A DNA stretch of 64,000 bases from Denitrovibrio acetiphilus DSM 12809. Lineage in GTDB: Bacteria > Chrysiogenota > Deferribacteres > Deferribacterales > Geovibrionaceae. The translations under genes and the position numbers were made by a program. Positions 1 through 64,000 of this stretch are shown here, piece by piece (positions within the stretch are counted from its first letter, which is position 1; every line of letters begins with the position of its first letter). The notes under the pieces were generated by a model. The model was not told where the DNA came from. It saw nothing but the letters and a program-made list of their open reading frames with translations, and searched no databases. The stretch lies in NCBI RefSeq assembly GCF_000025725.1, contig NC_013943.1, positions 620,001-684,000 on the forward strand, given 5' to 3'.

Positions 1-1
1 C

Positions 2-187
2 TACAGAATAGACAGTCACAGCACAAGAGAACGTGAAATTAACGGTCTTGTTGAAGCTATGGAATATTTCAAAATGAAAGAAGCCTATCTGATAACTGAA
101 GATCGTGAAGAAACTATAGCCACTGGCGATAATAATATATTCGTTTTGCCTCTTTGGAAATGGCTGCTGCAATATGCTAACAACTAA
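2..187 (+). CDS. C-terminal fragment of a DUF4143-type AAA ATPase
   Basis: The reading frame is open from the window edge to a TAA at 185-187 and gives about 61 residues ending in a PLWKWLL-type tail. The pattern, an 'EINGLVEAMEYF' helix, then 'AYLITEDREETI', then a short strand and PLWKWLL, is the usual C-terminus of prokaryotic ATPases with a C-terminal DUF4143 nuclease-like domain. The start lies outside the window, so the ATPase part cannot be seen. A complete but different member of this broad family is at 27069-28283. Function in this family is poorly known; the tail recognition is by pattern memory. Confidence 0.6.
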   Translation, partial: YRIDSHSTREREINGLVEAMEYFKMKEAYLITEDREETIATGDNNIFVLPLWKWLLQYANN

Positions 188-248
188 TTTATAGATACTG
201 GTGTTGGTGAATACTAGAGTTCGTTCTCAGTATTAGTCGTTTAAGGTT

Positions 249-1118
249 CTATGTGCAATCCACAATATTGTCGACTATACTTCTGAAAAAGTCAGGAGAC
301 CATATTTCCAGTGCTTCAGGGTTATTAAGGAAAGGTGTGGCATCTTTTTTGGCCTGCTCAATATCTGTTTCATTAAGCTTCTCATAAAAGATATTTTTTA
401 AATCTTCGATATGGAAACTTTTATCTTTAGTCCAGTCACCTGTCTGCACCATTCTAGCTTTCAGATGAGTCAAATTAATATTAGGGTGATTTGATACATA
501 CCACACAAAGTCATACCAATCTCTCCCCTTGACTCTGTTTTTCCATCTGCGAAAAAGCAATGCATGCATTTTGCCAGCAAAGAGAGAAGGTAGGTCAAAA
601 GTTTTAACACTGAATGGTGTCGGCTGGAGCAGGTATTTTGTCTCGGTGTTAAATTTACCTGGCGGGTCGGTATCGACTTCTATTTTTATCTTTATTCTCT
701 GGCCTGATGGGATACTTCTAACAATATCTTCAGAGGCTTCTATAGTGATAAGCTCTCCTGCCGTATCGGCCTTTAGAAAAGCAGATTTTACAGCAGTATC
801 TACAATCTTTTCTTTTAACTCTACAGAGACTTTGAAGCCGTATGATGAAAGTTCTTTCTCAAGAAAGGTACTGTATTTTTTCAGTTCAAAGTTATCATCA
901 GGGTTTAATAGTGAGAAATCTAGGTCTTCGGAGAATCTATCTAACCCATAAAATATACGAAGAGCTGTACCTCCATAAAATGCAGCATGTTCAAAAAACT
1001 TACCACGGTAAAGGCCTAAAAGTGCGATCTCCTGCATTATCTCACGGAGTGCCTGTATATGGTCATCTGTGGTAACGCATTGATATTTATTCAGCATCTT
1101 TTCTATAGCTTTATTCAC
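249..1118 (-). CDS. AbiEii/AbiGii-type nucleotidyltransferase toxin
   Basis: This 289-residue protein is the toxin half of an AbiE-type (type IV) toxin-antitoxin pair. Residues 49-68 carry the family signature GGTALRIFYGLDRFSEDLDF, the nucleotidyltransferase core with the paired acidic residues (EDLDF) that would bind metal. Members of this family modify nucleotides or tRNA and arrest growth, aborting phage infection. The start is a GTG at 1118 with a GAGGAG ribosome site about 7 nt upstream, overlapping the last codons of the antitoxin gene by 8 bp, so translation is probably coupled. Length is normal for the family and no key residue looks missing. It could also act as a stabilisation module of the neighbouring island. 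Confidence 0.9.
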   Translation of the reverse strand: MNKAIEKMLNKYQCVTTDDHIQALREIMQEIALLGLYRGKFFEHAAFYGGTALRIFYGLDRFSEDLDFSLLNPDDNFELKKYSTFLEKELSSYGFKVSVELKEKIVDTAVKSAFLKADTAGELITIEASEDIVRSIPSGQRIKIKIEVDTDPPGKFNTETKYLLQPTPFSVKTFDLPSLFAGKMHALLFRRWKNRVKGRDWYDFVWYVSNHPNINLTHLKARMVQTGDWTKDKSFHIEDLKNIFYEKLNETDIEQAKKDATPFLNNPEALEIWSPDFFRSIVDNIVDCT

Positions 1119-1806
1119 TTATAATTCTCCTCAAGGCTGTCGAAAGATATTGAAGCCTCTTGATTCCATAAACTGCGCAAAACTCATCTATCTGCGATAT
1201 ATCCAGATTTGCAGCTTCTGTCGCATCTATGCGCATATTATCTATTAAATGAGAATACATTCCAGTTATGTTGTTTATTTTTAATCCTCTTGTCAGAGCG
1301 ATTTTGTCTGTTAATGCTTTTTCCAGTGTTGCTATCAGGTAACAACCTGAGTTTGTTTCAAAAATGTCCATCCCTTTGGAGTAGGCGATCTGAGGTATCA
1401 TTTCATAAGTGTATCGTCCGACAGGCGTATCAAATTTTCTGCTTCTACCTATCGTGACGGAGGAAACCACTGAAACTTTTTCAGGTATGAGACCATATAG
1501 CGACAGTGCATAATCTGATGAAATATACGAGGGACCATATAACATCCCTGCTATAACCTCTTTTACTACAGGATGTCTGCGTAGTGTCTCACTGAACATA
1601 TATAGACCTTGTCGCAAAGGTATGATGTGACCGAGCTTGATCAGACTGCTGATTTTATCTCTCGGCTTGGAGTAATTGCCAAGAACGCTCACCAGTATCT
1701 GATAGTCAAAAATATCTGTCTCAATGGTTTGTCTGATTTCATTTATCATGATTAAAAATAGCACATTACGCAGGCTATGTCCACAAATACTGGACATGAT
1801 ATGCAT
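1111..1806 (-). CDS. AbiEi-family antitoxin / transcriptional regulator
   Basis: A 231-residue partner of the downstream AbiEii toxin. The N-terminal 60-80 residues form a winged helix-turn-helix expected to bind the operon promoter, followed by the antitoxin domain (SSDYALSLYGLIPE then LEKALTDKIAL), typical of AbiEi_4-like proteins. In the family the antitoxin represses its own operon and neutralises the toxin without forming a complex. The start at 1806 has an AAAAGGTA ribosome site 7 nt upstream. An internal ATG at 1749 (MINEIRQ) would remove an atypical leader and matches usual family starts better, but no ribosome site is seen there. Confidence 0.85.
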   Translation of the reverse strand: MHIMSSICGHSLRNVLFLIMINEIRQTIETDIFDYQILVSVLGNYSKPRDKISSLIKLGHIIPLRQGLYMFSETLRRHPVVKEVIAGMLYGPSYISSDYALSLYGLIPEKVSVVSSVTIGRSRKFDTPVGRYTYEMIPQIAYSKGMDIFETNSGCYLIATLEKALTDKIALTRGLKINNITGMYSHLIDNMRIDATEAANLDISQIDEFCAVYGIKRLQYLSTALRRIISE

Positions 1807-1863
1807 AAAGTACCTTTTGAAGGTATGAGTGTTTAAAACATTTCTGTTGAAAAGCTATATATT

Positions 1864-1883
1864 TAGCTCTATATTAAGAGCTA
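1864..1883. promoter_or_regulatory. Palindromic operator upstream of Phd/RelE operon
   Basis: TAGCTCT and AGAGCTA form a perfect 7-bp inverted repeat separated by ATATTA. It ends 13 nt before the antitoxin start codon and abuts an AAAAGGAGG ribosome site. This is the position expected for Phd/YefM autorepression. The site is seen directly; its function is inferred. Confidence 0.65.
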
Positions 1884-1896
1884 AAAGGAGGCTCGC

Positions 1897-2148
1897 ATGG
1901 ATACTATATTTGCAGATTTTTCTGTCAGCATGTCTGAATTTAAAAAGAATCCCGCAGAGGTACTTCGTAACGCAGGGGAAAAGCCAGTGGCAGTGCTGAA
2001 TCACAACAGACCAGCATTTTATATGGTTACTCCTAAAATGTTTGAAGCCATGCTGGAAGAAATTGCAGACAAGGAACTTGTAAACACTATTCGTACTAGG
2101 CTAAATAACATATCGGATGCAGTTGAGGTTGACATTGACGAAATCTGA
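1897..2148 (+). CDS. Phd/YefM-family antitoxin
   Basis: An 83-residue antitoxin. The N-terminal dimerisation and DNA-binding fold is seen in 'FSVSMSEFKKNPAEVLRNAGEKPVAVLNHNRPAFYMVTPKMFEAML', the classic Phd/YefM pattern with the 'hNrp.fYhV' strand. The C-terminus is acidic (VEVDIDEI), as expected for the toxin-wrapping tail. A strong AGGAGG site lies 5 nt before the ATG. It overlaps the toxin gene just downstream, so both are co-transcribed and probably repressed through the palindrome at 1864-1883. Confidence 0.9.
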   Translation: MDTIFADFSVSMSEFKKNPAEVLRNAGEKPVAVLNHNRPAFYMVTPKMFEAMLEEIADKELVNTIRTRLNNISDAVEVDIDEI

Positions 2149-2458
2149 GAAAGATAAATGTTATAAATTAAAATTCCATCCAGATGCACTTGATGAGTGG
2201 AATAAACTCGACGGCAGCGTAAAAGAGCTATTGAAGAAAGCTTTAAAAAAACGACTTACGAATCCGCATATGCCAGGCTCTGAACTTCATGGAGATTTGA
2301 GTAACTGTTATAAAATCAAGCTCAGGAAACAGGGATATAGGCTCGTGTATTTTGTACAGGACGATGATTTGTATGTTGTAGTAGTGTCTGTAGATAAGCG
2401 TGAGGATTTCGCTGCATATAAGTCTGCACTTTCGAGATTATTTAGCAGTAGCGAATAA
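2135..2458 (+). CDS. RelE/ParE-superfamily toxin
   Basis: A small basic toxin of about 107 residues pairing with the upstream Phd-like antitoxin. The RelE fold shows in 'LKFHPDALDEWNKLDGSVKELLKKALKKRL', then 'LSNCYKIKLRKQGYRLVYFVQDDDLYVVVVSVDKRED'. The basic residues after 'YKIKLRKQGYR' are the usual catalytic region of ribosome-dependent mRNA interferases. I chose the TTG at 2135 because GAGG lies about 7 nt upstream and the frame then begins just before the first strand. An ATG at 2117 in the same frame is inside the antitoxin gene and has no ribosome site. Confidence 0.85.
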   Translation: MTKSEKDKCYKLKFHPDALDEWNKLDGSVKELLKKALKKRLTNPHMPGSELHGDLSNCYKIKLRKQGYRLVYFVQDDDLYVVVVSVDKREDFAAYKSALSRLFSSSE

Positions 2459-2646
2459 ATAAGTATTGTTTGGAATCGTGCTATTTTTTTGAAAATAATT
2501 ATGGCACCTACCAACCTCACAGCATCCTATAAGAGCATTTTTTTGTCACCAAATTTGTCACCTATTACAGCCGAAACGTACCTGTTTGAACGGGTAAAGT
2601 ATTGAAAAAAGCCTTATTTTTCAATGATGGAGATATTGTGCAAATG

Positions 2647-2718
2647 GTTCAAATCCTTTCACCCCGATTACTTAAGGATTCGACTGAAGCGGCTTCCCAA
2701 GAGCCGCTTTTTTATTTG
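2647..2718 (+). other. Attachment-site repeat, copy 1 (tRNA 3'-end core)
   Basis: These 72 bp are identical to 25888-25959. They begin GTTCAAATCC, continue TTTCACCCCGATTA, and include a terminator hairpin. The first part reads as a T-loop (TTCAAAT), T-stem 3' strand, acceptor strand CACCCCG and discriminator A, as at the end of proline tRNAs. No tRNA body precedes it: the bases before cannot pair with CCTTT to complete a T-arm. It is therefore a junction between elements rather than an intact tRNA gene. The integrase gene ends inside it. Confidence 0.8.
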
Positions 2719-3871
2719 TCACAAATTCGTCACAATTTGCAGAAAAAAGCAGTCCTTTTCTAGTTCCGTCATTACGGTTTATCCTGTTTCCGTATTTTCT
2801 AAACAGCATTTGCAGACTGGAGTGACCAAGCATATTCTTTATCCAGTTTATCTCCTCACGAGCATCCAGCATCATACAGGCGAATGAGTGCCTCATCTGA
2901 TTAAGGATTCTATACCTGAGACCTAGAGCCTTTAAACATGGCTTGAAATAGTCTTCTGTAATATTTTGGGTTTTAGTAAATGGTTCGCCGTAACTGGTGA
3001 CAGTTACCCATTCAGACTTCATAAATGTGTACTGTTTTTGGAAATGCAGATACTCGTCTAGCATTGGGATAATGTCGATTACTCTGTAGTCAGCAGTTTT
3101 GGTGCTCTCCTTGATTCTGTTTTTAGTGATTGTGCGTTGAACGATGATTTTATGATGCTTGAAATCTATGTCAGACCATTTTAAAGCAATAGCCTCGCCC
3201 ACACGCATACCAGTATAAAAACCGAGTGCAAAAATAATAGTCATATGAGGATGGTGCTGTCTCATCCAGTCGAGAATCATGGATACTTCTTCTATTGAAA
3301 ACGGATCAACTTTCTCTGTCTGAACTCGGGGCTTCTTAACATGTTTACACGGATTTTTAGATAGTAAGTCATCTCTGACAGCTGACTCGAATATACTGTG
3401 AAATACCCCAAGATAGTTGGCGATTGTTTTAGCAGAAAGCTCTGAATTAGATATATATTGCTGAATGTGTGATGGTTTGATTTCGCTTAGCTTAAAACGG
3501 GAGAAGTAAGACGAGAGTTTGCTTACAGCAGTGCTATAGGTTTTGTAGGTCGAGTATGCTACAGAGCTTTCGATACTGGATAACCATAGCTCTGCATACG
3601 TATCGAAAAACATATCAGAGTTGAGATGAAGTTGCTGGTTTTCTCTGACGTACTTTGAATCTGGAAAGTATGTTTCGTATTTGAAAGTCTTTTCTGCGAT
3701 TTTACGTTCAATTTCACTAAGTAAAGCACTAGCAGATCGGCAATCTTGGCATTTGCAAGTATCTTTGCCAGTTTCGCAATAGTAAAGGCTTTGCTCGTAA
3801 CGCCTTATACCTTGAAACATAAAAATTATTTCTAATCGGGCTTTTTTGCCTCTACGTCTAATGCTTCCCAT
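2672..3871 (-). CDS. Tyrosine-recombinase integrase (island type)
   Basis: A site-specific integrase that would insert or excise the element between the flanking 72-bp repeats. It has an N-terminal cysteine-rich patch (CETGKDTCKCQDC), a SAM-like core-binding region, and a catalytic domain with Arg in 'GFYTGMRVGEAIALKW', 'RHSFA', 'LGHSSLQM' and a C-terminal 'YGNR' tyrosine. The start at 3871 has AAGGAAATAT before the ATG and matches the paralogue at 29008-30180, which begins MGTIHARGKK; the frame extends upstream without support. The last codons lie inside the attachment repeat, as is usual for tRNA-integrating islands. A palindrome lies just before the start codon. Confidence 0.9.
   Translation of the reverse strand: MGSIRRRGKKARLEIIFMFQGIRRYEQSLYYCETGKDTCKCQDCRSASALLSEIERKIAEKTFKYETYFPDSKYVRENQQLHLNSDMFFDTYAELWLSSIESSVAYSTYKTYSTAVSKLSSYFSRFKLSEIKPSHIQQYISNSELSAKTIANYLGVFHSIFESAVRDDLLSKNPCKHVKKPRVQTEKVDPFSIEEVSMILDWMRQHHPHMTIIFALGFYTGMRVGEAIALKWSDIDFKHHKIIVQRTITKNRIKESTKTADYRVIDIIPMLDEYLHFQKQYTFMKSEWVTVTSYGEPFTKTQNITEDYFKPCLKALGLRYRILNQMRHSFACMMLDAREEINWIKNMLGHSSLQMLFRKYGNRINRNDGTRKGLLFSANCDEFVTNKKAALGKPLQSNP
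2687..2713 (+). terminator. Rho-independent terminator within attachment repeat
   Basis: AAGCGGCT and AGCCGCTT form an 8-bp stem (2687-2694 / 2702-2709) around a 7-nt loop, followed by a run of T. It would originally have ended transcription of the tRNA used as integration site. On the minus strand the same bases encode the last residues of the integrase (KKAALGKPLQSNP). Confidence 0.8.
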
Positions 3872-3884
3872 ATATTTCCTTTGA

Positions 3885-3898
3885 TTACCTATAGGTAA
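3885..3898. promoter_or_regulatory. TTACCTATAGGTAA palindrome before integrase
   Basis: A perfect 14-bp palindrome located 14-27 nt upstream of the integrase start and overlapping the end of the excisionase-like frame. Eleven of its bases (TTACCTATAGG) recur at 6346-6356 upstream of the XRE regulator gene. A shared operator for one repressor is a plausible reading. Confidence 0.45.
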
Positions 3899-3899
3899 A

Positions 3900-4130
3900 C
3901 TAGTGTTTGAGTGCTTTAGGCGCAAGGAGTATCTTGATTTCGGGATAAAAGAATCTAAGTACTCGATCTTTTACAAAGTAATGCACGTTATATCTCAAGA
4001 ATTCGCTTTTGACCCATCGGTCAATAGTGTCTTCAGATACATCCAATTCTTTTGCTAAACGTTTTTTGCTCATGAAGTCTGGCTTCTCGGGGATATAGAT
4101 TTCATTAACTACAATATTTCTCTCTTTCAT
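3900..4130 (-). CDS. Excisionase-like helix-turn-helix protein
   Basis: A 76-residue protein directly upstream of the integrase. 'KKRLAKELDVSEDTIDRWVKSEFLRYNVHYFVKDRVLRFFYPEIKILL' is a MerR-like winged helix of the kind found in excisionases: a first helix with 'LAKELDVSEDTIDRWV' and a wing ending in R-hydrophobic-F-Y. A similar gene occupies the same place before the second integrase (30190-30426), sharing the 'IVVNE(I/Y)Y.P.KPDFM.KKRLA.EL' start. ATG at 4130 is preceded by GAGGTGAAGT. It probably directs excision or controls integrase expression. Confidence 0.75.
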   Translation of the reverse strand: MKERNIVVNEIYIPEKPDFMSKKRLAKELDVSEDTIDRWVKSEFLRYNVHYFVKDRVLRFFYPEIKILLAPKALKH

Positions 4131-4230
4131 CACTTCACCTCAGACATTGAGACTAGCCCAAGAAAAAGTGAATAAGTGTTGTTTTTGCAATTTCTGGAAA
4201 CTTTTTTTGTATTATTACTAAAATGTTACG

Positions 4231-4520
4231 AGCCACTATTAGCCACTATGTGGCTTGATATTTATATCGACCCTGTCCGCAGGAATTATGTGAGTGAAAC
4301 CTTATTCCCAGCAGACAGGGTGCATAAGTAATAAATATTTATTCTCACCCTGTCTGACTATTTAATTTCTTATTATTACGAACCCTGTCTGATTTACTTA
4401 TAGCTCAGACAGGGTATTCTTAGTTTGTTAGCTTAATTATTTTTTATGGTTTGTTCTTAAATCTTATATGCTGTCATTATTAGCCGTTGATGTGTGCAAT
4501 GAGCCTATAAGTGGCTAATA
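4231..4520. repeat. Cluster of ACCCTGTCTG and TATTAGCCACT repeats
   Basis: Five copies of the 10-mer ACCCTGTCTG (one with a C variant) lie within 146 bp: direct at 4270, 4347 and 4382, inverted at 4312 and 4406. They are framed by TATTAGCCACT at 4237-4247 and its exact inverse at 4510-4520. The last two 10-mers face each other over 14 nt and could form a hairpin. The stretch 4131-4715 holds no gene I can support. Arm-type integrase sites, an origin with iterons, or binding sites for a phage-type regulator are all possible. Confidence 0.7.
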
Positions 4521-4715
4521 TTGCTGAGAATCGAAGATTTAAACTGTGCGTGATTTTGTCATTTTATAGTATGTCGCCTTTCGGCAAAGATGTTCTTTTG
4601 ATTTTAAGGCTATCTGAGCCGTTCTGATGCATATTGATATCTGCCCTTGTTGATCGTCATTTTATTTTGCAATTTATTAAACTAGGACTATATTATTTAC
4701 CATGAGGTGAACGAT

Positions 4716-4829
4716 ATGCCTATATTTGGTTTATACTTATTAATATTCTTGCTTTTAGCTATGTTGACGATCGGTACTTATGTTGAGCATAGAATTGATC
4801 GAAAATATGATGAAAAGAACCGCCGCTAA
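4716..4829 (+). CDS. Small single-span membrane protein
   Basis: A 37-residue frame, MPIFGLYLLIFLLLAMLTIG followed by a charged tail ending YDEKNRR. It starts at ATG 4716 with GAGGTGAACG in ribosome-site position. It consists of one transmembrane helix and a basic cytoplasmic-type tail. Other small proteins of this build occur in the same island (6701, 8028, 8502). No function is known. The gene ends within a GC-rich hairpin. Confidence 0.5.
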   Translation: MPIFGLYLLIFLLLAMLTIGTYVEHRIDRKYDEKNRR

Positions 4830-4845
4830 ATTGCTCCAGCGGCGG
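4820..4845. terminator. Hairpin between convergent genes
   Basis: CCGCCGCT (4820-4827) pairs with AGCGGCGG (4838-4845) around a 10-nt loop. It lies between the plus-strand small membrane protein gene and the minus-strand lipoprotein gene, so it probably ends transcription from both sides. No long T-run follows on either strand. Confidence 0.6.
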
Positions 4846-4852
4846 ATATTGC

Positions 4853-6283
4853 TTATTTCTTTATTAGATATATCAGTTTATTATCCTTTATGAAGTAGAT
4901 GTACTTCATCCTATAATTTTCGAGTTCGCGCCCAACTATCATCACTCCACTGTATACGTCCGTGATGAATATAGAGCCTGACTGGTCAACAGTTTTAACA
5001 ATACCATCTACTCTGGGAACCAATGAGCCGGGTAAGGCAGTTGGAAGAGGGGAGTCGCCTAGTTTCTTCATTGAATCACCGCACCTGAAATAATTTTCAA
5101 TCTTATCAAAACTGTTCGTATCTGTATTTGTGGTAACGGCAGCGACCTGGTCACACTGCCCTGTCTTATATATCCAGTGCACTTCCGTAACAAAGTTCAT
5201 GTCTGATATGGTCATGACAGGATTGTTTTCATTAACAGCTAATACGTATTTCTGCTTGTTCAGATCCGCAGCACCGATCTGTGCCTGAAGCTTGTTCGCA
5301 AGCATCTCTTTGAGTGACATATTTGTATTGTCTAAGGCTTGGGGCGCATTGCCTGAAAGTTTGGCAATGTTCAGCACTCCTTCTTTTGCGTATATTGCGT
5401 ACTTATTGCCGCCTACATCCTGAAATCTGACATAGAATGGGCGAGTCTTTGATGTGCACTGAAATGTTGCATCAGCAGGGATCAGAGAATAGGCTATATC
5501 AGACTTGTTATATCCTTTTATCGGCGCGGCGAAACCACCATTATGAGCGCACAGGGCATTCAGGTCATAGAGGATACCCAAATCTTTATCTATATCGGTA
5601 ACGTTATTCTTTTTCATGTAATATTCTTGATATATAGCCCCATCCGGCTGAATTCTTACATGTGTTGCTGCCTTGCCTCTAAATAGGGCAAATTTGGATT
5701 CTAAAAATTCTTTAAGCGACACATTTTCAGGATATATTGACATCATCTTTGCCTGATTCTCGGATAAAACTGGTTTGCCGGAATATGAGCTCTCAACCAT
5801 TATCATAATCTTTGGAGAACGCCCTCCACCAATTGTTGTTTGTGATGAGCTGTTAGTTATTATCGAATCGATAGAGAATTCGATGCTCCCTTCGGTACAA
5901 TCCCATCTTTTTGTATTCGCTTCTACAGTGATACTTTGAATTGTTTCTTGACCTGTAAATGAGTCAATTACCTCCTGTTGTGCTGTTTGAGTGCCGTTGA
6001 CGCTGTCACAAATCTCCCTGAGTGCTTTGTTGACAAAATCGAACCAGTAGCCATCTGTTAGAATAGCCGTTTTAGATTCTGAAAGATTGATGTATTCAAC
6101 CGGGTGACTGGCGTATAGGAAGTTGACTTTGCCTATTCGGGCAATCTTCTCTCTTAGGGTGCTGTTGCCTATTTCTCGCTTTATCTCTGCCTTGGCTGGT
6201 ACATTTAGCTGAACAGCCGCGCCGCCGCAACCAGTGACAGCGACCACCATGAGCATGTAAATGAATAAGGACGTAATCCGCAT
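4853..6283 (-). CDS. Predicted lipoprotein of unknown function
   Basis: A 476-residue protein with a lipoprotein signal peptide: hydrophobic residues 5-17 and lipobox VTGC with Cys19. It would be exported and lipid-anchored in the envelope. The rest is polar with several Cys (about residues 91, 128, 240, 275, 379, 402) that could form disulphides in the periplasm. Two short 'SLKE(F/M)L' elements near residues 190 and 325 suggest repeated N-domain-like modules as in secretin or pilus-assembly proteins, but this is weak. The start has CGGAGGTTT upstream. I do not recognise the family. It is transcribed towards the integrase module and has no obvious operon partner. Confidence 0.65.
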   Translation of the reverse strand: MRITSLFIYMLMVVAVTGCGGAAVQLNVPAKAEIKREIGNSTLREKIARIGKVNFLYASHPVEYINLSESKTAILTDGYWFDFVNKALREICDSVNGTQTAQQEVIDSFTGQETIQSITVEANTKRWDCTEGSIEFSIDSIITNSSSQTTIGGGRSPKIMIMVESSYSGKPVLSENQAKMMSIYPENVSLKEFLESKFALFRGKAATHVRIQPDGAIYQEYYMKKNNVTDIDKDLGILYDLNALCAHNGGFAAPIKGYNKSDIAYSLIPADATFQCTSKTRPFYVRFQDVGGNKYAIYAKEGVLNIAKLSGNAPQALDNTNMSLKEMLANKLQAQIGAADLNKQKYVLAVNENNPVMTISDMNFVTEVHWIYKTGQCDQVAAVTTNTDTNSFDKIENYFRCGDSMKKLGDSPLPTALPGSLVPRVDGIVKTVDQSGSIFITDVYSGVMIVGRELENYRMKYIYFIKDNKLIYLIKK

Positions 6284-6345
6284 ATAAACCTCCGAATAAT
6301 AATCTCTAAATTACCAGCAGTGTTTAATTACCTCAAGGAAAATAT

Positions 6346-6356
6346 TTACCTATAGG
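6346..6356. promoter_or_regulatory. TTACCTATAGG operator-like half site
   Basis: This 11-mer matches the palindrome before the integrase (3885-3898) and lies about 55 nt upstream of the XRE regulator start. It sits in the intergenic space shared with the divergent lipoprotein gene. Autoregulation by the XRE protein is an inference. Confidence 0.35.
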
Positions 6357-6409
6357 AAAATGATGAAATAGAGCGACTAGCGGATAATTAGAAAACGCGA
6401 GGTTGCAAA

Positions 6410-6643
6410 ATGGAAGATTATCAGGAGTTTCTCAAACGTGTTTCAGACAATGTGAAGCACATGCGTATGGAGCACGGCAAAACCACAGAAGAAATTGCCA
6501 TCGAAGCTCTTGGTCACAGCTCCACCGCCTTTGTAAATCAGGCTGAAAACCTCAAAAACGGAAAACACTTCAATCTGAAGCACCTGTATCTGCTTGCAAA
6601 ATACTATGGGTGTAGTGTCGAATCATTTTTTGTATCGGACTAA
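6410..6643 (+). CDS. XRE-family helix-turn-helix regulator
   Basis: A 77-residue DNA-binding protein made almost entirely of one Cro/CI-type helix-turn-helix: 'VSDNVKHMRMEHGKTTEEIAIEALGHSSTAFVNQAENLKNGKHFNLKHLYLLAKYYGCSVESFF'. It is divergent from the lipoprotein gene. The GAGG site about 8 nt upstream supports this start. It is a candidate repressor of the island, possibly acting on the TTACCTATAGG sites here and before the integrase. Confidence 0.8.
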   Translation: MEDYQEFLKRVSDNVKHMRMEHGKTTEEIAIEALGHSSTAFVNQAENLKNGKHFNLKHLYLLAKYYGCSVESFFVSD

Positions 6644-6700
6644 TGCTATTACCCTTGATTCCTAAATCAAAAAACCTTACTTTATGTTAGGAGCGTGAAT

Positions 6701-6799
6701 ATGACAGGTCTCATCTTTCTGGCAATTTTCGGCGTGGTATTTGGCTCATTAGGTATCGCCGCTGGTATCTATCTGCAAAAGCACCCATGCGACAAATAA
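6701..6799 (+). CDS. Small hydrophobic membrane protein
   Basis: A 32-residue frame, MTGLIFLAIFGVVFGSLGIA followed by a short tail ending KHPCDK. TTAGGAG lies about 7 nt before the ATG. It has one transmembrane helix with a GxxxG-like pattern. It follows the XRE gene by 57 nt and may be in the same transcript. Too short for homology; supported by ribosome site and composition only. Confidence 0.45.
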   Translation: MTGLIFLAIFGVVFGSLGIAAGIYLQKHPCDK

Positions 6800-6919
6800 G
6801 ATAGTATTAAACCGTTCTTATCTAATCTAATTAAAGTCTTCACAATATAGATATGTTTACAATCTCCGTTATCTGATTTAAAATAATAAAAAACTAACGA
6901 TAATTAGGAATTATGACTG

Positions 6920-7366
6920 ATGCTTATTGATTCTTTTGTAAACAGAGAAGCTGAACTGGAGTATCTTTCTAAAGATATTGAAAGATATTATGAGAGTAAA
7001 AAAGTATATATTCTAAGTGCTCCTTCCGGTGTGGGGAAAAGTCTGTTTGCTGAGAAATTACTTTATGAAATTCATGATACTTATCAAAGTATAAAAGTTT
7101 CTTTTGTCCAGAATATGAGTGATTATAAGAGCGAAGGCTATTACCTTAAGATAATTGCCAGGGAGATTAACGAGCTGGCAAGAAAAACTGAAAGTTTTAA
7201 ATCATATCAGCAGTATATCTCAGACTTTGTAAAAAAGAATAAGTTTAAAGATATTGTAAATGAATTAGTGAAAGCCTTGCCATACGGCGAAACAGCTATA
7301 AATATAAAAAAAGCACTATTAGAAGACCCGGATTTCAGCTCAGAAAATATTTTTAATTCATCCTCG
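6920..7366 (+). pseudogene. N-terminal fragment of a P-loop ATPase, truncated by IS481 remnant
   Basis: About 149 residues of an ATPase: 'FVNREAELEYLSKDIERYY', then a Walker A (APSGVGKS, about residues 35-42), as in novel STAND / AAA-16 type NTPases. The frame then runs without a stop into the C-terminal part of a transposase at about 7370, so the Walker B and downstream sensor or effector domains have been lost. Such NTPases often belong to defence loci, so this may be a lost defence gene, but what remains cannot be assigned. Confidence 0.7.
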
Positions 7367-7690
7367 AGTATTATCAGCCCTCAGACGAATGGGATCTGTG
7401 AGAGATTCAACAAAACGATTCTGGATGAATTTTACAAAGTCGCTTTCAGAAAGAAAATCTATCACAGTATAGAGGAGCTTCAGATTGACCTTGATGAATG
7501 GCTCCATAAGTACAATTACGACAGGACACATCAGGGCAAACGCTGCCAAGGCAGAACTCCGATGGAAACATTCGCAGAGAATCTTTCGTTGGCAAAGGAA
7601 AAAATATTGGGTATGAATAGAGAAGAACTGACACTTATCAGTTAACTGACACCGAACCTTAAGAGGGTAACTGTCAGATCATGTCGTGGT
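7367..7690 (+). mobile_element. 3' remnant of an IS481/IS3-like element
   Basis: From about residue 150 of the fused frame the protein reads 'PQTNGICERFNKTILDEFYKVAFRKKIYHSIEELQIDLDEWLHKYNYDRTHQG', followed by GRTPMETF. This is the end of a DDE integrase-core transposase, including the glutamate of the DDE triad in 'GICERFN', with stop at 7645. The 5' part of the element is absent. The terminal sequence after the stop (AACTGTCAGATCATGTCG at about 7669) fits an IS end, but the exact boundary is not defined. Confidence 0.75.
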
Positions 7691-7709
7691 CAGCACATAT
7701 GAATAAAAT

Positions 7710-7934
7710 TTAGATTTCTTCTTTTCCTTCGACAGCGAAGTGAAACTCCCAGTCCATAGCTTTGCATAGTTTGTAGAAGTTTCGCATGGTGATGTTAGCG
7801 TTACCGTCTTTCAGTAGCTTAAAGGCTGTGTCATAGTTCAGAATCTTGCCTAGTGTGTTTGTGTTATACCTCTCCCGAAGTTGGGCAAGGTACTCGTCTT
7901 TTAATCTGATATCGACCATATATACTAAATACAA
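7710..7934 (-). CDS. Small Cro/CI-like helix-turn-helix protein
   Basis: A 74-residue or, from the internal ATG at 7919, 69-residue protein: 'LGKILNYDTAFKLLKDGNANITMRNFYKLCKAMDWEF' resembles a Cro-type helix-turn-helix. The longer form needs a TTG start at 7934, which has AAAGAAG nearby; the ATG form begins MVDIRLKDEY and looks more natural. It is divergent from the small gene at 8028 across a palindromic region (7940-7977), which it may bind. Confidence 0.6.
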   Translation of the reverse strand: MYLVYMVDIRLKDEYLAQLRERYNTNTLGKILNYDTAFKLLKDGNANITMRNFYKLCKAMDWEFHFAVEGKEEI

Positions 7935-7939
7935 CTTCT

Positions 7940-7977
7940 TTCGGAAAATCGCAAACTTTTACTTGCGTTTTCGTAAA
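7940..7977. promoter_or_regulatory. Interrupted palindrome between divergent small genes
   Basis: CTTTCGG near 7938 and CCGAAAG near 7979 are inverse, with inner inverse segments CGCAA / TTGCG around an ACTTTTAC centre. A further CCGAAAG copy precedes the gene at 8028. The arrangement between divergent genes fits an operator for the HTH protein at 7710. Confidence 0.45.
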
Positions 7978-8027
7978 ACCGAAAGTATTATTAATTGAGG
8001 CTTACGGTTATCCGAAAGGAGTGTATT

Positions 8028-8165
8028 ATGTTTAACTATCTTACTAGAATTAATAAAATTATGAAGAAGCCTATGAACAAGTTATCTTTTGGAGAAGGCT
8101 ATTCTCTTGGCCTATACTATTTTATGTTCATTTTTATACTTCAAATATTGATTAGAGTGATGTGA
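8028..8165 (+). CDS. Small membrane protein
   Basis: A 45-residue frame beginning MFNYLTRINKIMKKPMNK with a hydrophobic helix (LGLYYFMFIFILQILI) at the C-terminal half. CGAAAGGAG lies about 7 nt upstream of the ATG at 8028. Unknown function, supported by ribosome site and helix only. Confidence 0.45.
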   Translation: MFNYLTRINKIMKKPMNKLSFGEGYSLGLYYFMFIFILQILIRVM

Positions 8166-8173
8166 ATATTCTG

Positions 8174-8240
8174 CTAAAAACCACCACTCATTCTGGAGTT
8201 AAACCCGCCACCTATTCTGAAGCTATACCTGCCGTCTAAA
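8174..8240. repeat. Degenerate short tandem repeats, possible IS terminus scar
   Basis: The stretch has successive units CCACCACTCATTCTGGAG, CCCGCCACCTATTCTGAAG and CCTGCCGTC, about 24 bp apart, with another ATTCTGG at about 8263. Multiple tandem terminal repeats of this spacing are typical of IS21-family ends. No transposase is adjacent, so this may be a leftover terminus. Confidence 0.35.
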
Positions 8241-8315
8241 ATTATTTTTCAATATTTCCATATTCTGGAATCCTGCTGTGGTAGCTTATGATAACAAAAT
8301 CGTAAGGAGGATATT

Positions 8316-8489
8316 ATGAGCTGGTTAAAATATGGAACAATAGGTGCAATCATTGGTGCTGCCGCTGTGGTTGGTGCGGCGTTTCTGTTTGGAGATTCAG
8401 AGGAGGCAGAGTCCTGCTCTTTCGATGAGTTCGAAGACGAACTTGAAAATGAAACTCCTAGCAACCCCGAAATAGTGCCGGAATCATAA
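8316..8489 (+). CDS. Small membrane protein with acidic tail
   Basis: A 57-residue frame with AAGGAGG 6 nt before the ATG. Residues 8-26 (IGAIIGAAAVVGAAFLF-like) form a Gly/Ala-rich transmembrane helix and the remainder is strongly acidic (GDSEEAESCSFDEFEDELENE). No family recognised. It is followed 12 nt later by another tiny hydrophobic frame. Confidence 0.55.
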   Translation: MSWLKYGTIGAIIGAAAVVGAAFLFGDSEEAESCSFDEFEDELENETPSNPEIVPES

Positions 8490-8501
8490 TCAGGATCAGA
8501 A

Positions 8502-8579
8502 ATGGGCGGATTTGTAATATTTCTGTTTGGCTGCGGTGTTGGATATTACATTGCTAAAAACAAGTATAAAATCAAATAA
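8502..8579 (+). CDS. Tiny hydrophobic peptide
   Basis: A 25-residue frame, MGGFVIFLFGCGVGYYIAKN with a basic end. It begins 12 nt after the preceding stop, with only a weak AGGATCAG in ribosome-site position. A glycine-rich single helix of this kind could be a leaderless membrane peptide or chance. Weak support. Confidence 0.3.
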   Translation: MGGFVIFLFGCGVGYYIAKNKYKIK

Positions 8580-8609
8580 CATTGTGGCCACAAGTAAACG
8601 GAGAATACC

Positions 8610-8834
8610 ATGAGTGTAACCGTTTGGTACAAAAGAATGTCAGAGAAAATACAAAATAAGCTTGCAGGATTTTGGAGTCTGTTAACTGTCGGTGATGATT
8701 TTGAGAAAACAGATAGTAGTAATTCAGACTGTAAACGCAACGAGGACAAGGCTTTCCACCTTGGCTTCAGGAACAGAAAAGCTGCAAGATTAGCTGAATT
8801 ACGAGCTCACCGAGAAAGTAACCAAGCAAAGTAA
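8610..8834 (+). CDS. Hypothetical protein
   Basis: A 74-residue charged protein, start ATG 8610 with CGGAGAATACC upstream. The second half (KAFHLGFRNRKAARLAELRAHRESNQAK) is basic and helical. It is the last of the run of small genes before the WYL-regulator operon. I do not recognise the family. Confidence 0.5.
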   Translation: MSVTVWYKRMSEKIQNKLAGFWSLLTVGDDFEKTDSSNSDCKRNEDKAFHLGFRNRKAARLAELRAHRESNQAK

Positions 8835-8866
8835 TTCTTTGGTGTGTCAAATGTTGCCTTATTGTG

Positions 8867-8895
8867 TTGTTCTTCGTGAGGTATATGTGTATAAT
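8867..8895 (+). promoter_or_regulatory. Sigma70-type promoter for the WYL / dynamin operon
   Basis: TTGTTC (8867-8872) and TATAAT (8890-8895) are 17 bp apart, close to the consensus, and lie 54 nt before the WYL-regulator start. A 12-bp hairpin follows at 8907-8938. Position makes it the likely main promoter of the following genes. Confidence 0.6.
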
Positions 8896-8906
8896 GTGAA
8901 ACGAGA

Positions 8907-8938
8907 ATACTGGGCTTCAAATATCGGAAGCCCGGTAT
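8907..8938 (+). promoter_or_regulatory. Leader hairpin / palindrome before the WYL gene
   Basis: ATACTGGGCTTC (8907-8918) pairs with GAAGCCCGGTAT (8927-8938), 12 bp with one G-T type pair, around an 8-nt loop. It lies between the promoter and the WYL start, 10 nt before the ATG. It could be an operator palindrome bound by the WYL dimer, a terminator of the upstream genes, or a leader structure. The following TATATTATTT is only weakly T-rich. Confidence 0.6.
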
Positions 8939-8948
8939 ATTATTTGGG

Positions 8949-9890
8949 ATGGTTTATATGCCAAGAAAGCTCGATCCGGACACCACTCCGGGTGTAAAAC
9001 TGTTACGTATGTTTCGTAAATTGATGGCTGGCGGAAGAAAACATTTCCAGCTTGATCTGGCGGAATATCTAAACTGCTCACCGCAGGCTGTGATGCGGAT
9101 GGCTCACGAGATAGAGTCTGTAGTGGGTATCACTTTTGAATCAGGTATTGAAGACCGTAAAAAATGGTATCGTATTAATTCATCAAAACAAAACACCTTG
9201 GGGCTGGAGTTCGAAGAACTGCGCTACTTGAGTATTTGCAGGGATTTATCAACTGGACTTCTGCCTGATAAAGTAATTGAGCGTATTGACAGCACGATAT
9301 TAAACCTTTCAGTTATGATGGCAGAAAAAAGCTATTCTGATAACAATTCCGTAGATAACAAGCTGACATTCTTTTCTAAGGGGCGGATAGATTATGCCCC
9401 GCATATGGAAAATATAGAAAAACTCGTACGGGCTATTGAAAGTAAAACTGTGTGCCTTGTGCAGTATAAAGCACCTCAGCAGACGGGTAGTATTGAACAC
9501 CGCTTTGTACCCGGACGGATAGTCAGCATGAGCAATGCTTTATATGTTCTGGGATTTGGACTGAACCGTGAAATGACAGACATCAAACACCCTACCAATT
9601 TTGCAATTCACCGCATACAGAGTATTACCCTGACAGACAGACAGGTTGATATAGAGATGCCTGAATATAAGCCGGAGGTTTTTGGTCTGCCTTGGCATGA
9701 GCCGAAGACTTTCAAGGTTCGGTTTAAAGGCGGTAAGTCTGCGGAATATGTGAAAGAGAGGATATGGTCGGAAAATCAGGCACTGACCGATACTGAGTAT
9801 GGCGGGGTTATACTTGAGCTGACAACCCAAAGCGAACCTGAGCTTCAGGCATGGGTGCGCAGCTTTGGAGAGGATGCGGAAGTAATATAA
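8949..9890 (+). CDS. WYL-domain transcriptional regulator
   Basis: A 313-residue regulator with an N-terminal winged helix (about residues 12-75: 'GRKHFQLDLAEYLNCSPQAVMRMAHEIES') and a central WYL-type domain (about 155-230, 'IESKTVCLVQYKAPQQTGSIEHRFVPGRIVSMSNALYVLGF'), followed by a C-terminal WCX-like segment ending 'ELQAWVRSFGEDAEVI'. WYL regulators such as BrxR and CapW control phage-defence operons and respond to nucleic-acid-like ligands. Here it heads the dynamin-like operon behind a clear promoter and hairpin. ATG at 8949 is used; MPRKLD at 8958 is an alternative. The typical W-Y-L tripeptide itself is diverged (here LYV-L). Confidence 0.85.
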   Translation: MVYMPRKLDPDTTPGVKLLRMFRKLMAGGRKHFQLDLAEYLNCSPQAVMRMAHEIESVVGITFESGIEDRKKWYRINSSKQNTLGLEFEELRYLSICRDLSTGLLPDKVIERIDSTILNLSVMMAEKSYSDNNSVDNKLTFFSKGRIDYAPHMENIEKLVRAIESKTVCLVQYKAPQQTGSIEHRFVPGRIVSMSNALYVLGFGLNREMTDIKHPTNFAIHRIQSITLTDRQVDIEMPEYKPEVFGLPWHEPKTFKVRFKGGKSAEYVKERIWSENQALTDTEYGGVILELTTQSEPELQAWVRSFGEDAEVI

Positions 9891-9907
9891 ATAAACGAGG
9901 AATCAAA

Positions 9908-10063
9908 ATGCATAAATGTACTAAATGTGGCTCTAAAAATGTGAAAGTTAAAAATAATACCGGTTTGCCGTCACTTTTATCAAACCTTGCTGGCCGCCCC
10001 AAGGGTCAGCTGACTGTCACCTGCAAAGATTGCGGGCATGTCTATATGGTTATGGCGGATTAA
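9908..10063 (+). CDS. Small zinc-ribbon protein
   Basis: A 51-residue protein with two CxxC knuckles: CTKC at residues 4-7 and CKDC at 39-42, spaced as a zinc ribbon, with 'LAGRPKGQLTVTCKDCGHVYMVMAD' at the end. ATG at 9908 is preceded by ACGAGGAATCAA. It starts 17 nt after the WYL gene, so they are probably co-transcribed. A decayed second copy of its C-terminal half lies at 10524-10629. Role unknown; a nucleic-acid-binding or protein-interaction role is typical. Confidence 0.7.
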   Translation: MHKCTKCGSKNVKVKNNTGLPSLLSNLAGRPKGQLTVTCKDCGHVYMVMAD

Positions 10064-10125
10064 ATTTGTTTGAGCATTGAGGTTTGGCAATGGAAAATGA
10101 AGAAACAGTTATTAGGAGAAATCAA

Positions 10126-10512
10126 ATGGAAGATAAAGCAATGGAAAAAGCATATTCTGAAGAATCTATGTGGAAAAAGTTAAAAGAGTTTGCGATTAAG
10201 GCCGGAGGCAGTGTCGTTTACGCAGTATTATTGCTTTATTACACAATGAAGCTTAAAGAAATACCTTTAAAAATAAAAGCAGTAATTATGGGTGCTTTAG
10301 GATATTTCATTTTGCCACTTGATGTAATACCAGACGCAATTCCAGGAGCAGGTTTTACTGACGATCTTGGTGTCCTTGTCGCAGCTATTGTAACTGTAGC
10401 AACCTATATTGATGAAGAAGTCCGCAATACAGCAAAAGATAAACTTAAGGATTGGTTTGGAGAAGACTCTGTAGGAGAGCACATCGCATCCATTGATGAA
10501 AAACTGAGCTAG
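10126..10512 (+). CDS. DUF1232 (YkvA-like) membrane protein
   Basis: A 128-residue protein with the DUF1232 signature at its centre: 'IPLKIKAVIMGALGYFILPLDVIPDAIPGAGFTDDLGVLVAAIVTVATYI'. The 'Y.i.PlDliPD.iP..G..DD' motif lies between two hydrophobic helices. The domain is found in bacterial inner-membrane proteins and some eukaryotic RING proteins; its biochemistry is unknown. TTAGGAG lies 8 nt before ATG 10126; an upstream in-frame ATG at 10090 with GAGG would add 12 residues. Its place between a WYL regulator and three dynamins suggests a membrane partner. Confidence 0.8.
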   Translation: MEDKAMEKAYSEESMWKKLKEFAIKAGGSVVYAVLLLYYTMKLKEIPLKIKAVIMGALGYFILPLDVIPDAIPGAGFTDDLGVLVAAIVTVATYIDEEVRNTAKDKLKDWFGEDSVGEHIASIDEKLS

Positions 10513-10523
10513 ACTTGTAAAAT

Positions 10524-10629
10524 ATTTACTGACGGTGGCGGTGTGCTGAATATACTCAGCAGACCTAAAGGACAACCTATAGCAACCTGTAAAGATTGCG
10601 GGGAAATTGCGTTTTTGTACGTTGATTGA
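10524..10629 (+). pseudogene. Decayed duplicate of the zinc-ribbon gene
   Basis: Translation of this strip gives '...VLNILSRPKGQPIATCKDCGEIAFLYVD' before a TGA at 10627-10629, matching 'LAGRPKGQLTVTCKDCGHVYMVMAD' of the gene at 9908. No start codon or first CxxC is present and an in-frame stop lies upstream. It is a 3' remnant left by tandem duplication, or evidence that DUF1232 was inserted between two copies. Confidence 0.6.
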
Positions 10630-10661
10630 AAAATAAAATTATTCTATAGAAGGAGATAATA

Positions 10662-12395
10662 ATGTTGTCAATGCAGGCAAAGTATTGTGATTATCTGGAG
10701 AAAGTCGAAAACGAACTGAAGATATTAGATTTACACTCAGAAACTACACAGTCCTTTAAGTTTGATGAATTTAAAGAAGCTATTATAAATAAAGAGTTAA
10801 CAATACCTGTAGTGGGAGCGTTCAGCGCAGGGAAAAGCTCATTTATCAATTCATTTTTAGGAAAGGACTATTTATCAGTCAATATTACTCCTGAAACTGC
10901 CATTGCCACCGAGCTAAGATATTCTGCTGATGAAAAGATCGAAGCCATTGCATCTAGTGGCAGTCCTACAACATATGAAATTACTGAAATGGCAAGTGTT
11001 ATAAGTAAGTCTGAGCAATTTAAATTTATCAGACTCTACCTAAATAACGCAAATCTGAAAAGTATAGCACCTCTTATCTTAGTTGATATGCCTGGTCTTA
11101 ATTCTCCTATGGACTTACATAATCGTGCGATAATTGAATATATAGAAAAAGGAGTTTACTATCTTGTATTAACCAGTATTGAAGAAGGAACTTTAACTCG
11201 TTCAATGGTAAGGCAATTACTGGATATAAAAGAGTTTGGAAAAGATTTCTCGTTTTTTCTAAGCAAAACAAATTTGAGATCCGAAAAAGAAGTAGAAGAA
11301 ATTAAACAAAATTTATTAGAACAGATAAATGATTATCTGGAAATGTCAAAAGAGATTGTTTCTATTGACGACAATGGCGGAGATAATCTGAGAAAGCTCT
11401 TAGATAAAATTGATCCGGATGAACTTATTGAAAACATCTTTGCAAATCCTCTTAAAGACCAGTTCTTTACTATCTCTGACTCTATAAATACAGCAATAAG
11501 CTCGTTTTCAAAAACAAAAAATGAAAATGAAGAAAGTCTACAAATATTGGAAAGCTCACTCAATAACCTTATTGATGAAAAAAAACGCCTAATACAGGAA
11601 ACTACAGATCAATATACAAATATCAATGTTGATCTGATTGTAGAAAAAATAGGCAGAAAACTTTTAGACAATGCAGACGAATTAGCGAATAAAGCTTTGT
11701 CTAGTGATCAAGATGAGTTAAAGAACACAATATCAGAAATTGTAAGACATGCTGTAATCTATGAAATGAAAAAGATTGTTGATAACTTTAGTGATGAAAT
11801 TGTTAATAAATTCGCTATTAAAATTAAGGAAATAAATAGTGAGACTTCAGACTTTATTATCCCTGATCTTTGGGTAGATAAAATTGCTGATAGTGCCAAA
11901 AAAATTGCAAACTATACGGATTCCTCAATAAAAAAAATAATAGAAGATAGAAAAGGCAGAAGTGATACTGGAAATATGTATAAAACTATCACCACAGCTT
12001 TATCAATCTTGTCGAATGTTTTAAACCCTGTGTTGGAGTTGGTTATTGTTTTCCTGCCAAACGTCATAAATATGTTGTTTAAGAATTCTAATGAGCAACG
12101 GCAAAAAGAGGCTGTAAAGAGTAAAATTATGACTGAAGTAATACCCGGCATTAAGTCTAATGTACGAAACAATATCCCACCTGTTATGAAAGAACAACTG
12201 ACTAGTATAATTGATAATATCGGATCAAGGTTTGAAGAAGCAATAACTGTCAGAAAAGAGGCTGTAGCGGAAGCGCAGAAAAAACTGGAAAAGGAAAATA
12301 CTGATATTAATGCCCAGATATCAAATTATAAAAATGCTTTGTCCAACATTAACACCCTTGCAAATAATCTTATTTTCAAAATAGAAGGAGCCTGA
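10662..12395 (+). CDS. Dynamin-family GTPase 1 of a three-gene operon
   Basis: A 577-residue dynamin-like large GTPase. G1 is GAFSAGKSS (residues 52-60); G2 threonines lie in 'NITPETAIAT' (75-84); G3 is DMPG (142-145). At the G4 position is SKTN (201-204) instead of TKxD, so base recognition may be relaxed. Long helices (about 270-420, 500-570) form the stalk, and a hydrophobic segment near 447-472 (LSILSNVLNPVLELVIVFLPNVINML) could insert in membrane as a paddle. AGAAGGAG precedes the ATG. The next gene starts 2 nt after its stop. In the family, GTP hydrolysis drives assembly on and remodelling of membranes. Confidence 0.85.
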   Translation: MLSMQAKYCDYLEKVENELKILDLHSETTQSFKFDEFKEAIINKELTIPVVGAFSAGKSSFINSFLGKDYLSVNITPETAIATELRYSADEKIEAIASSGSPTTYEITEMASVISKSEQFKFIRLYLNNANLKSIAPLILVDMPGLNSPMDLHNRAIIEYIEKGVYYLVLTSIEEGTLTRSMVRQLLDIKEFGKDFSFFLSKTNLRSEKEVEEIKQNLLEQINDYLEMSKEIVSIDDNGGDNLRKLLDKIDPDELIENIFANPLKDQFFTISDSINTAISSFSKTKNENEESLQILESSLNNLIDEKKRLIQETTDQYTNINVDLIVEKIGRKLLDNADELANKALSSDQDELKNTISEIVRHAVIYEMKKIVDNFSDEIVNKFAIKIKEINSETSDFIIPDLWVDKIADSAKKIANYTDSSIKKIIEDRKGRSDTGNMYKTITTALSILSNVLNPVLELVIVFLPNVINMLFKNSNEQRQKEAVKSKIMTEVIPGIKSNVRNNIPPVMKEQLTSIIDNIGSRFEEAITVRKEAVAEAQKKLEKENTDINAQISNYKNALSNINTLANNLIFKIEGA

Positions 12396-12397
12396 TT

Positions 12398-14722
12398 ATG
12401 AATCCTATAGAATTGTCTGAAAAACTTGAAACTATTGTTGGGGAACACGCTGAACTTCTTGCGAATGAAGCAAAATCTTTGAAAGATGAATATGCTATCA
12501 TATCACCAGATGCTTTACAAAAAGCTGTCGATGAAATTAACGCAGAAAACAGGTTGCTACGTATTGGTATCGTTGGTCGTGTTAAAGCCGGGAAATCATC
12601 ACTGCTGAATGCAATATTATTTGATGGAGAATCTATACTGCCTAAAGCTGCCACACCAATGACTGCTGCTCTGACTCAGATAACTTACGGTGATACACTG
12701 GCTGCGGAAGTTGAATTCTTTACGCAGAAGGATATTGATGAGATTAAGAACGATTATGAATTAGTTGAAAAAATGATAGATAAGAAGCTGAACGAACTCA
12801 TTCAGAAAAACCAAGAAAAATCACATAAAACAAAAGAAAATGTACCGAACCCAGATGATTTTGGGTTAAGGGAAAAAGCCATAAGAGCAGTCAAAAGAGA
12901 TTGTGAGGGTAATATCAGCCTGATAGCAGCTCATGAACAATTCCAGAAAATGGCAGAATCAACTGTTAAGTATCAAGAACTTGAGTCCAACATAGTGATA
13001 AACAGCAGTTCTCTGAATAATTTGCAAAATGAACTGATAGATTATGTCGGGGCTGACGGTAAATATATGCCTTTTACAAAGAGCGTTCATCTCAGGCTTC
13101 CTCAGGAAAACCTCAAAGATATTTCTCTTGTTGATACACCAGGAATAAATGATCCTGTTCAATCCAGAGAAGGGAGAACGAGAGAACTTCTGAAGTTTTG
13201 TGATGTTATCTTTATAGTTAGTCCGTCCGGTCAGTTTTTTAGTAATGAAGATACTGAGTTGCTTGATAGAATAACGTCTAAAGAAGGTCTCAGAGAATTA
13301 TATGTAGTAGCCAGCCAGATAGATCTTCAACTATATGGAAATTTAAAAAAAGAGAATAACGGAGTCCTGAATGCGGTGGTAGAGAAGGCCTCTTTTATAA
13401 TTTCGGATCACATGGTGTCTACTCTTGAAGATATCAAAAAAGATCATCCTGAAATCGGAAATGCATATGATCAACTAATAAATGATAAAGATTTTAGGCT
13501 TATATTTTCATCAGGGATATGTGAAACATTAATTAAGGATTTTGATGATAGGTCTAAATGGGACTCTGGAGCCTGTAAAGCATGGGAAAATCTATTAAAG
13601 AATTATCCAGACTACTTTTCAGATGCCGACAGACAGCTATCTCTTGAAAATTTAAAAATGCTTTCAAATAAAACAAAATTACTAAACATAATCGATGATG
13701 TCAGGAGAAAAAAAGATGAAATTTTACAAATGAGAGTCAATGATTTTCTTGATGCTAAAAAGCAATCCCTAATCACTTATAGGAATGAACTGGGAAAATA
13801 TGTTCACGGGCAGGTTGAACTTATTAAGAACAGCAATATTCATCAGCTTGGAGAAAAGAAAGAAAAATTAAATATATTAAAAGAGAAGTCTTCAGGTTTA
13901 GTGGATGAGGAATATCAGACCTTAGTAGACGAAGTTGAACGTAAAATCATTAGGGAATTAAACAGTAAATTAGAAACATATTTTCATGAAACAGATAGTA
14001 AAGTCTCCGGTAGTGTTAAAACTGAATCCGAAACATATACTGTTAACAAAAGTGGAGTTCGTTCATGGTTAGCAAGAAAACTTTGGGGTGGTGGAACCGA
14101 AACTAAGACAAGGACATATAACACTGTCAGAGTGGGGGCTGTAAAGGGAGCAATTGAGGAACTTACTCTTAAAATCGAGCGAGAACTTGATTTACATTCA
14201 AGAGATATTCTTGCTGAGTGGAAAAAGCACCTACAGGTAGTCATTACTAAAAAACTACGTGAAAGCATAGACGATTCTTATATAGACATAAACAATATTC
14301 TCAGGGCATTAAGAAATGTTATTAATTCAGCAAAAATACCTGATTTTACATATGAAGGTTACCTTCCTGATTCTCTTTCGGACAAAAAAGAAGACAATAT
14401 TAGTTCACGTGGTTTTTTAGGTTTACGTGGTTTTTCAGGTTCTTCCCACGGCAAAGTGTCAGGAACTCTTACAGGCGACAGGGCTGATGATTTCATTGAT
14501 GAGGTAGGAGAATATATTTTAAAGTTTAAAAAAGAAGTTGGTAGGGATATCAAAAGTTTTGCCACAAGTCTAGATAAGAACTTTAAAAATATAAATTTCA
14601 GCAGAGAACTATTCGGCTATATAGATGATGAAATAATACAGTTGGAAGAGCAAATAAATAACAAAACAGTTACACTGGAGAATTATAGTAGAGTTACTAA
14701 AAAGTTAGGAGATGCTGTGTAA
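12398..14722 (+). CDS. Dynamin-family GTPase 2 of a three-gene operon
   Basis: The largest of the three, 774 residues. G1 is GRVKAGKSS (60-68), G2 probably in 'KAATPMTAALTQITYG', G3 DTPG at about 245 ('LVDTPGINDPVQSREGRTRELLKFCDVIFIV'), and G4 SQID near 306. A long charged helical insertion (about 105-210) separates G2 from G3, like LeoA/LeoB-type proteins. The C-terminal half is helical, with a glycine/serine-rich loop near 670-690 (GFLGLRGFSGSSHG) that may be a membrane-binding tip. There is no strong transmembrane segment. It overlaps the third gene by 1 nt (TAATG), so the proteins are likely made in fixed ratio and may hetero-oligomerise. Confidence 0.85.
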   Translation: MNPIELSEKLETIVGEHAELLANEAKSLKDEYAIISPDALQKAVDEINAENRLLRIGIVGRVKAGKSSLLNAILFDGESILPKAATPMTAALTQITYGDTLAAEVEFFTQKDIDEIKNDYELVEKMIDKKLNELIQKNQEKSHKTKENVPNPDDFGLREKAIRAVKRDCEGNISLIAAHEQFQKMAESTVKYQELESNIVINSSSLNNLQNELIDYVGADGKYMPFTKSVHLRLPQENLKDISLVDTPGINDPVQSREGRTRELLKFCDVIFIVSPSGQFFSNEDTELLDRITSKEGLRELYVVASQIDLQLYGNLKKENNGVLNAVVEKASFIISDHMVSTLEDIKKDHPEIGNAYDQLINDKDFRLIFSSGICETLIKDFDDRSKWDSGACKAWENLLKNYPDYFSDADRQLSLENLKMLSNKTKLLNIIDDVRRKKDEILQMRVNDFLDAKKQSLITYRNELGKYVHGQVELIKNSNIHQLGEKKEKLNILKEKSSGLVDEEYQTLVDEVERKIIRELNSKLETYFHETDSKVSGSVKTESETYTVNKSGVRSWLARKLWGGGTETKTRTYNTVRVGAVKGAIEELTLKIERELDLHSRDILAEWKKHLQVVITKKLRESIDDSYIDINNILRALRNVINSAKIPDFTYEGYLPDSLSDKKEDNISSRGFLGLRGFSGSSHGKVSGTLTGDRADDFIDEVGEYILKFKKEVGRDIKSFATSLDKNFKNINFSRELFGYIDDEIIQLEEQINNKTVTLENYSRVTKKLGDAV

Positions 14723-16224
14723 TGAGTCTGAATGAAATTAAATCAATAACGCCTTTGCTGGAAGAGCTTACGAAGTTTATTAAATTTAACCGTAGAAAAA
14801 CTACAGAGCAAATTGCCGATTTTCTCGGAGATATAGAGACAAGATATGTTGATCTATTGCATGAATCTGATGAGAAGAACTCTAAGATATCAGAAATGCA
14901 AAAAAAAATTGTAGATAAAGATGAAACGATTTCTGGACAACTAGAAAAAGAACAAGCTTTAATTGCAGATATGGATAAAATCAAAGCTGAATCTGAAATA
15001 TTGGCAAAAGAAAAATATGACATCCTATATAAATATGATTTTATTTCAAACATACTATCCGCAGAAAAAAGAACTTCAGAAAGTATGGAGAAACTGTCAG
15101 CATTGTTTAATGAAGATTTTATCAGTTTTGCCAATCAGGAATCGTCTTTGGCAGAGGAAGCCGAGGCTATTATTGCGCTACAGAATATTGAAAAGAAACT
15201 TAAAATGATTTCTGCCTTTCCAGAAATTTATAACAAAAAGATTATTGCTCTCGGTGGGGGTTTTAGTTCTGGCAAGTCATCATTCATAAACAGTTTCTTT
15301 GAATCTACAGACATTCTTTTGCCGGTAGGTATAAATCCTGTTACTGCTATACCAGCATATATAGTTTCTGGCAGAGATAATACTGTGAAGGGTCTATCTA
15401 AAGATCAAGGATGCGTACATATACCTCATGGAATATATACAAATCTATCGCATGATTTTCTTAAATTATTCCCATTCCGTATGAAAGATATTTTACCAGT
15501 CATGGCTATCGAGACACCCTTTGAATATGACAGCATCTGCTTTATTGACACACCAGGCTACAACCCTGCTAGTAATAATTTGACTGAGGAAGACGTATAC
15601 ACAGCAAAAGAATATTTAGATCAGGCAGACGCAATTATATGGCTGGTGGGTGTAGATTCCACAGGGACTTTGCCTGCATCTGATCTAGATTTTTTATCTA
15701 ATATCAATTTAGAAAAGAAAAAAATGTATATTGTTTTAAACAAAGCTGATTTAAAGTCTGAAGAAGATATTAAAGATATCATGGAAAACATTCAGGATAT
15801 TTTGGAAGATGAAGAAATTAATTATTCAGGAATCAGTGCATACAGCTCAATAAATCAGGATGAAATACTTTTTGACAAAATGTCAATTTCAGAATTTCTT
15901 GACAATGAAAATAATAGCACGGAAGTCAAGGAACAGGTTTCTATAGAGCTGGATACAGTATTTAATATGTATTATAAAGCGATTAATGAAGATATTGACG
16001 CTGCTAATGATATAAAAAGAGCAATTCATTCTTTAGAACTGGATATGCTTGAGTCAGGTTATGACTTTTCAGATGATAAGATCGGCAACAGCATTGAGGC
16101 GATAAAAGAACGTATTCATTGCAATGAATTAGAACAAAATTTAAAAGATTTGGATCTATTAAAAAACAAGATTTTTATTGCGTTGGACAATGTTTTTAAA
16201 GAACTCAATATAGATAAAAGATAA
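14722..16224 (+). CDS. Dynamin-family GTPase 3 of a three-gene operon
   Basis: A 500-residue protein whose first 120 or so residues are a coiled coil (repeated K/E/I/L heptads in 'ISEMQKKIVDKDETISGQLEKEQALIADMDKIKAESEIL'). G1 is GGGFSSGKSS (about 176-185), G2 lies in 'PVGINPVTAIPAYI', G3 is DTPG (about 276) and G4 is a canonical NKAD (about 339). After the GTPase domain only a short helical tail remains, so it lacks the long stalk of the other two. It may act as a regulatory or bridging subunit. The gene starts inside the stop codon of the second GTPase gene. Similar multi-gene dynamin operons include LeoABC of enterotoxigenic E. coli. Confidence 0.85.
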   Translation: MSLNEIKSITPLLEELTKFIKFNRRKTTEQIADFLGDIETRYVDLLHESDEKNSKISEMQKKIVDKDETISGQLEKEQALIADMDKIKAESEILAKEKYDILYKYDFISNILSAEKRTSESMEKLSALFNEDFISFANQESSLAEEAEAIIALQNIEKKLKMISAFPEIYNKKIIALGGGFSSGKSSFINSFFESTDILLPVGINPVTAIPAYIVSGRDNTVKGLSKDQGCVHIPHGIYTNLSHDFLKLFPFRMKDILPVMAIETPFEYDSICFIDTPGYNPASNNLTEEDVYTAKEYLDQADAIIWLVGVDSTGTLPASDLDFLSNINLEKKKMYIVLNKADLKSEEDIKDIMENIQDILEDEEINYSGISAYSSINQDEILFDKMSISEFLDNENNSTEVKEQVSIELDTVFNMYYKAINEDIDAANDIKRAIHSLELDMLESGYDFSDDKIGNSIEAIKERIHCNELEQNLKDLDLLKNKIFIALDNVFKELNIDKR

Positions 16225-16227
16225 TAA

Positions 16228-16558
16228 ATGCCTATCGATTTAAATGATATCCTTGTGGTTGGAATATCTTCGAGGGTGTTGTTTGATCTGGAAAAATACA
16301 TCAAATTCAGCTTAATAACGGAAACGCTCTCCTTTCAAAAGAGACAGCGTTTCCGTTTATAGACGCTCTATAGTAAAAAAGTTGTCGAAACAGTCCTGAC
16401 ACTGGTCTGCGGATACTCAACAGCATAAAACACTACGGTTTAGATATCACAAGGTCGGCTTTCTCCGGTGGCGAACCTCTGTCTCCTTATCTGGAAGCTT
16501 TCAGAGTTGACCTGTTTTTGTCTAAAGATGAATCAGATGTGCAATACGCCATAGTGTA
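16228..16558 (+). pseudogene. Decayed 5'-nucleotidase gene (PF06189-like)
   Basis: The start 'MPIDLNDILVVGISSRVLFDLE' (16228-16293) and, in another frame from about 16400, 'DTGLRILNSIKHYGLDITRSAFSGGEPLSPYLEAFRVDLFLSKDESDVQYAI' (stop 16557-16559) correspond to the beginning and middle of bacterial cytosolic 5'-nucleotidases of this family. The region between is missing and replaced by the terminator at 16317-16357; the C-terminal third is also gone. It follows the third dynamin gene by 3 nt, so it may once have been the last gene of the operon, or is a neighbour joined by deletion. Confidence 0.75.
16317..16357 (+). terminator. Strong hairpin ending the dynamin operon
   Basis: AACGGAAACGCT (16317-16328) pairs with AGCGTTTCCGTT (16346-16357), extended by CTC / GAG, around a loop containing CTTTCAAAA. 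It lies 93 nt after the third GTPase stop. A short T-rich run follows. It is the obvious transcription end for the operon. Confidence 0.75.
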
Positions 16559-16624
16559 AGCATCCCTGAATTTTTTACAGTTTAAAATTAGAGTTTTCCT
16601 GTAGATTATAAACAGGAGGACTTA

Positions 16625-16891
16625 ATGAAACGCAGTCGATTTTCAGAAACTCAGATCGTAAAAATACTCAAAGAAGCCGAGTCTGGCAGACAGGTAAAAG
16701 ACATCTGCCGTGAGTACGGTATCAGTGACGCCACCTACTACAACTGGAAGTCCAAATACGGAGGTATGGAAGCCTCAGACATTAAGAGATTAAAAGAGCT
16801 AGAGGATGAGAATCGCAAACTGAAGCAGATGTTTGCTGATCTCAGCTTAGAGAATACAGCCCTGAAGGATATTCTCTCAAAAAAGCTTTAA
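16625..16891 (+). CDS. IS3-family transposase OrfA
   Basis: An 88-residue protein with the IS3 helix-turn-helix (FSETQIVKILKEAESG...GISDATYYNWKSKYGG) followed by a leucine-zipper (LKELEDENRKLKQMFADLSLENTALKDIL). AGGAGG lies before the ATG. It belongs to the truncated copy and is closely similar to OrfA at 36282-36548. Without a complete OrfB it cannot transpose this copy, but could act on the related one. Confidence 0.85.
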   Translation: MKRSRFSETQIVKILKEAESGRQVKDICREYGISDATYYNWKSKYGGMEASDIKRLKELEDENRKLKQMFADLSLENTALKDILSKKL

Positions 16892-16941
16892 AGCCGTCGG
16901 AGAAGCGTAGTTTAGCAGATTACTGTAGAGCAACATACGGA

Positions 16942-17404
16942 ATGAGTATTAGTCATGCTTGCCGTACAGTCAGCATAAGCCGTCCGGTTTATTACTATCA
17001 GCCGGATGTAGACAGAGACAACCATGTCATAGCCGTTCTGCTTGAACTATGTGAGAAATATCCGGGATATGGCTTCGGAAAGCTGTTTGCCATTATCCGT
17101 CGGCTGGGACATAGATGGAATCATAAGAGGGTTCATAGGGTTTATTGCCTTTTGAAGCTTAATATGCGCCGTAAGGCCAAGAGAAGGCTCCCAAATAGGA
17201 ATCCTCTACCTATCAGTGTACCTGAATCTATCAACCAGTGCTGGTCTATAGATTTCATGAGCGACAGCTTGTACTGCGGGAGAAAATACAGGACATTTAA
17301 CGTTGTTGATGACTTTAATCGGGAAGCTCTTGCCATAGAGGTTGATCTTAATCTGCCAGCAGCAAGAGTTATCAGGGTACTTGACAGGATTGCTTCGTGG
17401 CGAG
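16942..17404 (+). pseudogene. Truncated IS3-family OrfB
   Basis: N-terminal part of the DDE transposase: 'ACRTVSISRPVYYYQ', then 'YPGYGFGKLFAIIRRLGHRWNHKRVHRVYCLLKLNMRRKAKRRLP', then the start of the catalytic core ('CWSIDFMSDSLYCGRKYRTFNVVDDFNREALAIEV') containing the first two aspartate regions. The third acidic residue region is missing, because the frame is joined to recombinase DNA at about 17404. Confidence 0.85.
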
Positions 17405-17789
17405 GATTATAGTTTACTCATTAGATAGAATAGGTCGTTCTACTCTTGATACATTACAGATAATAGAAGATATAAAAAATAAAGGTATCAAACTTATTCT
17501 AATCAAAGATAATCTTACTATTGATCCTTACAACTCTAATCCATACAATGAAATGATGCTTACAATGCTTTCAGCATTTGCACAATTAGAAAGAAGTTTT
17601 ATAAGTGAGAGAACTAAAGCTGGTTTAGCAGCAAGAAAAGCTCAAGGTATCAAACTGGGTAGAAAGAAAGGGCAACAAGTTAAATCTATCTATGATGAAC
17701 ATAGAGAAAAGATAGAAGAACTATTTACACTTGGTTTGAGTTTAAAAAAGATTGTTCAATATATCAATGTAGGGAGTGCGAGCCTGTAA
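17405..17789 (+). pseudogene. Serine recombinase (resolvase) fragment
   Basis: The frame encodes 'IIVYSLDRIGRSTLDTLQIIEDIKNKGIKLILIKDNLTID...LSAFAQLERSFISERTKAGLAARKAQGIKLGRKKG', the middle of a small resolvase/invertase. The first 60 or so residues, with the catalytic serine, are missing where it joins the IS3 remnant, and the helix-turn-helix at the C-terminus is cut after 'LSLKKIVQYINV' by the IS256 end at 17780. A/T-rich codons resemble the neighbouring pse-type genes, so it may have arrived with them. Confidence 0.8.
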
Positions 17790-18594
17790 ATAGAAGTGTG
17801 TAAACGTCGTATGTGTTAAACTAACATGCGAGGTTTATGATGAAATTCGACAAGGACAAACTGAAAGAGCTGCTTGCTGAAAGCGATGTAAAAACCACAG
17901 AAGACCTTCAGGTATTTATGCGTGACATGATGAAAGAAGTCATCGAAACGCTTTACGAAGGCGAGCTTGAAGCTCATCTGGGCTACAAGAAACACGAACC
18001 GAACGTAAGTGACGGCAACAGCCGTAACGGTCGTTCTTCCAAGAAAGTACAATCACAGATGGGCGAAATGGACCTCGAAGTGCCTCGTGACCGCCTGTCA
18101 ACTTTCTCACCAGAAATAGTCAAGAAACGCCAGACAGATATATCCGGCATTGAAGCCAAAGTAATTTCCATGTATGCCAAGGGGATGAGCAACCGTGACA
18201 TCAAAGAGCATATCTTTGATATTTACGGTCATGAAATATCGCCGGAAACAGTCAGCGTTATCACCGATAAGATTCTCCCACAGGCTAAGGAGTGGCAGAA
18301 TAGAGCATTGGAAGAGATATACGCTATCGTCTTCATGGACGGCATGGTTTTAAAGATGCGTGTAGACGGAGCTGTCCGCAACGTCACTATCTACTTTGTG
18401 ATAGGCATCAGCCTGGAAGGTCATAAATCCTGTCTGGGGCTGTATCTTGCTGAGACAGAGTCAGCTAAATACTGGCTGACAGTAATGAATGAGCTGAAGA
18501 ATCGTGGAGTGCAGGATATTCTTATCTTTGCCGTAGATAACCTTAAGGGCATCTCAGAAGCTATAACAGCCGCTTTCCCGCAATCTGAGATACA
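17780..18594 (+). mobile_element. IS256-family element, 3' truncated (copy 1)
   Basis: The left end GAGCCTGTAAATAGAAGTG starts at 17780. The transposase frame begins at 17837 and is nearly identical to complete copies at 24570 and 54204. It is cut at 18594 after 'AAFPQSEI', where the right end of an IS21 element begins (TGCCTGTATCGG). The DDE domain is thus incomplete. Confidence 0.9.
17837..18594 (+). pseudogene. Truncated IS256-family transposase
   Basis: The first 253 residues of a 405-residue mutator-type transposase ('LLAESDVKTTEDLQVFMRDMMKEVIETLYEGELEAHLGY' onwards, through 'IVFMDGMVLKMRVDGAVRNVTIYFVIG'). It retains the first two acidic regions of the DDE core but loses the third because IS21 sequence follows. 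A short unrelated tail is read from the IS21 end up to 18688. Confidence 0.9.
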
Positions 18595-18981
18595 TGCCTG
18601 TATCGGCTTATTCGGACAGTGGGATCGGAAACATTCGGACAGCGTATCGGAGCTCGGACACTTTTGCCGCAAGGTAACCTTTTTCTGATTATAAGAACCA
18701 GTTCATCTATAAATCAAGCGTTATCCGCTTGAATCTTCCTTATACTTTCACCTTTAAGTTTGATCTTGTGGCTGCTGTGAAGCAGCCTGTCCAGAATGGC
18801 GTCAGCCACAGTGTCGTTATTGAGATAGTCATACCAGCGATCTACAGGCAACTGTGATGTAACGATAACACTGCTGATGTTTGCACGATCCTCAATCACC
18901 TCAAGAAGGTCGTTGGCATCATCGGCGGTGAGCGGATTAATTCCGAAGTCATCAAGGATGAGTAGATTATATTTGGCTATT
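18595..18981 (-). mobile_element. IS21-family 3'-end fragment
   Basis: This strip matches the right end of the complete IS21 at 31271-33898: the terminal TGCCTGTATCGG with three CGGACA repeats, then the last 90 or so codons of istB on the minus strand ('DDFGINPLTADDANDLLEVIEDRANISSVIVTSQLPVDRWYDYLNN...', stop near 18714). Similarity ends at about 18981, where unrelated AT-rich DNA begins. It inserted into the IS256 copy, and the rest was later removed. Confidence 0.9.
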
Positions 18982-19037
18982 AGAGCCCCTAGTTTACATA
19001 AGTATATTAAAACTAGAGGGATTGAGAAGAGGTTATT

Positions 19038-19610
19038 CTAAAAACAAACTTTTGAGTATATTTCCCCATTATAAAATGGGTGTTTATCAATTAGTCTATT
19101 TTTAATTAAATCATCACTACCGGACTCGATACCTTCGAAGGTTTCATAGAATTTATTCAAAGATCTTTCTTCATTAATTTTTAATTCATTTTTTTGTTCA
19201 GTTTCAGAACCTATTACATCAATATGATATTGATCTCCATATACAAATTCAAATATTTTTCTTGTTCTATCTACATGGTAATCACTTGTTACAACAAGAA
19301 TTTTTTTCCATTCTTTATTCTTTACAATATTATTTTTTGTAAAAATAGCATCTCCGACAGTATCTCTAGAATTTAATTCAACAATAATTCTATCAACTGG
19401 TATATTTTTTTCTTTAGCATATTTTTTCATTGCATCTGCTATTTTTATAGATGAATCATCTCTATAATCCCATCCACAAGTAATCATCCAAGGTGCTTTA
19501 TCTTTATTGAATTCCTCGATAGCTAAGTCCATTCTTCTGGAAGTTTCCTCATTTAAAAATCCTTCTCTATCCATTAAGTTAGCTAAAACTATTATTGCAG
19601 AATATTTCAT
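19038..19610 (-). CDS. YdcF/DUF218-type protein
   Basis: A 190-residue protein with the DUF218 (SanA/ElyC/YdcF) fold: 'AIIVLANLMDREGFLNEETSRRMDLAIEEFNKDKAPWMITCGW', 'NIPVDRIIVELNSRDTVGDAIFTKNNIV' and 'KKILVVTSDYHVDRTRKIFEFVYG'. The SRDTVGDA and SDYHVDR motifs are the conserved ones. Family members are linked to envelope polysaccharide metabolism. It is the last of three AT-rich genes (12 nt after the formyltransferase-like gene), a set often seen with nonulosonic-acid glycosylation loci. The exact reaction is unknown. Confidence 0.75.
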   Translation of the reverse strand: MKYSAIIVLANLMDREGFLNEETSRRMDLAIEEFNKDKAPWMITCGWDYRDDSSIKIADAMKKYAKEKNIPVDRIIVELNSRDTVGDAIFTKNNIVKNKEWKKILVVTSDYHVDRTRKIFEFVYGDQYHIDVIGSETEQKNELKINEERSLNKFYETFEGIESGSDDLIKNRLIDKHPFYNGEIYSKVCF

Positions 19611-19622
19611 GTAGAGTATCTC

Positions 19623-20279
19623 TTAATTATTTTCTTGTTGTTTTTTGAATTTTTCAATCTCTAAAGCAGACCTATCCCAAGACTGTGCAGATATTTGTAA
19701 TTCTGCAATATATTCTTCAAAATCTGATATTTTTGTGTTCCAACCATCTGCCAGTGTTTCGAAAAATGGTTGCTTATCTTTCACCTTATGTATAGACCCA
19801 TCGCCTAATTGTTTTTTTCTTTGACATTTTCCATTCTTAATATCTAACCAATTTTCTTTGAATAAATTTTGTATTTCCATCTGAAGTTTATCATAAGATG
19901 ATGCTAGTGTTTCTTTATCTGAATCAAACTCCACTTCCTTTTGAACAATTATATCCCCAGTATCTATACCTTCATCCAAATAATGAATAGTAACTCCCTT
20001 TGGTGTTTCTTCAACAAAACTCCATAAATTAGGATCTGCCCCCTTATTCCAAGGCAAAAATGATATATGTAAATTTATTCCTGTATTATTAAAATATTCA
20101 ATGATTTCTTTTGTAATAATATACCTATACCCGTAGCTAATTAAATACTCAAATTGATTTTCTTCTATAAACTCTAATGATATTTTTTCTGATGTCGGAA
20201 ATACCTCATGATTATTATTCTTTAACCATTCAACAAGAGGGGAATCTTCATACCCTAAAAACAATACTTTACCATTCAT
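19623..20279 (-). CDS. Formyltransferase-family protein, sugar-modifying
   Basis: A 218-residue protein of the methionyl-tRNA/sugar formyltransferase fold: 'YLISYGYRYIITKEIIEYFNNTGINLHISFLPWNKGADPNLWSFVEETPKGVTIHYLDEGIDTGDIIVQKEV'. The N-H-D triad of the fold is seen as N (in GINLHISFLPWNKGADP), H (LHIS) and D (EGIDTGDI). Size and context with a NeuB/PseI homologue point to N-formylation of a nucleotide sugar rather than of tRNA. It starts 4 nt after the upstream synthase gene. A C-terminal helical tail is extra. Confidence 0.75.
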   Translation of the reverse strand: MNGKVLFLGYEDSPLVEWLKNNNHEVFPTSEKISLEFIEENQFEYLISYGYRYIITKEIIEYFNNTGINLHISFLPWNKGADPNLWSFVEETPKGVTIHYLDEGIDTGDIIVQKEVEFDSDKETLASSYDKLQMEIQNLFKENWLDIKNGKCQRKKQLGDGSIHKVKDKQPFFETLADGWNTKISDFEEYIAELQISAQSWDRSALEIEKFKKQQENN

Positions 20280-20283
20280 ATAT

Positions 20284-21318
20284 TTATCCTTTTCTAATTT
20301 CTAATCTATCACCAAAACTATAATCTTTCTCTGAAACTTTCCCTAAAATACTCTTTAAATGCTTTGGGTGAGCACCATACCCTGGCCTAACACTTCTAAT
20401 ATTTTCTTCTGAAAACTTATCACCTTTTTTTATATCTCTTGATATATATAAACTTCTTGCAAATTGTCTACTTTGTATTTTTTTGTCAGTCATTGAATAA
20501 TCAACACTACCTATTAATTTTTCAGCATCCCTAACAGCTTTTATCATATCTTTAAATTCATCTTTATCTAAACTAAAATCTGAATCAGCACCACCTATTG
20601 CTTTATCAAGTATAAAATGTTTTTCTATTACCTTAGCACCCAATGTTGTAGCTACAATAGGAGCTGTTATACCCAAAGTATGATCAGAAAATCCACTAAT
20701 TACACCAAAAGTATCTGATAAATTATTTATTGTAATTAAATTAGCATCTTCCAATGGTGCTGGATATGCACTTGTACATTTCAACAATACAATTTCATTA
20801 TTACCAACATCTCTACAAATATCTACGGCGTCTTGTATTTCATCAATTGTTGCAATACCAGTTGATATGATAATAGGCTTCATTTTTGAAGCAGTGTATT
20901 TTATCAACTCATAATCGGTTATTTCAAAAGAAGCTATTTTATATGCACTAGGATTAAACTGTTCAAGAAAATCAACAGCACTTTTATCAAATGGAGAAGA
21001 AAAAATATCTATATCAATACTTCTTGCATATTCAAATAATTCCTTATGCCATTCCCATGGAGTATACGCTTCTGAATACAACTGATGAAGTGACTTATCA
21101 TCCCATAGTGTTCCACCCTTAATAATAAAATCTTCCTTATCACAATTTAATGTTAAAGTATCAGCGGTATACGTTTGTATCTTAATAGCATTAGCTCCAA
21201 TTTCCTTAGCAGCTTTTATGGTTTCTATTGCATTTTCTAGAACACCGTTATGATTAGCACTAAGTTCAGCAATTATATAAGTTCCATCTTTTTTTAAATC
21301 AAAATTTCCTATTTTCAT
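20284..21318 (-). CDS. pseI: NeuB/PseI-family nonulosonic acid synthase
   Basis: A 344-residue synthase that condenses phosphoenolpyruvate with a 6-carbon amino sugar to make a nonulosonic acid (pseudaminic, legionaminic or sialic). Family features: 'IIAELSANHNGVLENAIETIKAAKEIGANAIKIQTYTADTLTL', 'SSPFDKSAVDFLEQF', 'LKCTSAYPAPLEDANL', 'SGFSDHTLG', 'KVIEKHFILD' and a C-terminal SAF domain (about residues 285-344, 'FARSLYISRDIKKGDKFSEENIRSVRPGYGAHP'). The 'YTADTLTL' and 'GADSDFSL' forms resemble PseI more than NeuB, so pseudaminic acid is the better guess. Its start lies 9 bp from an IS4 end, which probably cut off the rest of the cluster. Confidence 0.85.
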   Translation of the reverse strand: MKIGNFDLKKDGTYIIAELSANHNGVLENAIETIKAAKEIGANAIKIQTYTADTLTLNCDKEDFIIKGGTLWDDKSLHQLYSEAYTPWEWHKELFEYARSIDIDIFSSPFDKSAVDFLEQFNPSAYKIASFEITDYELIKYTASKMKPIIISTGIATIDEIQDAVDICRDVGNNEIVLLKCTSAYPAPLEDANLITINNLSDTFGVISGFSDHTLGITAPIVATTLGAKVIEKHFILDKAIGGADSDFSLDKDEFKDMIKAVRDAEKLIGSVDYSMTDKKIQSRQFARSLYISRDIKKGDKFSEENIRSVRPGYGAHPKHLKSILGKVSEKDYSFGDRLEIRKG

Positions 21319-21326
21319 ACATTCTC

Positions 21327-22854
21327 ACTCAAGTTTCGCACCTTGATATGGTGTGATAACTTGTTGTTACAGTTAGGATAATAATAGAAAAAGTCTCACA
21401 TAAATGGTATATTGATTTTCAAAGAACAATTACATCAAGGAGACTTTTTCTATGCTTGAGAATAAATCATGGCAGTCTGAAATACAAGCGGCATTGTGGA
21501 AAGAATTTGAAATATTCCGAGTAATGAAGGCTTTGCAACTGCGTACAATTGCCTATAGGTGCGGTATTTCAAAGAATCAGGGCGTTGAACCCTTTTCGAT
21601 TCTCATAGCCTTGGTTTTTCTGACATTTCTCGGCAAAAGCGTTCACCATTTTGTTTCCCATTGCCGGAACAGTCTATTTGATTTAGGCGGTAAAGATGTT
21701 TTTTATCGTTTAAGTACACGCACAAGTATCAATTGGCGGCGTTTTATGAGTGATATATCTTTGAGAGTAATCAGTCATTTCAAATTATTCAGCAACTGGC
21801 AGCATCGTGTTCTCGTCATTGACGACACAATAATACACAAGACAGGCAAGAAGATAGAAGAGTTATCTTGGTTATATGACCATAGCAAAGGTAAAAGCGT
21901 GAAAGGCTTCAGTGCTGTTGTGCTTGGCTGGAGTGATCGTGCGTCATTTGTCCCTGTAGATTTTGCTTTGCAGCGAAGCAGCAGAAAAGTATTCAAACAA
22001 TCGACAGAAATTGAAATGGATAAGCGGATGCTGGCGTGGCATCGTCGAGAGGAAGCAGTAAAAGACAAACCAACACTGGTAAAGGAAATGCTTAAACGGG
22101 CGAAACAGAAGGGGCTGGATGCTGGGGCTGTTCTGTTTGACAGCTGGTATTGTATGCCGAGGCTGGTCTCGTCAATTTATCATGAGATAGGCTATGACGT
22201 GATTGCCATGCTTAAAACTACACCGACATTAACTGTTGCTGTAAATGGCAAGGTATACTCAACCAAACGCTTATGGGAATGTGTTGTTCCAGCTTTGATT
22301 AAGGAAACAGTAACCATTGGCAAAGATCGGGTGTCTGTATCTTCCATCAATGCTTTTTTCGGTTCAACTCTGGTTAAGCTGGTCTTCTGTCAGCCATCTG
22401 AGAAAAGTAAATCAAAGAAGCCTATTATTCTACTGTCTACGGATACATCTTTGACATCGGCAAAAATAATTGAAACCTATGGTCAGCGTTGGGCGGTAGA
22501 AGTGTTGTTTAAAGATGCCAAGAGCAAGCTTTTCTTTGGGAAAAATCAATCCAGAACCTTTGAGGCTACTATTTGCTTCCTGACACTGTCACTCGTTAGG
22601 TTTATCATCCTGAGCTATATGGAACGGATAAATGGAGATTTCCGTCACAAAGGCCGTCTGTATGAGGGTCTGCGTTATGAAGTCGAAGAACTGAATATTC
22701 TGGCGTTTATGGAAAAATTTATAAACCGATTATTATCGATAATTGATGGAGCAAAGGAAACATTTGCAGTTTTTATGGATAAATTGACTGCTATTCAGCA
22801 ATTGGTAAGGCTCTCAATTGAAAATTTACTCTTTCAAAGGTGCGAAACTTGAGT
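21327..22854 (+). mobile_element. IS4-family element, complete (copy 1)
   Basis: A 1528-bp element with inverted ends ACTCAAGTTTCGCACCTT. It has the same length as the copy at 57295-58822. The flanks do not match each other (TTCTC left, TATAA right), unlike the other copy, which has a 5-bp duplication. This copy therefore probably took part in a recombination or deletion that joined unrelated DNA: the pse-type cluster to the HTH-ImmA pair. Confidence 0.9.
21452..22852 (+). CDS. IS4-family transposase
   Basis: A 466-residue DDE transposase. The first Asp is in 'VLVIDDTIIHKTGKK', the second in 'AGAVLFDSWYCMPRL', and the catalytic Glu in the IS4 signature Y-x2-R-x3-E-x6-K, seen as YGQRWAVEVLFKDAK. 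ATG at 21452 follows AAGGAG. It is nearly identical to the transposase at 57420-58820, with clustered differences at residues about 95-140. The stop codon lies in the right terminal repeat. Confidence 0.9.
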   Translation: MLENKSWQSEIQAALWKEFEIFRVMKALQLRTIAYRCGISKNQGVEPFSILIALVFLTFLGKSVHHFVSHCRNSLFDLGGKDVFYRLSTRTSINWRRFMSDISLRVISHFKLFSNWQHRVLVIDDTIIHKTGKKIEELSWLYDHSKGKSVKGFSAVVLGWSDRASFVPVDFALQRSSRKVFKQSTEIEMDKRMLAWHRREEAVKDKPTLVKEMLKRAKQKGLDAGAVLFDSWYCMPRLVSSIYHEIGYDVIAMLKTTPTLTVAVNGKVYSTKRLWECVVPALIKETVTIGKDRVSVSSINAFFGSTLVKLVFCQPSEKSKSKKPIILLSTDTSLTSAKIIETYGQRWAVEVLFKDAKSKLFFGKNQSRTFEATICFLTLSLVRFIILSYMERINGDFRHKGRLYEGLRYEVEELNILAFMEKFINRLLSIIDGAKETFAVFMDKLTAIQQLVRLSIENLLFQRCET

Positions 22855-22947
22855 TATAATTTAATAACATTATTGAGCTTGTCAAGACATGAAAAAAGAC
22901 TATAATGTTAAATATACATAACACGGATGTTTGTATAGGAGGACAAG

Positions 22948-24003
22948 ATGCGATTAAAGGAACTGCGCGAAGAGAGAGGCGTTTCCCAAGCCGAGCTTGG
23001 TGAGTTTCTTGGGGTGTCGAGGCAAACAATTGCAGCATGGGAGAACGGGGACAGAGAACCAAGCGTGCTTCAATTTTCAAGAATATGTAAGCTGTTAAAA
23101 GTATCACTAGAGTTATTGCTTGACGAAGAACATAGCGCTGAACCTGTTCTGCTTTTTAGAGCCGATAAACGAGAGTTATTGTCAAATGATATGCGCAGGA
23201 TATGTGCAACTAAAGCATATGATTATGCAAACATTGAAGCAATAGTGGGTGCCGTCCCAACCATTCCAATTACTCACCATCTGTATGAGTATGACGAAGT
23301 TGTTATTGAAAAGAAAGCCCTAGAAACGAGAGATTGGCTTGGGATTGAAGATGCGCCATTAGGTGATGTTTTGCAACTTCTTGAAGAAAAGGGTCTAAAA
23401 ATATTTGAAATACCTCTTGATGATGAAGTGTCAGGCTTTTCTGCTTATGACGAAGATCATGGAGGGGTAATTTATGTAAATTCAAATCATAGAATTGAAA
23501 GGCAATACTTTACAGCTTTACATGAGCTTGGACATATGATTTTTCACAAAAAAGATTACATCAAGAATACCGAACTCAACAAAGAAACATCTAAGATTCG
23601 AGAGAAAATTGCTGATCGCTTTGCAGGTGCTTTGTTATTACCAAGGGACATCGCTGAATCTGAACTTAGATTGTTTCGCAAAAAGTGGATTCCTAATCCT
23701 GTATTGCTTGACATGAAAAAAAGATATAAGGCAAGCATGCGGACAATACTGGTTCGTGCTGCTCAAGTAGGAATTATATCAAATGCTCTTTGTTTCAAGC
23801 AGATCAGAGCAATAGATGAGAAGTATGGCAAAAAGTCTGAAGCAGGAGATTTAGAAAAGAAAGAATTAAGACGGTTAAAGCGAATGGTATTCGTTGCTTT
23901 GGTTAATGAAGAAATCTCATCATCTAAAGCAGCCGAAATACTTGAAAGACCTTTATATGAAATAAAAGAAGAACTTGGTCAATGGCTTGAAGAGGGTGCT
24001 TGA
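22948..24003 (+). CDS. XRE helix-turn-helix / ImmA-IrrE metallopeptidase fusion
   Basis: A 351-residue protein. Residues 1-58 are a Cro/CI helix-turn-helix ('LKELREERGVSQAELGEFLGVSRQTIAAWENGDREPS') and about 150-270 an ImmA/IrrE peptidase domain with the zinc motif HELGH (192-196) and downstream 'EKIADRFAGALLLP'. Such fusions cleave or release repressors, or serve as antitoxins. It is followed by a PIN-like gene overlapping its stop (TGATG), so the two act together, probably as toxin-antitoxin or stress switch. AGGAGG precedes the ATG. Confidence 0.85.
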   Translation: MRLKELREERGVSQAELGEFLGVSRQTIAAWENGDREPSVLQFSRICKLLKVSLELLLDEEHSAEPVLLFRADKRELLSNDMRRICATKAYDYANIEAIVGAVPTIPITHHLYEYDEVVIEKKALETRDWLGIEDAPLGDVLQLLEEKGLKIFEIPLDDEVSGFSAYDEDHGGVIYVNSNHRIERQYFTALHELGHMIFHKKDYIKNTELNKETSKIREKIADRFAGALLLPRDIAESELRLFRKKWIPNPVLLDMKKRYKASMRTILVRAAQVGIISNALCFKQIRAIDEKYGKKSEAGDLEKKELRRLKRMVFVALVNEEISSSKAAEILERPLYEIKEELGQWLEEGA

Positions 24004-24488
24004 TGGTTTTACTTTCCGATGCGAGTATAATAATTGATTTAGAGTATGTTAACGCATTAGACCACTTACCGAAGGTATGTGAATGTGAAGTACTTGATGT
24101 TGTTTTAGAGGAGTGCGATAGTCCAAAGCAGCCGGGACTAGTTGATAAAATATACAACTCTGACATCAAAGTAATTGAAACGAGTATGAGCTTGCTGAAA
24201 AAGGCCATTTTGTTTGATGCTAAACACCTTAGCCAGCAAGATAAAATGATTTATATGTATGCGGTAGAAAACCTGCGCACAGTTTTAAGCGGTGATAAAG
24301 CATTAAGAAATACTTGCAAAGAGAACGATATAGAGTGTCATGGACTTATCTGGCTGATGAGAGAATTCGCTGAAAAGGGCCTAGTTATACCAGAAGAAAT
24401 ATGTAAATGGTTTCCAATATTTCGTAAACTTGGCAGAAGGTTGCCCAGTGATTCAATTACAGAACTACAAGCCAAATTAGGGTGTTAG
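24003..24488 (+). CDS. PIN-like toxin partner of the ImmA protein
   Basis: A 161-residue protein of probable PIN ribonuclease type. Acidic residues fit the fold: D near the start (LLSDASIIIDLEYV), E/D in 'VLDVVLEECD', and 'VLSGDKALRNTCKENDIECHGLIWLM', the usual late PIN segment (T/S-x-D-xx-L-r..a...gi...Gtl). ATG at 24003 overlaps the stop codon of the HTH-ImmA gene. It would cleave RNA under control of the partner. It resembles the phage-island family of PIN proteins next to ImmA regulators. Confidence 0.7.
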   Translation: MVLLSDASIIIDLEYVNALDHLPKVCECEVLDVVLEECDSPKQPGLVDKIYNSDIKVIETSMSLLKKAILFDAKHLSQQDKMIYMYAVENLRTVLSGDKALRNTCKENDIECHGLIWLMREFAEKGLVIPEEICKWFPIFRKLGRRLPSDSITELQAKLGC

Positions 24489-24491
24489 TTC

Positions 24492-24508
24492 GTCACAGTA
24501 TTTGTCAC
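24492..24508 (+). repeat. GTCAC direct-repeat pair, right end of element 1
   Basis: GTCAC at 24492 and 24504, 12 bp apart. If the IS256 copy and its target duplication are removed, the pair lies about 101 bp upstream of the attachment repeat at 25888. The same distance is seen at 2545 (GTCAC pair, 102 bp) and on the minus strand at 42276 (GTGCC pair, 99 bp). Probable integrase arm-type sites. Confidence 0.5.
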
Positions 24509-24569
24509 ACTTAAAGCGGTCTTGAGCGGATATGAGCGGTGGAAACCCGTTGGAATAGGGGGCACAGAA

Positions 24570-25856
24570 GAGCGTGTAAATAAAAGTGTGTAAACGTCGT
24601 ATGTGTTAAACTAACATGCGAGGTTTATGATGAAATTAGACAAGGACAAACTGAAAGAACTGCTTGCTGAAAGCGATGTAAAAACCACAGAAGACCTTCA
24701 GGTGTTTATGCGTGACATGATGAAAGAAGTCATAGAAACGCTCTACGAAGGTGAGCTTGAAGCCCATTTAGGCTATAAGAAACATGAACCGAACGTAAGT
24801 GACGGCAACAGCCGTAACGGTCGTTCTTCCAAGAAAGTACAATCACAAATGGGCGAAATGGAACTCGAAGTACCCCGTGATCGCCTATCAACCTTTTCGC
24901 CTGAAATAGTCAAGAAACGCCAGACAGATATATCAGGCATTGAAGCTAAAGTAATTTCCATGTATGCCAAGGGTATGAGTAACCGTGACATCAAAGAGCA
25001 CATCTTTGATATCTACGGTCATGAGCTATCGCCGGAGACAGTCAGCGTTATTACAGACAAGATTCTCCCACAGGCTAAAGAATGGCAGAACAGAGCCTTG
25101 GAAGAGATATACGCCATCGTCTTTATGGACGGCATGGTTTTAAAGATGCGTGTGGACGGAGCTGTTCGCAACGTCACTATCTACTTTGTGATCGGCATCA
25201 GCATGGAAGGTCATAAATCCTGTCTGGGGCTATATCTTGCCGAGACAGAATCCGCTAAATACTGGCTGACAGTTATGAACGAGCTAAAGAACCGTGGAGT
25301 ACAGGATATTCTTATCTTTGCCGTAGACAACCTCAAGGGCATCTCAGAAGCTATAACAGCCGCTTTTCCACAGTCTGAGATTCAGAAATGCGTAGTCCAT
25401 CAGATACGCAACTCTCTCCGCTTTGTGCCCTGGAAGGAGCGTAAGACTGTGGCTGCTGACCTCAAGAAAATCTATGCCGCAGCGACCGAGGAACAAGCCA
25501 GAGCTGAGCTGGATGCCTTTGCTGAGAAGTGGGACAGCAAATATCCTAACATCTCGAAATCATGGCGGAACAACTGGACTGAGCTTTCTACGTATTTCAA
25601 ATATTCCAAGGAGCTCAGGAAACTGATTTATACCACGAATCCGGTTGAGAGCTTCCATTCTGCCATCAGGAAATCGACTAAAGGAAAGGGAGCCTTCCCG
25701 ACGGAAGACTCCCTTGTAAAGCTCTTATATTTAGCTATTTTAGGTATCGAAAAGAAATGGACTATGCCAATCAGGGATTGGGGTGTAATATACTCACAGC
25801 TATATATCAACTATGAAGACAGAATTACGACTTTACACAGTTAATATGACAGGCTC
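24570..25856 (+). mobile_element. IS256-family element, complete (copy 2)
   Basis: A 1287-bp element with ends GAGCGTGTAAAT and ACAGGCTC-type inverted repeats, flanked by an 8-bp target duplication GCACAGAA (24562-24569 and 25857-25864). It sits in the right end of element 1, between the PIN gene and the attachment repeat. Confidence 0.95.
24627..25844 (+). CDS. IS256-family (mutator-type) transposase
   Basis: A 405-residue transposase. The DDE core includes 'AIVFMDGMVLKMRVDG' (first Asp), 'ILIFAVDNLKGISEAI' (second Asp), 'QKCVVHQIRNSLRFV' (the C/D-x2-H motif) and 'IYTTNPVESFHSAIRKSTKGKGAFP' (Glu). It is identical or nearly so to the copy at 54216-55433. ATG with an upstream CGAGGTTT site. 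Confidence 0.95.
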   Translation: MMKLDKDKLKELLAESDVKTTEDLQVFMRDMMKEVIETLYEGELEAHLGYKKHEPNVSDGNSRNGRSSKKVQSQMGEMELEVPRDRLSTFSPEIVKKRQTDISGIEAKVISMYAKGMSNRDIKEHIFDIYGHELSPETVSVITDKILPQAKEWQNRALEEIYAIVFMDGMVLKMRVDGAVRNVTIYFVIGISMEGHKSCLGLYLAETESAKYWLTVMNELKNRGVQDILIFAVDNLKGISEAITAAFPQSEIQKCVVHQIRNSLRFVPWKERKTVAADLKKIYAAATEEQARAELDAFAEKWDSKYPNISKSWRNNWTELSTYFKYSKELRKLIYTTNPVESFHSAIRKSTKGKGAFPTEDSLVKLLYLAILGIEKKWTMPIRDWGVIYSQLYINYEDRITTLHS

Positions 25857-25887
25857 GCACAGAACTGCATAGGGGCTCAGAGATTGA

Positions 25888-25959
25888 GTTCAAATCCTTT
25901 CACCCCGATTACTTAAGGATTCGACTGAAGCGGCTTCCCAAGAGCCGCTTTTTTATTTG
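25888..25959 (+). other. Attachment-site repeat, copy 2 (tRNA 3'-end core)
   Basis: Identical to 2647-2718, including the AAGCGGCT / AGCCGCTT terminator at 25928-25950. As with copy 1, the bases before it (AGATTGA) do not complete a tRNA T-arm, so this is a junction between two integrated elements rather than the original target gene. Immediately after it is a direct repeat GGTGC at 25958-25962 and 25969-25973, 11 bp apart, in the place where copy 1 has GTCAC repeats. Confidence 0.8.
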
Positions 25960-26198
25960 GTGCATTTCTGGTGCATTTTCTTCTTATGTATGTCAATAAT
26001 ACTTATCAAATCGCACTTTTTGTAATGCTTCATTTGTTCAAAATTGAGTGGCGTTGGTATGGTGAAATGTTTTACGCCTATCCTTATATTGAATACGTTA
26101 TCAAATAAATCTAACTGCTCAGGAATTTTATATTTTGGCTCAGTAGTACTTAGATTATTCATTATTTTTAATACAGAAACAATATTGTAAATTGACAT
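25953..26198 (-). CDS. Hypothetical protein, possible continuation of 26168 gene
   Basis: An 81-residue frame (start MSIYNIVSVLKIMNNLS) ending at the edge of the attachment repeat with 'KKKMHQKCTK'. It overlaps the end of the gene at 26168-26941 by 31 bp. The C-terminal 'QLLLHYICQF' of that gene and the 'HMSIYNIVSVLKIM' reading here look like one interrupted helix, so both may be a single gene of about 330 residues broken by a frameshift. No family recognised. Confidence 0.45.
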   Translation of the reverse strand: MSIYNIVSVLKIMNNLSTTEPKYKIPEQLDLFDNVFNIRIGVKHFTIPTPLNFEQMKHYKKCDLISIIDIHKKKMHQKCTK

Positions 26199-26941
26199 AT
26201 GTAATGTAATAAGAGCTGCATGTTCTGTTCATGAGACCAGTTTAAGCTTACTTTTTCAGAATAAATTCCCCTATCTCCTTTTTCTTCTATAGAATATTTA
26301 AGGTCTTTAATTTTAAAAAATGTTGTTCCGTATTTTGAGCTTCCAAGAGGAACAAATTTAGAATCTTCTATTCTTTGATCTTGGGTAGATTGTCTTGCTA
26401 TAGATAAAGAAAAACCACCGTGTCTGACACGTAGCCCGTGCTTTAGACTGTTGTATTCATCAATAAATTTTTCGTCTAAAAATAATTCTATGCTTAGCCT
26501 CTTCCAGAAGTTAGCAAATAAGTATGCTATCTTATTATTATCCTCATTGTTTGTAGAATAGGGTGAAAATATTGCTTCAGATATATCTTTCCAAGAAGCA
26601 GTCTTGATGTTTAAGATAGTGAAAATATCTTCGTTATTATTTAATTTTTGTATTAGATGTCTCAGCTCATTATTTTTATATTTTGATATCCATGCGTAGA
26701 CACAGTTTGGAGCTTGTATAAAAGCACCTAGTAGAGCGTAGAATGTTTCAGCAGCCTGAAATAGAGCAGTTCTGATTGCAACTGAAGCTAATTGCTCCTG
26801 TGGGTTATCTTTGAAAGCCTTATATAGAAAATTATAGTATTCTGGATCAATGCTATTTAGAAAGAATTTGTTTTTTGCTTCTATATTATCTTCCCAAAGA
26901 CAATATGGTTCTTCATTTACAAGAAATACTGAGTTTTTCAT
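26168..26941 (-). CDS. Hypothetical helical protein, HEPN-like appearance
   Basis: A 257-residue protein. The segment 'FFLNSIDPEYYNFLYKAFKDNPQEQLASVAIRTALFQAAETFYALLGAFIQAP' and 'FLDEKFIDEYNSLKHGLRVRHGGFSL' are helix-rich. The 'YNSLKHGLR' motif is seen in uncharacterised proteins that resemble HEPN or RloC-like helical folds, but I cannot assign it. It may be frameshifted near its end (see 25953). It sits between the attachment repeat and a DUF4143 ATPase, all on the minus strand. Confidence 0.55.
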   Translation of the reverse strand: MKNSVFLVNEEPYCLWEDNIEAKNKFFLNSIDPEYYNFLYKAFKDNPQEQLASVAIRTALFQAAETFYALLGAFIQAPNCVYAWISKYKNNELRHLIQKLNNNEDIFTILNIKTASWKDISEAIFSPYSTNNEDNNKIAYLFANFWKRLSIELFLDEKFIDEYNSLKHGLRVRHGGFSLSIARQSTQDQRIEDSKFVPLGSSKYGTTFFKIKDLKYSIEEKGDRGIYSEKVSLNWSHEQNMQLLLHYICQFTILFLY

Positions 26942-27068
26942 AACTCCTCCATAATATTTTATTATATCATGGGGTTATAAATTGTTCGAGTCGGTTACAG
27001 AGTGGTGGCAACTGTGCTCGAGTGTGTTTAAGGTTAATTTTTATATTTGCTTTGTCTTATGGTTCTAT

Positions 27069-28283
27069 TTAGGTTCCTAGATATATTGGCACTGCATAAA
27101 GCTTTGTTCCGGCATGTTCGCCGAAGCTGAGAACTTTATTGCCGTTGTACATAACGTAACCTGTTTTCAGCAGTCCTTTTGCTGACTCTGCAAAATATTT
27201 GATGTGTTTGAAATCTGACATGGTTACAGTTTTTGCACTCTTTATCTCTATGGCAGAGAGTGAGCTTCCGTTGTCCAGTATAAAGTCTATCTCTTTACCG
27301 TCAGATGTACGGTAAAAGCTGATCTCTACTTTGTTTTTTGCATATGTGTTGGCTTTCAACAGCTCTGAGTACACAAACGATTCATACAACATGCCTTTAT
27401 ACTCAGAATTCATTAGTTGTTCGGTCTCAGTTATTCTGAGCAAGTGGCAGAGGATACCAGTATCACAAAGATAGACTTTTGGAGTCTTGGTGAGGCGTTT
27501 AAGCTCATTCCTGAAATATGGTGTAAGGAAACCTATCTGGTATGTGTTTTTAAGCAGAGATAAGTAGTTATCAAGAGTCTTGTTATCAATGCCTGTTTCT
27601 TTTGAAATATCTGCCTTGTTAGTCAGGTTTGCACTTCTGAAAGCCAAGCTCTTGTACAGACGCATAAAGCTGTCCAGATTTCGTATATCGCCTAAATCCC
27701 TTGCGTCTCTTTCGATGTAGGTTGATATGTATGAACTGAACCAGAGATAGAGTATCTTTTGTTCTTCTATGGTTTGAACCTCAGGGAAGCCACCCTTGAT
27801 AACGTGTTTTGGGAAATCAATTTCTTTTACCTCAGTAGGAAGCTTATCTAAAAGAAGAAGATCAATGAGATTTGTGTCCTTCTCATAGCATTCCGCAAGG
27901 TTGAAAGGGTAGAGGTCTATAATTCCTATTCTGCCTGCCAGAGAGTCTGAAATCTCTTTAAAACCCTGTAAATTAGATGAGCCAGTGAGTATGAATGTGC
28001 CTGCTGTTCTGTCGTTATCAATATGCTCTTTTATAGCGACAAATATTTCAGGAACTTTCTGTACCTCGTCTATTACTACAGGCTTTTTAAGTGACATGAT
28101 AAAGCTTTTCGGGTCGGCTTTGGCACTTTCGTATGTGGTTATATCATCAAAAGTTACATAGTTATCAATTCCTAAATCCATAGCAAGTGTAGATTTACCG
28201 ACCTGCCTTGCTCCTGTGATGAGAATTGAAGGAAAATGCTTGATATACATTAGTATATCTTTCTTTAATGCCCTTTTTATCAT
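27069..28283 (-). CDS. AAA-family ATPase with C-terminal DUF4143 domain
   Basis: A 404-residue ATPase of the 'AAA_14-DUF4143' type. Walker A is GARQVGKST (about residues 24-32), Walker B 'KPVVIDEVQKVPEI', sensor 'FILTGSSNLQGFKEISDSLAGRI'. The C-terminal part has 'KGMLYESFVYSEL' and 'ISFYRTSDGKEIDFILDNGSSLSAIEIKSAKT', a restriction-endonuclease-like PD-(D/E)xK arrangement (E-x..-D-F-..-E-I-K). The cellular role of the family is unclear; members are scattered in accessory DNA. Start at 28283 has ACAGGAACGTAAT upstream. A 10-bp inverted repeat flanks the promoter. Confidence 0.85.
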   Translation of the reverse strand: MIKRALKKDILMYIKHFPSILITGARQVGKSTLAMDLGIDNYVTFDDITTYESAKADPKSFIMSLKKPVVIDEVQKVPEIFVAIKEHIDNDRTAGTFILTGSSNLQGFKEISDSLAGRIGIIDLYPFNLAECYEKDTNLIDLLLLDKLPTEVKEIDFPKHVIKGGFPEVQTIEEQKILYLWFSSYISTYIERDARDLGDIRNLDSFMRLYKSLAFRSANLTNKADISKETGIDNKTLDNYLSLLKNTYQIGFLTPYFRNELKRLTKTPKVYLCDTGILCHLLRITETEQLMNSEYKGMLYESFVYSELLKANTYAKNKVEISFYRTSDGKEIDFILDNGSSLSAIEIKSAKTVTMSDFKHIKYFAESAKGLLKTGYVMYNGNKVLSFGEHAGTKLYAVPIYLGT

Positions 28284-28288
28284 ATTAC

Positions 28289-28332
28289 GTTCCTGTAAAA
28301 TATAGGAGTATAGTACCATAAATTACAGGAAC
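28289..28332. promoter_or_regulatory. GTTCCTGTAA / TTACAGGAAC inverted repeat
   Basis: Perfect 10-bp inverted repeat at 28289-28298 and 28323-28332 with a 24-bp centre, immediately upstream of the DUF4143 ATPase start. The centre includes TATACTCCTATATTTT-like promoter bases, so it may be an operator. Confidence 0.5.
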
Positions 28333-28448
28333 TTGCTAGTTGGTTCTAAAGTTATCTTTTTTGTTGGAACACCAATAATTCTTGGCTACATTTATATTCA
28401 GCAAAAGCGTAATAAATAATTATACCTTATATCGACATGGTTGTTGCT

Positions 28449-28662
28449 AAGTTGCCGCAACTTGTATGCTCAAAGTTATAAATTTAGGGTTAAGTTGCGG
28501 CAACTTAGTGCGTAAATGTGCTTATTTTGGTTGCTGGTTGCGGCAACCATAAAGATGTCCATCCAGTGTACAAAAATGTACATCTGGCAATGTACATTTT
28601 GTACATTCATGTATGCTTTTTTATGGTAAGTAATTGACAGATAAGGCTTTGGTGGATGTACA
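28449..28662. repeat. Palindrome array (AAGTTGCGGCAACTT and TGTACA)
   Basis: Three long palindromes of one type: AAGTTGCCGCAACTT (28449-28463), AAGTTGCGGCAACTT (28492-28506) and GGTTGCGGCAACC (28536-28548). They are followed by five TGTACA sites (28567, 28577, 28591, 28600, 28657). The stretch 28333-28664 has no gene. It lies downstream of the RHH-like gene on the minus strand and may be an operator or segregation/replication site for a DNA-binding protein of this island. Confidence 0.65.
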
Positions 28663-28664
28663 TT

Positions 28665-29006
28665 TTATGCATCATCATTATTAATATAATTCATATTTAA
28701 TTCTGTTCTTCGCTCAGAATGTTTATTGATAGCATTTTTTATAGTACTAAAATCATTATCGCTGAGTTCACTGTTGTTAATCAATCGCATCAAGACAAAG
28801 ACAGCCTCTCTAATTTCTATCGTTTCTCTTAATAAGGTTTCTTTGTATTTAGTGTCACTGGTTGTGTCGTACTTGAAATACTGATCGTATGTTGTACGAA
28901 TGCATATTCTGATAGCCGTCGAAATTGAGTTTGAATTTATTTTGTCCATTATGCTTTTAAGCTGCTTTGAATATATACCTGGTATTCTGCATGAAATCTG
29001 CTGCAT
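28665..29006 (-). CDS. Small probable DNA-binding protein
   Basis: A 113-residue protein immediately after the second integrase (1-nt gap). The N-terminus (MQQISCRIPGIYSKQLKSIMDKINSNSISTAIRICIRTTYDQYF) has a beta strand followed by two helices, suggesting a ribbon-helix-helix fold. The rest is helical. Its closeness to the palindrome array 28449-28662 makes it a candidate to bind those sites. Assignment is tentative. Confidence 0.55.
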   Translation of the reverse strand: MQQISCRIPGIYSKQLKSIMDKINSNSISTAIRICIRTTYDQYFKYDTTSDTKYKETLLRETIEIREAVFVLMRLINNSELSDNDFSTIKNAINKHSERRTELNMNYINNDDA

Positions 29007-29007
29007 A

Positions 29008-30180
29008 TTAATTGCTCCTTATTAGTTGATTTTTCTGAGTTTTCTTTTTAATGAAGAGCTTGCCGCCTTTTCTGCCAACAGTTTTGTCTATCCTGTTTCC
29101 ATATCTTCGTAAGATCATGTCTAGCGTTTTGTGACCTAACATTTTCTTCAGCCAGTTAATGTTTTCCCCTACATCTAGCATGAGGCATGCGAAAGTATGT
29201 CTTGTTTGATAAAGAGTTCTGTATTTGATACCTAAAGCCTTAAGGCATGGCTTCCAGTATGTTTTTATAATATTGTCAGTTTTGTTGAATGGTTTGTTTT
29301 CATATGTCAGGAAGAGCCATTCTGACTTCATGTAAGTGAATTGTTTGTGGTAGGATAGGTACTCGTCTAACTCTGTTAAAATGTCTACTGTACGGCTATC
29401 TGCTGTCTTGGTACGGTGCTTTAACTTGCCTGCTGTGATTGTCCTGCTTATCGTGATTGTGTGACTATTGAAGTCGATATCGCCCCACTGTAACCCCATT
29501 ATTTCACCAGTTCTCATGCCTGTGAAAAAAGCTACAGCGAAGAATGCCAGCATGTTTGGATGGTGGCTTTTCATCCAGTTGAGAATCATTGTAATTTCTT
29601 CCAATGATAAGGGGTCGACTTCAACAGAGGAAATGTGAGGGAGTTTCACAGACGTGCATGGGTTCTTGGGAATCAGATCATCTTCCACAGCAGCAGAAAG
29701 TATGGAAGAAAGTACACCAACATGATTTTTAAGTGTCTTTGGTGAGACTTCAGAGTTCTTAATGTAGGTTCGGATATGAGCTGGTTTAATATCACAGATA
29801 GACATGTTTTCGAATGTGGCTAACAGGTTATTGATCGATGACGTGTAGGTTATAAATGTTGCATGGCTGAAGACAGTTTTTTGTGAGTCTAACCACAAAA
29901 TAGCGTATGTGCCGAAGCTGATTTGAGGTGAACTGTCAGCCATCGGTAATGCTTTAGCAACTCTAGATTCTGGAAAGTATTCTGCATACTTAAACGTTTT
30001 ATCGTCTATCTTGCATTCTAGTTCGTGAAGCCAGCCAGCCGTTGATTTGCATTGTCTGCACTTGCACCCATTTTTGCCTGTCTCACAAAAGAAAGGTGTT
30101 TTTTCATGTCTACGTACTCCAAGATATTGAAAGTAAACATACAGCCTGTTTTTCTTGCCTCTGGCGTGGATAGTTCCCAT
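29008..30180 (-). CDS. Tyrosine-recombinase integrase, second copy
   Basis: A 390-residue paralogue of the integrase at 2672-3871, with the same Cys-rich start ('CETGKNGCKCRQCKSTAGWLHELECKIDDKTFKYAEYFPESR'), Arg in 'FFTGMRTGEIMGLQWGDIDF', 'TRHTFACLML', 'LGHKTLDMILRRYGNRID' at the end. It is preceded by its own excisionase-like gene. Unlike the first, it does not end in an attachment repeat but 3 kb away from one, so either the element has been rearranged or it uses a different site. Confidence 0.9.
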   Translation of the reverse strand: MGTIHARGKKNRLYVYFQYLGVRRHEKTPFFCETGKNGCKCRQCKSTAGWLHELECKIDDKTFKYAEYFPESRVAKALPMADSSPQISFGTYAILWLDSQKTVFSHATFITYTSSINNLLATFENMSICDIKPAHIRTYIKNSEVSPKTLKNHVGVLSSILSAAVEDDLIPKNPCTSVKLPHISSVEVDPLSLEEITMILNWMKSHHPNMLAFFAVAFFTGMRTGEIMGLQWGDIDFNSHTITISRTITAGKLKHRTKTADSRTVDILTELDEYLSYHKQFTYMKSEWLFLTYENKPFNKTDNIIKTYWKPCLKALGIKYRTLYQTRHTFACLMLDVGENINWLKKMLGHKTLDMILRRYGNRIDKTVGRKGGKLFIKKKTQKNQLIRSN

Positions 30181-30189
30181 AATTTGCTC

Positions 30190-30426
30190 CTAAAGGCTTG
30201 CGAGTTTGGGTGCGAAGTCTTTCCTGATCTGCGGGTAATAGAAACGAAGAATCCGTTTCTCTCTGATGTAATGCACTTCCTCTTTGAACTTCATGGATTT
30301 TACAAAGTTGTCGATGGTCTGAGTGCTTACACAAAGCTCTTCAGCAAGCCTTTTCTTGTCCATAAAGTCTGGCTTTGATGGCTCATAGTATTCATTCACG
30401 ATGATGTTTCTTTCTGCTTTTTCCAT
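30190..30426 (-). CDS. Excisionase-like helix-turn-helix protein, second copy
   Basis: A 78-residue protein 9 nt upstream of the second integrase, parallel to 3900-4130. 'KKRLAEELCVSTQTIDNFVKSMKFKEEVHYIREKRILRFYYPQIRKDFAP' shows the same wHTH with R-I-L-R-F-Y-Y wing end. It begins MEKAERNIIVNEYYEPSKPDFMD. Probably an excision or regulatory partner of the integrase, translated just after the replication-type gene (4-nt gap). Confidence 0.75.
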   Translation of the reverse strand: MEKAERNIIVNEYYEPSKPDFMDKKRLAEELCVSTQTIDNFVKSMKFKEEVHYIREKRILRFYYPQIRKDFAPKLASL

Positions 30427-30430
30427 GTTT

Positions 30431-31270
30431 TCACCTGTAGATAAGTTCTGAAAAATCTATAAGAGTGGTTGTAAAACTGAGGCTGGAATTTGCGAAAAAA
30501 TCCAGTATCTCTTGATCAGAGATGTTTCGTTCTCTGGCGTCTTTTATGTATCTTAAGAGTTGGCTTTTCTGAGAATTTATAGCATCAGTTGCATTTTCGA
30601 ATATGTTTGTCGCTATTGGGTCATTATTGAAGCTTTCATCAAACTCGTTAAGGCTCATTTCTAGCTGGTTGATCATGAGTGTAGATTCGATTGTTTCAGG
30701 TTTAAGTAGATACATGAAAGTAGGGCGGAAACCGTCATGTTTCTGGCCTGTAAGATGCTTATCGATAAGACATGTTTTGAAATAGGCTGATGGCGTTGTT
30801 TGTTTTGAATCCAGAGTGGATATTGCTAAGCTGACAGCTTCCATTGAACGCTTGCTGATTGTTTCTGGATTTACATATCCAAAAGAATCGCCACAGTTGC
30901 TGTTGTATGCATGCAAGAATTCTTGGATAGTATCATCATCAGCTTTTTTAGAATTATTTAATTTATTATTATTCTTATTATAGTGCTTGTCGTTTTCCAA
31001 TCGATCTGCGGTTTGAATAGCATTTCTCAATACCGATATCGCAGGTTGAAATTTATCATAGTTACAAATAGTTATGATAGTTTTTTTATTGTCTGATTCC
31101 TTGTTGATCATGTGGTCGTTTTGCAGTTTATCGAAAAAAGTACGTAGACGTGATTTTTTCCAGCCAAAATCCTTCATGAGAGTGCTTTCAGTGGTCAGAA
31201 GTTGCCCTCTCTGAAGCTTAATATGCTGATGAGGGTAATTAGCGTAACCTTCTTGGTAGTATGTGTTAAA
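30431..31270 (-). pseudogene. 3' part of a DnaD-like phage/island replication protein, split by IS21
   Basis: The C-terminal portion of a gene whose beginning is at 33899-34011. From 'TYYQEGYANYPHQHIKLQRGQLLTTESTLMKDFGWKKSRLRTFFDKLQNDHMINKESDNKKTIITICNYDKFQPA' onwards it is the winged-helix region usual in phage replisome-organiser proteins; later residues form DNA-binding or helicase-loading helices. The IS21 at 31271-33898 interrupts it after codon about 36. Joining both parts and removing one TTAAA duplication restores the frame ('WFHLLF-NTYYQEGYANYPHQ'). Confidence 0.85.
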
Positions 31271-31291
31271 TGCTCGTAGCGGCGTGACTCG

Positions 31292-31460
31292 GACAGCGTA
31301 GCGTTTTCCCGTCGGACACCGTAGCGGAAACATTCGGACACCATAGCGGCCGCCGGACAGTCTATCGGTGCTCGGACACTGTAGCGCTCGCCGGACACTG
31401 TAGCGCTCGCCGGACACTGTATCGGCCTTCGGACAGCTTAGCGGAGCTCGGACACTTCCC
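31292..31460. repeat. Nine CGGACA(C/G) repeats at the IS21 left end
   Basis: Repeats of the form TCGGACAC-TGTAGCGC-TCGC recur nine times at roughly 19-20 bp spacing, two of them exact tandem copies near 31390. They are typical multiple terminal repeats of IS21-family elements, but nine is more than the two to four commonly seen; the right end has three. Confidence 0.85.
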
Positions 31461-31500
31461 GCCAGCAAGGTTAACCTTTAAACTGTCCTCCAATAATAAG

Positions 31501-33057
31501 TTGGAGGCAAATATGACGAGGTTAACAATGAGCGAGATCAAAGAGGTAATACGCCTAAGATACATAAACCAGCTTTCCATCCGTCAGATATCGGTATCCA
31601 CCGGAATCCCTAAGTCAACGGTATCAGACTATGTGAACCGTTTCCGTATAACAGGCCTTAAGGCTGAGGAATTGTCTTCAGTATCCGAAGATGAGCTGTA
31701 CAGCCGTCTCTTTCCAGAAAGGTCAATGCCTTTGAACCGAACCTTCCCTATGCCGGATCTGGATTATATCGCCAGAGAGAAACGACGCAAGGGTGTCACA
31801 TGGCTTCTGTTATGGCAGGAGTATAAATCAGTCCATCCCGACGGCTATAACTACACTCAGTTCAAAGAGTACTGCAAGAAACACATATCCCGTCTAAGTC
31901 CGACCATGCGCCAGATATACAACGCCGGTGAAATAATGTTCGTAGACTATTCCGGCCTGACAATGGATATAGTAGACCGCTATACAGGAGAAGTGAGTGA
32001 GGCACAGATCTTTGTATCAGCTCTTGGAGCATCGGGAGCTGTGTTCGTACATGCAACAGAAAGCCAGAAGAAAGAATCATTCATCCTGTCTCATAGTCTC
32101 GCATTTGAATATTACGGTGCAGTTTCAAAGACCGTAGTGCCGGATAATCTGAAATCAGCAGTAACTAAACACACCAGAGATGTTCTTACGGTCAACAGCA
32201 GCTACTCAGACATGGCTAAGTATTACGGTTGTGCAGTCATCCCTGCCAGACCTGCGAAACCTCAGGACAAAGCAAAGGTAGAACAGGCAGTTCAGGGGAT
32301 ACAGAGATGGGTACTTGCAAAGCTCAGAAACAGATTGTTTAACACCGTGCAGGAACTGAACTCTGCCATAGCTCCGCTTACTGAGGCCTATAACAATAAA
32401 GTCATAAGAGGTATCGGCAAGAGCCGTCTTGAGCTTCTGAATGAGATAGACCGTCCTGAGATGCTGCCCCTGCCAAAGGAGAGATATCAGTATCGTGAGT
32501 ATCTGATAAGACATGTAGGAGTCGACTATCATGTGGATGTTTCCGGCAGCAGATACTCTGTCCCTTACAAGCTCATAAAGAACAAGGTGGACGTATGGCA
32601 CTCCGCTACCACTGTTGAAATACATCACAAAGGATACCCTGTAGCCATCCACCCTAAGTCAAAGAGAGGTTCCACTCTCACAGAGCACATGCCGCCGAAT
32701 CATGTCATGTGGCAGGAGAAATGGAACCCTACACGTATACTCAACTGGGCAGGCTCTATAGGCTTCGATACTGCAAGGCTCATGAAGAATATCCTTGATT
32801 CCAGAAGTCATCCGGCAAACGCTTACAGGACATGTATAGCTATCCTCAGCAGAGCAAAAAGCCATGATAAAAGTGACTTCAACATGGCATGTAAGAAGGC
32901 TGTAGAGATAAGAGCTTATTCAGTAAAGAGCCTTGAATCCATACTTAGCAGTAAAATATATCTTGAGAAGGATGAGAAGAACACTGCTCCGCTCAGCAAT
33001 CATAATAATGTGCGGGGGAGAGACTATTATAAAGAGGAGGACAAATGTCAAAGTTAG
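31501..33057 (+). CDS. istA: IS21-family transposase IstA
   Basis: A 518-residue transposase with N-terminal helix-turn-helix ('IRLRYINQLSIRQISVSTGIPKSTVSDYVNRFRITG') and a DDE integrase core: 'GEIMFVDYSGLTMDIVDRYTG' (Asp), 'KTVVPDNLKSAVTKHTR' (Asp) and 'KPQDKAKVEQAVQGIQRW' (Glu). The C-terminal Mu-type beta domain is 'YHVDVSGSRYSVPYKLIKNKVDVWHSATTVEIHHKG'. It overlaps istB by 13 bp, as is normal. Confidence 0.95.
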   Translation: MEANMTRLTMSEIKEVIRLRYINQLSIRQISVSTGIPKSTVSDYVNRFRITGLKAEELSSVSEDELYSRLFPERSMPLNRTFPMPDLDYIAREKRRKGVTWLLLWQEYKSVHPDGYNYTQFKEYCKKHISRLSPTMRQIYNAGEIMFVDYSGLTMDIVDRYTGEVSEAQIFVSALGASGAVFVHATESQKKESFILSHSLAFEYYGAVSKTVVPDNLKSAVTKHTRDVLTVNSSYSDMAKYYGCAVIPARPAKPQDKAKVEQAVQGIQRWVLAKLRNRLFNTVQELNSAIAPLTEAYNNKVIRGIGKSRLELLNEIDRPEMLPLPKERYQYREYLIRHVGVDYHVDVSGSRYSVPYKLIKNKVDVWHSATTVEIHHKGYPVAIHPKSKRGSTLTEHMPPNHVMWQEKWNPTRILNWAGSIGFDTARLMKNILDSRSHPANAYRTCIAILSRAKSHDKSDFNMACKKAVEIRAYSVKSLESILSSKIYLEKDEKNTAPLSNHNNVRGRDYYKEEDKCQS

Positions 33058-33779
33058 AAAACCTTATTGCAGAGCTGAAGCTCGCCGGACTGGAGGCAGC
33101 TCTTTCCAGACAGATGGAGAATCCACAGTACAGAGATCTGCCGTTTGAGGATCGTCTGCTTCAGCTTCTGCAGGCGGAATCAGCAGAGAGGCTGTCACGC
33201 AAGATAAAGAGGAACATGGCGCAGGCGAAGTTCAAAGACCTCAACGCAAGGGTCGAGGATATCGACTACACGATACCAAGGGGGCTTGATAAGTCAGCTA
33301 TGCTTTCGCTCATCTCAGGTGAGTATCTGAATAAAAAGCAGAATATACTTATCACAGGCCCCACAGGAACAGGGAAGAGCTTTATTGCTCAGGCTCTCGC
33401 CAATATGGTTGTAAGGGACGGACTCACCGCTAGATACTACCGACTTCCCAGGCTTATGGATGAGATGAAGCTGGCAAGACTGGACGGTACTTATGTTAAG
33501 GGGCTTAATAAAATAGCCAAATATAATCTGCTCATCCTTGATGACTTCGGAATTAATCCGCTCACCACCGATGATGCCAACGACCTTCTTGAGGTGATTG
33601 AGGATCGTGCGGGTATCAGCAGTGTTATCGTCACCTCGCAACTGCCTGTAGATCGCTGGTATGACTATCTCAACAACGACACTGTGGCTGACGCCATTCT
33701 GGACAGACTGCTGCATAGCAGTCACAAGATCAAACTTAAAGGTGAAAGTATAAGGAAAATTCAGGCGGATAACGCTTGA
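33045..33779 (+). CDS. istB: IS21-family ATP-binding protein IstB
   Basis: A 244-residue AAA+ helper, related to DnaC. Walker A GPTGTGKS (about residues 104-111), Walker B 'YNLLILDDFGINPL', sensor I 'SSVIVTSQLPVDRWYDYL'. It assists IstA by assembling on target DNA. Complete. Confidence 0.95.
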   Translation: MSKLENLIAELKLAGLEAALSRQMENPQYRDLPFEDRLLQLLQAESAERLSRKIKRNMAQAKFKDLNARVEDIDYTIPRGLDKSAMLSLISGEYLNKKQNILITGPTGTGKSFIAQALANMVVRDGLTARYYRLPRLMDEMKLARLDGTYVKGLNKIAKYNLLILDDFGINPLTTDDANDLLEVIEDRAGISSVIVTSQLPVDRWYDYLNNDTVADAILDRLLHSSHKIKLKGESIRKIQADNA

Positions 33780-33903
33780 TTTATAGATGAACTGGTTCTT
33801 ATAATCAGAAAAAGGTTACCTTGCGGCAAAAGTGTCCGACGACCGATACGCTGTCCGAATGTTTCCGATCCCACTGTCCGAATAAGCCGATACAGGCATT
33901 AAA

Positions 33904-34011
33904 TAGCAGATGAAACCATGCCTGCCCATATGCAAAAGGCTTATCTTCCCATAGCCAGTGCCCCATAACACTTCTAAAAGCCGATATCCATCCACAAAGA
34001 TCGTGTTTCAT
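33904..34011 (-). pseudogene. 5' part of the DnaD-like replication gene, split by IS21
   Basis: The first 36 or so codons: 'MKHDLCGWISAFRSVMGHWLWEDKPFAYGQAWFHLLF', matching the conserved beginning 'GWI.l.R.i..HWLW.dkP.s.gqAW..LL' of phage replisome-organiser proteins. GAGG lies 8 nt before ATG 34011, within an inverted repeat. The gene is interrupted by the IS21 element and resumes at 31270. Read together, the intact gene was about 310 residues. Confidence 0.85.
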
Positions 34012-34017
34012 GTTGTA

Positions 34018-34044
34018 CCTCAAATTAAGTTTTCTAATTTGAGG
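34018..34044 (-). promoter_or_regulatory. Inverted repeat covering the replication-gene ribosome site
   Basis: CCTCAAATTA (34018-34027) and TAATTTGAGG (34035-34044) form a perfect 10-bp inverted repeat with a 7-nt loop. On the minus strand the second half includes the TTGAGG ribosome site of the gene starting at 34011, so a mRNA hairpin would hide it. It may alternatively be a repressor operator. Confidence 0.5.
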
Positions 34045-34153
34045 CTAGCTCAAGATAAAAATGTGGTCAAGTCTTTTTGTTATTATTTATACGTATATAT
34101 TTATTAACAAGTTAAAATATATCTTGATATTTATATAAAAGTATAAAATGCAT

Positions 34154-34209
34154 CTTTAATCTTTAATCTTTAATCTTTAATCTTTAATCTTTAATCTTTA
34201 ATCTTTAAT
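34154..34209. repeat. Eight perfect CTTTAAT heptamer repeats
   Basis: The 7-bp unit CTTTAAT is repeated exactly eight times (56 bp). It lies about 145-200 bp upstream of the split replication-type gene and about 118 bp after the end of the gene at 34327. Possibilities are phase-variable promoter spacing, replication iterons or a DNA-unwinding element. Between 34045 and 34326 there is no gene. Confidence 0.9.
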
Positions 34210-34326
34210 CAAGAAAGGTTGATAGGGTAATATTTAAGTGGAATATAAATTCTTAAAATACGACAGGAGTATAGGGTAGTAAGGTGTTGGGGGCATTAAT
34301 TTGGGTACAGTTGTTGGGCGTTATTA

Positions 34327-34857
34327 TTACTTGGTATGATCAGTGATAAACTCACTTAATAAGTTCTGTAGAGATGAGAACCTAGCTATTTTATTTTTGA
34401 GTTCTAGGTTTTCTTTGTATAAATTTATTGCCTTTACCATTGGTGCAGAGGGGGCATTTAAAGAGGCACTTTTTCTTATGGCTGCTTGGCTATATCCAAT
34501 TGCACTACCTAAATCTTCATAGTTCATTTTGAGCTCTTTGCATGTATCTTTAATTATATTGAAAGATTCTTTTGGATTAATGATAAGTGGTGCATTTTCA
34601 GTTAAGTAGTCTGCAATAAGTTGTCTTTTCTCATTGATTGGAGCTTTTTCTGAAATCAGTTTTTCACGTATCTGTGTGTAATATTTATCTGCCATTTCAG
34701 CTAAGGCGTTGACCTGCTCATAAGATAAAGTTTGGTTATTAAGTACGTCAGATTGGAATCGTTCAATACCATTCCCAATAACGCTTGCTTCTGATGTTGA
34801 GTATTTACCTTTGTATAAATCGATGACGTAATCACGAATATTAAAGCAGTTTTTCAT
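34327..34857 (-). CDS. Predicted DNA-binding regulator
   Basis: A 176-residue protein. The C-terminal part 'IKDTCKELKMNYEDLGSAIGYSQAAIRKSASLNAPSAPMVKAINLYKENLELKN' looks like a Cro/CI-type helix-turn-helix (about residues 105-150), and the N-terminal half is helical with 'EQVNALAEMADKYYTQIREKL'. It lies upstream of the replication-type gene in the same orientation and could regulate it, with the heptamer repeats between. Family not recognised. Confidence 0.6.
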   Translation of the reverse strand: MKNCFNIRDYVIDLYKGKYSTSEASVIGNGIERFQSDVLNNQTLSYEQVNALAEMADKYYTQIREKLISEKAPINEKRQLIADYLTENAPLIINPKESFNIIKDTCKELKMNYEDLGSAIGYSQAAIRKSASLNAPSAPMVKAINLYKENLELKNKIARFSSLQNLLSEFITDHTK

Positions 34858-34993
34858 TATAAATCCTCTTAGGTAGAAGTATTATCTGTAATGTAGGCTC
34901 CTGTCAAGTTTTCTGGTAAAATATATCCTTTTTTTTGTGTGATTGTATAAAATAGCTATCTTTGTGTATTTCATTAAACATACCTGTTTTTCA

Positions 34994-35149
34994 ATGAAGA
35001 TAATTTCAATTTTAGGACTGTTTCTGTGTGTGCTACTGACAACTTTTTGGTTTATTAGGTTGTTGGTTTTGTACAGTTTTCACAAGCACCCGTATACCAC
35101 AGACCATACGCAACTTTTTATTTGCAGAGGCGATTACAAAGCCTGGTAA
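34994..35149 (+). CDS. Small membrane protein, uncertain
   Basis: A 51-residue frame (MKIISILGLFLCVLLTTFWFIRLLVLYSFHKHP...) with a strong transmembrane helix and a polar tail. No clear ribosome site is seen. Included because of the helix and its place among other small membrane proteins. The 138 bp after it hold nothing I can support. Confidence 0.25.
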   Translation: MKIISILGLFLCVLLTTFWFIRLLVLYSFHKHPYTTDHTQLFICRGDYKAW

Positions 35150-35287
35150 GTTATTGCAATCGTATAGTATGTTTGATTACATAGTGTATACATTTGTGTA
35201 AACACTGCTGATTAAGTCTATGTTGTTATTGAATAAGTGATGATTACAAGCAGTATTCACTGATTTTCAATTTTGTAATACAGGTTA

Positions 35288-35659
35288 TTAGTCTTCAAAA
35301 GCGGAATAATCTCTGAAGGTTTTGTTGTCTTTGGTTGTGATTTTTACATAGTACTTATAGATGAATTGATCATCTTTTCTTTTACAGTTATAGCGTAGTT
35401 CCAGCACCTCAAACTCGTCAGTTCCGCATGACCGAACGTAAGTGTTATCGGTACAGTTATCAAGTCTTCTATTGTTATAATATAGGCAATCATGTATCTC
35501 TTCTTTCATAGCCTCATTGTAGTCAACCGAGCTTTTCTTTATCCAGTTTAATGTGCTGAAAATAGGGCCGCCGCTAGTGCCATCTTGGAATCCAGCAACA
35601 GCACTAAAGCATCCCTGAAGGAGTGGTACAAGTATCAAGAACAATATTAATTTCTTCAT
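35288..35659 (-). CDS. Small lipoprotein, paralogue of 37490 gene
   Basis: A 123-residue lipoprotein: MKKLILFLILVPLLQGC with lipobox LLQGC, then 'FSAVAGFQDGTSGGPIF' and a C-terminal region with several Cys (about five) and 'YVKITTKDNKTFRDYSAFED'. The 'GCF(S/T)AVAGF(Q/K)DG' start is shared with the lipoprotein at 37490-37876, which lies in the opposite orientation beyond an IS3 element. Exported and membrane-anchored; function unknown. Confidence 0.65.
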   Translation of the reverse strand: MKKLILFLILVPLLQGCFSAVAGFQDGTSGGPIFSTLNWIKKSSVDYNEAMKEEIHDCLYYNNRRLDNCTDNTYVRSCGTDEFEVLELRYNCKRKDDQFIYKYYVKITTKDNKTFRDYSAFED

Positions 35660-35735
35660 TATTAAATCCAATGTGTGTCTTTTTTATTATAGGAGATTAA
35701 CTATTAGTTTTGTGTCAGTTTTGGTAAGAAAGCTA

Positions 35736-35954
35736 TTAATCGTCACTGTAGATGTTGTAGGGATAATATGTGCGAACAGGGTCGGTATAGCGACCATGAA
35801 AATATTCAGCAGTATCCTCTTCCTTTTTATCTTTTTCTGTACTTTCGCGATCAACATCATGGTGTTCTTTTGCATTGCTGATTACAATAAAAAATATAAC
35901 GGTAAAGACAGCGATAAATAGAATTGGGAAGAAAAATATTTCTGATCCAGCCAT
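35736..35954 (-). CDS. Small membrane protein
   Basis: A 72-residue protein with one transmembrane helix (IFFFPILFIAVFTVIFFIVIS) and a charged tail ending 'GRYTDPVRTYYPYNIYSDD'. The tail pattern RYT-x-x-x-x-Y-x-x-x-NI(Y/F) recurs in the neighbouring gene at 36001-36237, suggesting duplication. Start has TGAGGTGATCTT upstream. No function known. Confidence 0.5.
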   Translation of the reverse strand: MAGSEIFFFPILFIAVFTVIFFIVISNAKEHHDVDRESTEKDKKEEDTAEYFHGRYTDPVRTYYPYNIYSDD

Positions 35955-36000
35955 AAGATCACCTCAGTGCTCAATGATAACAATATGAATTAGTCGTGAG

Positions 36001-36237
36001 TTATTCTGTATAAAATATATTTCCTGGCAAATGAGCATATGAGGCACTAGTATATCTGCTCCCTGCGCTTTCATATTCTGATTCACAGGAAGAGAGCTCA
36101 GGCTTTGGCAAGTCTGGAATATTTCTATTCTTTATCGCAAGAACAATAAACCAGATAAAAAGAGCAACAAAAGGAGCTGCAAGAATAATTGAACCAAACA
36201 TAAATACGTAAGCTTCCCCGCTGAGTAGACATTCCAA
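36001..36237 (-). CDS. Small membrane protein, related to neighbour
   Basis: A 78-residue protein with one transmembrane helix (MFGSIILAAPFVALFIWFIVLAI) and a tail 'GSRYTSASYAHLPGNIFYTE' similar to that of 35736-35954. Its upstream end is close to the IS3 boundary at 36241, so the original start or promoter may be disturbed. Confidence 0.5.
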   Translation of the reverse strand: MECLLSGEAYVFMFGSIILAAPFVALFIWFIVLAIKNRNIPDLPKPELSSCESEYESAGSRYTSASYAHLPGNIFYTE

Positions 36238-36240
36238 ATT

Positions 36241-37369
36241 TAGAGTTTTTCTGGCAAACTATAAAAGCTAGGAGGCTCATTTTGAAGAAATCACGATTCA
36301 CCGAAACACAGATCATTTCAATTCTTAACGAAGCGGATGCCGGCATGCTGGTAAAAGATATTTGCCGTAAGCATGGCATATCTGACGCAACATATTACAA
36401 CTGGAAATCTAAATACGGAGGCATGACTGCATCCGATCTTAAAAAGATGAAAGACATGGAGCAGGAGCTTTCTCAGCTAAAAAAGATGTATGCAGACCTC
36501 GCTTTAGAAAATAAAGCGATGAAGGATTTAATAGAAAAAAAGCTCTAAGGCCGCAGGAAAGGCGTGATGTTGTTACTTTCTTGGTAAACGAGCATAGTCT
36601 TTCTATTTCACAGAGCTGCCGTTGTGCAGGTCTCTCAAGGTCGGCCTATTATAAGCCTGTTGTTGTCAATACAGACGATATACTTGTGATAAATGCGCTG
36701 AATGAACTTGTAAAGAAGCACTCTCGCTGGGGCTTCTGGAAGCTCTTTAATGTGCTTAGGAAGAAATATCCGTGGAATCATAAGCGAGTCTACAGGGTTT
36801 ACTACCAGATGAAGCTTAATCAGAAGCGTAGGGCAAAGAAAAGACTCCCTAAGAGGGAGAATAACCCTCTGTTTGTACCAGAACTGCCTAATCAGGTTTG
36901 GTCAGCAGACTTTGTAAGTGACAGCCTGTATTGCGGTAAAAGGTTTAGGACGTTTAATATCATAGACGATTGCAACAGGGAAGCAGTGCACATTGAAATA
37001 GATACTTCTCTTACAAGCAGAAGGCTTATCAGTGTATTTGAGAAGATCAGCCTAGAGAGAGAATTACCGAAAGTACTTAGATGCGATAATGGCCCAGAGT
37101 TTCTGGGGGCAGAGTTCGTGTCTTGGGCTGAAGATGCTGGGATGGAGATTATGTATATCCAGCCTGGCAAACCGAACCAGAACGCCTACATAGAGAGATT
37201 TAACAGAACTTATCGTACTGAGGTTCTTGACCTGTATTTGTTTGATAATTTAGACGAAGTAAGAGAAGTTACATACTGGTGGATGATTGAATACAACGAG
37301 GAACGTCCGCACGATGCTCTTGAAGGTATGACACCGATGGAATATATGATGAAAAAGCAGAAAACTCTA
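36241..37369 (+). mobile_element. IS3-family element, complete (copy 2)
   Basis: About 1129 bp between TAGAGTTTTTCTG and the inverse CAGAAAACTCTA. It carries OrfA 36282-36548 (TTG start after AGGAGG) and OrfB 36581-37375. It is related to the truncated copy at 16589. A target duplication is not obvious (flanks AATT / GTTT). It lies between the two small lipoprotein genes. Confidence 0.85.
36282..36548 (+). CDS. IS3-family transposase OrfA
   Basis: An 88-residue protein: helix-turn-helix 'IISILNEADAGMLVKDICRKHGISDATYYNWKSKYGG' and leucine zipper 'MEQELSQLKKMYADLALENKAMKDLI'. It starts at TTG with GGAGG upstream. OrfB begins in another frame downstream; a frameshift could produce the full transposase. 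Confidence 0.85.
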   Translation: MKKSRFTETQIISILNEADAGMLVKDICRKHGISDATYYNWKSKYGGMTASDLKKMKDMEQELSQLKKMYADLALENKAMKDLIEKKL

Positions 37370-37375
37370 GTTTAG
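36581..37375 (+). CDS. IS3-family transposase OrfB
   Basis: A 264-residue catalytic protein with the complete DDE set: 'VWSADFVSDSLYCGKRFRTFNIIDDCNREAVHIEI' (Asp), 'LRCDNGPEFLGAEFVSW' (Asp) and 'NAYIERFNRTYRTEVLDLYLF' (Glu). The end 'WWMIEYNEERPHDALEGMTPMEYM' is typical. Its stop is just past the right terminal repeat. Confidence 0.9.
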   Translation: MVNEHSLSISQSCRCAGLSRSAYYKPVVVNTDDILVINALNELVKKHSRWGFWKLFNVLRKKYPWNHKRVYRVYYQMKLNQKRRAKKRLPKRENNPLFVPELPNQVWSADFVSDSLYCGKRFRTFNIIDDCNREAVHIEIDTSLTSRRLISVFEKISLERELPKVLRCDNGPEFLGAEFVSWAEDAGMEIMYIQPGKPNQNAYIERFNRTYRTEVLDLYLFDNLDEVREVTYWWMIEYNEERPHDALEGMTPMEYMMKKQKTLV

Positions 37376-37489
37376 AACTGTCAACCCCAAGGGGAAGCTT
37401 ACGAATACACCTCTTGTTATTATGATAGCACTATTGTAAAATTTATCAATAATATTGAATCTGTGATTCATTCCTATAGGAGCTATATT

Positions 37490-37876
37490 GTGAAAAACTT
37501 AATTTTAATCATTATGTCTATGTTTTTTATCCAAGGTTGTTTTACTGCTGTTGCTGGTTTTAAAGATGGTATGTCAAATAATAATGTATTTAATAAAGTT
37601 TTTAAAAATAATCCAGATATAGAAGTAGAAGCAAAATTAAGCGTTGATGAAGCTAATGAACTTAAGAGCTGTATGCTTGGGAAGCATGACGTTAAGTGCG
37701 AAAAAGAATTATTTTTAAAAAAATGTGATGTTAATTTATTTCAAGAAGCTTCACTTTACCTAACATGTAACGAAGATGATGAGTTTAGTGAGTACTTTAC
37801 TTTTGCGAAAGGTACTAGGCTAGATGGACGACAATTCCAAAAAACTCTTTATTACATCAAACATAAAAAAAAGTAA
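37490..37876 (+). CDS. Small lipoprotein, paralogue of 35288 gene
   Basis: A 128-residue lipoprotein beginning at GTG 37490 (TAGGAGCTATATT upstream): VKNLILIIMSMFFIQGC, lipobox FIQGC, followed by 'FTAVAGFKDGMSNNNVF'. Cysteines are spread through the domain as in the paralogue at 35288-35659. An upstream ATG at 37463 exists but would spoil the signal peptide. Function unknown. Confidence 0.65.
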   Translation: MKNLILIIMSMFFIQGCFTAVAGFKDGMSNNNVFNKVFKNNPDIEVEAKLSVDEANELKSCMLGKHDVKCEKELFLKKCDVNLFQEASLYLTCNEDDEFSEYFTFAKGTRLDGRQFQKTLYYIKHKKK

Positions 37877-37883
37877 ATGTAGT

Positions 37884-38192
37884 CTAAGCACTTTGTTTCT
37901 TGATATAAAGTGAGTAACCTAATGCTGAAAGTATTTCTTTTAATGTCTTAAGCTTTGGATTTCCTTTGCCGGAAAGAGTCTTATAAAGTGACTCTCTGGA
38001 CAGACCTGTAGTCTCTGATAATTTGGCGAAACCTATGTCTGCTTGAACGACTTGCCTTATGGATAAAAGAAGCTCTGCCTCGTCACCATTTTCAACATAA
38101 TCCTCAACTGCTATATCAAGATACTGTGCTCTTCTTTCGGGGTCAGAAAGTCTTTCTTGGATAAGTTGGTCAAGTGTTCTATAAGTTCTCAT
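37884..38192 (-). CDS. HigA-like addiction-module antidote
   Basis: A 102-residue antitoxin of the 'putative addiction module antidote' class with C-terminal helix-turn-helix: 'LLLSIRQVVQADIGFAKLSETTGLSRESLYKTLSGKGNPKLKTLKEILSALGYSLYI'. ATG 38192 is preceded by TGGAGAGATTAC. It overlaps the toxin gene by 14 bp; here the toxin is encoded first, as in HigBA. Confidence 0.9.
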   Translation of the reverse strand: MRTYRTLDQLIQERLSDPERRAQYLDIAVEDYVENGDEAELLLSIRQVVQADIGFAKLSETTGLSRESLYKTLSGKGNPKLKTLKEILSALGYSLYIKKQSA

Positions 38193-38499
38193 TGTAATCT
38201 CTCCAAAATTGCTTTGCAGACTCGATATCTTTGCTCTGAGTATTCTTGTTACCACCGCATAATAGAATGACTATCTTGTTATCTTTTATGCCGTAATATG
38301 CCCTGTAGCCGCCTCCATAAGTGAAGCGGAGTTCGTATACATAATCACCAACAGATTTGTGATCACCGAAGTTGCCAATCTTAAGCCTGTCGAGCCTTTT
38401 AAGTATCCTCGTTTGATCTTGAAAGTCTAAACTATCAAGCCATTTATTGAACGGCTCTTTTCCATCTTCGGTCTGGTAAATTATGATTTCATATGTCAT
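38179..38499 (-). CDS. HigB/RelE-like addiction-module toxin
   Basis: A 106-residue toxin: 'YEIIIYQTEDGKEPFNKWLDSLDFQDQTRILKRLDRLKIGNFGDHKSVGDYVYELRFTYGGGYRAYYGIKDNKIVILLCGGNKNTQSKDIESAKQFW'. This is the typical 'addiction module killer protein' pattern, RelE fold with the G-Y-R-x-Y-Y strand and CGG-x-K near the end. First gene of the pair and probably an mRNA interferase. Confidence 0.9.
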   Translation of the reverse strand: MTYEIIIYQTEDGKEPFNKWLDSLDFQDQTRILKRLDRLKIGNFGDHKSVGDYVYELRFTYGGGYRAYYGIKDNKIVILLCGGNKNTQSKDIESAKQFWRDYNENL

Positions 38500-38604
38500 A
38501 TATAAAAGTATCCTTTAGGCTACATTTTGTCAATGGGTTTAATTTTCTTGAGATATGACTTATTAGGCTATATTATTATTTATCAATAAGCTTAAGGATT
38601 ACAT

Positions 38605-39868
38605 ATGAGGATAAATACTGAGGCAGCAGTATCCAGTTTTAAGAAGAAACGATTGTCGTTCTTACAACCACTTTTTGAGTCTTTAACAAACTCTTTAGAT
38701 GCAAATGCAGATGAAATAGATGTGTGTTTTGAGTATGAATCTGTACCAACTGATGAAGAAGATTTAAGAATCAAAAGTTTTACAATTACTGATAATGGTG
38801 ATGGCTTTACTGATGAAAACAGAGAGTCATTTTTAACGTATTTGTCGGCTCATAAAAAGGCATTAGGTTGTAAAGGTGTTGGTCGGTTTACTTGGCTTGT
38901 TGTTTTTCAAAATGTATTGATAGAAAGCTACAATGGAAAAGAGAAAGTTACCATTAATTTTAATGAAGGTTTTGATGAAGAGGTATTGAGAGAGCCTTTT
39001 GAAACACAAAAGACTGAAACGATAATCAGTTTTAATAATGTAACTACTGATTTCTATTCTGAGGGAGTAGATAAAAGAGAAAGTGCTAATTTAGACCATA
39101 TACTGAAAGAAGTGCAAAGGCATTTATTTATGCTCTTGTTTTTATTAAGAGATGAAGGTCGACAATACGCTATAAAGTTTCATATCGGTGAAGATGCCAA
39201 AAGTATAACAACTGATAAGATAATAGAACCTGAGCATAAAGAGTTCATTATACCGTTTAATAAAGAAAACTATAATTTTACTCTTTACTATAGGTTTTTC
39301 GACGGTAAAGGAAGAAACGATCTTCAGCTATGTGCAAATGGGAGAACCGTGAAAGATTTCAAAAGTAATCTAATTGGCTCAAAACTTAACGCAAAGGAAG
39401 CTTACATTGTTGCATTTCTAGTTTCGGATTATTTGGATAATACCGTTGATGATTCTAGGACAGACTTTGCTATTCCGGGGTATGCTTTACCATTAAAAGA
39501 CGTTGAGCAATATTTTGAAGATTCATTGGCTAATATTGTTTGCGATAAATATGAGGATCTTGATTTAGAGAATGATAAGGCTATAGATGAAGCTATAGCT
39601 GATTCACCTCATTTGTCTGAGTTTATTAAAAATGATAATTCTGTGATTAAGACTAAGGAAAATTTATTGAAACAGGCTAGAAAAGCTTATGAAGAAAAAA
39701 AAGAAAAGGTCAAAAAGAGTTTTCGAGATGCTTTAGTACAAGTCAAGGTGGAGCCTGATACTTATAATAAAGTACTGCAAGATGTTACCCATGTACAGAC
39801 TTTGGAACTTGCCGCTTATATAGCATATAGGCAGCAAATTATTGAAGGGCTAGCAAAATTAGTTAGAG
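38605..39868 (+). pseudogene. GHKL (Hsp90-like) ATPase, 3' end removed by IS3
   Basis: About 421 residues of an ATPase with the Bergerat fold: N box 'PLFESLTNSLDANADEIDV', G1 box 'FTITDNGDGFTDEN', G2 'GCKGVGRFTWLVVF' and a transducer domain with 'VDDSRTDFAIPG'. It looks like the ATP-binding proteins of several defence loci (Hsp90/MutL-like). The frame reads 'AAYIAYRQQIIEGLAKLV' and is then replaced by IS3 end sequence at 39865, so a C-terminal part is missing. It is divergent from the HigBA-like pair. Confidence 0.8.
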
Positions 39869-39928
39869 GTGGTCCCAGAAATCTGTACAATATGCTAAGG
39901 TGGAAAAAGCATATTGGAGGATCACACG

Positions 39929-40219
39929 ATGTCAAAAACAAAACGTACCCGCTACTCAGCCGAGTTTAAATCAAAAGTAGCTCTTGAAGCTCTGAGGGAA
40001 GAACTGACCTTATCGGAATTATCAGCCAAGTATAATGTTCATCCGAACCAGATTTCTAAATGGAAGAGTGAAGCCATCAAAGGAATGTCGACAATCTTTT
40101 CAAATAAGTCCAGCAAGTCAGAAGAAATGTCAGAAGCAGAAATAAAGGATCTTCATGCAAAAATAGGACAACTAACGGTGGAACGAGATTTTTTGCAACG
40201 AGCCTTCGGGAAACGGTAA
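39929..40219 (+). CDS. IS3-family transposase OrfA (type b)
   Basis: A 96-residue protein: 'RTRYSAEFKSKVALEALREELTLSELSAKYNVHPNQISKWKSEAIKGM' and a zipper 'EAEIKDLHAKIGQLTVERDFLQRAFGK'. ATG 39929 follows TGGAGGATCACACG. An earlier in-frame ATG at 39914 is not needed. Confidence 0.9.
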   Translation: MSKTKRTRYSAEFKSKVALEALREELTLSELSAKYNVHPNQISKWKSEAIKGMSTIFSNKSSKSEEMSEAEIKDLHAKIGQLTVERDFLQRAFGKR

Positions 40220-40239
40220 GCATATCCCGGAGGAAGTTT

Positions 40240-41109
40240 ATGATAGAAAATTCTGGAAGCAAGCTCTCAATTAGCAAGCAGTGCCGGCTTCTTAGTATCA
40301 GTCGCTCCAGCTTTTATTATCAAGAGTCTGGAGAGTCTGCTTTAAACCTTGAACTTATGCGTATTATAGACGAGCAGTTTATGATGACGCCTGACTTCGG
40401 CTCCAGGCAGATGTCAAAGACTCTCCGAAGGTATGGATACAATGTTGGTCGTAAGCGTATACGCAGACTGATGAATAAGATGGGGATAGCTGCTGTTTAT
40501 CAGAAGCCTAAGACCAGTAATCCTCATCCTGCTCATAAAAAGTACCCGTATCTGCTCAGGGGGCTGGATATAAGCCGTCCCAATCAGGTTTGGTGTTCAG
40601 ATATTACTTACATGCCTATGAGGCGTGGATTTCTCTATCTGGTGGCAATTATGGACTGGTACAGCAGAAAAGTTCTGAGCTGGAGACTCTCAAACAGTCT
40701 TGATTCTGATTTCTGTGTTGCTGCACTGGAAGAGGCTCTTGAAAAATACGGAACACCTGAAATATTTAACACCGACCAGGGCAGTCAGTTTACCAGCTAT
40801 GAGTTCACACAGACTCTTAAAGATGCTGGTGTTAGAATCTCTATGGATGGCAGAGGCCGCTGGATGGATAATGTCATGATCGAGCGAATCTGGAGGACAT
40901 TGAAGTATAGCTTCGTATATCTGCATGCATTTGATAACGGCCACGATCTGAAGCGAGGGCTTAGTAACTGGATAAATTTATACAACACTAGGAGACCGCA
41001 TTCTTCTCTGGCTGATAGAACACCATATGAAGCTTATAACGGATTAGGGATTCAGATTTGGAAAAAAGATGATAAAATGACTGAGAGTTTACACCTTATT
41101 TCGGTCTAA
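40240..41109 (+). CDS. IS3-family transposase OrfB (type b)
   Basis: A 289-residue catalytic protein with 'VWCSDITYMPMRRGFLYLVAIMDWYSRKVLSW' (Asp), 'IFNTDQGSQFTSYEF' (Asp) and 'DNVMIERIWRTLKYSFVYL' (Glu), ending 'YNTRRPHSSLADRTPYEAY'. It begins 20 nt after OrfA with GGAGG upstream. All catalytic residues present. Confidence 0.9.
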   Translation: MIENSGSKLSISKQCRLLSISRSSFYYQESGESALNLELMRIIDEQFMMTPDFGSRQMSKTLRRYGYNVGRKRIRRLMNKMGIAAVYQKPKTSNPHPAHKKYPYLLRGLDISRPNQVWCSDITYMPMRRGFLYLVAIMDWYSRKVLSWRLSNSLDSDFCVAALEEALEKYGTPEIFNTDQGSQFTSYEFTQTLKDAGVRISMDGRGRWMDNVMIERIWRTLKYSFVYLHAFDNGHDLKRGLSNWINLYNTRRPHSSLADRTPYEAYNGLGIQIWKKDDKMTESLHLISV

Positions 41110-41138
41110 AAACTGTACAGAATATGGGGACCACCTCT

Positions 41139-42082
41139 TTCCGCCATGATTTCGAGATGTTAGGATATTTGCTGTCCCACTTCTCAGCAAAGGCATCCAG
41201 CTCAGCTCTGGCTTGTTCCTCGGTCGCTGCGGCATAGATTTTCTTGAGGTCAGCAGCCACAGTCTTACGCTCCTTCCAGGGCACAAAGCGGAGAGAGTTG
41301 CGTATCTGATGGACTACGCATTTCTGAATCTCAGACTGTGGAAAAGCGGCTGTTATAGCTTCTGAGATGCCCTTGAGGTTGTCTACGGCAAAGATAAGAA
41401 TATCCTGTACTCCACGGTTCTTTAGCTCGTTCATAACTGTCAGCCAGTATTTAGCGGATTCTGTCTCGGCAAGATATAGCCCCAGACAGGATTTATGACC
41501 TTCCATGCTGATGCCGATCACAAAGTAGATAGTGACGTTGCGAACAGCTCCGTCCACACGCATCTTTAAAACCATGCCGTCCATAAAGACGATGGCGTAT
41601 ATCTCTTCCAAGGCTCTGTTCTGCCATTCTTTAGCCTGTGGGAGAATCTTGTCTGTAATAACGCTGACTGTCTCCGGCGATAGCTCATGACCGTAGATAT
41701 CAAAGATGTGCTCTTTGATGTCACGGTTACTCATACCCTTGGCATACATGGAAATTACTTTAGCTTCAATGCCTGATATATCTGTCTGGCGTTTCTTGAC
41801 TATTTCAGGCGAAAAGGTTGATAGGCGATCACGGGGTACTTCGAGTTCCATTTCGCCCATTTGTGATTGTACTTTCTTGGAAGAACGACCGTTACGGCTG
41901 TTGCCGTCACTTACGTTCGGTTCATGTTTCTTATAGCCTAAATGGGCTTCAAGCTCACCTTCGTAGAGCGTTTCTATGACTTCTTTCATCATGTCACGCA
42001 TAAACACCTGAAGGTCTTCTGTGGTTTTTACATCGCTTTCAGCAAGCAGTTCTTTCAGTTTGTCCTTGTCTAATTTCATCAT
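41139..42082 (-). pseudogene. Truncated IS256-family transposase
   Basis: The first 315 of 405 residues of the transposase, identical in sequence to the complete copies as far as can be read. The glutamate region (IYTTNPVESF) is missing, so it cannot catalyse transposition. A short tail to 41096 is read from the IS3 end. Confidence 0.9.
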
Positions 42083-42139
42083 AAACCTCGCATGTTAGTT
42101 TAACACATACGACGTTTACACACTTTTATTTACACGCTC
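41139..42139 (-). mobile_element. IS256-family element, 3' truncated (copy 3)
   Basis: Minus-strand copy with an intact outer end (GAGCGTGTAAAT inverse at 42128-42139) and transposase start at 42082. The transposase matches the complete copies until 'SKYPNISKSWR' and is then cut by the IS3 right end at 41138. Its outer end sits directly on the third attachment-like sequence (42140). Confidence 0.95.
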
Positions 42140-42176
42140 GTCGAATCCTTATATAATCGGGGTGAAAGGATTTGAA
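42140..42176 (-). other. Attachment-site repeat, copy 3 (partial, inverted)
   Basis: On the minus strand this reads TTCAAATCCTTTCACCCCGA, then TTA-TA-TAAGGATTCGAC, matching the first 36 bases of the 72-bp repeats with two changes. The rest (terminator half) has been replaced by the IS256 end. Inverted orientation relative to copies 1 and 2 shows that the segment beyond is inverted or belongs to a different element. Confidence 0.7.
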
Positions 42177-42259
42177 TATTATTTTTAGGGCATTTAACGT
42201 ACTTGAGCGACATTTTATCAGTAACTTAGCCGTTTGAGTATGATAGAAACCGCCCAGCT

Positions 42260-42276
42260 GGCACAAAAACCGGCAC
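42260..42276 (-). repeat. GTGCC direct-repeat pair near attachment copy 3
   Basis: GTGCC at 42272-42276 and 42260-42264 on the minus strand, 12 bp apart, 99 bp upstream of attachment copy 3. It is the counterpart of the GTCAC pairs at 2545 and 24492. Otherwise 42177-42718 has no gene I can support; a plus-strand GTCAC pair also occurs at 42545 and 42557. Confidence 0.45.
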
Positions 42277-42718
42277 TAAATTAATGATCCATCAACCCCA
42301 TAAACCATAATCTTAAATTCTAATATTTTGTCTCAGGCCTAGTCAGAATAGACCATTGATAAAGAGAACGTATTAAAGACACCAAAGTAATTGATGAACT
42401 TAGCATAAATGTTGTTTTCTGTATACAATATATAGAGCATTTGTCAAGCCCTATTATTACAGTGTTTCAGTTAAATTGCCTTTATTAAAGGGGATTTGGA
42501 TAGTGGGATACAAAGGGAACCGGACGGAAATGAAACGGCTTTTGGTCACAAAAATGGTCACAAAAAATATAACAATTTCAGTAAATCCTACCCCTCACAA
42601 CATAGGATTGGTTTCATTAATTATATAGATAAACAATCAGCTACTTAATTGCGTCAACAGCTACCCTACTGTGAACGCTTTCCTCACAATAAATCTTTTC
42701 AAAACCATTTAGAGACAA

Positions 42719-45175
42719 CTAAATTACAATACTCTGTTTATTTCTAACAATATTATCAACAAAATCGTAGATACTTTCTTCCAACACTGGAGTTTCGATG
42801 CTAATAATTATGGAGTATCTAGCCTCATTGTCATACATCTCAAGATGTTTCCTGTTTTTCCACCAACCACTTGCCGGATATACAGCAATTATTCCACACT
42901 TGGAGATCTCTGAAGCAGGTCCAATCCATATATCAGAATTAACAGAACCTCTATTCCTCTCCTGAGGACCAACTGCCCAACGAGTAGAATTATTTGATGT
43001 GTCAGGTTTCTCATCACTGTCTTTCCCTATTCTTAATATAAATTTTTCTTTCTCCTCTAAAGGAGTGTTCATATCGAACTTAAGGCGGTGTGAAGGATAA
43101 CCATTGTTAGACTGCCAACCGATATTGTCAGGACTCGGGTCTACATAGTAGGATAAAGTTATTCTTAACTTAACCTCTGTGTCGCCAAGACTTTCTAAAA
43201 CATCTACAGGCCAAGGCAATTCATATATATGCATTTCATTCATAGAGACGCTCGATTTGCCTTCTTCTAACACGAAAGGCTTTAAGCTTGCCTCACTTAT
43301 CATAACAAGACGGTTACTTATACAGTATGAAGCTTTTTCATAGCTCGGTACGCCATACCCAAACATTCTCAACAACATTCTTGTAGGGTCTGATTTTCTA
43401 TTTGAGGGATCAGCTTCAGCCTGCTTATACATTTCTTCTGTCCAATCGGCTGAGTGAACTAATAATCCACGAAGTGTCTCAGGCCATGCGTCAGGATAGT
43501 CGTTGGTTAATTTTGCAACAAAATTCGCCGCTTCTGCAGTGGCAGCACTTGTCGCATAAAATGCATCAAATTGCCTCTTCATGGGCTGATGACTTGTTGT
43601 AAGAAGAGATAGGTCAGCGGCTTTAGTTACCATATCTGAACATACTGCCAAGTTTCCACCTTCAAATACAACATCTGGCTTTATTGGCCATCTCCTCGTC
43701 CAAGTAGATGAAGTTTTCGACGCAGGACACAAGCCGCCCTTTGGAGCAATAACTCTGCACCCATGATATAAGTCATCATCTATAGAGATTTTTTCAGTAT
43801 AACCCCCAATAACCACAGAATTCCACGCCTGGCACGGGTCTTCAATTTTGCTAGCGAGATTTACAAAAGGATAAGATATTGCTTCCTCATCATGCAGGTT
43901 GCCTGCAGCCTGAATGAAAAGCCTTTTATGTCCATCAAGAGTTCCAAAACATAACTGATCTATTGCTCCAGACCAAGATGAAGGATTACCTACGCATAAA
44001 CTTGCATCTGATGTAGACGATGAACAAAAGAATCGTCGCCTCATTGGCTCTAATATTTCAATACTGGAAATGGAGTCCATAGTAATCTTCGCAAGAAGTT
44101 CTTCAGGGTTTTTGCCACTGTCAGGAGTAACTTTCACTGACTCCAGCTGGTGATTAATTATAACTGGCTCAGAAGTCTCTAGAATATTAACCATATCTCC
44201 ATAACATGCAATACCAGCCATATTCGTGCCATGACCATCCTTATCAACTGTTGACCAACTTGGGTCATATGATATGGAGTCTTTGTCACTTAAGAACTCT
44301 TTTAAAAGGATATGTTCATTATTAACACCCGTATCTAACAAACATATATAAACATTATTTTTATTATCAATTGTAAGTCTTTCATACAGGTCTTTAGCCC
44401 AATCGACTTGCTCAGAAGCTTCCATCCTATCCCAAAAACTAGCGAGGGCTTTCACTTCTCTAAGCTCAGCCACATCTGCTTGGTATTCCAGAATCTTTAC
44501 AATACTGTCATTGCTTACTTTTGCTAATGTTACAATTCTATCAGGGAAAACAATATACGAGCCTGAAGTCACTATTTGCAAAGCACGAGTTACTTTTCTG
44601 AACTCTTCAAATTTATCATTTGCTGACTCTTTCTTAGCAATCAGCCAAACCTCAAACCACTTTTCCGTTTTTCCGGGAGCGACACCATCCACTATGATTG
44701 ATTCTACAGTCGCTTGGTGTATCTGCTCTATACTTTCTATAAGATATTTCTGTTTTGGATTCTTTTGCTCACTGATAGCCTCATCATATGAGTCAAGGTA
44801 GGAATCTATTTTCTTATTAAAGACTTCAAGCTTGTCTGAAGAAATAAAGACAGTTGCATATTGCGCCTTATCTTCATGAAGTTTTGTATTAAGTAGTTTT
44901 AAGCCGCTTTTATCAAGACGATCCCATGCTAAGTCATGTTCAGGCAAACCACTAAATTCAACATAAACGCCTTGTGTCGGTTCAACTTCACCTATTTCTT
45001 CAATCTTTCTATTACTAAAGGAAGTTACAAGTGTTTGATATGTTTTTAATAGTTCCTGAGCGTGCGATTTAGAAGTCCTGACAGGAATCTTGCTACCCTG
45101 AGGGCTTTTCTGCCCTCTAATTTTATTTGGTTCAGCAAGTCCTTTAAGGAATATGTGAGGTAGTTTTTCTGGCAC
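42719..45175 (-). CDS. ietS: Subtilisin-like serine protease, IetS-like
   Basis: An 818-residue S8-family protease. The catalytic triad is visible: Asp in 'YICLLDTGVN' (about residue 281), His in 'DGHGTNMAGIACYGD' (about 312) and Ser in 'FYATSAATAEAANFVAKL' (about 541), with the oxyanion Asn in 'IQAAGN'. There is no signal peptide, so it acts in the cytoplasm. It is encoded 2 nt after an AAA ATPase, the arrangement of the IetAS pair first described on Agrobacterium plasmids and later reported as an anti-phage system. GTG start with AAAAGG. It likely cleaves protein targets under ATPase control. Confidence 0.85.
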   Translation of the reverse strand: MPEKLPHIFLKGLAEPNKIRGQKSPQGSKIPVRTSKSHAQELLKTYQTLVTSFSNRKIEEIGEVEPTQGVYVEFSGLPEHDLAWDRLDKSGLKLLNTKLHEDKAQYATVFISSDKLEVFNKKIDSYLDSYDEAISEQKNPKQKYLIESIEQIHQATVESIIVDGVAPGKTEKWFEVWLIAKKESANDKFEEFRKVTRALQIVTSGSYIVFPDRIVTLAKVSNDSIVKILEYQADVAELREVKALASFWDRMEASEQVDWAKDLYERLTIDNKNNVYICLLDTGVNNEHILLKEFLSDKDSISYDPSWSTVDKDGHGTNMAGIACYGDMVNILETSEPVIINHQLESVKVTPDSGKNPEELLAKITMDSISSIEILEPMRRRFFCSSSTSDASLCVGNPSSWSGAIDQLCFGTLDGHKRLFIQAAGNLHDEEAISYPFVNLASKIEDPCQAWNSVVIGGYTEKISIDDDLYHGCRVIAPKGGLCPASKTSSTWTRRWPIKPDVVFEGGNLAVCSDMVTKAADLSLLTTSHQPMKRQFDAFYATSAATAEAANFVAKLTNDYPDAWPETLRGLLVHSADWTEEMYKQAEADPSNRKSDPTRMLLRMFGYGVPSYEKASYCISNRLVMISEASLKPFVLEEGKSSVSMNEMHIYELPWPVDVLESLGDTEVKLRITLSYYVDPSPDNIGWQSNNGYPSHRLKFDMNTPLEEKEKFILRIGKDSDEKPDTSNNSTRWAVGPQERNRGSVNSDIWIGPASEISKCGIIAVYPASGWWKNRKHLEMYDNEARYSIIISIETPVLEESIYDFVDNIVRNKQSIVI

Positions 45176-45177
45176 TG

Positions 45178-46140
45178 TTAACCTTTTTTGTTTTTATAGG
45201 CTCCCTGGCGTTCAGAAATTGCATTCAGAATGCTTTCTTCAGAGATTATGTTTAACCTCAGCAGAATCGCCTCTTTAGCAGAATCATGGCAAGCCTTAAC
45301 AATCTCTGCATGACTTAACCCGTTAGCTTCATTAGCTATCCTATCACTAGAAAAATCTCTACCAAATGAACCAACATTATTATTAATCAATTTGCAAATT
45401 TCGTCAACACTAGGTAGAGAATAATCAACCACATCATCAAATCTTCTAAAAAGAGCACCATCTAAAAGATTAATGTTATTTGTTGCGGCAATAACAATAT
45501 TGTCAGAAGTATCATTTTCAATAAATTGCAGAAACGAATTCAGAACTCGCCTCATCTCTCCAACGTCATTATCCATTCCTCTATCCGCACCAATTGCATC
45601 AAACTCATCAAAAAGAAATACGCCGTGATCACTTTGTATAAATTCGAAAACTAAGCGCAACTTCGCACTTGTTTCGCCCATATATTTAGTCATAAGCTTA
45701 TCCATCTGGATAACATAGAGAGGCAATCCCAAGTCATTTGCTATAATCTTTGCTGTCATTGTTTTGCCTGTTCCAGGAGGACCGGAAAGTAAAATCTTAC
45801 GACGATGGGTTAACCCATGCTTTTGTATAGTTTCTTTCGCACGGTACTCTTTCAGAATCCTCACAATCCTCTCTTTTAAAACATCAGAAGCGACCATATC
45901 TGCAAGTTTTTCATCGGGATTAAAAGCAACAAAAAAGTCGCCCATCTCCTTCGATTTCGGGAACTGAGTAACTTTCGTTTTCTTAGACTTATCAACAAGG
46001 TTTTTTATATCTCTAGCTAAAGCGGTATGTCCAAGACGAGCTTCATGTGCAGCCATTTGCAGGGCGATTGAAGAAAATCTATCTTTATCATTTTCAAAAT
46101 GGCTTCTAAGTAGAGCCTTTATCTGTTCTGAAGTTGCCAT
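45178..46140 (-). CDS. ietA: AAA+ ATPase, IetA-like
   Basis: A 320-residue AAA+ ATPase: Walker A GPPGTGKT (about 120-127), Walker B 'VFLFDEFDAIGADRG' (about 175-180), sensor 'NIVIAATNNINLLDGALFRRFDDVV' with arginine finger. The N-terminus 'ALLRSHFENDKDRFSSIALQMAAHEARLGH' is characteristic of the ATPase paired with subtilase in IetAS-type loci. Upstream AAGGAT before ATG 46140. It probably senses infection or loss of the element and unleashes the protease encoded next. Confidence 0.85.
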   Translation of the reverse strand: MATSEQIKALLRSHFENDKDRFSSIALQMAAHEARLGHTALARDIKNLVDKSKKTKVTQFPKSKEMGDFFVAFNPDEKLADMVASDVLKERIVRILKEYRAKETIQKHGLTHRRKILLSGPPGTGKTMTAKIIANDLGLPLYVIQMDKLMTKYMGETSAKLRLVFEFIQSDHGVFLFDEFDAIGADRGMDNDVGEMRRVLNSFLQFIENDTSDNIVIAATNNINLLDGALFRRFDDVVDYSLPSVDEICKLINNNVGSFGRDFSSDRIANEANGLSHAEIVKACHDSAKEAILLRLNIISEESILNAISERQGAYKNKKG

Positions 46141-46318
46141 AATTTATCCTTATATAGATTAAATATAACCTATTTATCTTAATCGTCACTAAGATCTTTT
46201 TGTTAATGCCTCAAACATTGTATGCCCCGAATTCAAGCAGCTAAATCATACAAGATGAATACACGTAAATGTCACTCAAAATTTTATTTAACACCATACC
46301 CAGTTATTAATTATAAAT

Positions 46319-47437
46319 TCAACCGTTATCATAAAGCGTCGAGTGCTGATAGTCAGCAATAACGTTAACAGGCATTCCAAAGAAATCCTCTGCCAAGACT
46401 TTAAGCCTATTGTTATCTACACCATACTCTTTGTAATTGTAGGCCACAGTCAGACTTAGTGGCGACCGCATGCGGAGGTCCAAGACATGAATTTTATCCG
46501 GGTGTTTGAAATTACCACAATCGAAAATTAGTTTTTTAAACGACACAAGTCTCCGCTTAAGGTAGCGACCTGTTGTTAGCGCAAGCAATCGAGATAAAGT
46601 TTCACTAATGATATTCCTATGAAAGATGTACTCTTCAGCATTTTCCTGATGGTGCATATCAAGTTGATCAGAGAGTAGAACTTTTGAATCTGGAGAAAAA
46701 TACAGTTCAGAAACGATTTCTCTTATCGCTGGCTCTTTTATAAAAACATCCATCAGTGTGTTTATATTAAGTATAAATACAGAACTCTGAGAACTCGTTA
46801 TATTTTGACTTTCTTCATCCTTATGTTTCTCAGGGTAGGTTATGTATGCATCACTGTGATTAAATACTTTTATAATATTTATACCATCACTATGCTCCTG
46901 AACTTTGAGTTCTGTCGAGTTCAGCGACTCCGTGGTTATACCGAGAAAATTACCATAAATTTTCACGAAGAGCATTGTTACAGCGTTGGCAACATATGAA
47001 TTAAAGGAAGGAAGATTCAAATCATGCTTATGTTCTTTCATAAAAGCCGTAAGCTCAAAATATTTATCAGGAATCCCAGAATCAGCTCTGACTGACCAGC
47101 TTTTCCGGATAGGATTTATAAATTGCGGAAAGTCTTTTTTGTTAAGCTTATGATGGTGACGAATTGCGGCAAAAAGAAAATCGAACTTTTCAGGTTGCTC
47201 CACTCCCTCGTTGACCTGATGCGGATTCCCTTTCTTAGTGATAAGAAAATCATGCATAACATTTATGATGTCTTCCATCAGTTTACTGAAAATCAAATAT
47301 TTCCGGAAATAACCTTTAAAATAATGTTCATTAAATTTATTTGGATCACTGAAGATTTCTACATGGCAAGAATATACACTGTTATTCCGGACGAACATCT
47401 CTACTTTTTCATTGTCCGGGAGTTTCGGTCTACCCAT
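46319..47437 (-). CDS. Hypothetical plasmid-type protein
   Basis: A 372-residue protein beginning MGRPKLPDNEKVEMFV, a start common in mobilisation and replication accessory proteins, followed by a mixed alpha/beta region without recognisable motif. It lies between the IetAS-like pair and the relaxase gene, all on the minus strand. 'ENAEEYIFHRNIISETLSRLLALTTGRYLKRRLV' is helical. No function can be assigned. A replication initiator is one possibility. Confidence 0.55.
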   Translation of the reverse strand: MGRPKLPDNEKVEMFVRNNSVYSCHVEIFSDPNKFNEHYFKGYFRKYLIFSKLMEDIINVMHDFLITKKGNPHQVNEGVEQPEKFDFLFAAIRHHHKLNKKDFPQFINPIRKSWSVRADSGIPDKYFELTAFMKEHKHDLNLPSFNSYVANAVTMLFVKIYGNFLGITTESLNSTELKVQEHSDGINIIKVFNHSDAYITYPEKHKDEESQNITSSQSSVFILNINTLMDVFIKEPAIREIVSELYFSPDSKVLLSDQLDMHHQENAEEYIFHRNIISETLSRLLALTTGRYLKRRLVSFKKLIFDCGNFKHPDKIHVLDLRMRSPLSLTVAYNYKEYGVDNNRLKVLAEDFFGMPVNVIADYQHSTLYDNG

Positions 47438-47502
47438 TTATTCACCCATTTAGTTATATATAATACGAAGTATACATAGATTTTGTTACAAGTAAAACAC
47501 CA

Positions 47503-49629
47503 TTAAATAAATCTCGAGCTTATGTCAATACTACCCCTTGCATGGTACTCCTGATCACAATGAGCGTCAAAGCCATTAGTATAAAGCTTGTTCAACAGTG
47601 AGATAGCATCCTTAATACTCATATTGAGATGTTTTGTAAAAAAATCTACGACATTGTATTTCCGGCTTCGATACATAATATAACGCCCCCCAGCTGCATA
47701 TTCAGACTCATTTATTTCGAAGTGTTCCTTGGCATAATCAATACATATCTGAGGATCTAATTTAGCTTTGATATCTGCTAACTCTTTCTTATTTGCCTCA
47801 GCTTTTGCATTTTCATATATTCGTTCAAGCCCCTTTTGGATCTCTGACAAATTATTATGACCTGAAATATTTACTTTTTCTATTAATTGCAATAATTTGT
47901 CATTCGACATTATAGAACGAGTCTCATGAAGCTTCCTTTCTTTCACGACCTGAGCATGCACTTCAAAAAACAGTTCTTTAAAAGTTTCACTGCTTGATTT
48001 AGTTGGCATCATAGAACCAAGTAGCCAGCCTTTACTAACTCCAATCATGATCATCTTTTTAATATCTGCCCTCATATCTCCTGAAGAGCTTAAACAGATT
48101 AAATTGCCGTTGTCAGTGATCTTCGATCCTGTATTATAATTCATAAACTCAACAACCCCGGTCATGCGATTTGATCTAATATGAAAGTCTATCATGATCG
48201 CTGGCGGGATGTTCTGTTCATAAATTGCCCAAAATACTCTTGACCTGTTTGTCATTATTTTTATAATTTTGGGATCAACCTTTTCCATCTTATTGATTAG
48301 TAATTTAGCAATCCGACTTTCAAGGCTATTCATATTGCTACCGTAGCTTTGCGAAGCAATATAAATTTCTTCAACGTTCTTACGCACCGTTTCCCCGCTG
48401 CTTCTTATGCGTTGTAACCCCTTGATTGCATCTTCACTAATCTGATGGTTTGATGCACCCCCCTGCTCAGCGTTCACCCTTTTGTCTTCATTGTAACCAG
48501 CATGTTGCTCATCGCTGAGTTCTTTCCATAGAAATTCACTATCAGGAGTATTCAGGTATTCACTGCCCAACCGCTTCTTTTCCATAGCCTTTGCGTACCG
48601 CTTTTTAACTTGTTTACGCCGATTAATATAATACTTGGTCATTATCTCTTTATATTCAGCTTCAGACTTTAATTTCTCTTTCTGAGAATCCTGCAATGAT
48701 CTGCTACTGAGCTCTTTCCTGTGTTTGTCTATGAGCAACATGCGGCTTTTATCTTTAAAAAATTCTGGTTGATGTAAATAGCCATCAAAAACAATCGGAG
48801 GTTCTCCTTCCAAAAAATATGCTCGTATTTCTGTCTTATTACCTCTCTCAATAACCTCAACATCAGTGAACTCTCCTGTTGACCATAAGTAGTCTATTAT
48901 TCCTTTATGAGTCGAGATTTCCTTCTTTTTAACCAAGTCAATGATTGCTTCGTTGGCAGCCTTTTTGATATTAACCCTAATTTCTATTAGCTGCAGTTCT
49001 TCAGAAGCCATCTCCTTATATCTACCAAGCAACTCAGACCGATTATTATAAAGCCGCCGGTGTGTTTTAGGTGATGTAAGACCAAATCGTTTATTGATAA
49101 GTTCCTGGGTTGCATCGTTTGCCGCTAGCATCTCTTTGTAATCCTTTCCGCCAGTTCTCCCCTCGCACCGTACTAACTGATTTCCTGTTGAAAGATGTAC
49201 CTTGGGCATAACAACATGGATGTGAGGTAGCCTCTCAATTTCTTCTCCCGTCAGCTTATCTTTGTAAGATTTAAGGCGGGGCAAATGGGCCTCTGCATAA
49301 ACATTGTAATCATCCTTTTTGAATCCAGCCCCCATCATTTTTACAACTTGTTCTGTTATATTCACCATATTTTTTTCTGCCTCAGGTTCACCGCTTCCAA
49401 GACATAGTTTATCGGCATCTTCAGGCGAAAAGCTAATTGTAAAATGGTAATAGTTCTCAGCCCATCCTTTGTCTTTTATATTGTCTAAAATCTTTTTCGT
49501 AACATCGAAATTACCAAGGATTTGTACTCTTCTGTCAAGCTCATCACGAGTCTTATCACGCCCATACATCTTTCCTGTCAGCAGGTACTGCTCTATACCT
49601 TCCTTGCCGGAGCCTGGCACAATAATCAT
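47503..49629 (-). CDS. Relaxase / mobilisation nuclease
   Basis: A 708-residue relaxase. The N-terminal HUH endonuclease shows 'YYHFTISFSPEDADKL', a long loop and the metal-binding 'LPHIHVVMPKVHLSTGNQL' (H-x-H). The nicking tyrosine is probably in the first 25 residues (Y15 or Y22). The remaining 400 residues are helical, with 'RRKQVKKRYAKAMEKKR'. It would nick at oriT and lead single-stranded DNA into a recipient, using conjugation machinery provided elsewhere. The start overlaps the stop of the accessory gene (TAAATGA). Confidence 0.85.
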   Translation of the reverse strand: MIIVPGSGKEGIEQYLLTGKMYGRDKTRDELDRRVQILGNFDVTKKILDNIKDKGWAENYYHFTISFSPEDADKLCLGSGEPEAEKNMVNITEQVVKMMGAGFKKDDYNVYAEAHLPRLKSYKDKLTGEEIERLPHIHVVMPKVHLSTGNQLVRCEGRTGGKDYKEMLAANDATQELINKRFGLTSPKTHRRLYNNRSELLGRYKEMASEELQLIEIRVNIKKAANEAIIDLVKKKEISTHKGIIDYLWSTGEFTDVEVIERGNKTEIRAYFLEGEPPIVFDGYLHQPEFFKDKSRMLLIDKHRKELSSRSLQDSQKEKLKSEAEYKEIMTKYYINRRKQVKKRYAKAMEKKRLGSEYLNTPDSEFLWKELSDEQHAGYNEDKRVNAEQGGASNHQISEDAIKGLQRIRSSGETVRKNVEEIYIASQSYGSNMNSLESRIAKLLINKMEKVDPKIIKIMTNRSRVFWAIYEQNIPPAIMIDFHIRSNRMTGVVEFMNYNTGSKITDNGNLICLSSSGDMRADIKKMIMIGVSKGWLLGSMMPTKSSSETFKELFFEVHAQVVKERKLHETRSIMSNDKLLQLIEKVNISGHNNLSEIQKGLERIYENAKAEANKKELADIKAKLDPQICIDYAKEHFEINESEYAAGGRYIMYRSRKYNVVDFFTKHLNMSIKDAISLLNKLYTNGFDAHCDQEYHARGSIDISSRFI

Positions 49630-50096
49630 TTATCCTCCTCAGCCTGCTGACCAACAACTGTACTTTCATCAAGCACAAAACATACCTTGCTGTCATCAAA
49701 ACGACTACTCATGTGAAACGCAGAGTCTTGAATTTCTAGTAACAATAAATATACCTCACGATTTATCTTTTTGTTGATATGGCAGTATCTGGCCAATTGG
49801 TTAAGATTGTTACTCAGCTTACTAAGTAAAAAGAGCTTCCTTTCTTCAATCTCAAGCAACATTTCAGCAGGAGTATTATTAACAACTCTACCTCTTATCA
49901 CGCACTCTCGTGCATACTCAGTTATTGAAACTCCGGCACCCTTTGCTTTTGTCTCTATAGCATTATAATCAGCAGGCTTAAGCTTTATAGCTATCTGTTT
50001 ACTTAGCTTGTCCTCTTGCTTCTTTTTAGCCTTTTCTGCACGGATGAAAGCCTTAGCTGCATCCATAATGCTTAATTTCTTTTTATTTCTGCTCAT
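49626..50096 (-). CDS. MobC-like relaxosome accessory protein
   Basis: A 156-residue protein with a ribbon-helix-helix-like 'KQIAIKLKPADYNAIETKAKGAGVSITEYARECVIRGRVV' (about residues 35-75) followed by the MobC-type 'LFLLSKLSNNLNQLARYCHINKKINREVYLLLLEIQDSAF'. It would bind oriT and help the relaxase melt DNA. ATG 50096 has GAGGAATTT upstream, next to the candidate oriT. Confidence 0.85.
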   Translation of the reverse strand: MSRNKKKLSIMDAAKAFIRAEKAKKKQEDKLSKQIAIKLKPADYNAIETKAKGAGVSITEYARECVIRGRVVNNTPAEMLLEIEERKLFLLSKLSNNLNQLARYCHINKKINREVYLLLLEIQDSAFHMSSRFDDSKVCFVLDESTVVGQQAEEDK

Positions 50097-50144
50097 AAAT
50101 TCCTCATGATTTTAAAGGCGTATGCCTTCTTCTCTTCTATTAAT

Positions 50145-50245
50145 CTTCACGGGGTTTGGGGCAGCGCCCCAGTATATTTGCCAATGATTTATCACAGGGC
50201 AAATACTGGAGGATACCTCCAGTGGTTCGTGCCTATCCGCAATTA
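50145..50245. other. Candidate oriT
   Basis: The strip upstream of the mob operon has nested inverted repeats: GGGGC-AGC-GCCCC (about 50158-50170), CCAGTATATTTGCC facing GGCAAATACTGG (about 50169-50211), and CTGGAGGATACCTCCAG (50207-50223), followed by GTGCCTATCCGC and an AT-rich run. This is typical for MOB-type transfer origins, where inverted repeats precede the nick site. The rest of 50097-50474 has no gene. Confidence 0.6.
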
Positions 50246-50474
50246 TTATATAACACAAATGACACTTTCTATTTTTTATAAAATTATTTAATAACTAAAC
50301 ATCGGGTGCAAATAAACAACACTAGCCTTAACCACAGAAATTGTAATCCCCAAAAACCAACCTCTGAAGCAGATACAAGAGATACCCAATTTTACATTCT
50401 TTCAGACTCACATTTTTGTTATATACAAAATATACATGAAACGATTTCACATAAAATATAACAAGGAGTTCTAA

Positions 50475-50831
50475 ATGAAACAGATTACAAATCCGCAGGA
50501 ATCACTTCAAAAAGCAATCGCATTTTGCGAACAGGATTCAAAAAACAAGAAATTTTTGGAAGAATTTGAAACACACAAAGAAGCTATTGGGTATCTCATT
50601 GATAACGGAAAATCTTATAAAAAAGTCACTCAATTCCTGAAAAGTATCGGCGTAAAAACATCAGAGCATCTTTTGAGAAAATATTGCAGGGAACATGGAC
50701 TCCTCAGTGTTCATGCCTCTACCAGCAAACCCAAACCAAAAGCAGTAACAATTGCTGAGAGCAATAAGAAATCTCCAGATAACGAAAGTCCCACTATCAA
50801 AGATGACATTACTCTAGAAGAGGTGCAATGA
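50475..50831 (+). CDS. Plasmid-type hypothetical protein upstream of ParA-like gene
   Basis: A 118-residue protein. Residues 1-75 are helical with 'HKEAIGYLIDNGKSYKKVTQFLKSIGVKTSEHLLRKYCREHGLL', resembling a helix-turn-helix of mobilisation proteins (TraK/MobB-like). The tail is charged. ACAAGGAG precedes the ATG and its stop overlaps the start of the ParA-like gene, so the two are coupled. Divergent from the mob operon across the candidate oriT. Confidence 0.6.
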   Translation: MKQITNPQESLQKAIAFCEQDSKNKKFLEEFETHKEAIGYLIDNGKSYKKVTQFLKSIGVKTSEHLLRKYCREHGLLSVHASTSKPKPKAVTIAESNKKSPDNESPTIKDDITLEEVQ

Positions 50832-51100
50832 TGGTTATTTTGGTTTTCACAACGAAAGGCGGTGCGGGGAAGTCTACCATTTCCAGGGAAATAGTCTCAG
50901 CTGAGCGAGCAAAAGATATAACTATCGTAGAAATTGATTCGCTAAACATGACTCAGAAACGGTATGAAAAATCGTTTAAAGCAGTGGTTGAATTAGACAA
51001 TACCAATATTGAATCCTTATATAAATTGCTCCGTAAGGCTCGATTAGGGAATGACGACGTCGTTATCGATGTCGGGAGTGACAATTTGGAAATGACGAGA
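50828..51100 (+). pseudogene. ParA/MobD-like P-loop ATPase, truncated by IS256
   Basis: The N-terminal 91 residues of a deviant-Walker ATPase: 'VILVFTTKGGAGKSTISREIVSAERAKDITIVEIDSLN' with KGGAGKST, and 'DDVVIDVGSDNLEMTR' corresponding to Walker A'. The gene stops matching at 51100, where a type b IS256 begins; the rest is absent from the other side. Such small ATPases accompany mobilisation and plasmid maintenance genes. Confidence 0.85.
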
Positions 51101-52399
51101 CTGTAAATAAGATTGTGTAAGTGCAAATAATCCTTTAGAAAAAAGGAAGGAGAATTTGCACTATGGATAAGAAAAAGATTGAAGAGTTGGTAGAGATCTT
51201 TGCCAAAGAGATGAAATCCCCAGAAGACCTTTCAGAGCTAAGTCGTATGCTCGTTAAAGCCACTATTGAAAAGGCTCTCAATGCAGAATTAGATGACCAT
51301 TTAGGTTACTCTAAGAACTCGCATTCTGGTCACAATTCCGGCAACAATCGTAACGGTTATTCACCTAAGACCTTAAAGACTGACAGCGGAGAAATTGAAC
51401 TTGATACCCCTAGAGACCGCAATGGCAGTTTTGAACCAGCCTTTGTAAAGAAGCACCAGACTAGACTCCCAGAGGTAGAGAACAAGATACTCGCCCTTTA
51501 TGCCAGAGGTATGACTACCAGGGATATCGCCGACACCTTTCATGAATTCTATGATGCTGATGTATCACCCACCCTTATATCTAAGATTACGGATGCTGTC
51601 ATAGAAGAGGTCCTGGAGTGGCAGAATCGACCTCTGGACGCAGTTTACCCGGTTATCTACCTTGACTGTATCGTAGTCAAAGTCACTCAGGACAAGCGTG
51701 TTATAAATAAATCCATTTATCTTGCTCTTGGGATTAATACTGAGGGGCACAAGGAACTACTTGGTATGTGGATCTCAGAGAATGAGGGTTCTAAGTTCTG
51801 GCTGTCTGTCCTGACAGAGATTCAGAACCGTGGAGTAAAAGATATCTTTATCGCCTGTGTCGACGGTCTTAGTGGCTTCCCAGAGGCTATTAATACTGTT
51901 TACCCTAAGACAGCCGTTCAGCTTTGTATCGTCCATATGGTGCGTAACTCTCTCAAGTATGTTTCCTACAAGGATAGAAAGGCTGTAGCAGCTGATCTTA
52001 AGCAGATATACTCATCTGTTACAGCGGAACAGGCAGCGCATGAACTGGATAAGCTTGCGGATAAATGGGACAGTAAATACCCAGCTATCAGCCGTAGCTG
52101 GCAAGCACACTGGGACAATGTTATCCCGCTATTCGACTATCCTGATGAAATAAGAAAAATAATCTATACGACCAATGCAATAGAGTCACTGAATAGCGTC
52201 ATTCGTAAGGCTATTAAGAATAGAAAAATATTTCCAAGTGACAAATCCGCTTTCAAGGTTGTATATTTGGCTATGAAGCAGGCATCTAAGAAATGGACTA
52301 TGCCCATCAGGAACTGGCTACCTGCGATGAACCGTTTCATCATGGAATATGGCGACAGGGTTGATGTATAAAATAGCACTTACACAAAATTATTTACAG
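51101..52399 (+). mobile_element. IS256-family element, type b, complete
   Basis: A 1299-bp element with ends CTGTAAATAAGATTGTGTAA and its near inverse TTACACAAAATTATTTACAG. Different from the other IS256 copies. Flanks (GACGAGA left, GGTCTTC right) do not share a duplication, and they interrupt two different genes, so DNA between has been deleted or the element mediated a fusion. Confidence 0.9.
51163..52371 (+). CDS. IS256-family transposase, type b
   Basis: A 402-residue mutator-type transposase: 'PVIYLDCIVVKVTQDKRVINKSIYLALGI' (Asp), 'IFIACVDGLSGFPEAI' (Asp), 'QLCIVHMVRNSLKYV' and 'IYTTNAIESLNSVIRKAIKNRKIFP' (Glu). ATG after AAAGGAAGGAG. Complete catalytic set. Confidence 0.95.
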   Translation: MDKKKIEELVEIFAKEMKSPEDLSELSRMLVKATIEKALNAELDDHLGYSKNSHSGHNSGNNRNGYSPKTLKTDSGEIELDTPRDRNGSFEPAFVKKHQTRLPEVENKILALYARGMTTRDIADTFHEFYDADVSPTLISKITDAVIEEVLEWQNRPLDAVYPVIYLDCIVVKVTQDKRVINKSIYLALGINTEGHKELLGMWISENEGSKFWLSVLTEIQNRGVKDIFIACVDGLSGFPEAINTVYPKTAVQLCIVHMVRNSLKYVSYKDRKAVAADLKQIYSSVTAEQAAHELDKLADKWDSKYPAISRSWQAHWDNVIPLFDYPDEIRKIIYTTNAIESLNSVIRKAIKNRKIFPSDKSAFKVVYLAMKQASKKWTMPIRNWLPAMNRFIMEYGDRVDV

Positions 52400-52656
52400 G
52401 GTCTTCTTGTCTTATCCTGCGATAAGATATCATCCAATGATTTTGGCTGTTCTTTTTTATCAAATAGATTTTCAAAATTATCCAGTAAGTCTAGTGCTAG
52501 ACAGAGCTTGAGAAGTGACTCCAGAGAAATCTGCCCTGTTGATTCAAACTTCTTCAATGTGCCGAGGCTGACATCAGATCGTTCGGCAAGACCTTCCTGA
52601 GTGAGGTTTTTTCCCAGACGGGTGTTTCTCAATGAACTTCTGATATATTCAGTCAT
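52390..52656 (-). pseudogene. HipB-like XRE regulator, C-terminus cut by IS256
   Basis: An 88-residue frame: 'YIRSSLRNTRLGKNLTQEGLAERSDVSLGTLKKFESTGQISLESLLKLCLALDLLDNFENLFD' then 'KEQPKSLDDILSQDK', the usual HipB-like regulator paired with a HipA-type kinase. The last few codons derive from the IS256 end (52399), and no hipA-like gene follows, so the partner has been lost. Operator-like palindromes lie upstream. Confidence 0.8.
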
Positions 52657-52675
52657 TTCTTCTAAAGTTATAAAA

Positions 52676-52730
52676 GTTATTATAATATCCCTAAAAGGCA
52701 GAATATTCTACTTGTAGATATTATAATATC
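52676..52730. promoter_or_regulatory. Repeated ATTATAATATC operator sites
   Basis: TTATTATAATATC (about 52676-52688) and the palindrome GATATTATAATATC (52717-52730) lie just upstream of the HipB-like gene. Two similar sites 40 bp apart fit autoregulation. The rest of 52731-52899 has only AT-rich strips with GTTTAA motifs (52799-52853), which may be centromere-like repeats for the next gene. Confidence 0.5.
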
Positions 52731-52899
52731 TATTATGCTTTGTGTCAATTGTGATGACTATTCAGCCTGCAATTCATCAGGGACATTTCTTTTGAGTGTT
52801 TAAACATTGCTCAGACACTGATAAAAAAGTTTAAAAAAACTGATTAAACCGTTTACCCCCTTATTCATTATCAAAGTAGAAAGCAAAAGGAGGTATTGC

Positions 52900-53853
52900 A
52901 TGATAGGGATAGATGTAGGGTATGGGGATGTGAAAGCCGTATATGTGGAAGACGGCGAACTGAAATATTTCAAGCTGCCAACGGCAGTTGCCTATGCGCC
53001 ATCAAATAGCATAGATATTATTGACTCTGCAGAGGTTGTTTACTCTTTTCAGGGACGTGAATATATAGTTGGAGAATCAGCCAGATTTGGAGCTTTTTCA
53101 ACGAGGAGTTTTGATTTCCTGAAAAGGTATAGCCCACTTTTCATTCATCACACTTTGAAGGTCTTAAAGATTGAGCCGACACACGTTGCGACGGGTTTGC
53201 CACTAGGTCTTTTCAACAGAAAAGATGAGATGACCAAAGAGCTGATAACTGCACAGGTAGACGGCAACACAATCAAGGCAGAATTCAGTATGTTTCCGCA
53301 GGCAGTGGGCATTTTGCTCGACTACCGGATGGATGATGCAGGTAAAGTGAAAGCCGATACTGCCAAGAACGGAATCGTATTAGACATAGGGTTTAATACC
53401 ATAGATGTGCTTTGTTTTGAGAAGGGGACGGCTATAAGGTCGGACGCTAAAACGCTGGACAAGTTCGGCATATCTAAGATCGTGCTGGAGTTGGTGGAAC
53501 TGATTAACAGAGAACATGGTATACAGCTTTCTGATCAGGAAGCGAAAGATGTTTTCCTTGCCGGACAGATGAATGTCTATGGCAGTAGGATTGACCTTAC
53601 GGAAGCCATCAGAAACATCACAGAGATGTATTTTGATGAAGTGATGCATAACATCAGAAGCCTTTGGGACAAACGACTCCAGAGGGCGGATTTACTGTTG
53701 CTCGCTGGCGGCGGCGCAGTTACTATTGCCAAATATGTTCCTTCTGAATATGCTAAGATTGTCAAAGTTCCCGAACGGTCAGAGTTTGCGAATGCCAGAG
53801 GCTATTTTAAGGCTTTAATGGCGAAGCAAGAACAGGCTTTAAAGGCGGATTAA
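52900..53853 (+). CDS. ParM/StbA-type actin-like segregation protein
   Basis: A 317-residue actin-like ATPase. Phosphate 1 motif 'MIGIDVGYGDVKAVY', phosphate 2 'NGIVLDIGFNTIDVLCF', adenosine motif 'LLLLAGGGAVTIAKYV'. Such proteins polymerise to push plasmid copies apart, with an adaptor bound to a centromere-like site. AAAGGAGG precedes the ATG. The following small gene is the likely ParR-type adaptor. It marks this part of the window as plasmid-like. Confidence 0.85.
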   Translation: MIGIDVGYGDVKAVYVEDGELKYFKLPTAVAYAPSNSIDIIDSAEVVYSFQGREYIVGESARFGAFSTRSFDFLKRYSPLFIHHTLKVLKIEPTHVATGLPLGLFNRKDEMTKELITAQVDGNTIKAEFSMFPQAVGILLDYRMDDAGKVKADTAKNGIVLDIGFNTIDVLCFEKGTAIRSDAKTLDKFGISKIVLELVELINREHGIQLSDQEAKDVFLAGQMNVYGSRIDLTEAIRNITEMYFDEVMHNIRSLWDKRLQRADLLLLAGGGAVTIAKYVPSEYAKIVKVPERSEFANARGYFKALMAKQEQALKAD

Positions 53854-53874
53854 TAAATAACGTCAGAAGTTGGA

Positions 53875-53910
53875 AGAGGCTTTACACTCCGCCTGTGAAG
53901 CCTCTTTTTA
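53875..53910 (+). terminator. Terminator between parM-like and parR-like genes
   Basis: AGAGGCTT (53875-53882) pairs with AAGCCTCT (53898-53905) with a T-run following. It lies between the two genes and just before the ribosome site of the second, so it may reduce rather than end transcription. Confidence 0.7.
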
Positions 53911-53924
53911 ATTAAGAGGGGACT

Positions 53925-54176
53925 ATGAAAGCATATAGACTACAGATTACCATCAAAAACGAAGAACTTTTTAAAATGATAATGTCCATTCCGAAAACCC
54001 AGCGGGGGCAGTTTATCTCTATGGCTCTCCAGAAATACATTAAAAGCACAGAAGGGGCGCAGCTCCTCAGCATGTTCGCCACTCACCTGCCGAATATTGC
54101 AGTTTCAGCAGATTTGGCTGAGGGAGAAGATAATAGTAATGGTAATTTGAATGATATTACAGGAGATTTCTTATGA
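53925..54176 (+). CDS. Small ParR-like partition adaptor
   Basis: An 83-residue protein: 'KAYRLQITIKNEELFKMIMSIPKTQRGQFISMALQKYIKSTEGAQLL', a ribbon-helix-helix-type N-terminus, with an acidic tail. Size and position after the actin-like gene fit a ParR/StbB-like DNA-binding adaptor. AGAGGGGACT precedes the ATG. Confidence 0.65.
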   Translation: MKAYRLQITIKNEELFKMIMSIPKTQRGQFISMALQKYIKSTEGAQLLSMFATHLPNIAVSADLAEGEDNSNGNLNDITGDFL

Positions 54177-54203
54177 AAATATAATGAAACTTGGGCAGGC
54201 AGG

Positions 54204-55490
54204 GAGCCTGTCATATTAACTGTGTAAAGTCGTAATTCTGTCTTCATAGTTGATATATAGCTGTGAGTATATTACACCCCAATCCCTGATTGGCATAGTC
54301 CATTTCTTTTCGATACCTAAAATAGCTAAATATAAGAGCTTTACAAGGGAGTCTTCCGTCGGGAAGGCTCCCTTTCCTTTAGTCGATTTCCTGATGGCAG
54401 AATGGAAGCTCTCAACCGGATTCGTGGTATAAATCAGTTTCCTGAGCTCCTTGGAATATTTGAAATACGTAGAAAGCTCAGTCCAGTTGTTCCGCCATGA
54501 TTTCGAGATGTTAGGATATTTGCTGTCCCACTTCTCAGCAAAGGCATCCAGCTCAGCTCTGGCTTGTTCCTCGGTCGCTGCGGCATAGATTTTCTTGAGG
54601 TCAGCAGCCACAGTCTTACGCTCCTTCCAGGGCACAAAGCGGAGAGAGTTGCGTATCTGATGGACTACGCATTTCTGAATCTCAGACTGTGGAAAAGCGG
54701 CTGTTATAGCTTCTGAGATGCCCTTGAGGTTGTCTACGGCAAAGATAAGAATATCCTGTACTCCACGGTTCTTTAGCTCGTTCATAACTGTCAGCCAGTA
54801 TTTAGCGGATTCTGTCTCGGCAAGATATAGCCCCAGACAGGATTTATGACCTTCCATGCTGATGCCGATCACAAAGTAGATAGTGACGTTGCGAACAGCT
54901 CCGTCCACACGCATCTTTAAAACCATGCCGTCCATAAAGACGATGGCGTATATCTCTTCCAAGGCTCTGTTCTGCCATTCTTTAGCCTGTGGGAGAATCT
55001 TGTCTGTAATAACGCTGACTGTCTCCGGCGATAGCTCATGACCGTAGATATCAAAGATGTGCTCTTTGATGTCACGGTTACTCATACCCTTGGCATACAT
55101 GGAAATTACTTTAGCTTCAATGCCTGATATATCTGTCTGGCGTTTCTTGACTATTTCAGGCGAAAAGGTTGATAGGCGATCACGGGGTACTTCGAGTTCC
55201 ATTTCGCCCATTTGTGATTGTACTTTCTTGGAAGAACGACCGTTACGGCTGTTGCCGTCACTTACGTTCGGTTCATGTTTCTTATAGCCTAAATGGGCTT
55301 CAAGCTCACCTTCGTAGAGCGTTTCTATGACTTCTTTCATCATGTCACGCATAAACACCTGAAGGTCTTCTGTGGTTTTTACATCGCTTTCAGCAAGCAG
55401 TTCTTTCAGTTTGTCCTTGTCTAATTTCATCATAAACCTCGCATGTTAGTTTAACACATACGACGTTTACACACTTTTATTTACACGCTC
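54204..55490 (-). mobile_element. IS256-family element, complete (copy 4)
   Basis: A 1287-bp minus-strand copy, with the 8-bp duplication CAGGCAGG on both sides (54196-54203 and 55491-55498). Ends GAGCCTGTCATATT and ACACGCTC. The duplication shows simple insertion. Confidence 0.95.
54216..55433 (-). CDS. IS256-family transposase
   Basis: A complete 405-residue transposase that appears identical to the one at 24627-25844, so recent transposition within this genome is likely. All three acidic regions are present (see that entry for motifs). Confidence 0.95.
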   Translation of the reverse strand: MMKLDKDKLKELLAESDVKTTEDLQVFMRDMMKEVIETLYEGELEAHLGYKKHEPNVSDGNSRNGRSSKKVQSQMGEMELEVPRDRLSTFSPEIVKKRQTDISGIEAKVISMYAKGMSNRDIKEHIFDIYGHELSPETVSVITDKILPQAKEWQNRALEEIYAIVFMDGMVLKMRVDGAVRNVTIYFVIGISMEGHKSCLGLYLAETESAKYWLTVMNELKNRGVQDILIFAVDNLKGISEAITAAFPQSEIQKCVVHQIRNSLRFVPWKERKTVAADLKKIYAAATEEQARAELDAFAEKWDSKYPNISKSWRNNWTELSTYFKYSKELRKLIYTTNPVESFHSAIRKSTKGKGAFPTEDSLVKLLYLAILGIEKKWTMPIRDWGVIYSQLYINYEDRITTLHS

Positions 55491-55606
55491 CAGGCAGGAG
55501 TTTTCAGGTACTCAGACTCAATAGAAATAAAGCAAAATTTACTCATGCAAGAGTATGCATTATGGCATACTGACCTAAGTCGAGTTTTTTAGACACCATA
55601 ACTTTA

Positions 55607-56480
55607 TCATTTAGCGTAACGCTTCGTCAATTCTAATCGAGCATATGCAGCAGGTGAAAGATTACCAAGGCTGGCATGTCTTCTCACCCGATTGTAAAAT
55701 ATCTCAATATATTCCTGAATGTCAGCCTCTGCTTCCTGACGTGTAGAATATTTCTGATGATGAACCAGTTCATTCTTCAACGTACCAAAGAAGCTTTCCA
55801 TCGGCGCATTATCGTAACAGTTACCCTTACGACTCATTGAGACCTCGAAACCAAACTGCTCCAGAATGGCTCTGTAGTTCTTCGAGCAGTATTGTGCCCC
55901 TCTGTCGGAATGATGGATTATTCCAACTGGCGGACGTTTCAGCGTGACCGCACGGAACAGAGCACGACCAACAAGGTCTTGGGTCATTCTGGAGCTCATA
56001 GCATAGCCCACAATCTCTTTATTCCATAAATCCTTTATCCCTGCCAGATACAGCCAGCCTTCGTCTGTGGCGCAATAGGTAATGTCAGATACCCATACCT
56101 GACAAGGACCGGATACGGAGAAATTCTGGTTCAACAAATTCGGTGCAACAGGATGATTGTGCTTTGAATTCGTTGTCGCCTTGAATTTCTTCACCTGCTT
56201 ACACCGAAGCCCCATCTCTTTGCGCAGACGCTTGATGCGATGAAGGCTTACTTCTATGCCATGCTCACCTCTCAGCTCGTACTGAAGCTTCTCTACGCCA
56301 TATGTACCTCTGCCCTTCTTGTGAGCCATCCTGATAAATACTTTAAGCTTCTCATCGTCCTGAGAGCGTTTAGAGGCTTTACGGTTAATCCAAGAGTAAT
56401 AACTACTCCGAGATACTTTGAGGGTTTTACAGATTGCTGTTATAGGGAAACTGTTTTCCCTGTTTAAAGCCTCTACTTGT
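55607..56480 (-). CDS. IS3-family OrfB (IS150-like), frameshift-expressed
   Basis: Catalytic part: 'VWVSDITYCATDEGWLYLAGIKDLWNKEIVGYAM' (Asp), 'IIHHSDRGAQYCSKNY' (Asp) and 'APMESFFGTLKNELVHHQ' (Glu). The first internal ATG is at 56329, but the frame is open further upstream and reads 'FPITAICKTLKVSRSSYYSWINRKASKRSQDDEKLKVFI', the conserved start of OrfB. It therefore overlaps OrfA and is probably made by a -1 frameshift. Confidence 0.85.
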
Positions 56481-56787
56481 GCGTACCTTTCTGAGGCTCT
56501 TGTGCAAGGTACGCCATCGCCTTTTTTAAGATTTCTCTCTCCAGGCGAACCTGTGAAAGCTCTTTCTTAAGGCGGGAGACCTCCGCCTCCAGCTCTGTTA
56601 CTGTTCGGCTGCCTGATTTATCTTTCAGGCTACCTTCCTTATGCTTCTTAATCCAGTTACGCAGCGTCTGCTCGGATAAACTGAGTTGACGGCTTACCTC
56701 CGCTACTGAAAGACCTCCGTTCAACACTAAAGAGACTGCTTCTTCTTTAAATGCGTGGGTATAGAAACTTCTCGGTAATCTCTCCAT
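56473..56787 (-). CDS. IS3-family OrfA (IS150-like)
   Basis: A 104-residue protein (from MERLPRSFYTHAFKEEAVSLV): helix-turn-helix 'GLSVAEVSRQLSLSEQTLRNWIKKHKEG' and zipper 'ELEAEVSRLKKELSQVRLEREILKKAMAYLAQ'. ATG 56787 has GGAGGGAAGTCC upstream; a longer frame to 56841 is not needed. Confidence 0.85.
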   Translation of the reverse strand: MERLPRSFYTHAFKEEAVSLVLNGGLSVAEVSRQLSLSEQTLRNWIKKHKEGSLKDKSGSRTVTELEAEVSRLKKELSQVRLEREILKKAMAYLAQEPQKGTHK

Positions 56788-56949
56788 GGACTTCCCTCCG
56801 GTTATATTATTTATACCAGATATGGTGTCCAATTTTCCCAACCTACCTCATACTTTTCTCCTCGTTGCACTTGTAGTGTGTCCTAATAGATATACAAAAT
56901 ATAATCAAGATGTGATAAAATTTAGTAAAATACTTAAGGTAAATGATAT

Positions 56950-57294
56950 ATGGCAGTAGTATACCCTGCGTTTGAGAACATATTGCGTTCTAAGCAAAAG
57001 TTAGAAGATGGTGAATTATATTTGCTAGAATCTCTAGCGAAGAGCTTGCCTGCAGATGTAGAGATCTTTTTCCAACCATTTGTTGAGGGAGATCGTCCTG
57101 ACATTATCTTGTTACAAAAAGACGTGGGCTTGACTATCATTGAGGTGAAAGACTGGAATCTAAATTTATATGACGCAAGAACTGGTAAGGACTGGAATAT
57201 AAAATCAAATGGAAAAATAATAAGGTCTCCATTGCAGCAATTAGATACATATAGACGTAACTTTTTTGAAATATATGTCAATGATATTTTAATA
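56950..57294 (+). pseudogene. NERD-domain protein, 5' part (split by IS4)
   Basis: First 115 residues: 'VYPAFENILRSKQKLEDGELYLLESLAKSLPADVEIFFQPFVEGDRPDIILLQKDVGLTIIEVKDWNL', a NERD nuclease-related domain with the acid residues of a PD-(D/E)xK-like site (D in RPDIIL, E-x-K in IIEVKDW). The IS4 at 57295 interrupts after 'FEIYVNDILI'. With one TAATA removed the frame continues at 58823 as 'KAIKDNRFEKCIRTYVYFHNSS', so the original gene was intact here before insertion. NERD proteins often belong to defence or conjugative elements. Confidence 0.85.
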
Positions 57295-58822
57295 ACTCAA
57301 GTTTCGCATCTTGATATAGTGCGATAACTTGTTGTTATAGCTAGGATAACAATAGAAAAAGTCTCCCATAAATGGTATATTGATTTTCAAAGAACAATTA
57401 CATCAAGGAGACTTTTTCTATGCTTGAGAATAAATCATGGCAGTCTGAAATACAAGCGGCATTATGGAAAGAATTTGAGATACTCCGAGTGATGAAGGCT
57501 TTGCAGCTTCGTACAATTGCCTATAGGTGCGGTATTTCAAAGAATCAGGGCGTTGAGCCATTTTCGATTCTTGTGGCTTTAGTTTTTCTGACTTTTCTCG
57601 GCAAAAGCGTTCATCATTTTGTTTCCCATTGCCGGAACAGTCTATTTGATTTAGGCGGTAAAGATGTTTTTTATCGTTTAAGTACACGTACAAGTATCAA
57701 TTGGCGGCGTTTTATGATGGATATATCGCTTAATGTGATCAGATATTTCAAATCATTCAGCAGCTGGCAGCAGCGTGTTCTTGTAATTGATGACACAGTA
57801 ATTCAGAAAGCCGGCAAAAAGATAGAAGAAGTATCATGGGTGTTTGACCATAGCAAAGGTAAAAGCGTGAAAGGCTTCAGTGCTGTTGTGCTTGGCTGGA
57901 GTGATCGTGCGTCATTTGTCCCTGTAGATTTTGCTTTGCAGCGAAGCAGCAGAAAAGTATTCAAACAATCGACAGAAATTGAAATGGATAAGCGGATGCT
58001 GGCGTGGCATCGTCGACAGGAAGCAGTAAAAGACAAACCAACACTGGTAAAGGAAATGCTTAAACGGGCGAAACAGAAGGGTCTGGATGCTGGGGCTGTT
58101 CTGTTTGACAGCTGGTACTGTATGCCGAGGCTGGTGTCGTCAATTTATAATGAGATAGGCTATGACGTGATTGCCATGCTTAAAACTACACCGACATTGA
58201 CTGTTGCTGTAAATGGCAAGGTATACTCAACCAAACGCTTATGGGAATGTGTTGTTCCAGATTTGATTAAGGCAACAGTAACAATTGGCAAAGATCGGGT
58301 GTCTGTATCTTCCATCAATGCTTTTTTCGGTTCAACTCTGGTTAAGCTGGTCTTCTGTCAGCCATCTGAGAAAAGTAAATCAAAGAAGCCTATTATTCTA
58401 CTGTCTACGGATACATCTTTGACATCGGCAAAAATAATTGAAACCTATGGTCAGCGTTGGGCAGTAGAAGTGTTGTTTAAAGATGCCAAGAGCAAGCTTT
58501 TCTTTGGGAAAAATCAATCCAGAACCTTTGAGGCTACTATTTGCTTCCTAACACTATCGCTCGTTAGGTTTATCATCCTGAGCTATATGGAACGGATAAA
58601 TGGTGATTTCCGTCACAAAGGCAGTCTGTATGAGGGTCTGCGTTATGAGGTCGAAGAACTGAATATTCTGGCGTTTATGGAAAAATTCATAAACCGATTA
58701 TTATCAATAATTGATGGAGCAAAGGAAACATTTACAGTTTTTATGAATAAATTGGCTGGAATACAGGAAATGGTAAGGCTTTCAATACAGAATCTGATGT
58801 TTCAAAGGTGCGAAACTTGAGT
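57295..58822 (+). mobile_element. IS4-family element, complete (copy 2)
   Basis: A 1528-bp element identical in size to 21327-22854, flanked by the 5-bp duplication TAATA (57290-57294 and 58823-58827). It interrupts the NERD gene. Confidence 0.95.
57420..58820 (+). CDS. IS4-family transposase (copy 2)
   Basis: A 466-residue DDE transposase with the same Y-x2-R-x3-E-x6-K signature and both Asp regions as the copy at 21452. Differences between the copies are concentrated around residues 90-140 and near the C-terminus, rather than evenly spread, which suggests a mosaic (gene conversion with a third copy). Confidence 0.95.
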   Translation: MLENKSWQSEIQAALWKEFEILRVMKALQLRTIAYRCGISKNQGVEPFSILVALVFLTFLGKSVHHFVSHCRNSLFDLGGKDVFYRLSTRTSINWRRFMMDISLNVIRYFKSFSSWQQRVLVIDDTVIQKAGKKIEEVSWVFDHSKGKSVKGFSAVVLGWSDRASFVPVDFALQRSSRKVFKQSTEIEMDKRMLAWHRRQEAVKDKPTLVKEMLKRAKQKGLDAGAVLFDSWYCMPRLVSSIYNEIGYDVIAMLKTTPTLTVAVNGKVYSTKRLWECVVPDLIKATVTIGKDRVSVSSINAFFGSTLVKLVFCQPSEKSKSKKPIILLSTDTSLTSAKIIETYGQRWAVEVLFKDAKSKLFFGKNQSRTFEATICFLTLSLVRFIILSYMERINGDFRHKGSLYEGLRYEVEELNILAFMEKFINRLLSIIDGAKETFTVFMNKLAGIQEMVRLSIQNLMFQRCET

Positions 58823-58827
58823 TAATA

Positions 58828-59129
58828 AAAGCAATAAAAGATAATAGGTTTGAAAAATGTATCAGAACTTATGTTTATTTTCACAATTCAAGTAATCAAT
58901 CGTTACTATATTTCCTTGATCAAATTGAAGAGAAGTTAAACCAGAAATGCAAGAAATTTAGTTCTAAAATACAAGAAACAAATAGTAAGCATGATAAAGA
59001 AAGGCTTGTATCAAATTATAATAATAGTGCTAAAGCTAAAGAAAATTTTATAAATTGGGAAAGAGATAAATTTATAAGTCAGGAGACAATAAATAAAATA
59101 TCTTTGCCAAAGAAAGAATTAATAGGAAG
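58828..59129 (+). pseudogene. NERD-domain protein, middle part (cut again by IS21)
   Basis: Continuation of the interrupted NERD gene: 'KDNRFEKCIRTYVYFHNSSNQSLLYFLDQIEEKLNQKCKKF' and 'WERDKFISQETINKISLPKKELIG'. At 59130 the IS21 end begins and the rest of the gene is not found on the other side of that element. Two separate insertions have therefore broken one gene. Confidence 0.8.
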
Positions 59130-59318
59130 TGTGATTTTGCAGTTCAATTGACCCCCCTGGCGGCAAATATTTGCAGCTGAATTGACCCCCCATATTTGCA
59201 ATTCAATTGACCCCTCTGTGGTGTCAGCTTTTGTAAAAAGTTTTGTAAAAATCTCTCCTTTGTATAATGCCTCCATAGAAAATAACTATGGAGAAATTGA
59301 ATGCGAAAGGAGTACCAC

Positions 59319-60860
59319 ATGCACGACATCCTGGATATTCTACGACGCAGAAAGCATGGCGACGGCTTTAAGACGATCGCCAAGGCTCGCAAGATGTCTA
59401 GAAACACCATCAGGAAATACATAGAACTGGCTGTCACTTTGGGTTTCGAAAGTGACAGTGAGCCACCACTGGAGGAGATCGCATACGGTGTCTACCGCAA
59501 AGTATACGGAGACGGTTCTCGCCCAGTCAGTGAGTGCCGTAAAGTTCTTATTCCATACAAAGAGAAACTGGAACACTGGCTGAGTGAAGAGCGCCTCACT
59601 ATGACCAAGATTCATTCTCTTCTTAAGCGTCATGGTGTTTCTGTAAGCTATGACACACTGCGCCGCTACCTTCATGAAGATCTTGGTTTCTTTAAGCACA
59701 ACACAGTCCGCATGCCTGAAACTGCTCCAGGCGAATACGCAGAGGTTGATTTCGGTCGTCTGGGGCTTTTATATGACCCTGAGACAGACAGAAGGCGTGT
59801 GGTCCATGCATTGATAGTGACTTTGCCTTACAGCCGCTATCAGTATGTTCACCTTTGCCATAGCATGAAATTCCAGGAAGTAATCACCGGTCTGGAATCA
59901 GCCTGGGAATTCTTCGGCGGTGTTCCTGCGAAAGTGATTGTCGACAACATGAAGACAGCCATAGATAAGGCAGACCGTTATGATGCGCAGTTCAACCGCT
60001 ACTTTTATGAGTATGCTTGTTACCGTGGATTTATCATAGACCCTGCAAGGGCAGTTGCTCCGAAAGACAAGCCTAAAGTTGAAAGAAATGTATCATATGT
60101 CAGAGATAACTTCTTTAAAGGAGAGACATTCAGGAGCCTTTCCCATGCACAGGAAGCAGCAGATGCCTGGTGCAGAACTGTCTCCGGCATGCGTATACAT
60201 GGCACAACTAAAAAGCATCCCCGCATTGTATTTGATATGGAAGAGCAGGCGAATCTGCTCCCTCTGGAACAGGAGCGTTACGATGTACCTTTCTGGGGAA
60301 CCTGCAAAGTGCATCCAGACCATCATATCCGTATTCAAAGCGCTCTTTATTCTGTCCCCACTGTATACATAGGCAAAGAGGTTTCTGTAAGGCTGGACAG
60401 CAAGCTGGTTCGCATTTACCACAAAGAGCAGCAGATAAAGGTGCATAGTCGTATGAAAAAAGGTAAACGCTCAACAGACACCAGTGACTATCCTGAAGAG
60501 AAACGTGGATACACCATGAAGAGCTGTGAATATCATATTTATAAGGCTAAAGAAGTAGGTTTCTACTGCGGAGAATTTATGGAGCGTCTGCTATCCGGTG
60601 ACTTCCCATGGCAGAATCTAAGGCAGGCTCAGAAACTCATCCGGGATGCTGATAAATATGGTCATGGTCGTATGGAGCAGGCATGTCAGCGGGCAGTAAG
60701 CTTCGACCTCATCAATGTGTACAGAGTAGTAAATATAATTGAGCTCTCTATGCAGAATAATGAGGTAGAAAAATCTTCCTGTAAAGTGCTGAAACCCGCT
60801 AAATTTACACGCAATAAAAACTATTTCTACGAAGGAGGTCACGATGACACTATCAAATGA
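59319..60860 (+). CDS. istA: IS21-family transposase IstA, type b
   Basis: A 513-residue transposase: helix-turn-helix 'DGFKTIAKARKMSRNTIRKYIELA', DDE core 'PGEYAEVDFGRLGLLYDPETDRRRVVHALIVTL' (Asp), 'PAKVIVDNMKTAIDKADR' (Asp) and 'KDKPKVERNVSYVRDNF' (Glu). ATG 59319 has AAAGGAGTACCAC before it; an in-frame ATG at 59301 overlaps that site. It overlaps istB by 17 bp. Confidence 0.95.
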   Translation: MHDILDILRRRKHGDGFKTIAKARKMSRNTIRKYIELAVTLGFESDSEPPLEEIAYGVYRKVYGDGSRPVSECRKVLIPYKEKLEHWLSEERLTMTKIHSLLKRHGVSVSYDTLRRYLHEDLGFFKHNTVRMPETAPGEYAEVDFGRLGLLYDPETDRRRVVHALIVTLPYSRYQYVHLCHSMKFQEVITGLESAWEFFGGVPAKVIVDNMKTAIDKADRYDAQFNRYFYEYACYRGFIIDPARAVAPKDKPKVERNVSYVRDNFFKGETFRSLSHAQEAADAWCRTVSGMRIHGTTKKHPRIVFDMEEQANLLPLEQERYDVPFWGTCKVHPDHHIRIQSALYSVPTVYIGKEVSVRLDSKLVRIYHKEQQIKVHSRMKKGKRSTDTSDYPEEKRGYTMKSCEYHIYKAKEVGFYCGEFMERLLSGDFPWQNLRQAQKLIRDADKYGHGRMEQACQRAVSFDLINVYRVVNIIELSMQNNEVEKSSCKVLKPAKFTRNKNYFYEGGHDDTIK

Positions 60861-61590
60861 ACTGAAACAGACAGTAAAAAAACTAAGGCTGTCGGGAATA
60901 CTGGCTACTTTACCGGAACGGATGGCTTATGCCAAACAGCAGCACCTGACATATGCAGAGTTTCTTGAGTTGGTAATGCAGGATGAAGTGGACAGGCGTC
61001 TTCATAACCAGGTGGATAATCAAATGAAAAAAGCTGGTATTAACCCCTTTGAGACACTGGAGAGATATGACTTCGACGCTCCGGTGCAGGTAGACAGAGA
61101 AATGATCAAAGGACTGTTCGGTCTGAATTTTATTGAGGAAAAAGATAACGTGATGCTGTGCGGACCTGTCGGTGTTGGTAAAACATATCTGGCAAATGCA
61201 TTGGCCCACGCTGCTGTGCGAAGAGGTAAAAAAGTCCTGATGGTCAGAGCAGAGAAACTTTTTAAAAGACTGCAGCAGTCCAGAGCTGACTACTCCTATG
61301 AGAAGGCTCTGCTTGGATTTATTACTCCCGATATGCTTATTATAGATGACTTCGGACTGAAGGCATTGAATGAACAACAGTCTACTGACTTCTATGAGAT
61401 TGTTGTGGAAAGGTACGGGAGAGCATCTACTGTGATCACAAGCAACAGGGATACGGATGAATGGCTGGAACTATTCCATGACCCGATTCTCGCAAACTCG
61501 GCACTCGACAGGTTGGTGCATAATGCATACAGAGTTGTCATTGAGGGTGAGAGCTATAGAAAAATTAAATCCAGAAAAAAGTTGATTTAA
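60844..61590 (+). CDS. istB: IS21-family ATP-binding protein IstB, type b
   Basis: A 248-residue AAA+ helper with Walker A GPVGVGKT, Walker B 'DMLIIDDFGLKAL' and sensor 'ASTVITSNRDTDEWLELF'. AAGGAGGTCACG precedes the ATG. Complete. Confidence 0.95.
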   Translation: MTLSNELKQTVKKLRLSGILATLPERMAYAKQQHLTYAEFLELVMQDEVDRRLHNQVDNQMKKAGINPFETLERYDFDAPVQVDREMIKGLFGLNFIEEKDNVMLCGPVGVGKTYLANALAHAAVRRGKKVLMVRAEKLFKRLQQSRADYSYEKALLGFITPDMLIIDDFGLKALNEQQSTDFYEIVVERYGRASTVITSNRDTDEWLELFHDPILANSALDRLVHNAYRVVIEGESYRKIKSRKKLI

Positions 61591-61677
61591 AAAGGAAGAT
61601 GACGTAAACAAAAATTAAGGAGAGAGGGGGTCAATTAACCTGCAAATCAGAGGGGTCAATTGAACTGCAAAATGACA

Positions 61678-61812
61678 CCCGGATGGTGTAACCCTGATCG
61701 GTGACTAAAGATACGGCGGATCGTTTAAACTCTTCAGTGTAACTCGTGCGTTTCGGTGACATAAAAATACTCCTTATAATTTCTAAAATAAAAAGGCTTA
61801 TTGATATGTCCA
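61678..61812 (-). mobile_element. IS3 remnant (OrfA start and one end)
   Basis: On the minus strand 'MSPKRTSYTEEFKRSAVSLVTDQGYTI' is the first 27 residues of an IS3-type OrfA, cut by the type b IS21 at 61677. The outer end near 61810 (TGGACATATCAA) is IS3-like. From 61813 to 62157 no gene is seen; a TetR-like palindrome lies at 61984. Confidence 0.75.
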
Positions 61813-61983
61813 TTGTTATTAAACCACATCAAGGTAATGGATTATATTAAGACATGCAATTAGATTCTACACTTGTCTAATATATAGGTAAGCTGTTTTG
61901 TAAAATGTGATATTGTTACATCGTAAGCTTACGCACGATATTTCATTTGACACAGTTCCGATTAAGTGACATTATTCATTGAA

Positions 61984-61997
61984 TGACTGGTCAGTCA
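61984..61997. promoter_or_regulatory. TGACTGGTCAGTCA palindrome
   Basis: A 14-bp near-perfect palindrome, of the ACTGGTCAGT type common for TetR-family repressors, about 160 nt before the barrel gene. No TetR gene is in view. It may control the barrel-cytochrome operon. Confidence 0.5.
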
Positions 61998-62157
61998 GCG
62001 CTGTAATTGTCTTTATGTGTTACGGATTGTGAAGACCGCAATGATTAGGTGCATTGCAAACTACAGTATTTTCGGTTTGGTTTAATTGTTTACATACAAG
62101 CTCCGTAGCTTATACCTGAACCGAATACGACTTATCAGTCAAAATATGGAGGTTTAT

Positions 62158-63585
62158 ATGTTCAAAAGGATGATCTTTTTATCCTGCGCCTTTTTGACGT
62201 TTATGCTGATGCATGTCAGCAGTGCGTCAGCGGAAAACATGGTTACTCCAGACTTATGGTCTTATCATGTTAATGCGGGCAAAATCAGTCAGGCAACAGA
62301 AGGACTGAGCATAGGGGAGACAAGTCTGTATTTAACTCTGACTACTAGATATCGCTATAGTTCAAATGATTATGCGAATGACAGTGACATTTATCAGTAT
62401 CTCAAGACAAATTTTGATGAGGTAAGAGTTGGTACAGGAACAATCTCAGGCAAGCTGTATTTTCGTGTAGCTGAGGATCTTGATTCTGATGACAATCAGG
62501 ACTGGTCAGATTCCTCTTACTATTTTTATCGTGATGCACTCGATAAAGAGCTTCAGGAAAATGATCTTGCACCGAGGTTATATTACGGAAACCTTGTTTT
62601 CAGCGACTTCTTGGAAGGTACTAAGTTAGTGCTTGGTCGTCAGTATGTGGACAACCTGAATAATTTCCACATAGATGGCGGTGCTGCAAGCTATAGCTAC
62701 GGTGAGAAGCTTGATGTCTATATTTATGGGGGTATGACAGTAAGTTATTTTTATGAGAATGACGATGACTACCTTTATGGTGGAGGTATCACTGCCAAGC
62801 CATTTGAGAACACATCAATACAGGTCGAAGGTAACAAGCTAGAAGTTGAAGACATGGGTGATGATATGCTGTCTGCAAAGATATCCCAGCAGCTTCCATT
62901 TGGTTATGCGTACGTTAAATACGATCAGATCAATGATGCTGATCTTTTCGAAGCTGCTGGTAATTTTCGCATAGAAAAAACACGCACATCATTAAGGTTA
63001 AAATACTCCGGTCAGTATAACAAGATAGACGTTAGTGATTCTTCATATGTAGTTAATCCGTTTACCTACTCACTTATGGATAGTGAAAAATTCAGTAAAT
63101 ATAAGATTAATATCAACCAGCAAATCATTAATATGCTGTCTTTGGATTTAGGCGGAGAGTTTAAGCAGATAGACGGTGATCTAAACCGTTATAACCGCGA
63201 ATATAACAAATATACGGTAGCAGTAAATATTGATGAACTATTCCAAGGAAATTTTATAAGAATTTCTGCCGAAATGATGGACTTTGATGACTATTACAGC
63301 ACAGATGAGGAAAAAGTCCGCTTTGGTTTTCAGATGTCACAAAGGGTCTCTGAGAAGATAGATGTCTGGACGGGCATAGATCATCAGAGTTTTGTTTATG
63401 ACTATGAAGATGATGAGTATAAAGAGTCTGTAACGGTGTATTACATAGGAACTGAGTGGAGACCTCTGGGGTTTCTGTCCTGCAGTCTTGATCTTTCAGC
63501 AGAAGATACTGAAATGTACGAGGATTTATCCGACGATCTCAACACTAACTATACAGCAGAAGCTCACTTGTCTTTAATGTTTTAG
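62158..63585 (+). CDS. Outer-membrane beta-barrel protein
   Basis: A 475-residue protein with signal peptide MFKRMIFLSCAFLTFMLMHVSSASA (cleavage near residue 25), followed by alternating amphipathic strands: 'TSLYLTLTTRYRYSSNDY', 'LRLKYSGQYNKIDV', 'VRFGFQMSQRVSEKIDVWTGIDHQSF', ending 'YTAEAHLSLMF' with terminal Phe, as in outer-membrane barrels. ATG 62158 has TGGAGGTTTAT upstream; an in-frame ATG at 62086 would precede the signal peptide. It is 8 nt before a multihaem cytochrome gene, so this pair probably acts in respiratory electron or substrate transfer across the outer membrane. Confidence 0.85.
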   Translation: MFKRMIFLSCAFLTFMLMHVSSASAENMVTPDLWSYHVNAGKISQATEGLSIGETSLYLTLTTRYRYSSNDYANDSDIYQYLKTNFDEVRVGTGTISGKLYFRVAEDLDSDDNQDWSDSSYYFYRDALDKELQENDLAPRLYYGNLVFSDFLEGTKLVLGRQYVDNLNNFHIDGGAASYSYGEKLDVYIYGGMTVSYFYENDDDYLYGGGITAKPFENTSIQVEGNKLEVEDMGDDMLSAKISQQLPFGYAYVKYDQINDADLFEAAGNFRIEKTRTSLRLKYSGQYNKIDVSDSSYVVNPFTYSLMDSEKFSKYKININQQIINMLSLDLGGEFKQIDGDLNRYNREYNKYTVAVNIDELFQGNFIRISAEMMDFDDYYSTDEEKVRFGFQMSQRVSEKIDVWTGIDHQSFVYDYEDDEYKESVTVYYIGTEWRPLGFLSCSLDLSAEDTEMYEDLSDDLNTNYTAEAHLSLMF

Positions 63586-63593
63586 GAGGAGTA

Positions 63594-64000
63594 ATGTTTA
63601 AAAAACGAATTCATACCATAATCGCAATTTTGTGCATAATGTTTGTTTCTTTTGCTGTTTCCTATGCCGTTGAAACCAGTAAACCTGATTCTCATGGAGT
63701 GAACTGGATACAAGAGCATGGTGATGCCAGTACATTTAATAACAAGGAATGCATGGACTGCCACACAGATAAGTCATCCTGCATCCAGTGTCATGAAGAG
63801 GCTGCACCTAGAAATCATAATGCGTCCTGGACGCGTAGAGGTCATGGGCTGGAGGCCAAATGGGATAGAGAATCCTGCTCAACATGTCACAAGGAAGATT
63901 CGTGTATTGAGTGTCACACAAGCACTCCTCCGTCAGACCACAGGTACGGATGGAGAGAACCAACAAATGCACATTGTGGGAACTGCCATTATCCGATTCA
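63594..64000 (+). CDS. Multihaem c-type cytochrome (partial)
   Basis: At least 135 residues of a periplasmic cytochrome. A signal peptide (KKRIHTIIAILCIMFVSFAVSYA) is followed by five CxxCH haem sites in view: CMDCH (53-57), CIQCH (63-67), CSTCH (95-99), CIECH (104-108) and CGNCH (128-132), with extra His for axial ligation. The gene runs off the window. AGGAGG lies before ATG 63594, 8 nt after the barrel gene, so both are in one operon. Confidence 0.9.
   Translation, partial: MFKKRIHTIIAILCIMFVSFAVSYAVETSKPDSHGVNWIQEHGDASTFNNKECMDCHTDKSSCIQCHEEAAPRNHNASWTRRGHGLEAKWDRESCSTCHKEDSCIECHTSTPPSDHRYGWREPTNAHCGNCHYPI

Follow-up and report, generated by a model that had tools for sequence, protein, structure and literature searches.

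Mobile elements of the Deferribacterota have been little studied, and the locus described here has to be read against better known systems. In tyrosine integrases the arm-type sites usually take the form of short repeats, and the origin of the satellite phage P4 is made up of decameric iterons that stand in both orientations over some 100-150 bp. Multi-site control of an integrase module has been described for the intS region of KplE1, which is bound by both IntS and the RDF TorI (PMC2951348). In the PLE satellite, an initiator whose N-terminal domain is DnaD-like (RepA_N) binds intergenic inverted-repeat iterons (PMC7145576). Tandem accretion of ICEs and IMEs at a single target gene is likewise known, as are mobilizable elements that have only an oriT (PMC5704250).

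The site cluster considered here belongs to Denitrovibrio acetiphilus, whose genome has 3,222,077 bases, and coordinates are those of the window, by which we mean the whole 64,000-nucleotide stretch of DNA that was analysed. It is contained in element B, which occupies 2647-25959 (23.2 kb) and is limited by two identical att sequences, a 72-bp perfect repeat whose first part is the 3' end of tRNA-Pro(TGG); they lie at 2647-2718 (+ strand) on the left and 25888-25959 (+ strand) on the right. With tRNA 3'-end repeats on its flanks and an integrase gene inside, beside one att, element B has the make-up of a tRNA-gene integrative element. The whole tRNA-Pro(TGG) gene, the end of which is the att core, stands 76.6 kb to the left of element B (locus L019, 5966-6039), and the order is thus tRNA-Pro, element A (546.0-622.6 kb of the genome, 76.6 kb), element B and element C, which begins at 25888; the right end of element C was looked for and not found. 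The array takes up genome positions 545965-645959. A diverged, inverted piece of the att core at 42140-42176 abuts a partial IS256-type copy, which suggests a rearrangement, and three dynamin-like GTPase genes lie in a row in element B (10662-16224). In the part of element A that was searched with Pfam there are F-type transfer genes (TraC, TraG, TraH, TraN, TrbC, TrbI and TraK) and a coupling protein. A BREX gene of BrxL type and an actin-like partition gene are also found in element A.

All three elements share a recombination module, in which a homologous integrase is preceded upstream by a homologous HTH protein of 77-78 residues; identity to the element B integrase is 49% for C and 58% for A, and to its HTH protein 57% for C and 47% for A. 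In element B the tyrosine integrase, with an Arm-DNA-bind_2 domain, is encoded at 2672-3925 on the - strand (Phage_integrase, E 2e-17), and the 3' end of its gene falls inside the left att repeat. The 77-residue winged-HTH-like protein is encoded at 3900-4133 on the same strand. It weakly matches excisionase/regulator and HTH families, and its predicted structure, a helix-turn-helix followed by a hairpin, is of low confidence (mean pLDDT 51); we regard it as a probable excisionase or regulator. Recognised genes are absent from 4134 to about 4706, in agreement with the earlier note, which had described the part of the element that holds the cluster as gene-free. A small, divergent putative ORF for a hydrophobic peptide comes next (4707-4829, + strand; 40 residues from a GTG, 37 from an ATG).

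Within this space, the block at 4171-4200 is a probable promoter/operator of the HTH-integrase operon. It is 94% identical to a block in G001, a genome of the same genus, where it likewise precedes an HTH gene and an integrase frame; that frame (locus L021, 10309-11520) seems to be interrupted by an in-frame stop. The two blocks have an exact 20-bp core in common, which, allowing two mismatches, has one copy in D. acetiphilus and one in G001. Across the order, 20-mers within two mismatches occur in 10 of 45 genomes compared with 3 of 45 for a reversed control, a background at which inexact hits outside D. acetiphilus and G001 may be due to chance. The conserved block would mark the intergenic space as regulatory, although no promoter stands out above the shuffle background.

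The cluster itself spans 4270-4415, between the HTH-integrase operon and the divergent ORF and 137-282 bp ahead of the start of the HTH gene. Of the five copies of the 10-mer claimed earlier, four are exact, and the fifth, ACCCTGTCCG at 4270-4279 (+ strand), differs from ACCCTGTCTG by a single mismatch; the mixed orientation within 146 bp holds as described, being + - + + -. The exact copies are at 4312-4321 (-), 4347-4356 (+), 4382-4391 (+) and 4406-4415 (-), so that the second and third sites diverge across an AT-rich spacer and the fourth and fifth converge. Spacing from site to site is irregular (42, 35, 35 and 24 bp). The spacers between sites 2 and 3, 3 and 4, and 4 and 5 have 16-21% G+C, and the stretch that flanks the sites at 4416-4480 has 22%. 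An outer pair of exact inverses of 11 bases, TATTAGCCACT at 4237-4247 (+) and AGTGGCTAATA at 4510-4520 (-), lies 262 bp apart, as had been reported, and is 93% complementary when extended to 14 bases; AGCCACTAT is also repeated, at 4231 and 4241. However, when the 719-bp intergenic stretch was shuffled 500 times, 32 of the shuffled sequences also had an exact 11-base inverted pair, so that this enclosure is only marginally unusual and by itself weak evidence.

The clustering of the 10-mer sites is real and above chance. When the 719-bp stretch was shuffled 500 times with its dinucleotides preserved, no 10-mer ever had four or more non-overlapping copies, the maximum being three. In 200 kb of the surrounding chromosome, a scan for four copies of any other 10-mer inside 220 bp returned only a simple tandem array of a 7-bp unit (ATCTTTA, 8.4 perfect copies, 34152-34210). 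Nor does the word belong to a repeat family scattered over the chromosome, a finding that would have told against the earlier note: in the 3.22-Mb genome there are 11 other exact copies of ACCCTGTCTG, compared with 8 of the reversed control. A MITE or other multi-copy element was likewise rejected, the intergenic stretch matching, in a genome search, itself, its inverted 10-mers and two short sequences at chance level. The sites are near-identical and non-palindromic, and have letters in common beyond what mere complementarity would require, which points to a protein that reads the sequence. The cluster looks like a landing pad on which some DNA-binding protein would settle; most likely it is a control switch or what remains of a start site for copying.

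Searches for relatives returned little beyond D. acetiphilus. The convergent and the divergent 10-mer pair are each found in one of 384 genomes, that of D. acetiphilus alone. A plasmid search gave no relatives, a phage search gave just matches of 25-29 bp in five records, and three paired-site searches of viral contigs matched six, one and two contigs, none with at least four copies within one mismatch over a comparable stretch. To judge from their letters, loci L055, L057 and L058 would be gene-internal repeats, and L142/L143 would have one hairpin of a phage sequence common to both. The element B integrase as query found no relative in one scan each of genome contigs and viral contigs. An alignment of the three integrases led to 80 kept loci at 22-33% identity, and at least four copies of some 10-mer (words with fewer than three different letters being dropped) occur in 11 of the 80, never of ACCCTGTCTG. 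The HTH protein search gave hits in two of 45 genomes of the order, D. acetiphilus itself and one weak. In the literature, ACCCTGTCTG as a string gave no mobile-element title among the matches listed, and a search on replication origins in integrative elements found none.

The sites at which the integrase itself would act are very probably elsewhere, to judge from position and symmetry. Pairs of TTGTCAC-type 8-mers stand at the att cores, at +69/+80 (A-left and B-left), -104/-92 (A-right) and -1398/-1386 (B-right). In element B the likely left arm-type sites, TTGTCACA and TCGTCACA, are 11 bp apart at 2716-2734 (+), and the likely right ones, at 24490-24509 (+), are separated from their core by an IS256-type insertion. 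Subtracting the length of the insertion places this pair at about -103/-91. The IS256-type element (about 1,287 bp, 24570-25856), whose 8-bp target repeat GCACAGAA was identified by eye, may affect excision. TYGTCACM sites number 17 in 200 kb; eight of them make up the four core-side pairs, and the cluster contains none. We have rejected the cluster as a set of integrase arm sites, the likely ones being those of TTGTCAC type at the tRNA att cores.

What, then, might the cluster do? The account that we tentatively favour, at a little short of an even chance, is that it is a multi-site region, specific to the element, that controls the xis-int module. A DNA-binding protein, either the neighbouring HTH product or another regulator of the element, would occupy several of the five 10-mers or all of them. 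One candidate is a 77-residue protein encoded at 6410-6643 (+), which has weak likeness to phage transcriptional repressors and is without a Pfam match. Protein and sites would fold together into a complex that governs how far the xis-int operon on the left, and perhaps the small ORF on the right, is transcribed, and that through the operon controls excision. The cluster lies where an xis-int operator should lie, upstream of the operon in non-coding DNA; this position, the block at 4171-4200 and the assignment of likely arm sites elsewhere all favour such a control region. Against it, the sites reach up to 282 bp upstream, far for simple repression, and the cluster is missing upstream of the HTH-integrase module of G001. 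Since G001 shares the block and lacks the 10-mer pairs, the cluster is peculiar to element B. The paralogous modules also lack the word: within the window there is no 10-mer within one mismatch beside the HTH module of C, and a genome search found no exact 10-mer beside that of A, so that binding by the HTH protein would require a diverged specificity. Of the integrase/excisionase control first envisaged, the support from the position upstream of the HTH-integrase operon stands, while any role as arm sites is contradicted by the likely arm sites at the cores.

A control region is not the sole use to which an element might put such sites, and the alternatives differ in what they make of the same DNA. 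That the cluster is the replication origin of the excised circle, or a relic of one whose initiator has been lost from B or is supplied elsewhere, is unlikely, though it is the leading alternative. An initiator would bind the 10-mers and open the neighbouring AT-rich DNA, for which the spacers and the 4416-4480 stretch, with their low G+C, would be suited. Both A and C have DnaD-like replication genes beside the HTH gene: in C the gene (30431-31468) adjoins that for the HTH protein and has its upstream part cut by an IS21-type insertion, and in A a Cro/C1-type repressor gene comes next to the HTH gene, then, about 1 kb off, the gene for a 791-residue protein with a DnaD-like N-terminal part. 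Element B has the cluster where its sisters have replication genes, and an origin, either surviving as a relic or worked from outside the element, is for that reason conceivable. The origin proposed in the earlier note gains from these neighbours and loses elsewhere, however: no initiator was recognised among the 21 main ORFs of B with Pfam (small ORFs being scanned in part), no DnaA box within one mismatch occurs in the 3.6-kb locus L012, and the irregular spacing and mixed orientation differ from the regularly spaced direct repeats of iteron origins. Element A probably has such an origin, in the form of nine direct repeats, mostly of 21-22 bp, inside the gene for the 791-residue Rep protein (L019, 9218-9430), and the geometry of the cluster is unlike theirs. 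In element C, 19-bp repeats at 31286-31456 were considered as iterons and rejected, because the stretch recurs with a transposase gene at genome positions 723139-724000; these multiple repeats and those at 33830-33885 lie at the ends of the IS21-type element that cuts the replication gene. The partition site that was also suggested is not borne out: the Pfam search of the 21 main ORFs of B yielded nothing recognisable as a partition gene.

A structured RNA, or a single-stranded DNA hairpin, would use the letters of the + strand directly, its hairpins being closed by the outer pair; we hold this improbable. Folding of the + strand does beat shuffles strongly (z -6.5), and still does so with the five 10-mers fixed (z -3.3, 0 of 200 shuffles), in a fold that the outer pair closes. 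Once the outer 11-mers are fixed as well, however, the excess is almost gone (z -1.5, 14 of 200), and the residue on the + strand thus stems mostly from the outer pair. The fold of the - strand is explained by the 10-mers alone (z -1.0, 30 of 200), DNA folding parameters concur (z -1.1), and the two strong hairpins pair perfectly for just one base past the 10-mers. Much of the fold therefore arises because one word stands in both orientations, as protein sites would. In the window no Rfam match reaches gathering scores, and the three hits below them are all far under the cut-offs of their own families. When the two hairpins were turned into a covariance model, from a pair of identical rows of one locus with no relatives to show covariation, the model matched only the cluster locus among 16 loci and found nothing else convincing in 45 genomes, where its three weak matches in other genomes (E 0.004, 0.046 and 0.053 per genome) were read as terminator hairpins. 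Mobilisation of element B by its conjugative neighbour A, with the cluster as oriT, is very unlikely. The F-type transfer genes of A would provide for it, and both tandem ICE/IME arrays and mobilizable elements with an oriT alone are on record (PMC5704250), but the intergenic region of B has no stretch of more than 20 bp in common with A, the closest agreement (19 of 20 bases) falls outside the cluster, and no relaxase was recognised among the proteins of the part of A that was scanned. Least probable of all, to the point that we give it hardly any weight, is that the recombination complex itself uses the 10-mers as its integrase or excisionase sites: although they belong to the same module as int, they lie 1.55 kb from the att core, where the likely arm pairs are found.

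Whichever role it has, the cluster is a small test case for how excision control is coupled with replication in elements of this kind, in an array at one tRNA gene where related excision modules stand beside three different neighbouring arrangements. There is a slim chance that we are dealing with an orphan origin-like site of a new sequence type, kept by an element that has lost its own initiator or never possessed one, at which a protein encoded outside the element docks to replicate or move it, or, as a variant, with a new structured RNA of the + strand. If the orphan origin were real, element B would be a parasite inside its own tandem array, and one more element that depends on others for replication.

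Comparison with known systems places the cluster near several of them. The probable iterons of element A likewise belong to an element whose HTH-integrase pair is homologous, but they differ from the cluster in sequence, spacing and orientation and lie inside a rep gene. The P4 origin resembles it in its decamers, mixed orientation and extent of some 100-150 bp, and differs in sequence and in its setting, element B being without a recognised primase-helicase. Like the PLE origin, the cluster consists of non-coding, partly inverted repeats inside an integrated element, and the sister elements A and C encode DnaD-like proteins; the repeats are different ones, however, the spacing in B is irregular, and no initiator was recognised in B (PMC7145576). 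The A-B-C array shows the same stacking as the tandem ICE/IME arrays, with att sequence of the target gene in common, and nothing notable sets it apart from them (PMC5704250). Closest to the control region that we favour is the intS region of KplE1. There the sites are those of attL and lie over the int promoter, whereas the cluster of element B is 1.55 kb off the att core and separate from the likely arm sites; yet both have repeated short sites beside recombination genes, with control of the integrase gene as the likely role (PMC2951348).

Follow-up and report, generated by a model that had tools for sequence, protein, structure and literature searches.

The perfect heptanucleotide array that lies ahead of the rep gene in the window (the whole 64,000-nucleotide stretch of Denitrovibrio acetiphilus DNA analysed here) is probably a neutral SSR that grew by slippage and not an origin of replication, and it stands in the leader of a decayed rep gene of a mobile element. 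The sequence-only reading of this region was accurate in its observations and over-read their function; what is present is a solitary SSR of heptamers, followed by a hairpin with a plausible role in translation, before a rep gene broken by an IS. In the sequence of events that we favour, slipped-strand mispairing from an AT-rich seed between the regulator gene and rep would have produced the array, while the origin would have been inside rep rather than in the array, at a place where the rep of the window retains an AT-rich tract. By hiding the GAGG sequence, the inverted repeat next to the start codon would most likely have lowered rep translation, or else it acted as an operator. An IS21-family element later cut the gene, and the array would be neutral at present. 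The coordinates of all these features are collected in Table 1.

Table 1. Features of the array, the interrupted rep gene and their neighbours, numbered by position in the window.
Feature	Position	Strand	Remarks
Tyrosine recombinase (integrase)	29008..30180	-	Pfam Phage_integrase 5e-21; phrog_1 7e-66
xis, excisionase-like	30190..30426	-	phrog_66, E 0.0016; homologous gene beside related integrase at 546 kb
rep 3' fragment	30431..31270	-	Severed from its start
Linker inside rep	30945..30998	-	One GGAAAACGACA then TATAATAAGAATAATAATAAATTAAATAATTC; position matches the putative iterons and the AT-rich tract of relatives
Target-site duplication TTAAA, copy 1	31266..31270
IS21-family element	31271..33898	+	2628 bp; ends TG...CA; Mu-transposase C domain and IstB_IS21
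istA	31501-33057	+	Within IS21-family element
istB	33045-33779	+	Within IS21-family element
Target-site duplication TTAAA, copy 2	33899-33903
rep 5' fragment	33899..34011	-	37 codons; ATG 34011-34009; frame enters IS and stops at 33805
Inverted repeat	34018-34027 / 34035-34044	-	Perfect 10 bp; 10/10 complementary, 7-nt loop
AT-rich leader, array to hairpin	34060..34150		16.5% GC
Heptamer array	34154-34209		CTTTAAT x8, no mismatch; reads ATTAAAG on the rep strand
Regulator-like gene, upstream of array	34327..34857	- (as rep)	176 aa; phrog_4779 transcriptional regulator, E 2e-9

The eight exact CTTTAAT copies first noticed by eye of a model were recovered both by exact matching and by TRF, which reports an array at 34152-34210 with a period of 7, 8.4 copies, 100% matches and no indels, that is, a perfect short tandem repeat long enough to slip. 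Its distance to the start codon was measured as ~143-198 bp, in agreement with the 140-200 bp given earlier, and it is plausible, judging from the repeat itself, that the array is prone to copy-number slippage. The host sequence is a single contig of 3,222,077 bp, and in the 494-kb sample of the genome used for the repeat census the array was the sole tract with at least four copies of any 4-30 bp unit, the runner-up being 3.4 copies of a 5-mer. Three tandem copies of the heptamer were found at no second place in the 3.22-Mb genome, nor in 47 other Deferribacteres genomes. Under a point-mutation null the chance expectation for such an array in the genome is ~1e-15 to 1e-23, which makes it effectively impossible. 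The claim of rarity by chance holds against random sequence, but heptamers are the over-represented class among bacterial SSRs in published surveys, perhaps through the manner of polymerase slippage (PMC4692102). TAA recurs every 21 bp in each reading frame on both strands, and therefore the array cannot be coding and phase variation by coding frame is ruled out. The array RNA showed no structure (z +2.2).

Since the heptamer is found at many unrelated loci, and heptamers in general are over-represented among SSRs, the array is most likely a product of local slippage. A search for five tandem copies of ATTAAAG gave 86 matching stretches in 84,980 species genomes. The 80 loci that were read belong to Bacteroidota, gammaproteobacteria, Chloroflexi, Paenibacillus and others, and in 79 of them the array lies outside called ORFs. 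No homologue of rep, of the regulator or of xis occurs near any of the 80, and the search for a neighbour gene type common to these arrays yielded only one weak integrase match, at a single locus. Four-copy ATTAAAG was present in 3 viral contigs, and three permuted heptamers in 6, 3 and 0; because these counts are comparable, ATTAAAG is not special in viral contigs and was rejected as a special motif. One viral contig (L044, 894-1145) carries ATTAAAG arrays on opposite strands flanking a divergent AT-rich region, each of them near a ribosome-site-like sequence. It must be said that slippage alone leaves unexplained why the array grew at this place, since its length is an outlier in its own genome.

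The gene downstream of the array had been called replication-type, and this is supported by both profile and sequence matches. When the flanks of the IS are joined with one copy of TTAAA, a single 315-codon rep frame results, and the joined protein matches PHROG profiles, at E 2e-25 for phrog_2514 'DnaD-like helicase loader' and at E 5e-9 for 'replication initiation protein'; tblastn against phage replication proteins gave 4e-20 over the first 110 residues, so that the resemblance covers the N-terminal domain. Rep has no Pfam-A match and no PDB sequence match, no other rep homologue, intact or not, was found in the genome, and searches of genome contigs and viral contigs gave no close relatives of it. 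Two points absent from the sequence-only reading are that rep lies on the minus strand and that it is split after codon 37; the ATG-initiated frame now consists of 37 native residues followed by IS-derived residues. The inserted element has istA and istB, multiple terminal repeats and a short target duplication, as expected of the IS21 family, and target duplications of 5-7 bp were seen at four copies of it in the genome. Near-identical full copies lie at 1.13 and 2.81 Mb, which suggests that the insertion into rep is recent. Copies or fragments of the element occur elsewhere in the genome at about 0.29, 0.72, 1.13, 2.74 and 2.81 Mb. Because of this cut the array now stands before a dead gene, and neither the array nor the hairpin now controls a working replication protein. 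The layered control of replication proposed earlier cannot therefore be current, as the IS splits rep and the genome is without an intact homologue.

The inverted repeat over the ribosome site, also reported earlier, was confirmed. On the rep strand its stem reads CCUCAAAUUA/UAAUUUGAGG, with the GAGG ribosome site of rep included in the 3' arm, and the minus-strand RNA is predicted to fold at -13.4 kcal/mol (z = -4.2) into a stable stem that covers UUUGAGG, 6 nt before the AUG, and so buries the Shine-Dalgarno sequence. Chance is an unlikely source of either feature, but the evidence against it is unequal; the array is far past its null, whereas of the Markov resamples made from the surrounding AT-rich stretch 1.75% contain a perfect 10-bp inverted repeat. 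No close homologous locus was found for the rep leader. This arrangement can fairly be read as a hairpin that hides the ribosome site, with a DNA operator as the alternative.

Comparison with 11 relatives of rep (nine from phages or plasmids, one from the same genus and one distant) may help in locating the origin. In the nine phage/plasmid relatives and the same-genus one (L010), repeats with a period of 9-24 bp lie inside rep at one common place, directly after the conserved N-terminal domain, and in nearly all of these an AT-rich run such as AATAATGAA then comes after the repeats. Their periodicity scores were above all 300 shuffles each; the distant relative (L009) gave no internal repeat signal by this score. 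The layout suggests that these internal repeats are origins, and it is known that the lambda origin sits inside gene O. Proteins annotated as DnaD-like or replication initiation proteins in Vibrio, Pseudoalteromonas, Staphylococcus and Bacillus phages are 37-42% identical to the first 110 aa of Rep in the better matches, and the AT-rich linker tract is common to their genes and to the rep of the window; however, the phage genes have clear internal repeats, whereas the rep of the window has weak ones and is split by the IS. The periodicity of its linker is 25/40, a value reached by 0.3% of shuffles; relatives whose repeats are clear score 27-34/40. From its position and composition this linker may be a relic or a degenerate origin, though the weakness of the signal (25/40) leaves room for an alternative origin site. 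The sampled relatives thus point to the place where the origin of this rep family should be sought, namely in the gene, past the N-terminal domain. A further element in the same genome (L046, 9217-9425; genome 549216-549424) has a 791-aa rep-like gene within which a 21-bp repeat occurs about ten times; its integrase is 49% identical to that of the window, its rep-like gene is different, and the 21-bp repeats look like a within-gene origin.

These comparisons bear directly on the earlier suggestion that the heptamers are the iterons of an origin, where Rep would bind them and melt the adjoining 16%-GC stretch. The direct repeats do adjoin a very AT-rich stretch that could serve as an unwinding region, they lie upstream of rep, and three heptamers make 21 bp, or two helical turns. 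In the relatives, however, the repeats are internal to rep and no array precedes the gene. In none of the 11 does a 5-15 bp unit exceed 2.2 tandem copies in the 400 bp upstream of rep, and conserved upstream iterons were rejected on this count. Moreover, the ATTAAAG array is present at many loci without rep, and a heptamer unit is at odds with textbook plasmid iterons, which are ~17-22 bp long. We therefore regard an iteron origin at the array as very unlikely. A variant in which the origin moved from rep into the upstream heptamers, with slippage setting the copy number of the replicon until the IS21-family insertion, appears to us highly improbable. Preference for a neutral SSR takes a candidate origin and switch off the list.

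Two other explanations give the array or the inverted repeat a regulatory role. The array may have been a tuning (contingency) repeat whose copy number set transcription of rep or of the regulator before the IS insertion, in the manner of the ATCTTTC repeats of hmw1A/hmw2A in Haemophilus influenzae, where hmw transcript falls as the number of copies rises (PMC8262952). Both arrays are perfect, non-coding, of 7-bp units and upstream of a gene, the one studied here is near AT-rich promoter-like sequence, and the unit read as ATCTTTA differs by one base from ATCTTTC, although in the window this reading is on the strand opposite the gene. For any role that the array may once have had, the hmw1A (ATCTTTC)n repeat would be the closest precedent. 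Nevertheless, the hmw arrays overlap mapped promoters, vary among isolates and change expression (PMC8262952, PMC2651432), whereas the gene downstream here is a broken mobile-element rep, interrupted by the IS, so that there is no intact gene whose expression copy number could change. Sigma70-like sites in the leader are weak and no commoner than chance (for example TTGTTA-17-AATAAT, 34110-34082), and since the candidate promoters sit between array and gene, extra copies would leave the -35/-10 spacing unchanged. The other ATTAAAG loci, too, are without a common type of neighbour, and on balance a past tuning role seems unlikely. With respect to the inverted repeat, it could be a DNA operator for the 176-aa regulator, with the array as a spacer or secondary binding site. 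It forms a 27-bp palindrome immediately ahead of the rep start codon, and immediately upstream is the regulator-like gene, which is oriented as rep is; however, the palindrome has no second copy in the window, the promoter region of the regulator itself included, and this combined arrangement is in our view quite improbable. Growth of a neutral SSR by slippage is still the reading that we prefer. The TAACTGA heptamers of Beggiatoaceae, Cyanobacteria and some Bacteroidetes are likewise tandem, intergenic and ahead of genes, but they form 169 sets genome-wide whose ends, in most cases, are only nucleotides away from a start codon (PMC4679880), whereas here there is one array, 143 bp off.

The genes around the array are ordered as a regulator-rep-xis-int module, and this module is the core of an integrated element of phage-like or mobilizable type. 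Eleven family genomes gave no homologue of the regulator, and a search of the window for attachment-site repeats of the element gave no direct repeat of at least 13 bp. Downstream of the integrase, at 28447-28546, GTTGC(C/G)GCAAC occurs in inverted and direct copies, which are possible recombinase arm sites and a possible element end. A weak relaxase match and a NikA/MobC-like gene are located at 47503-50096, and an actin-like ParM-type partition gene at 52900-53853; together they suggest that this region may have come from a mobilizable, plasmid-like element that integrated here and now contains many IS copies. At 42719-46140, on a mobile island, a subtilase (S8) gene adjoins an AAA ATPase gene, and by resemblance the pair could form a defence module. 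Three dynamin-like GTPase genes occur in succession at 10662-16224.
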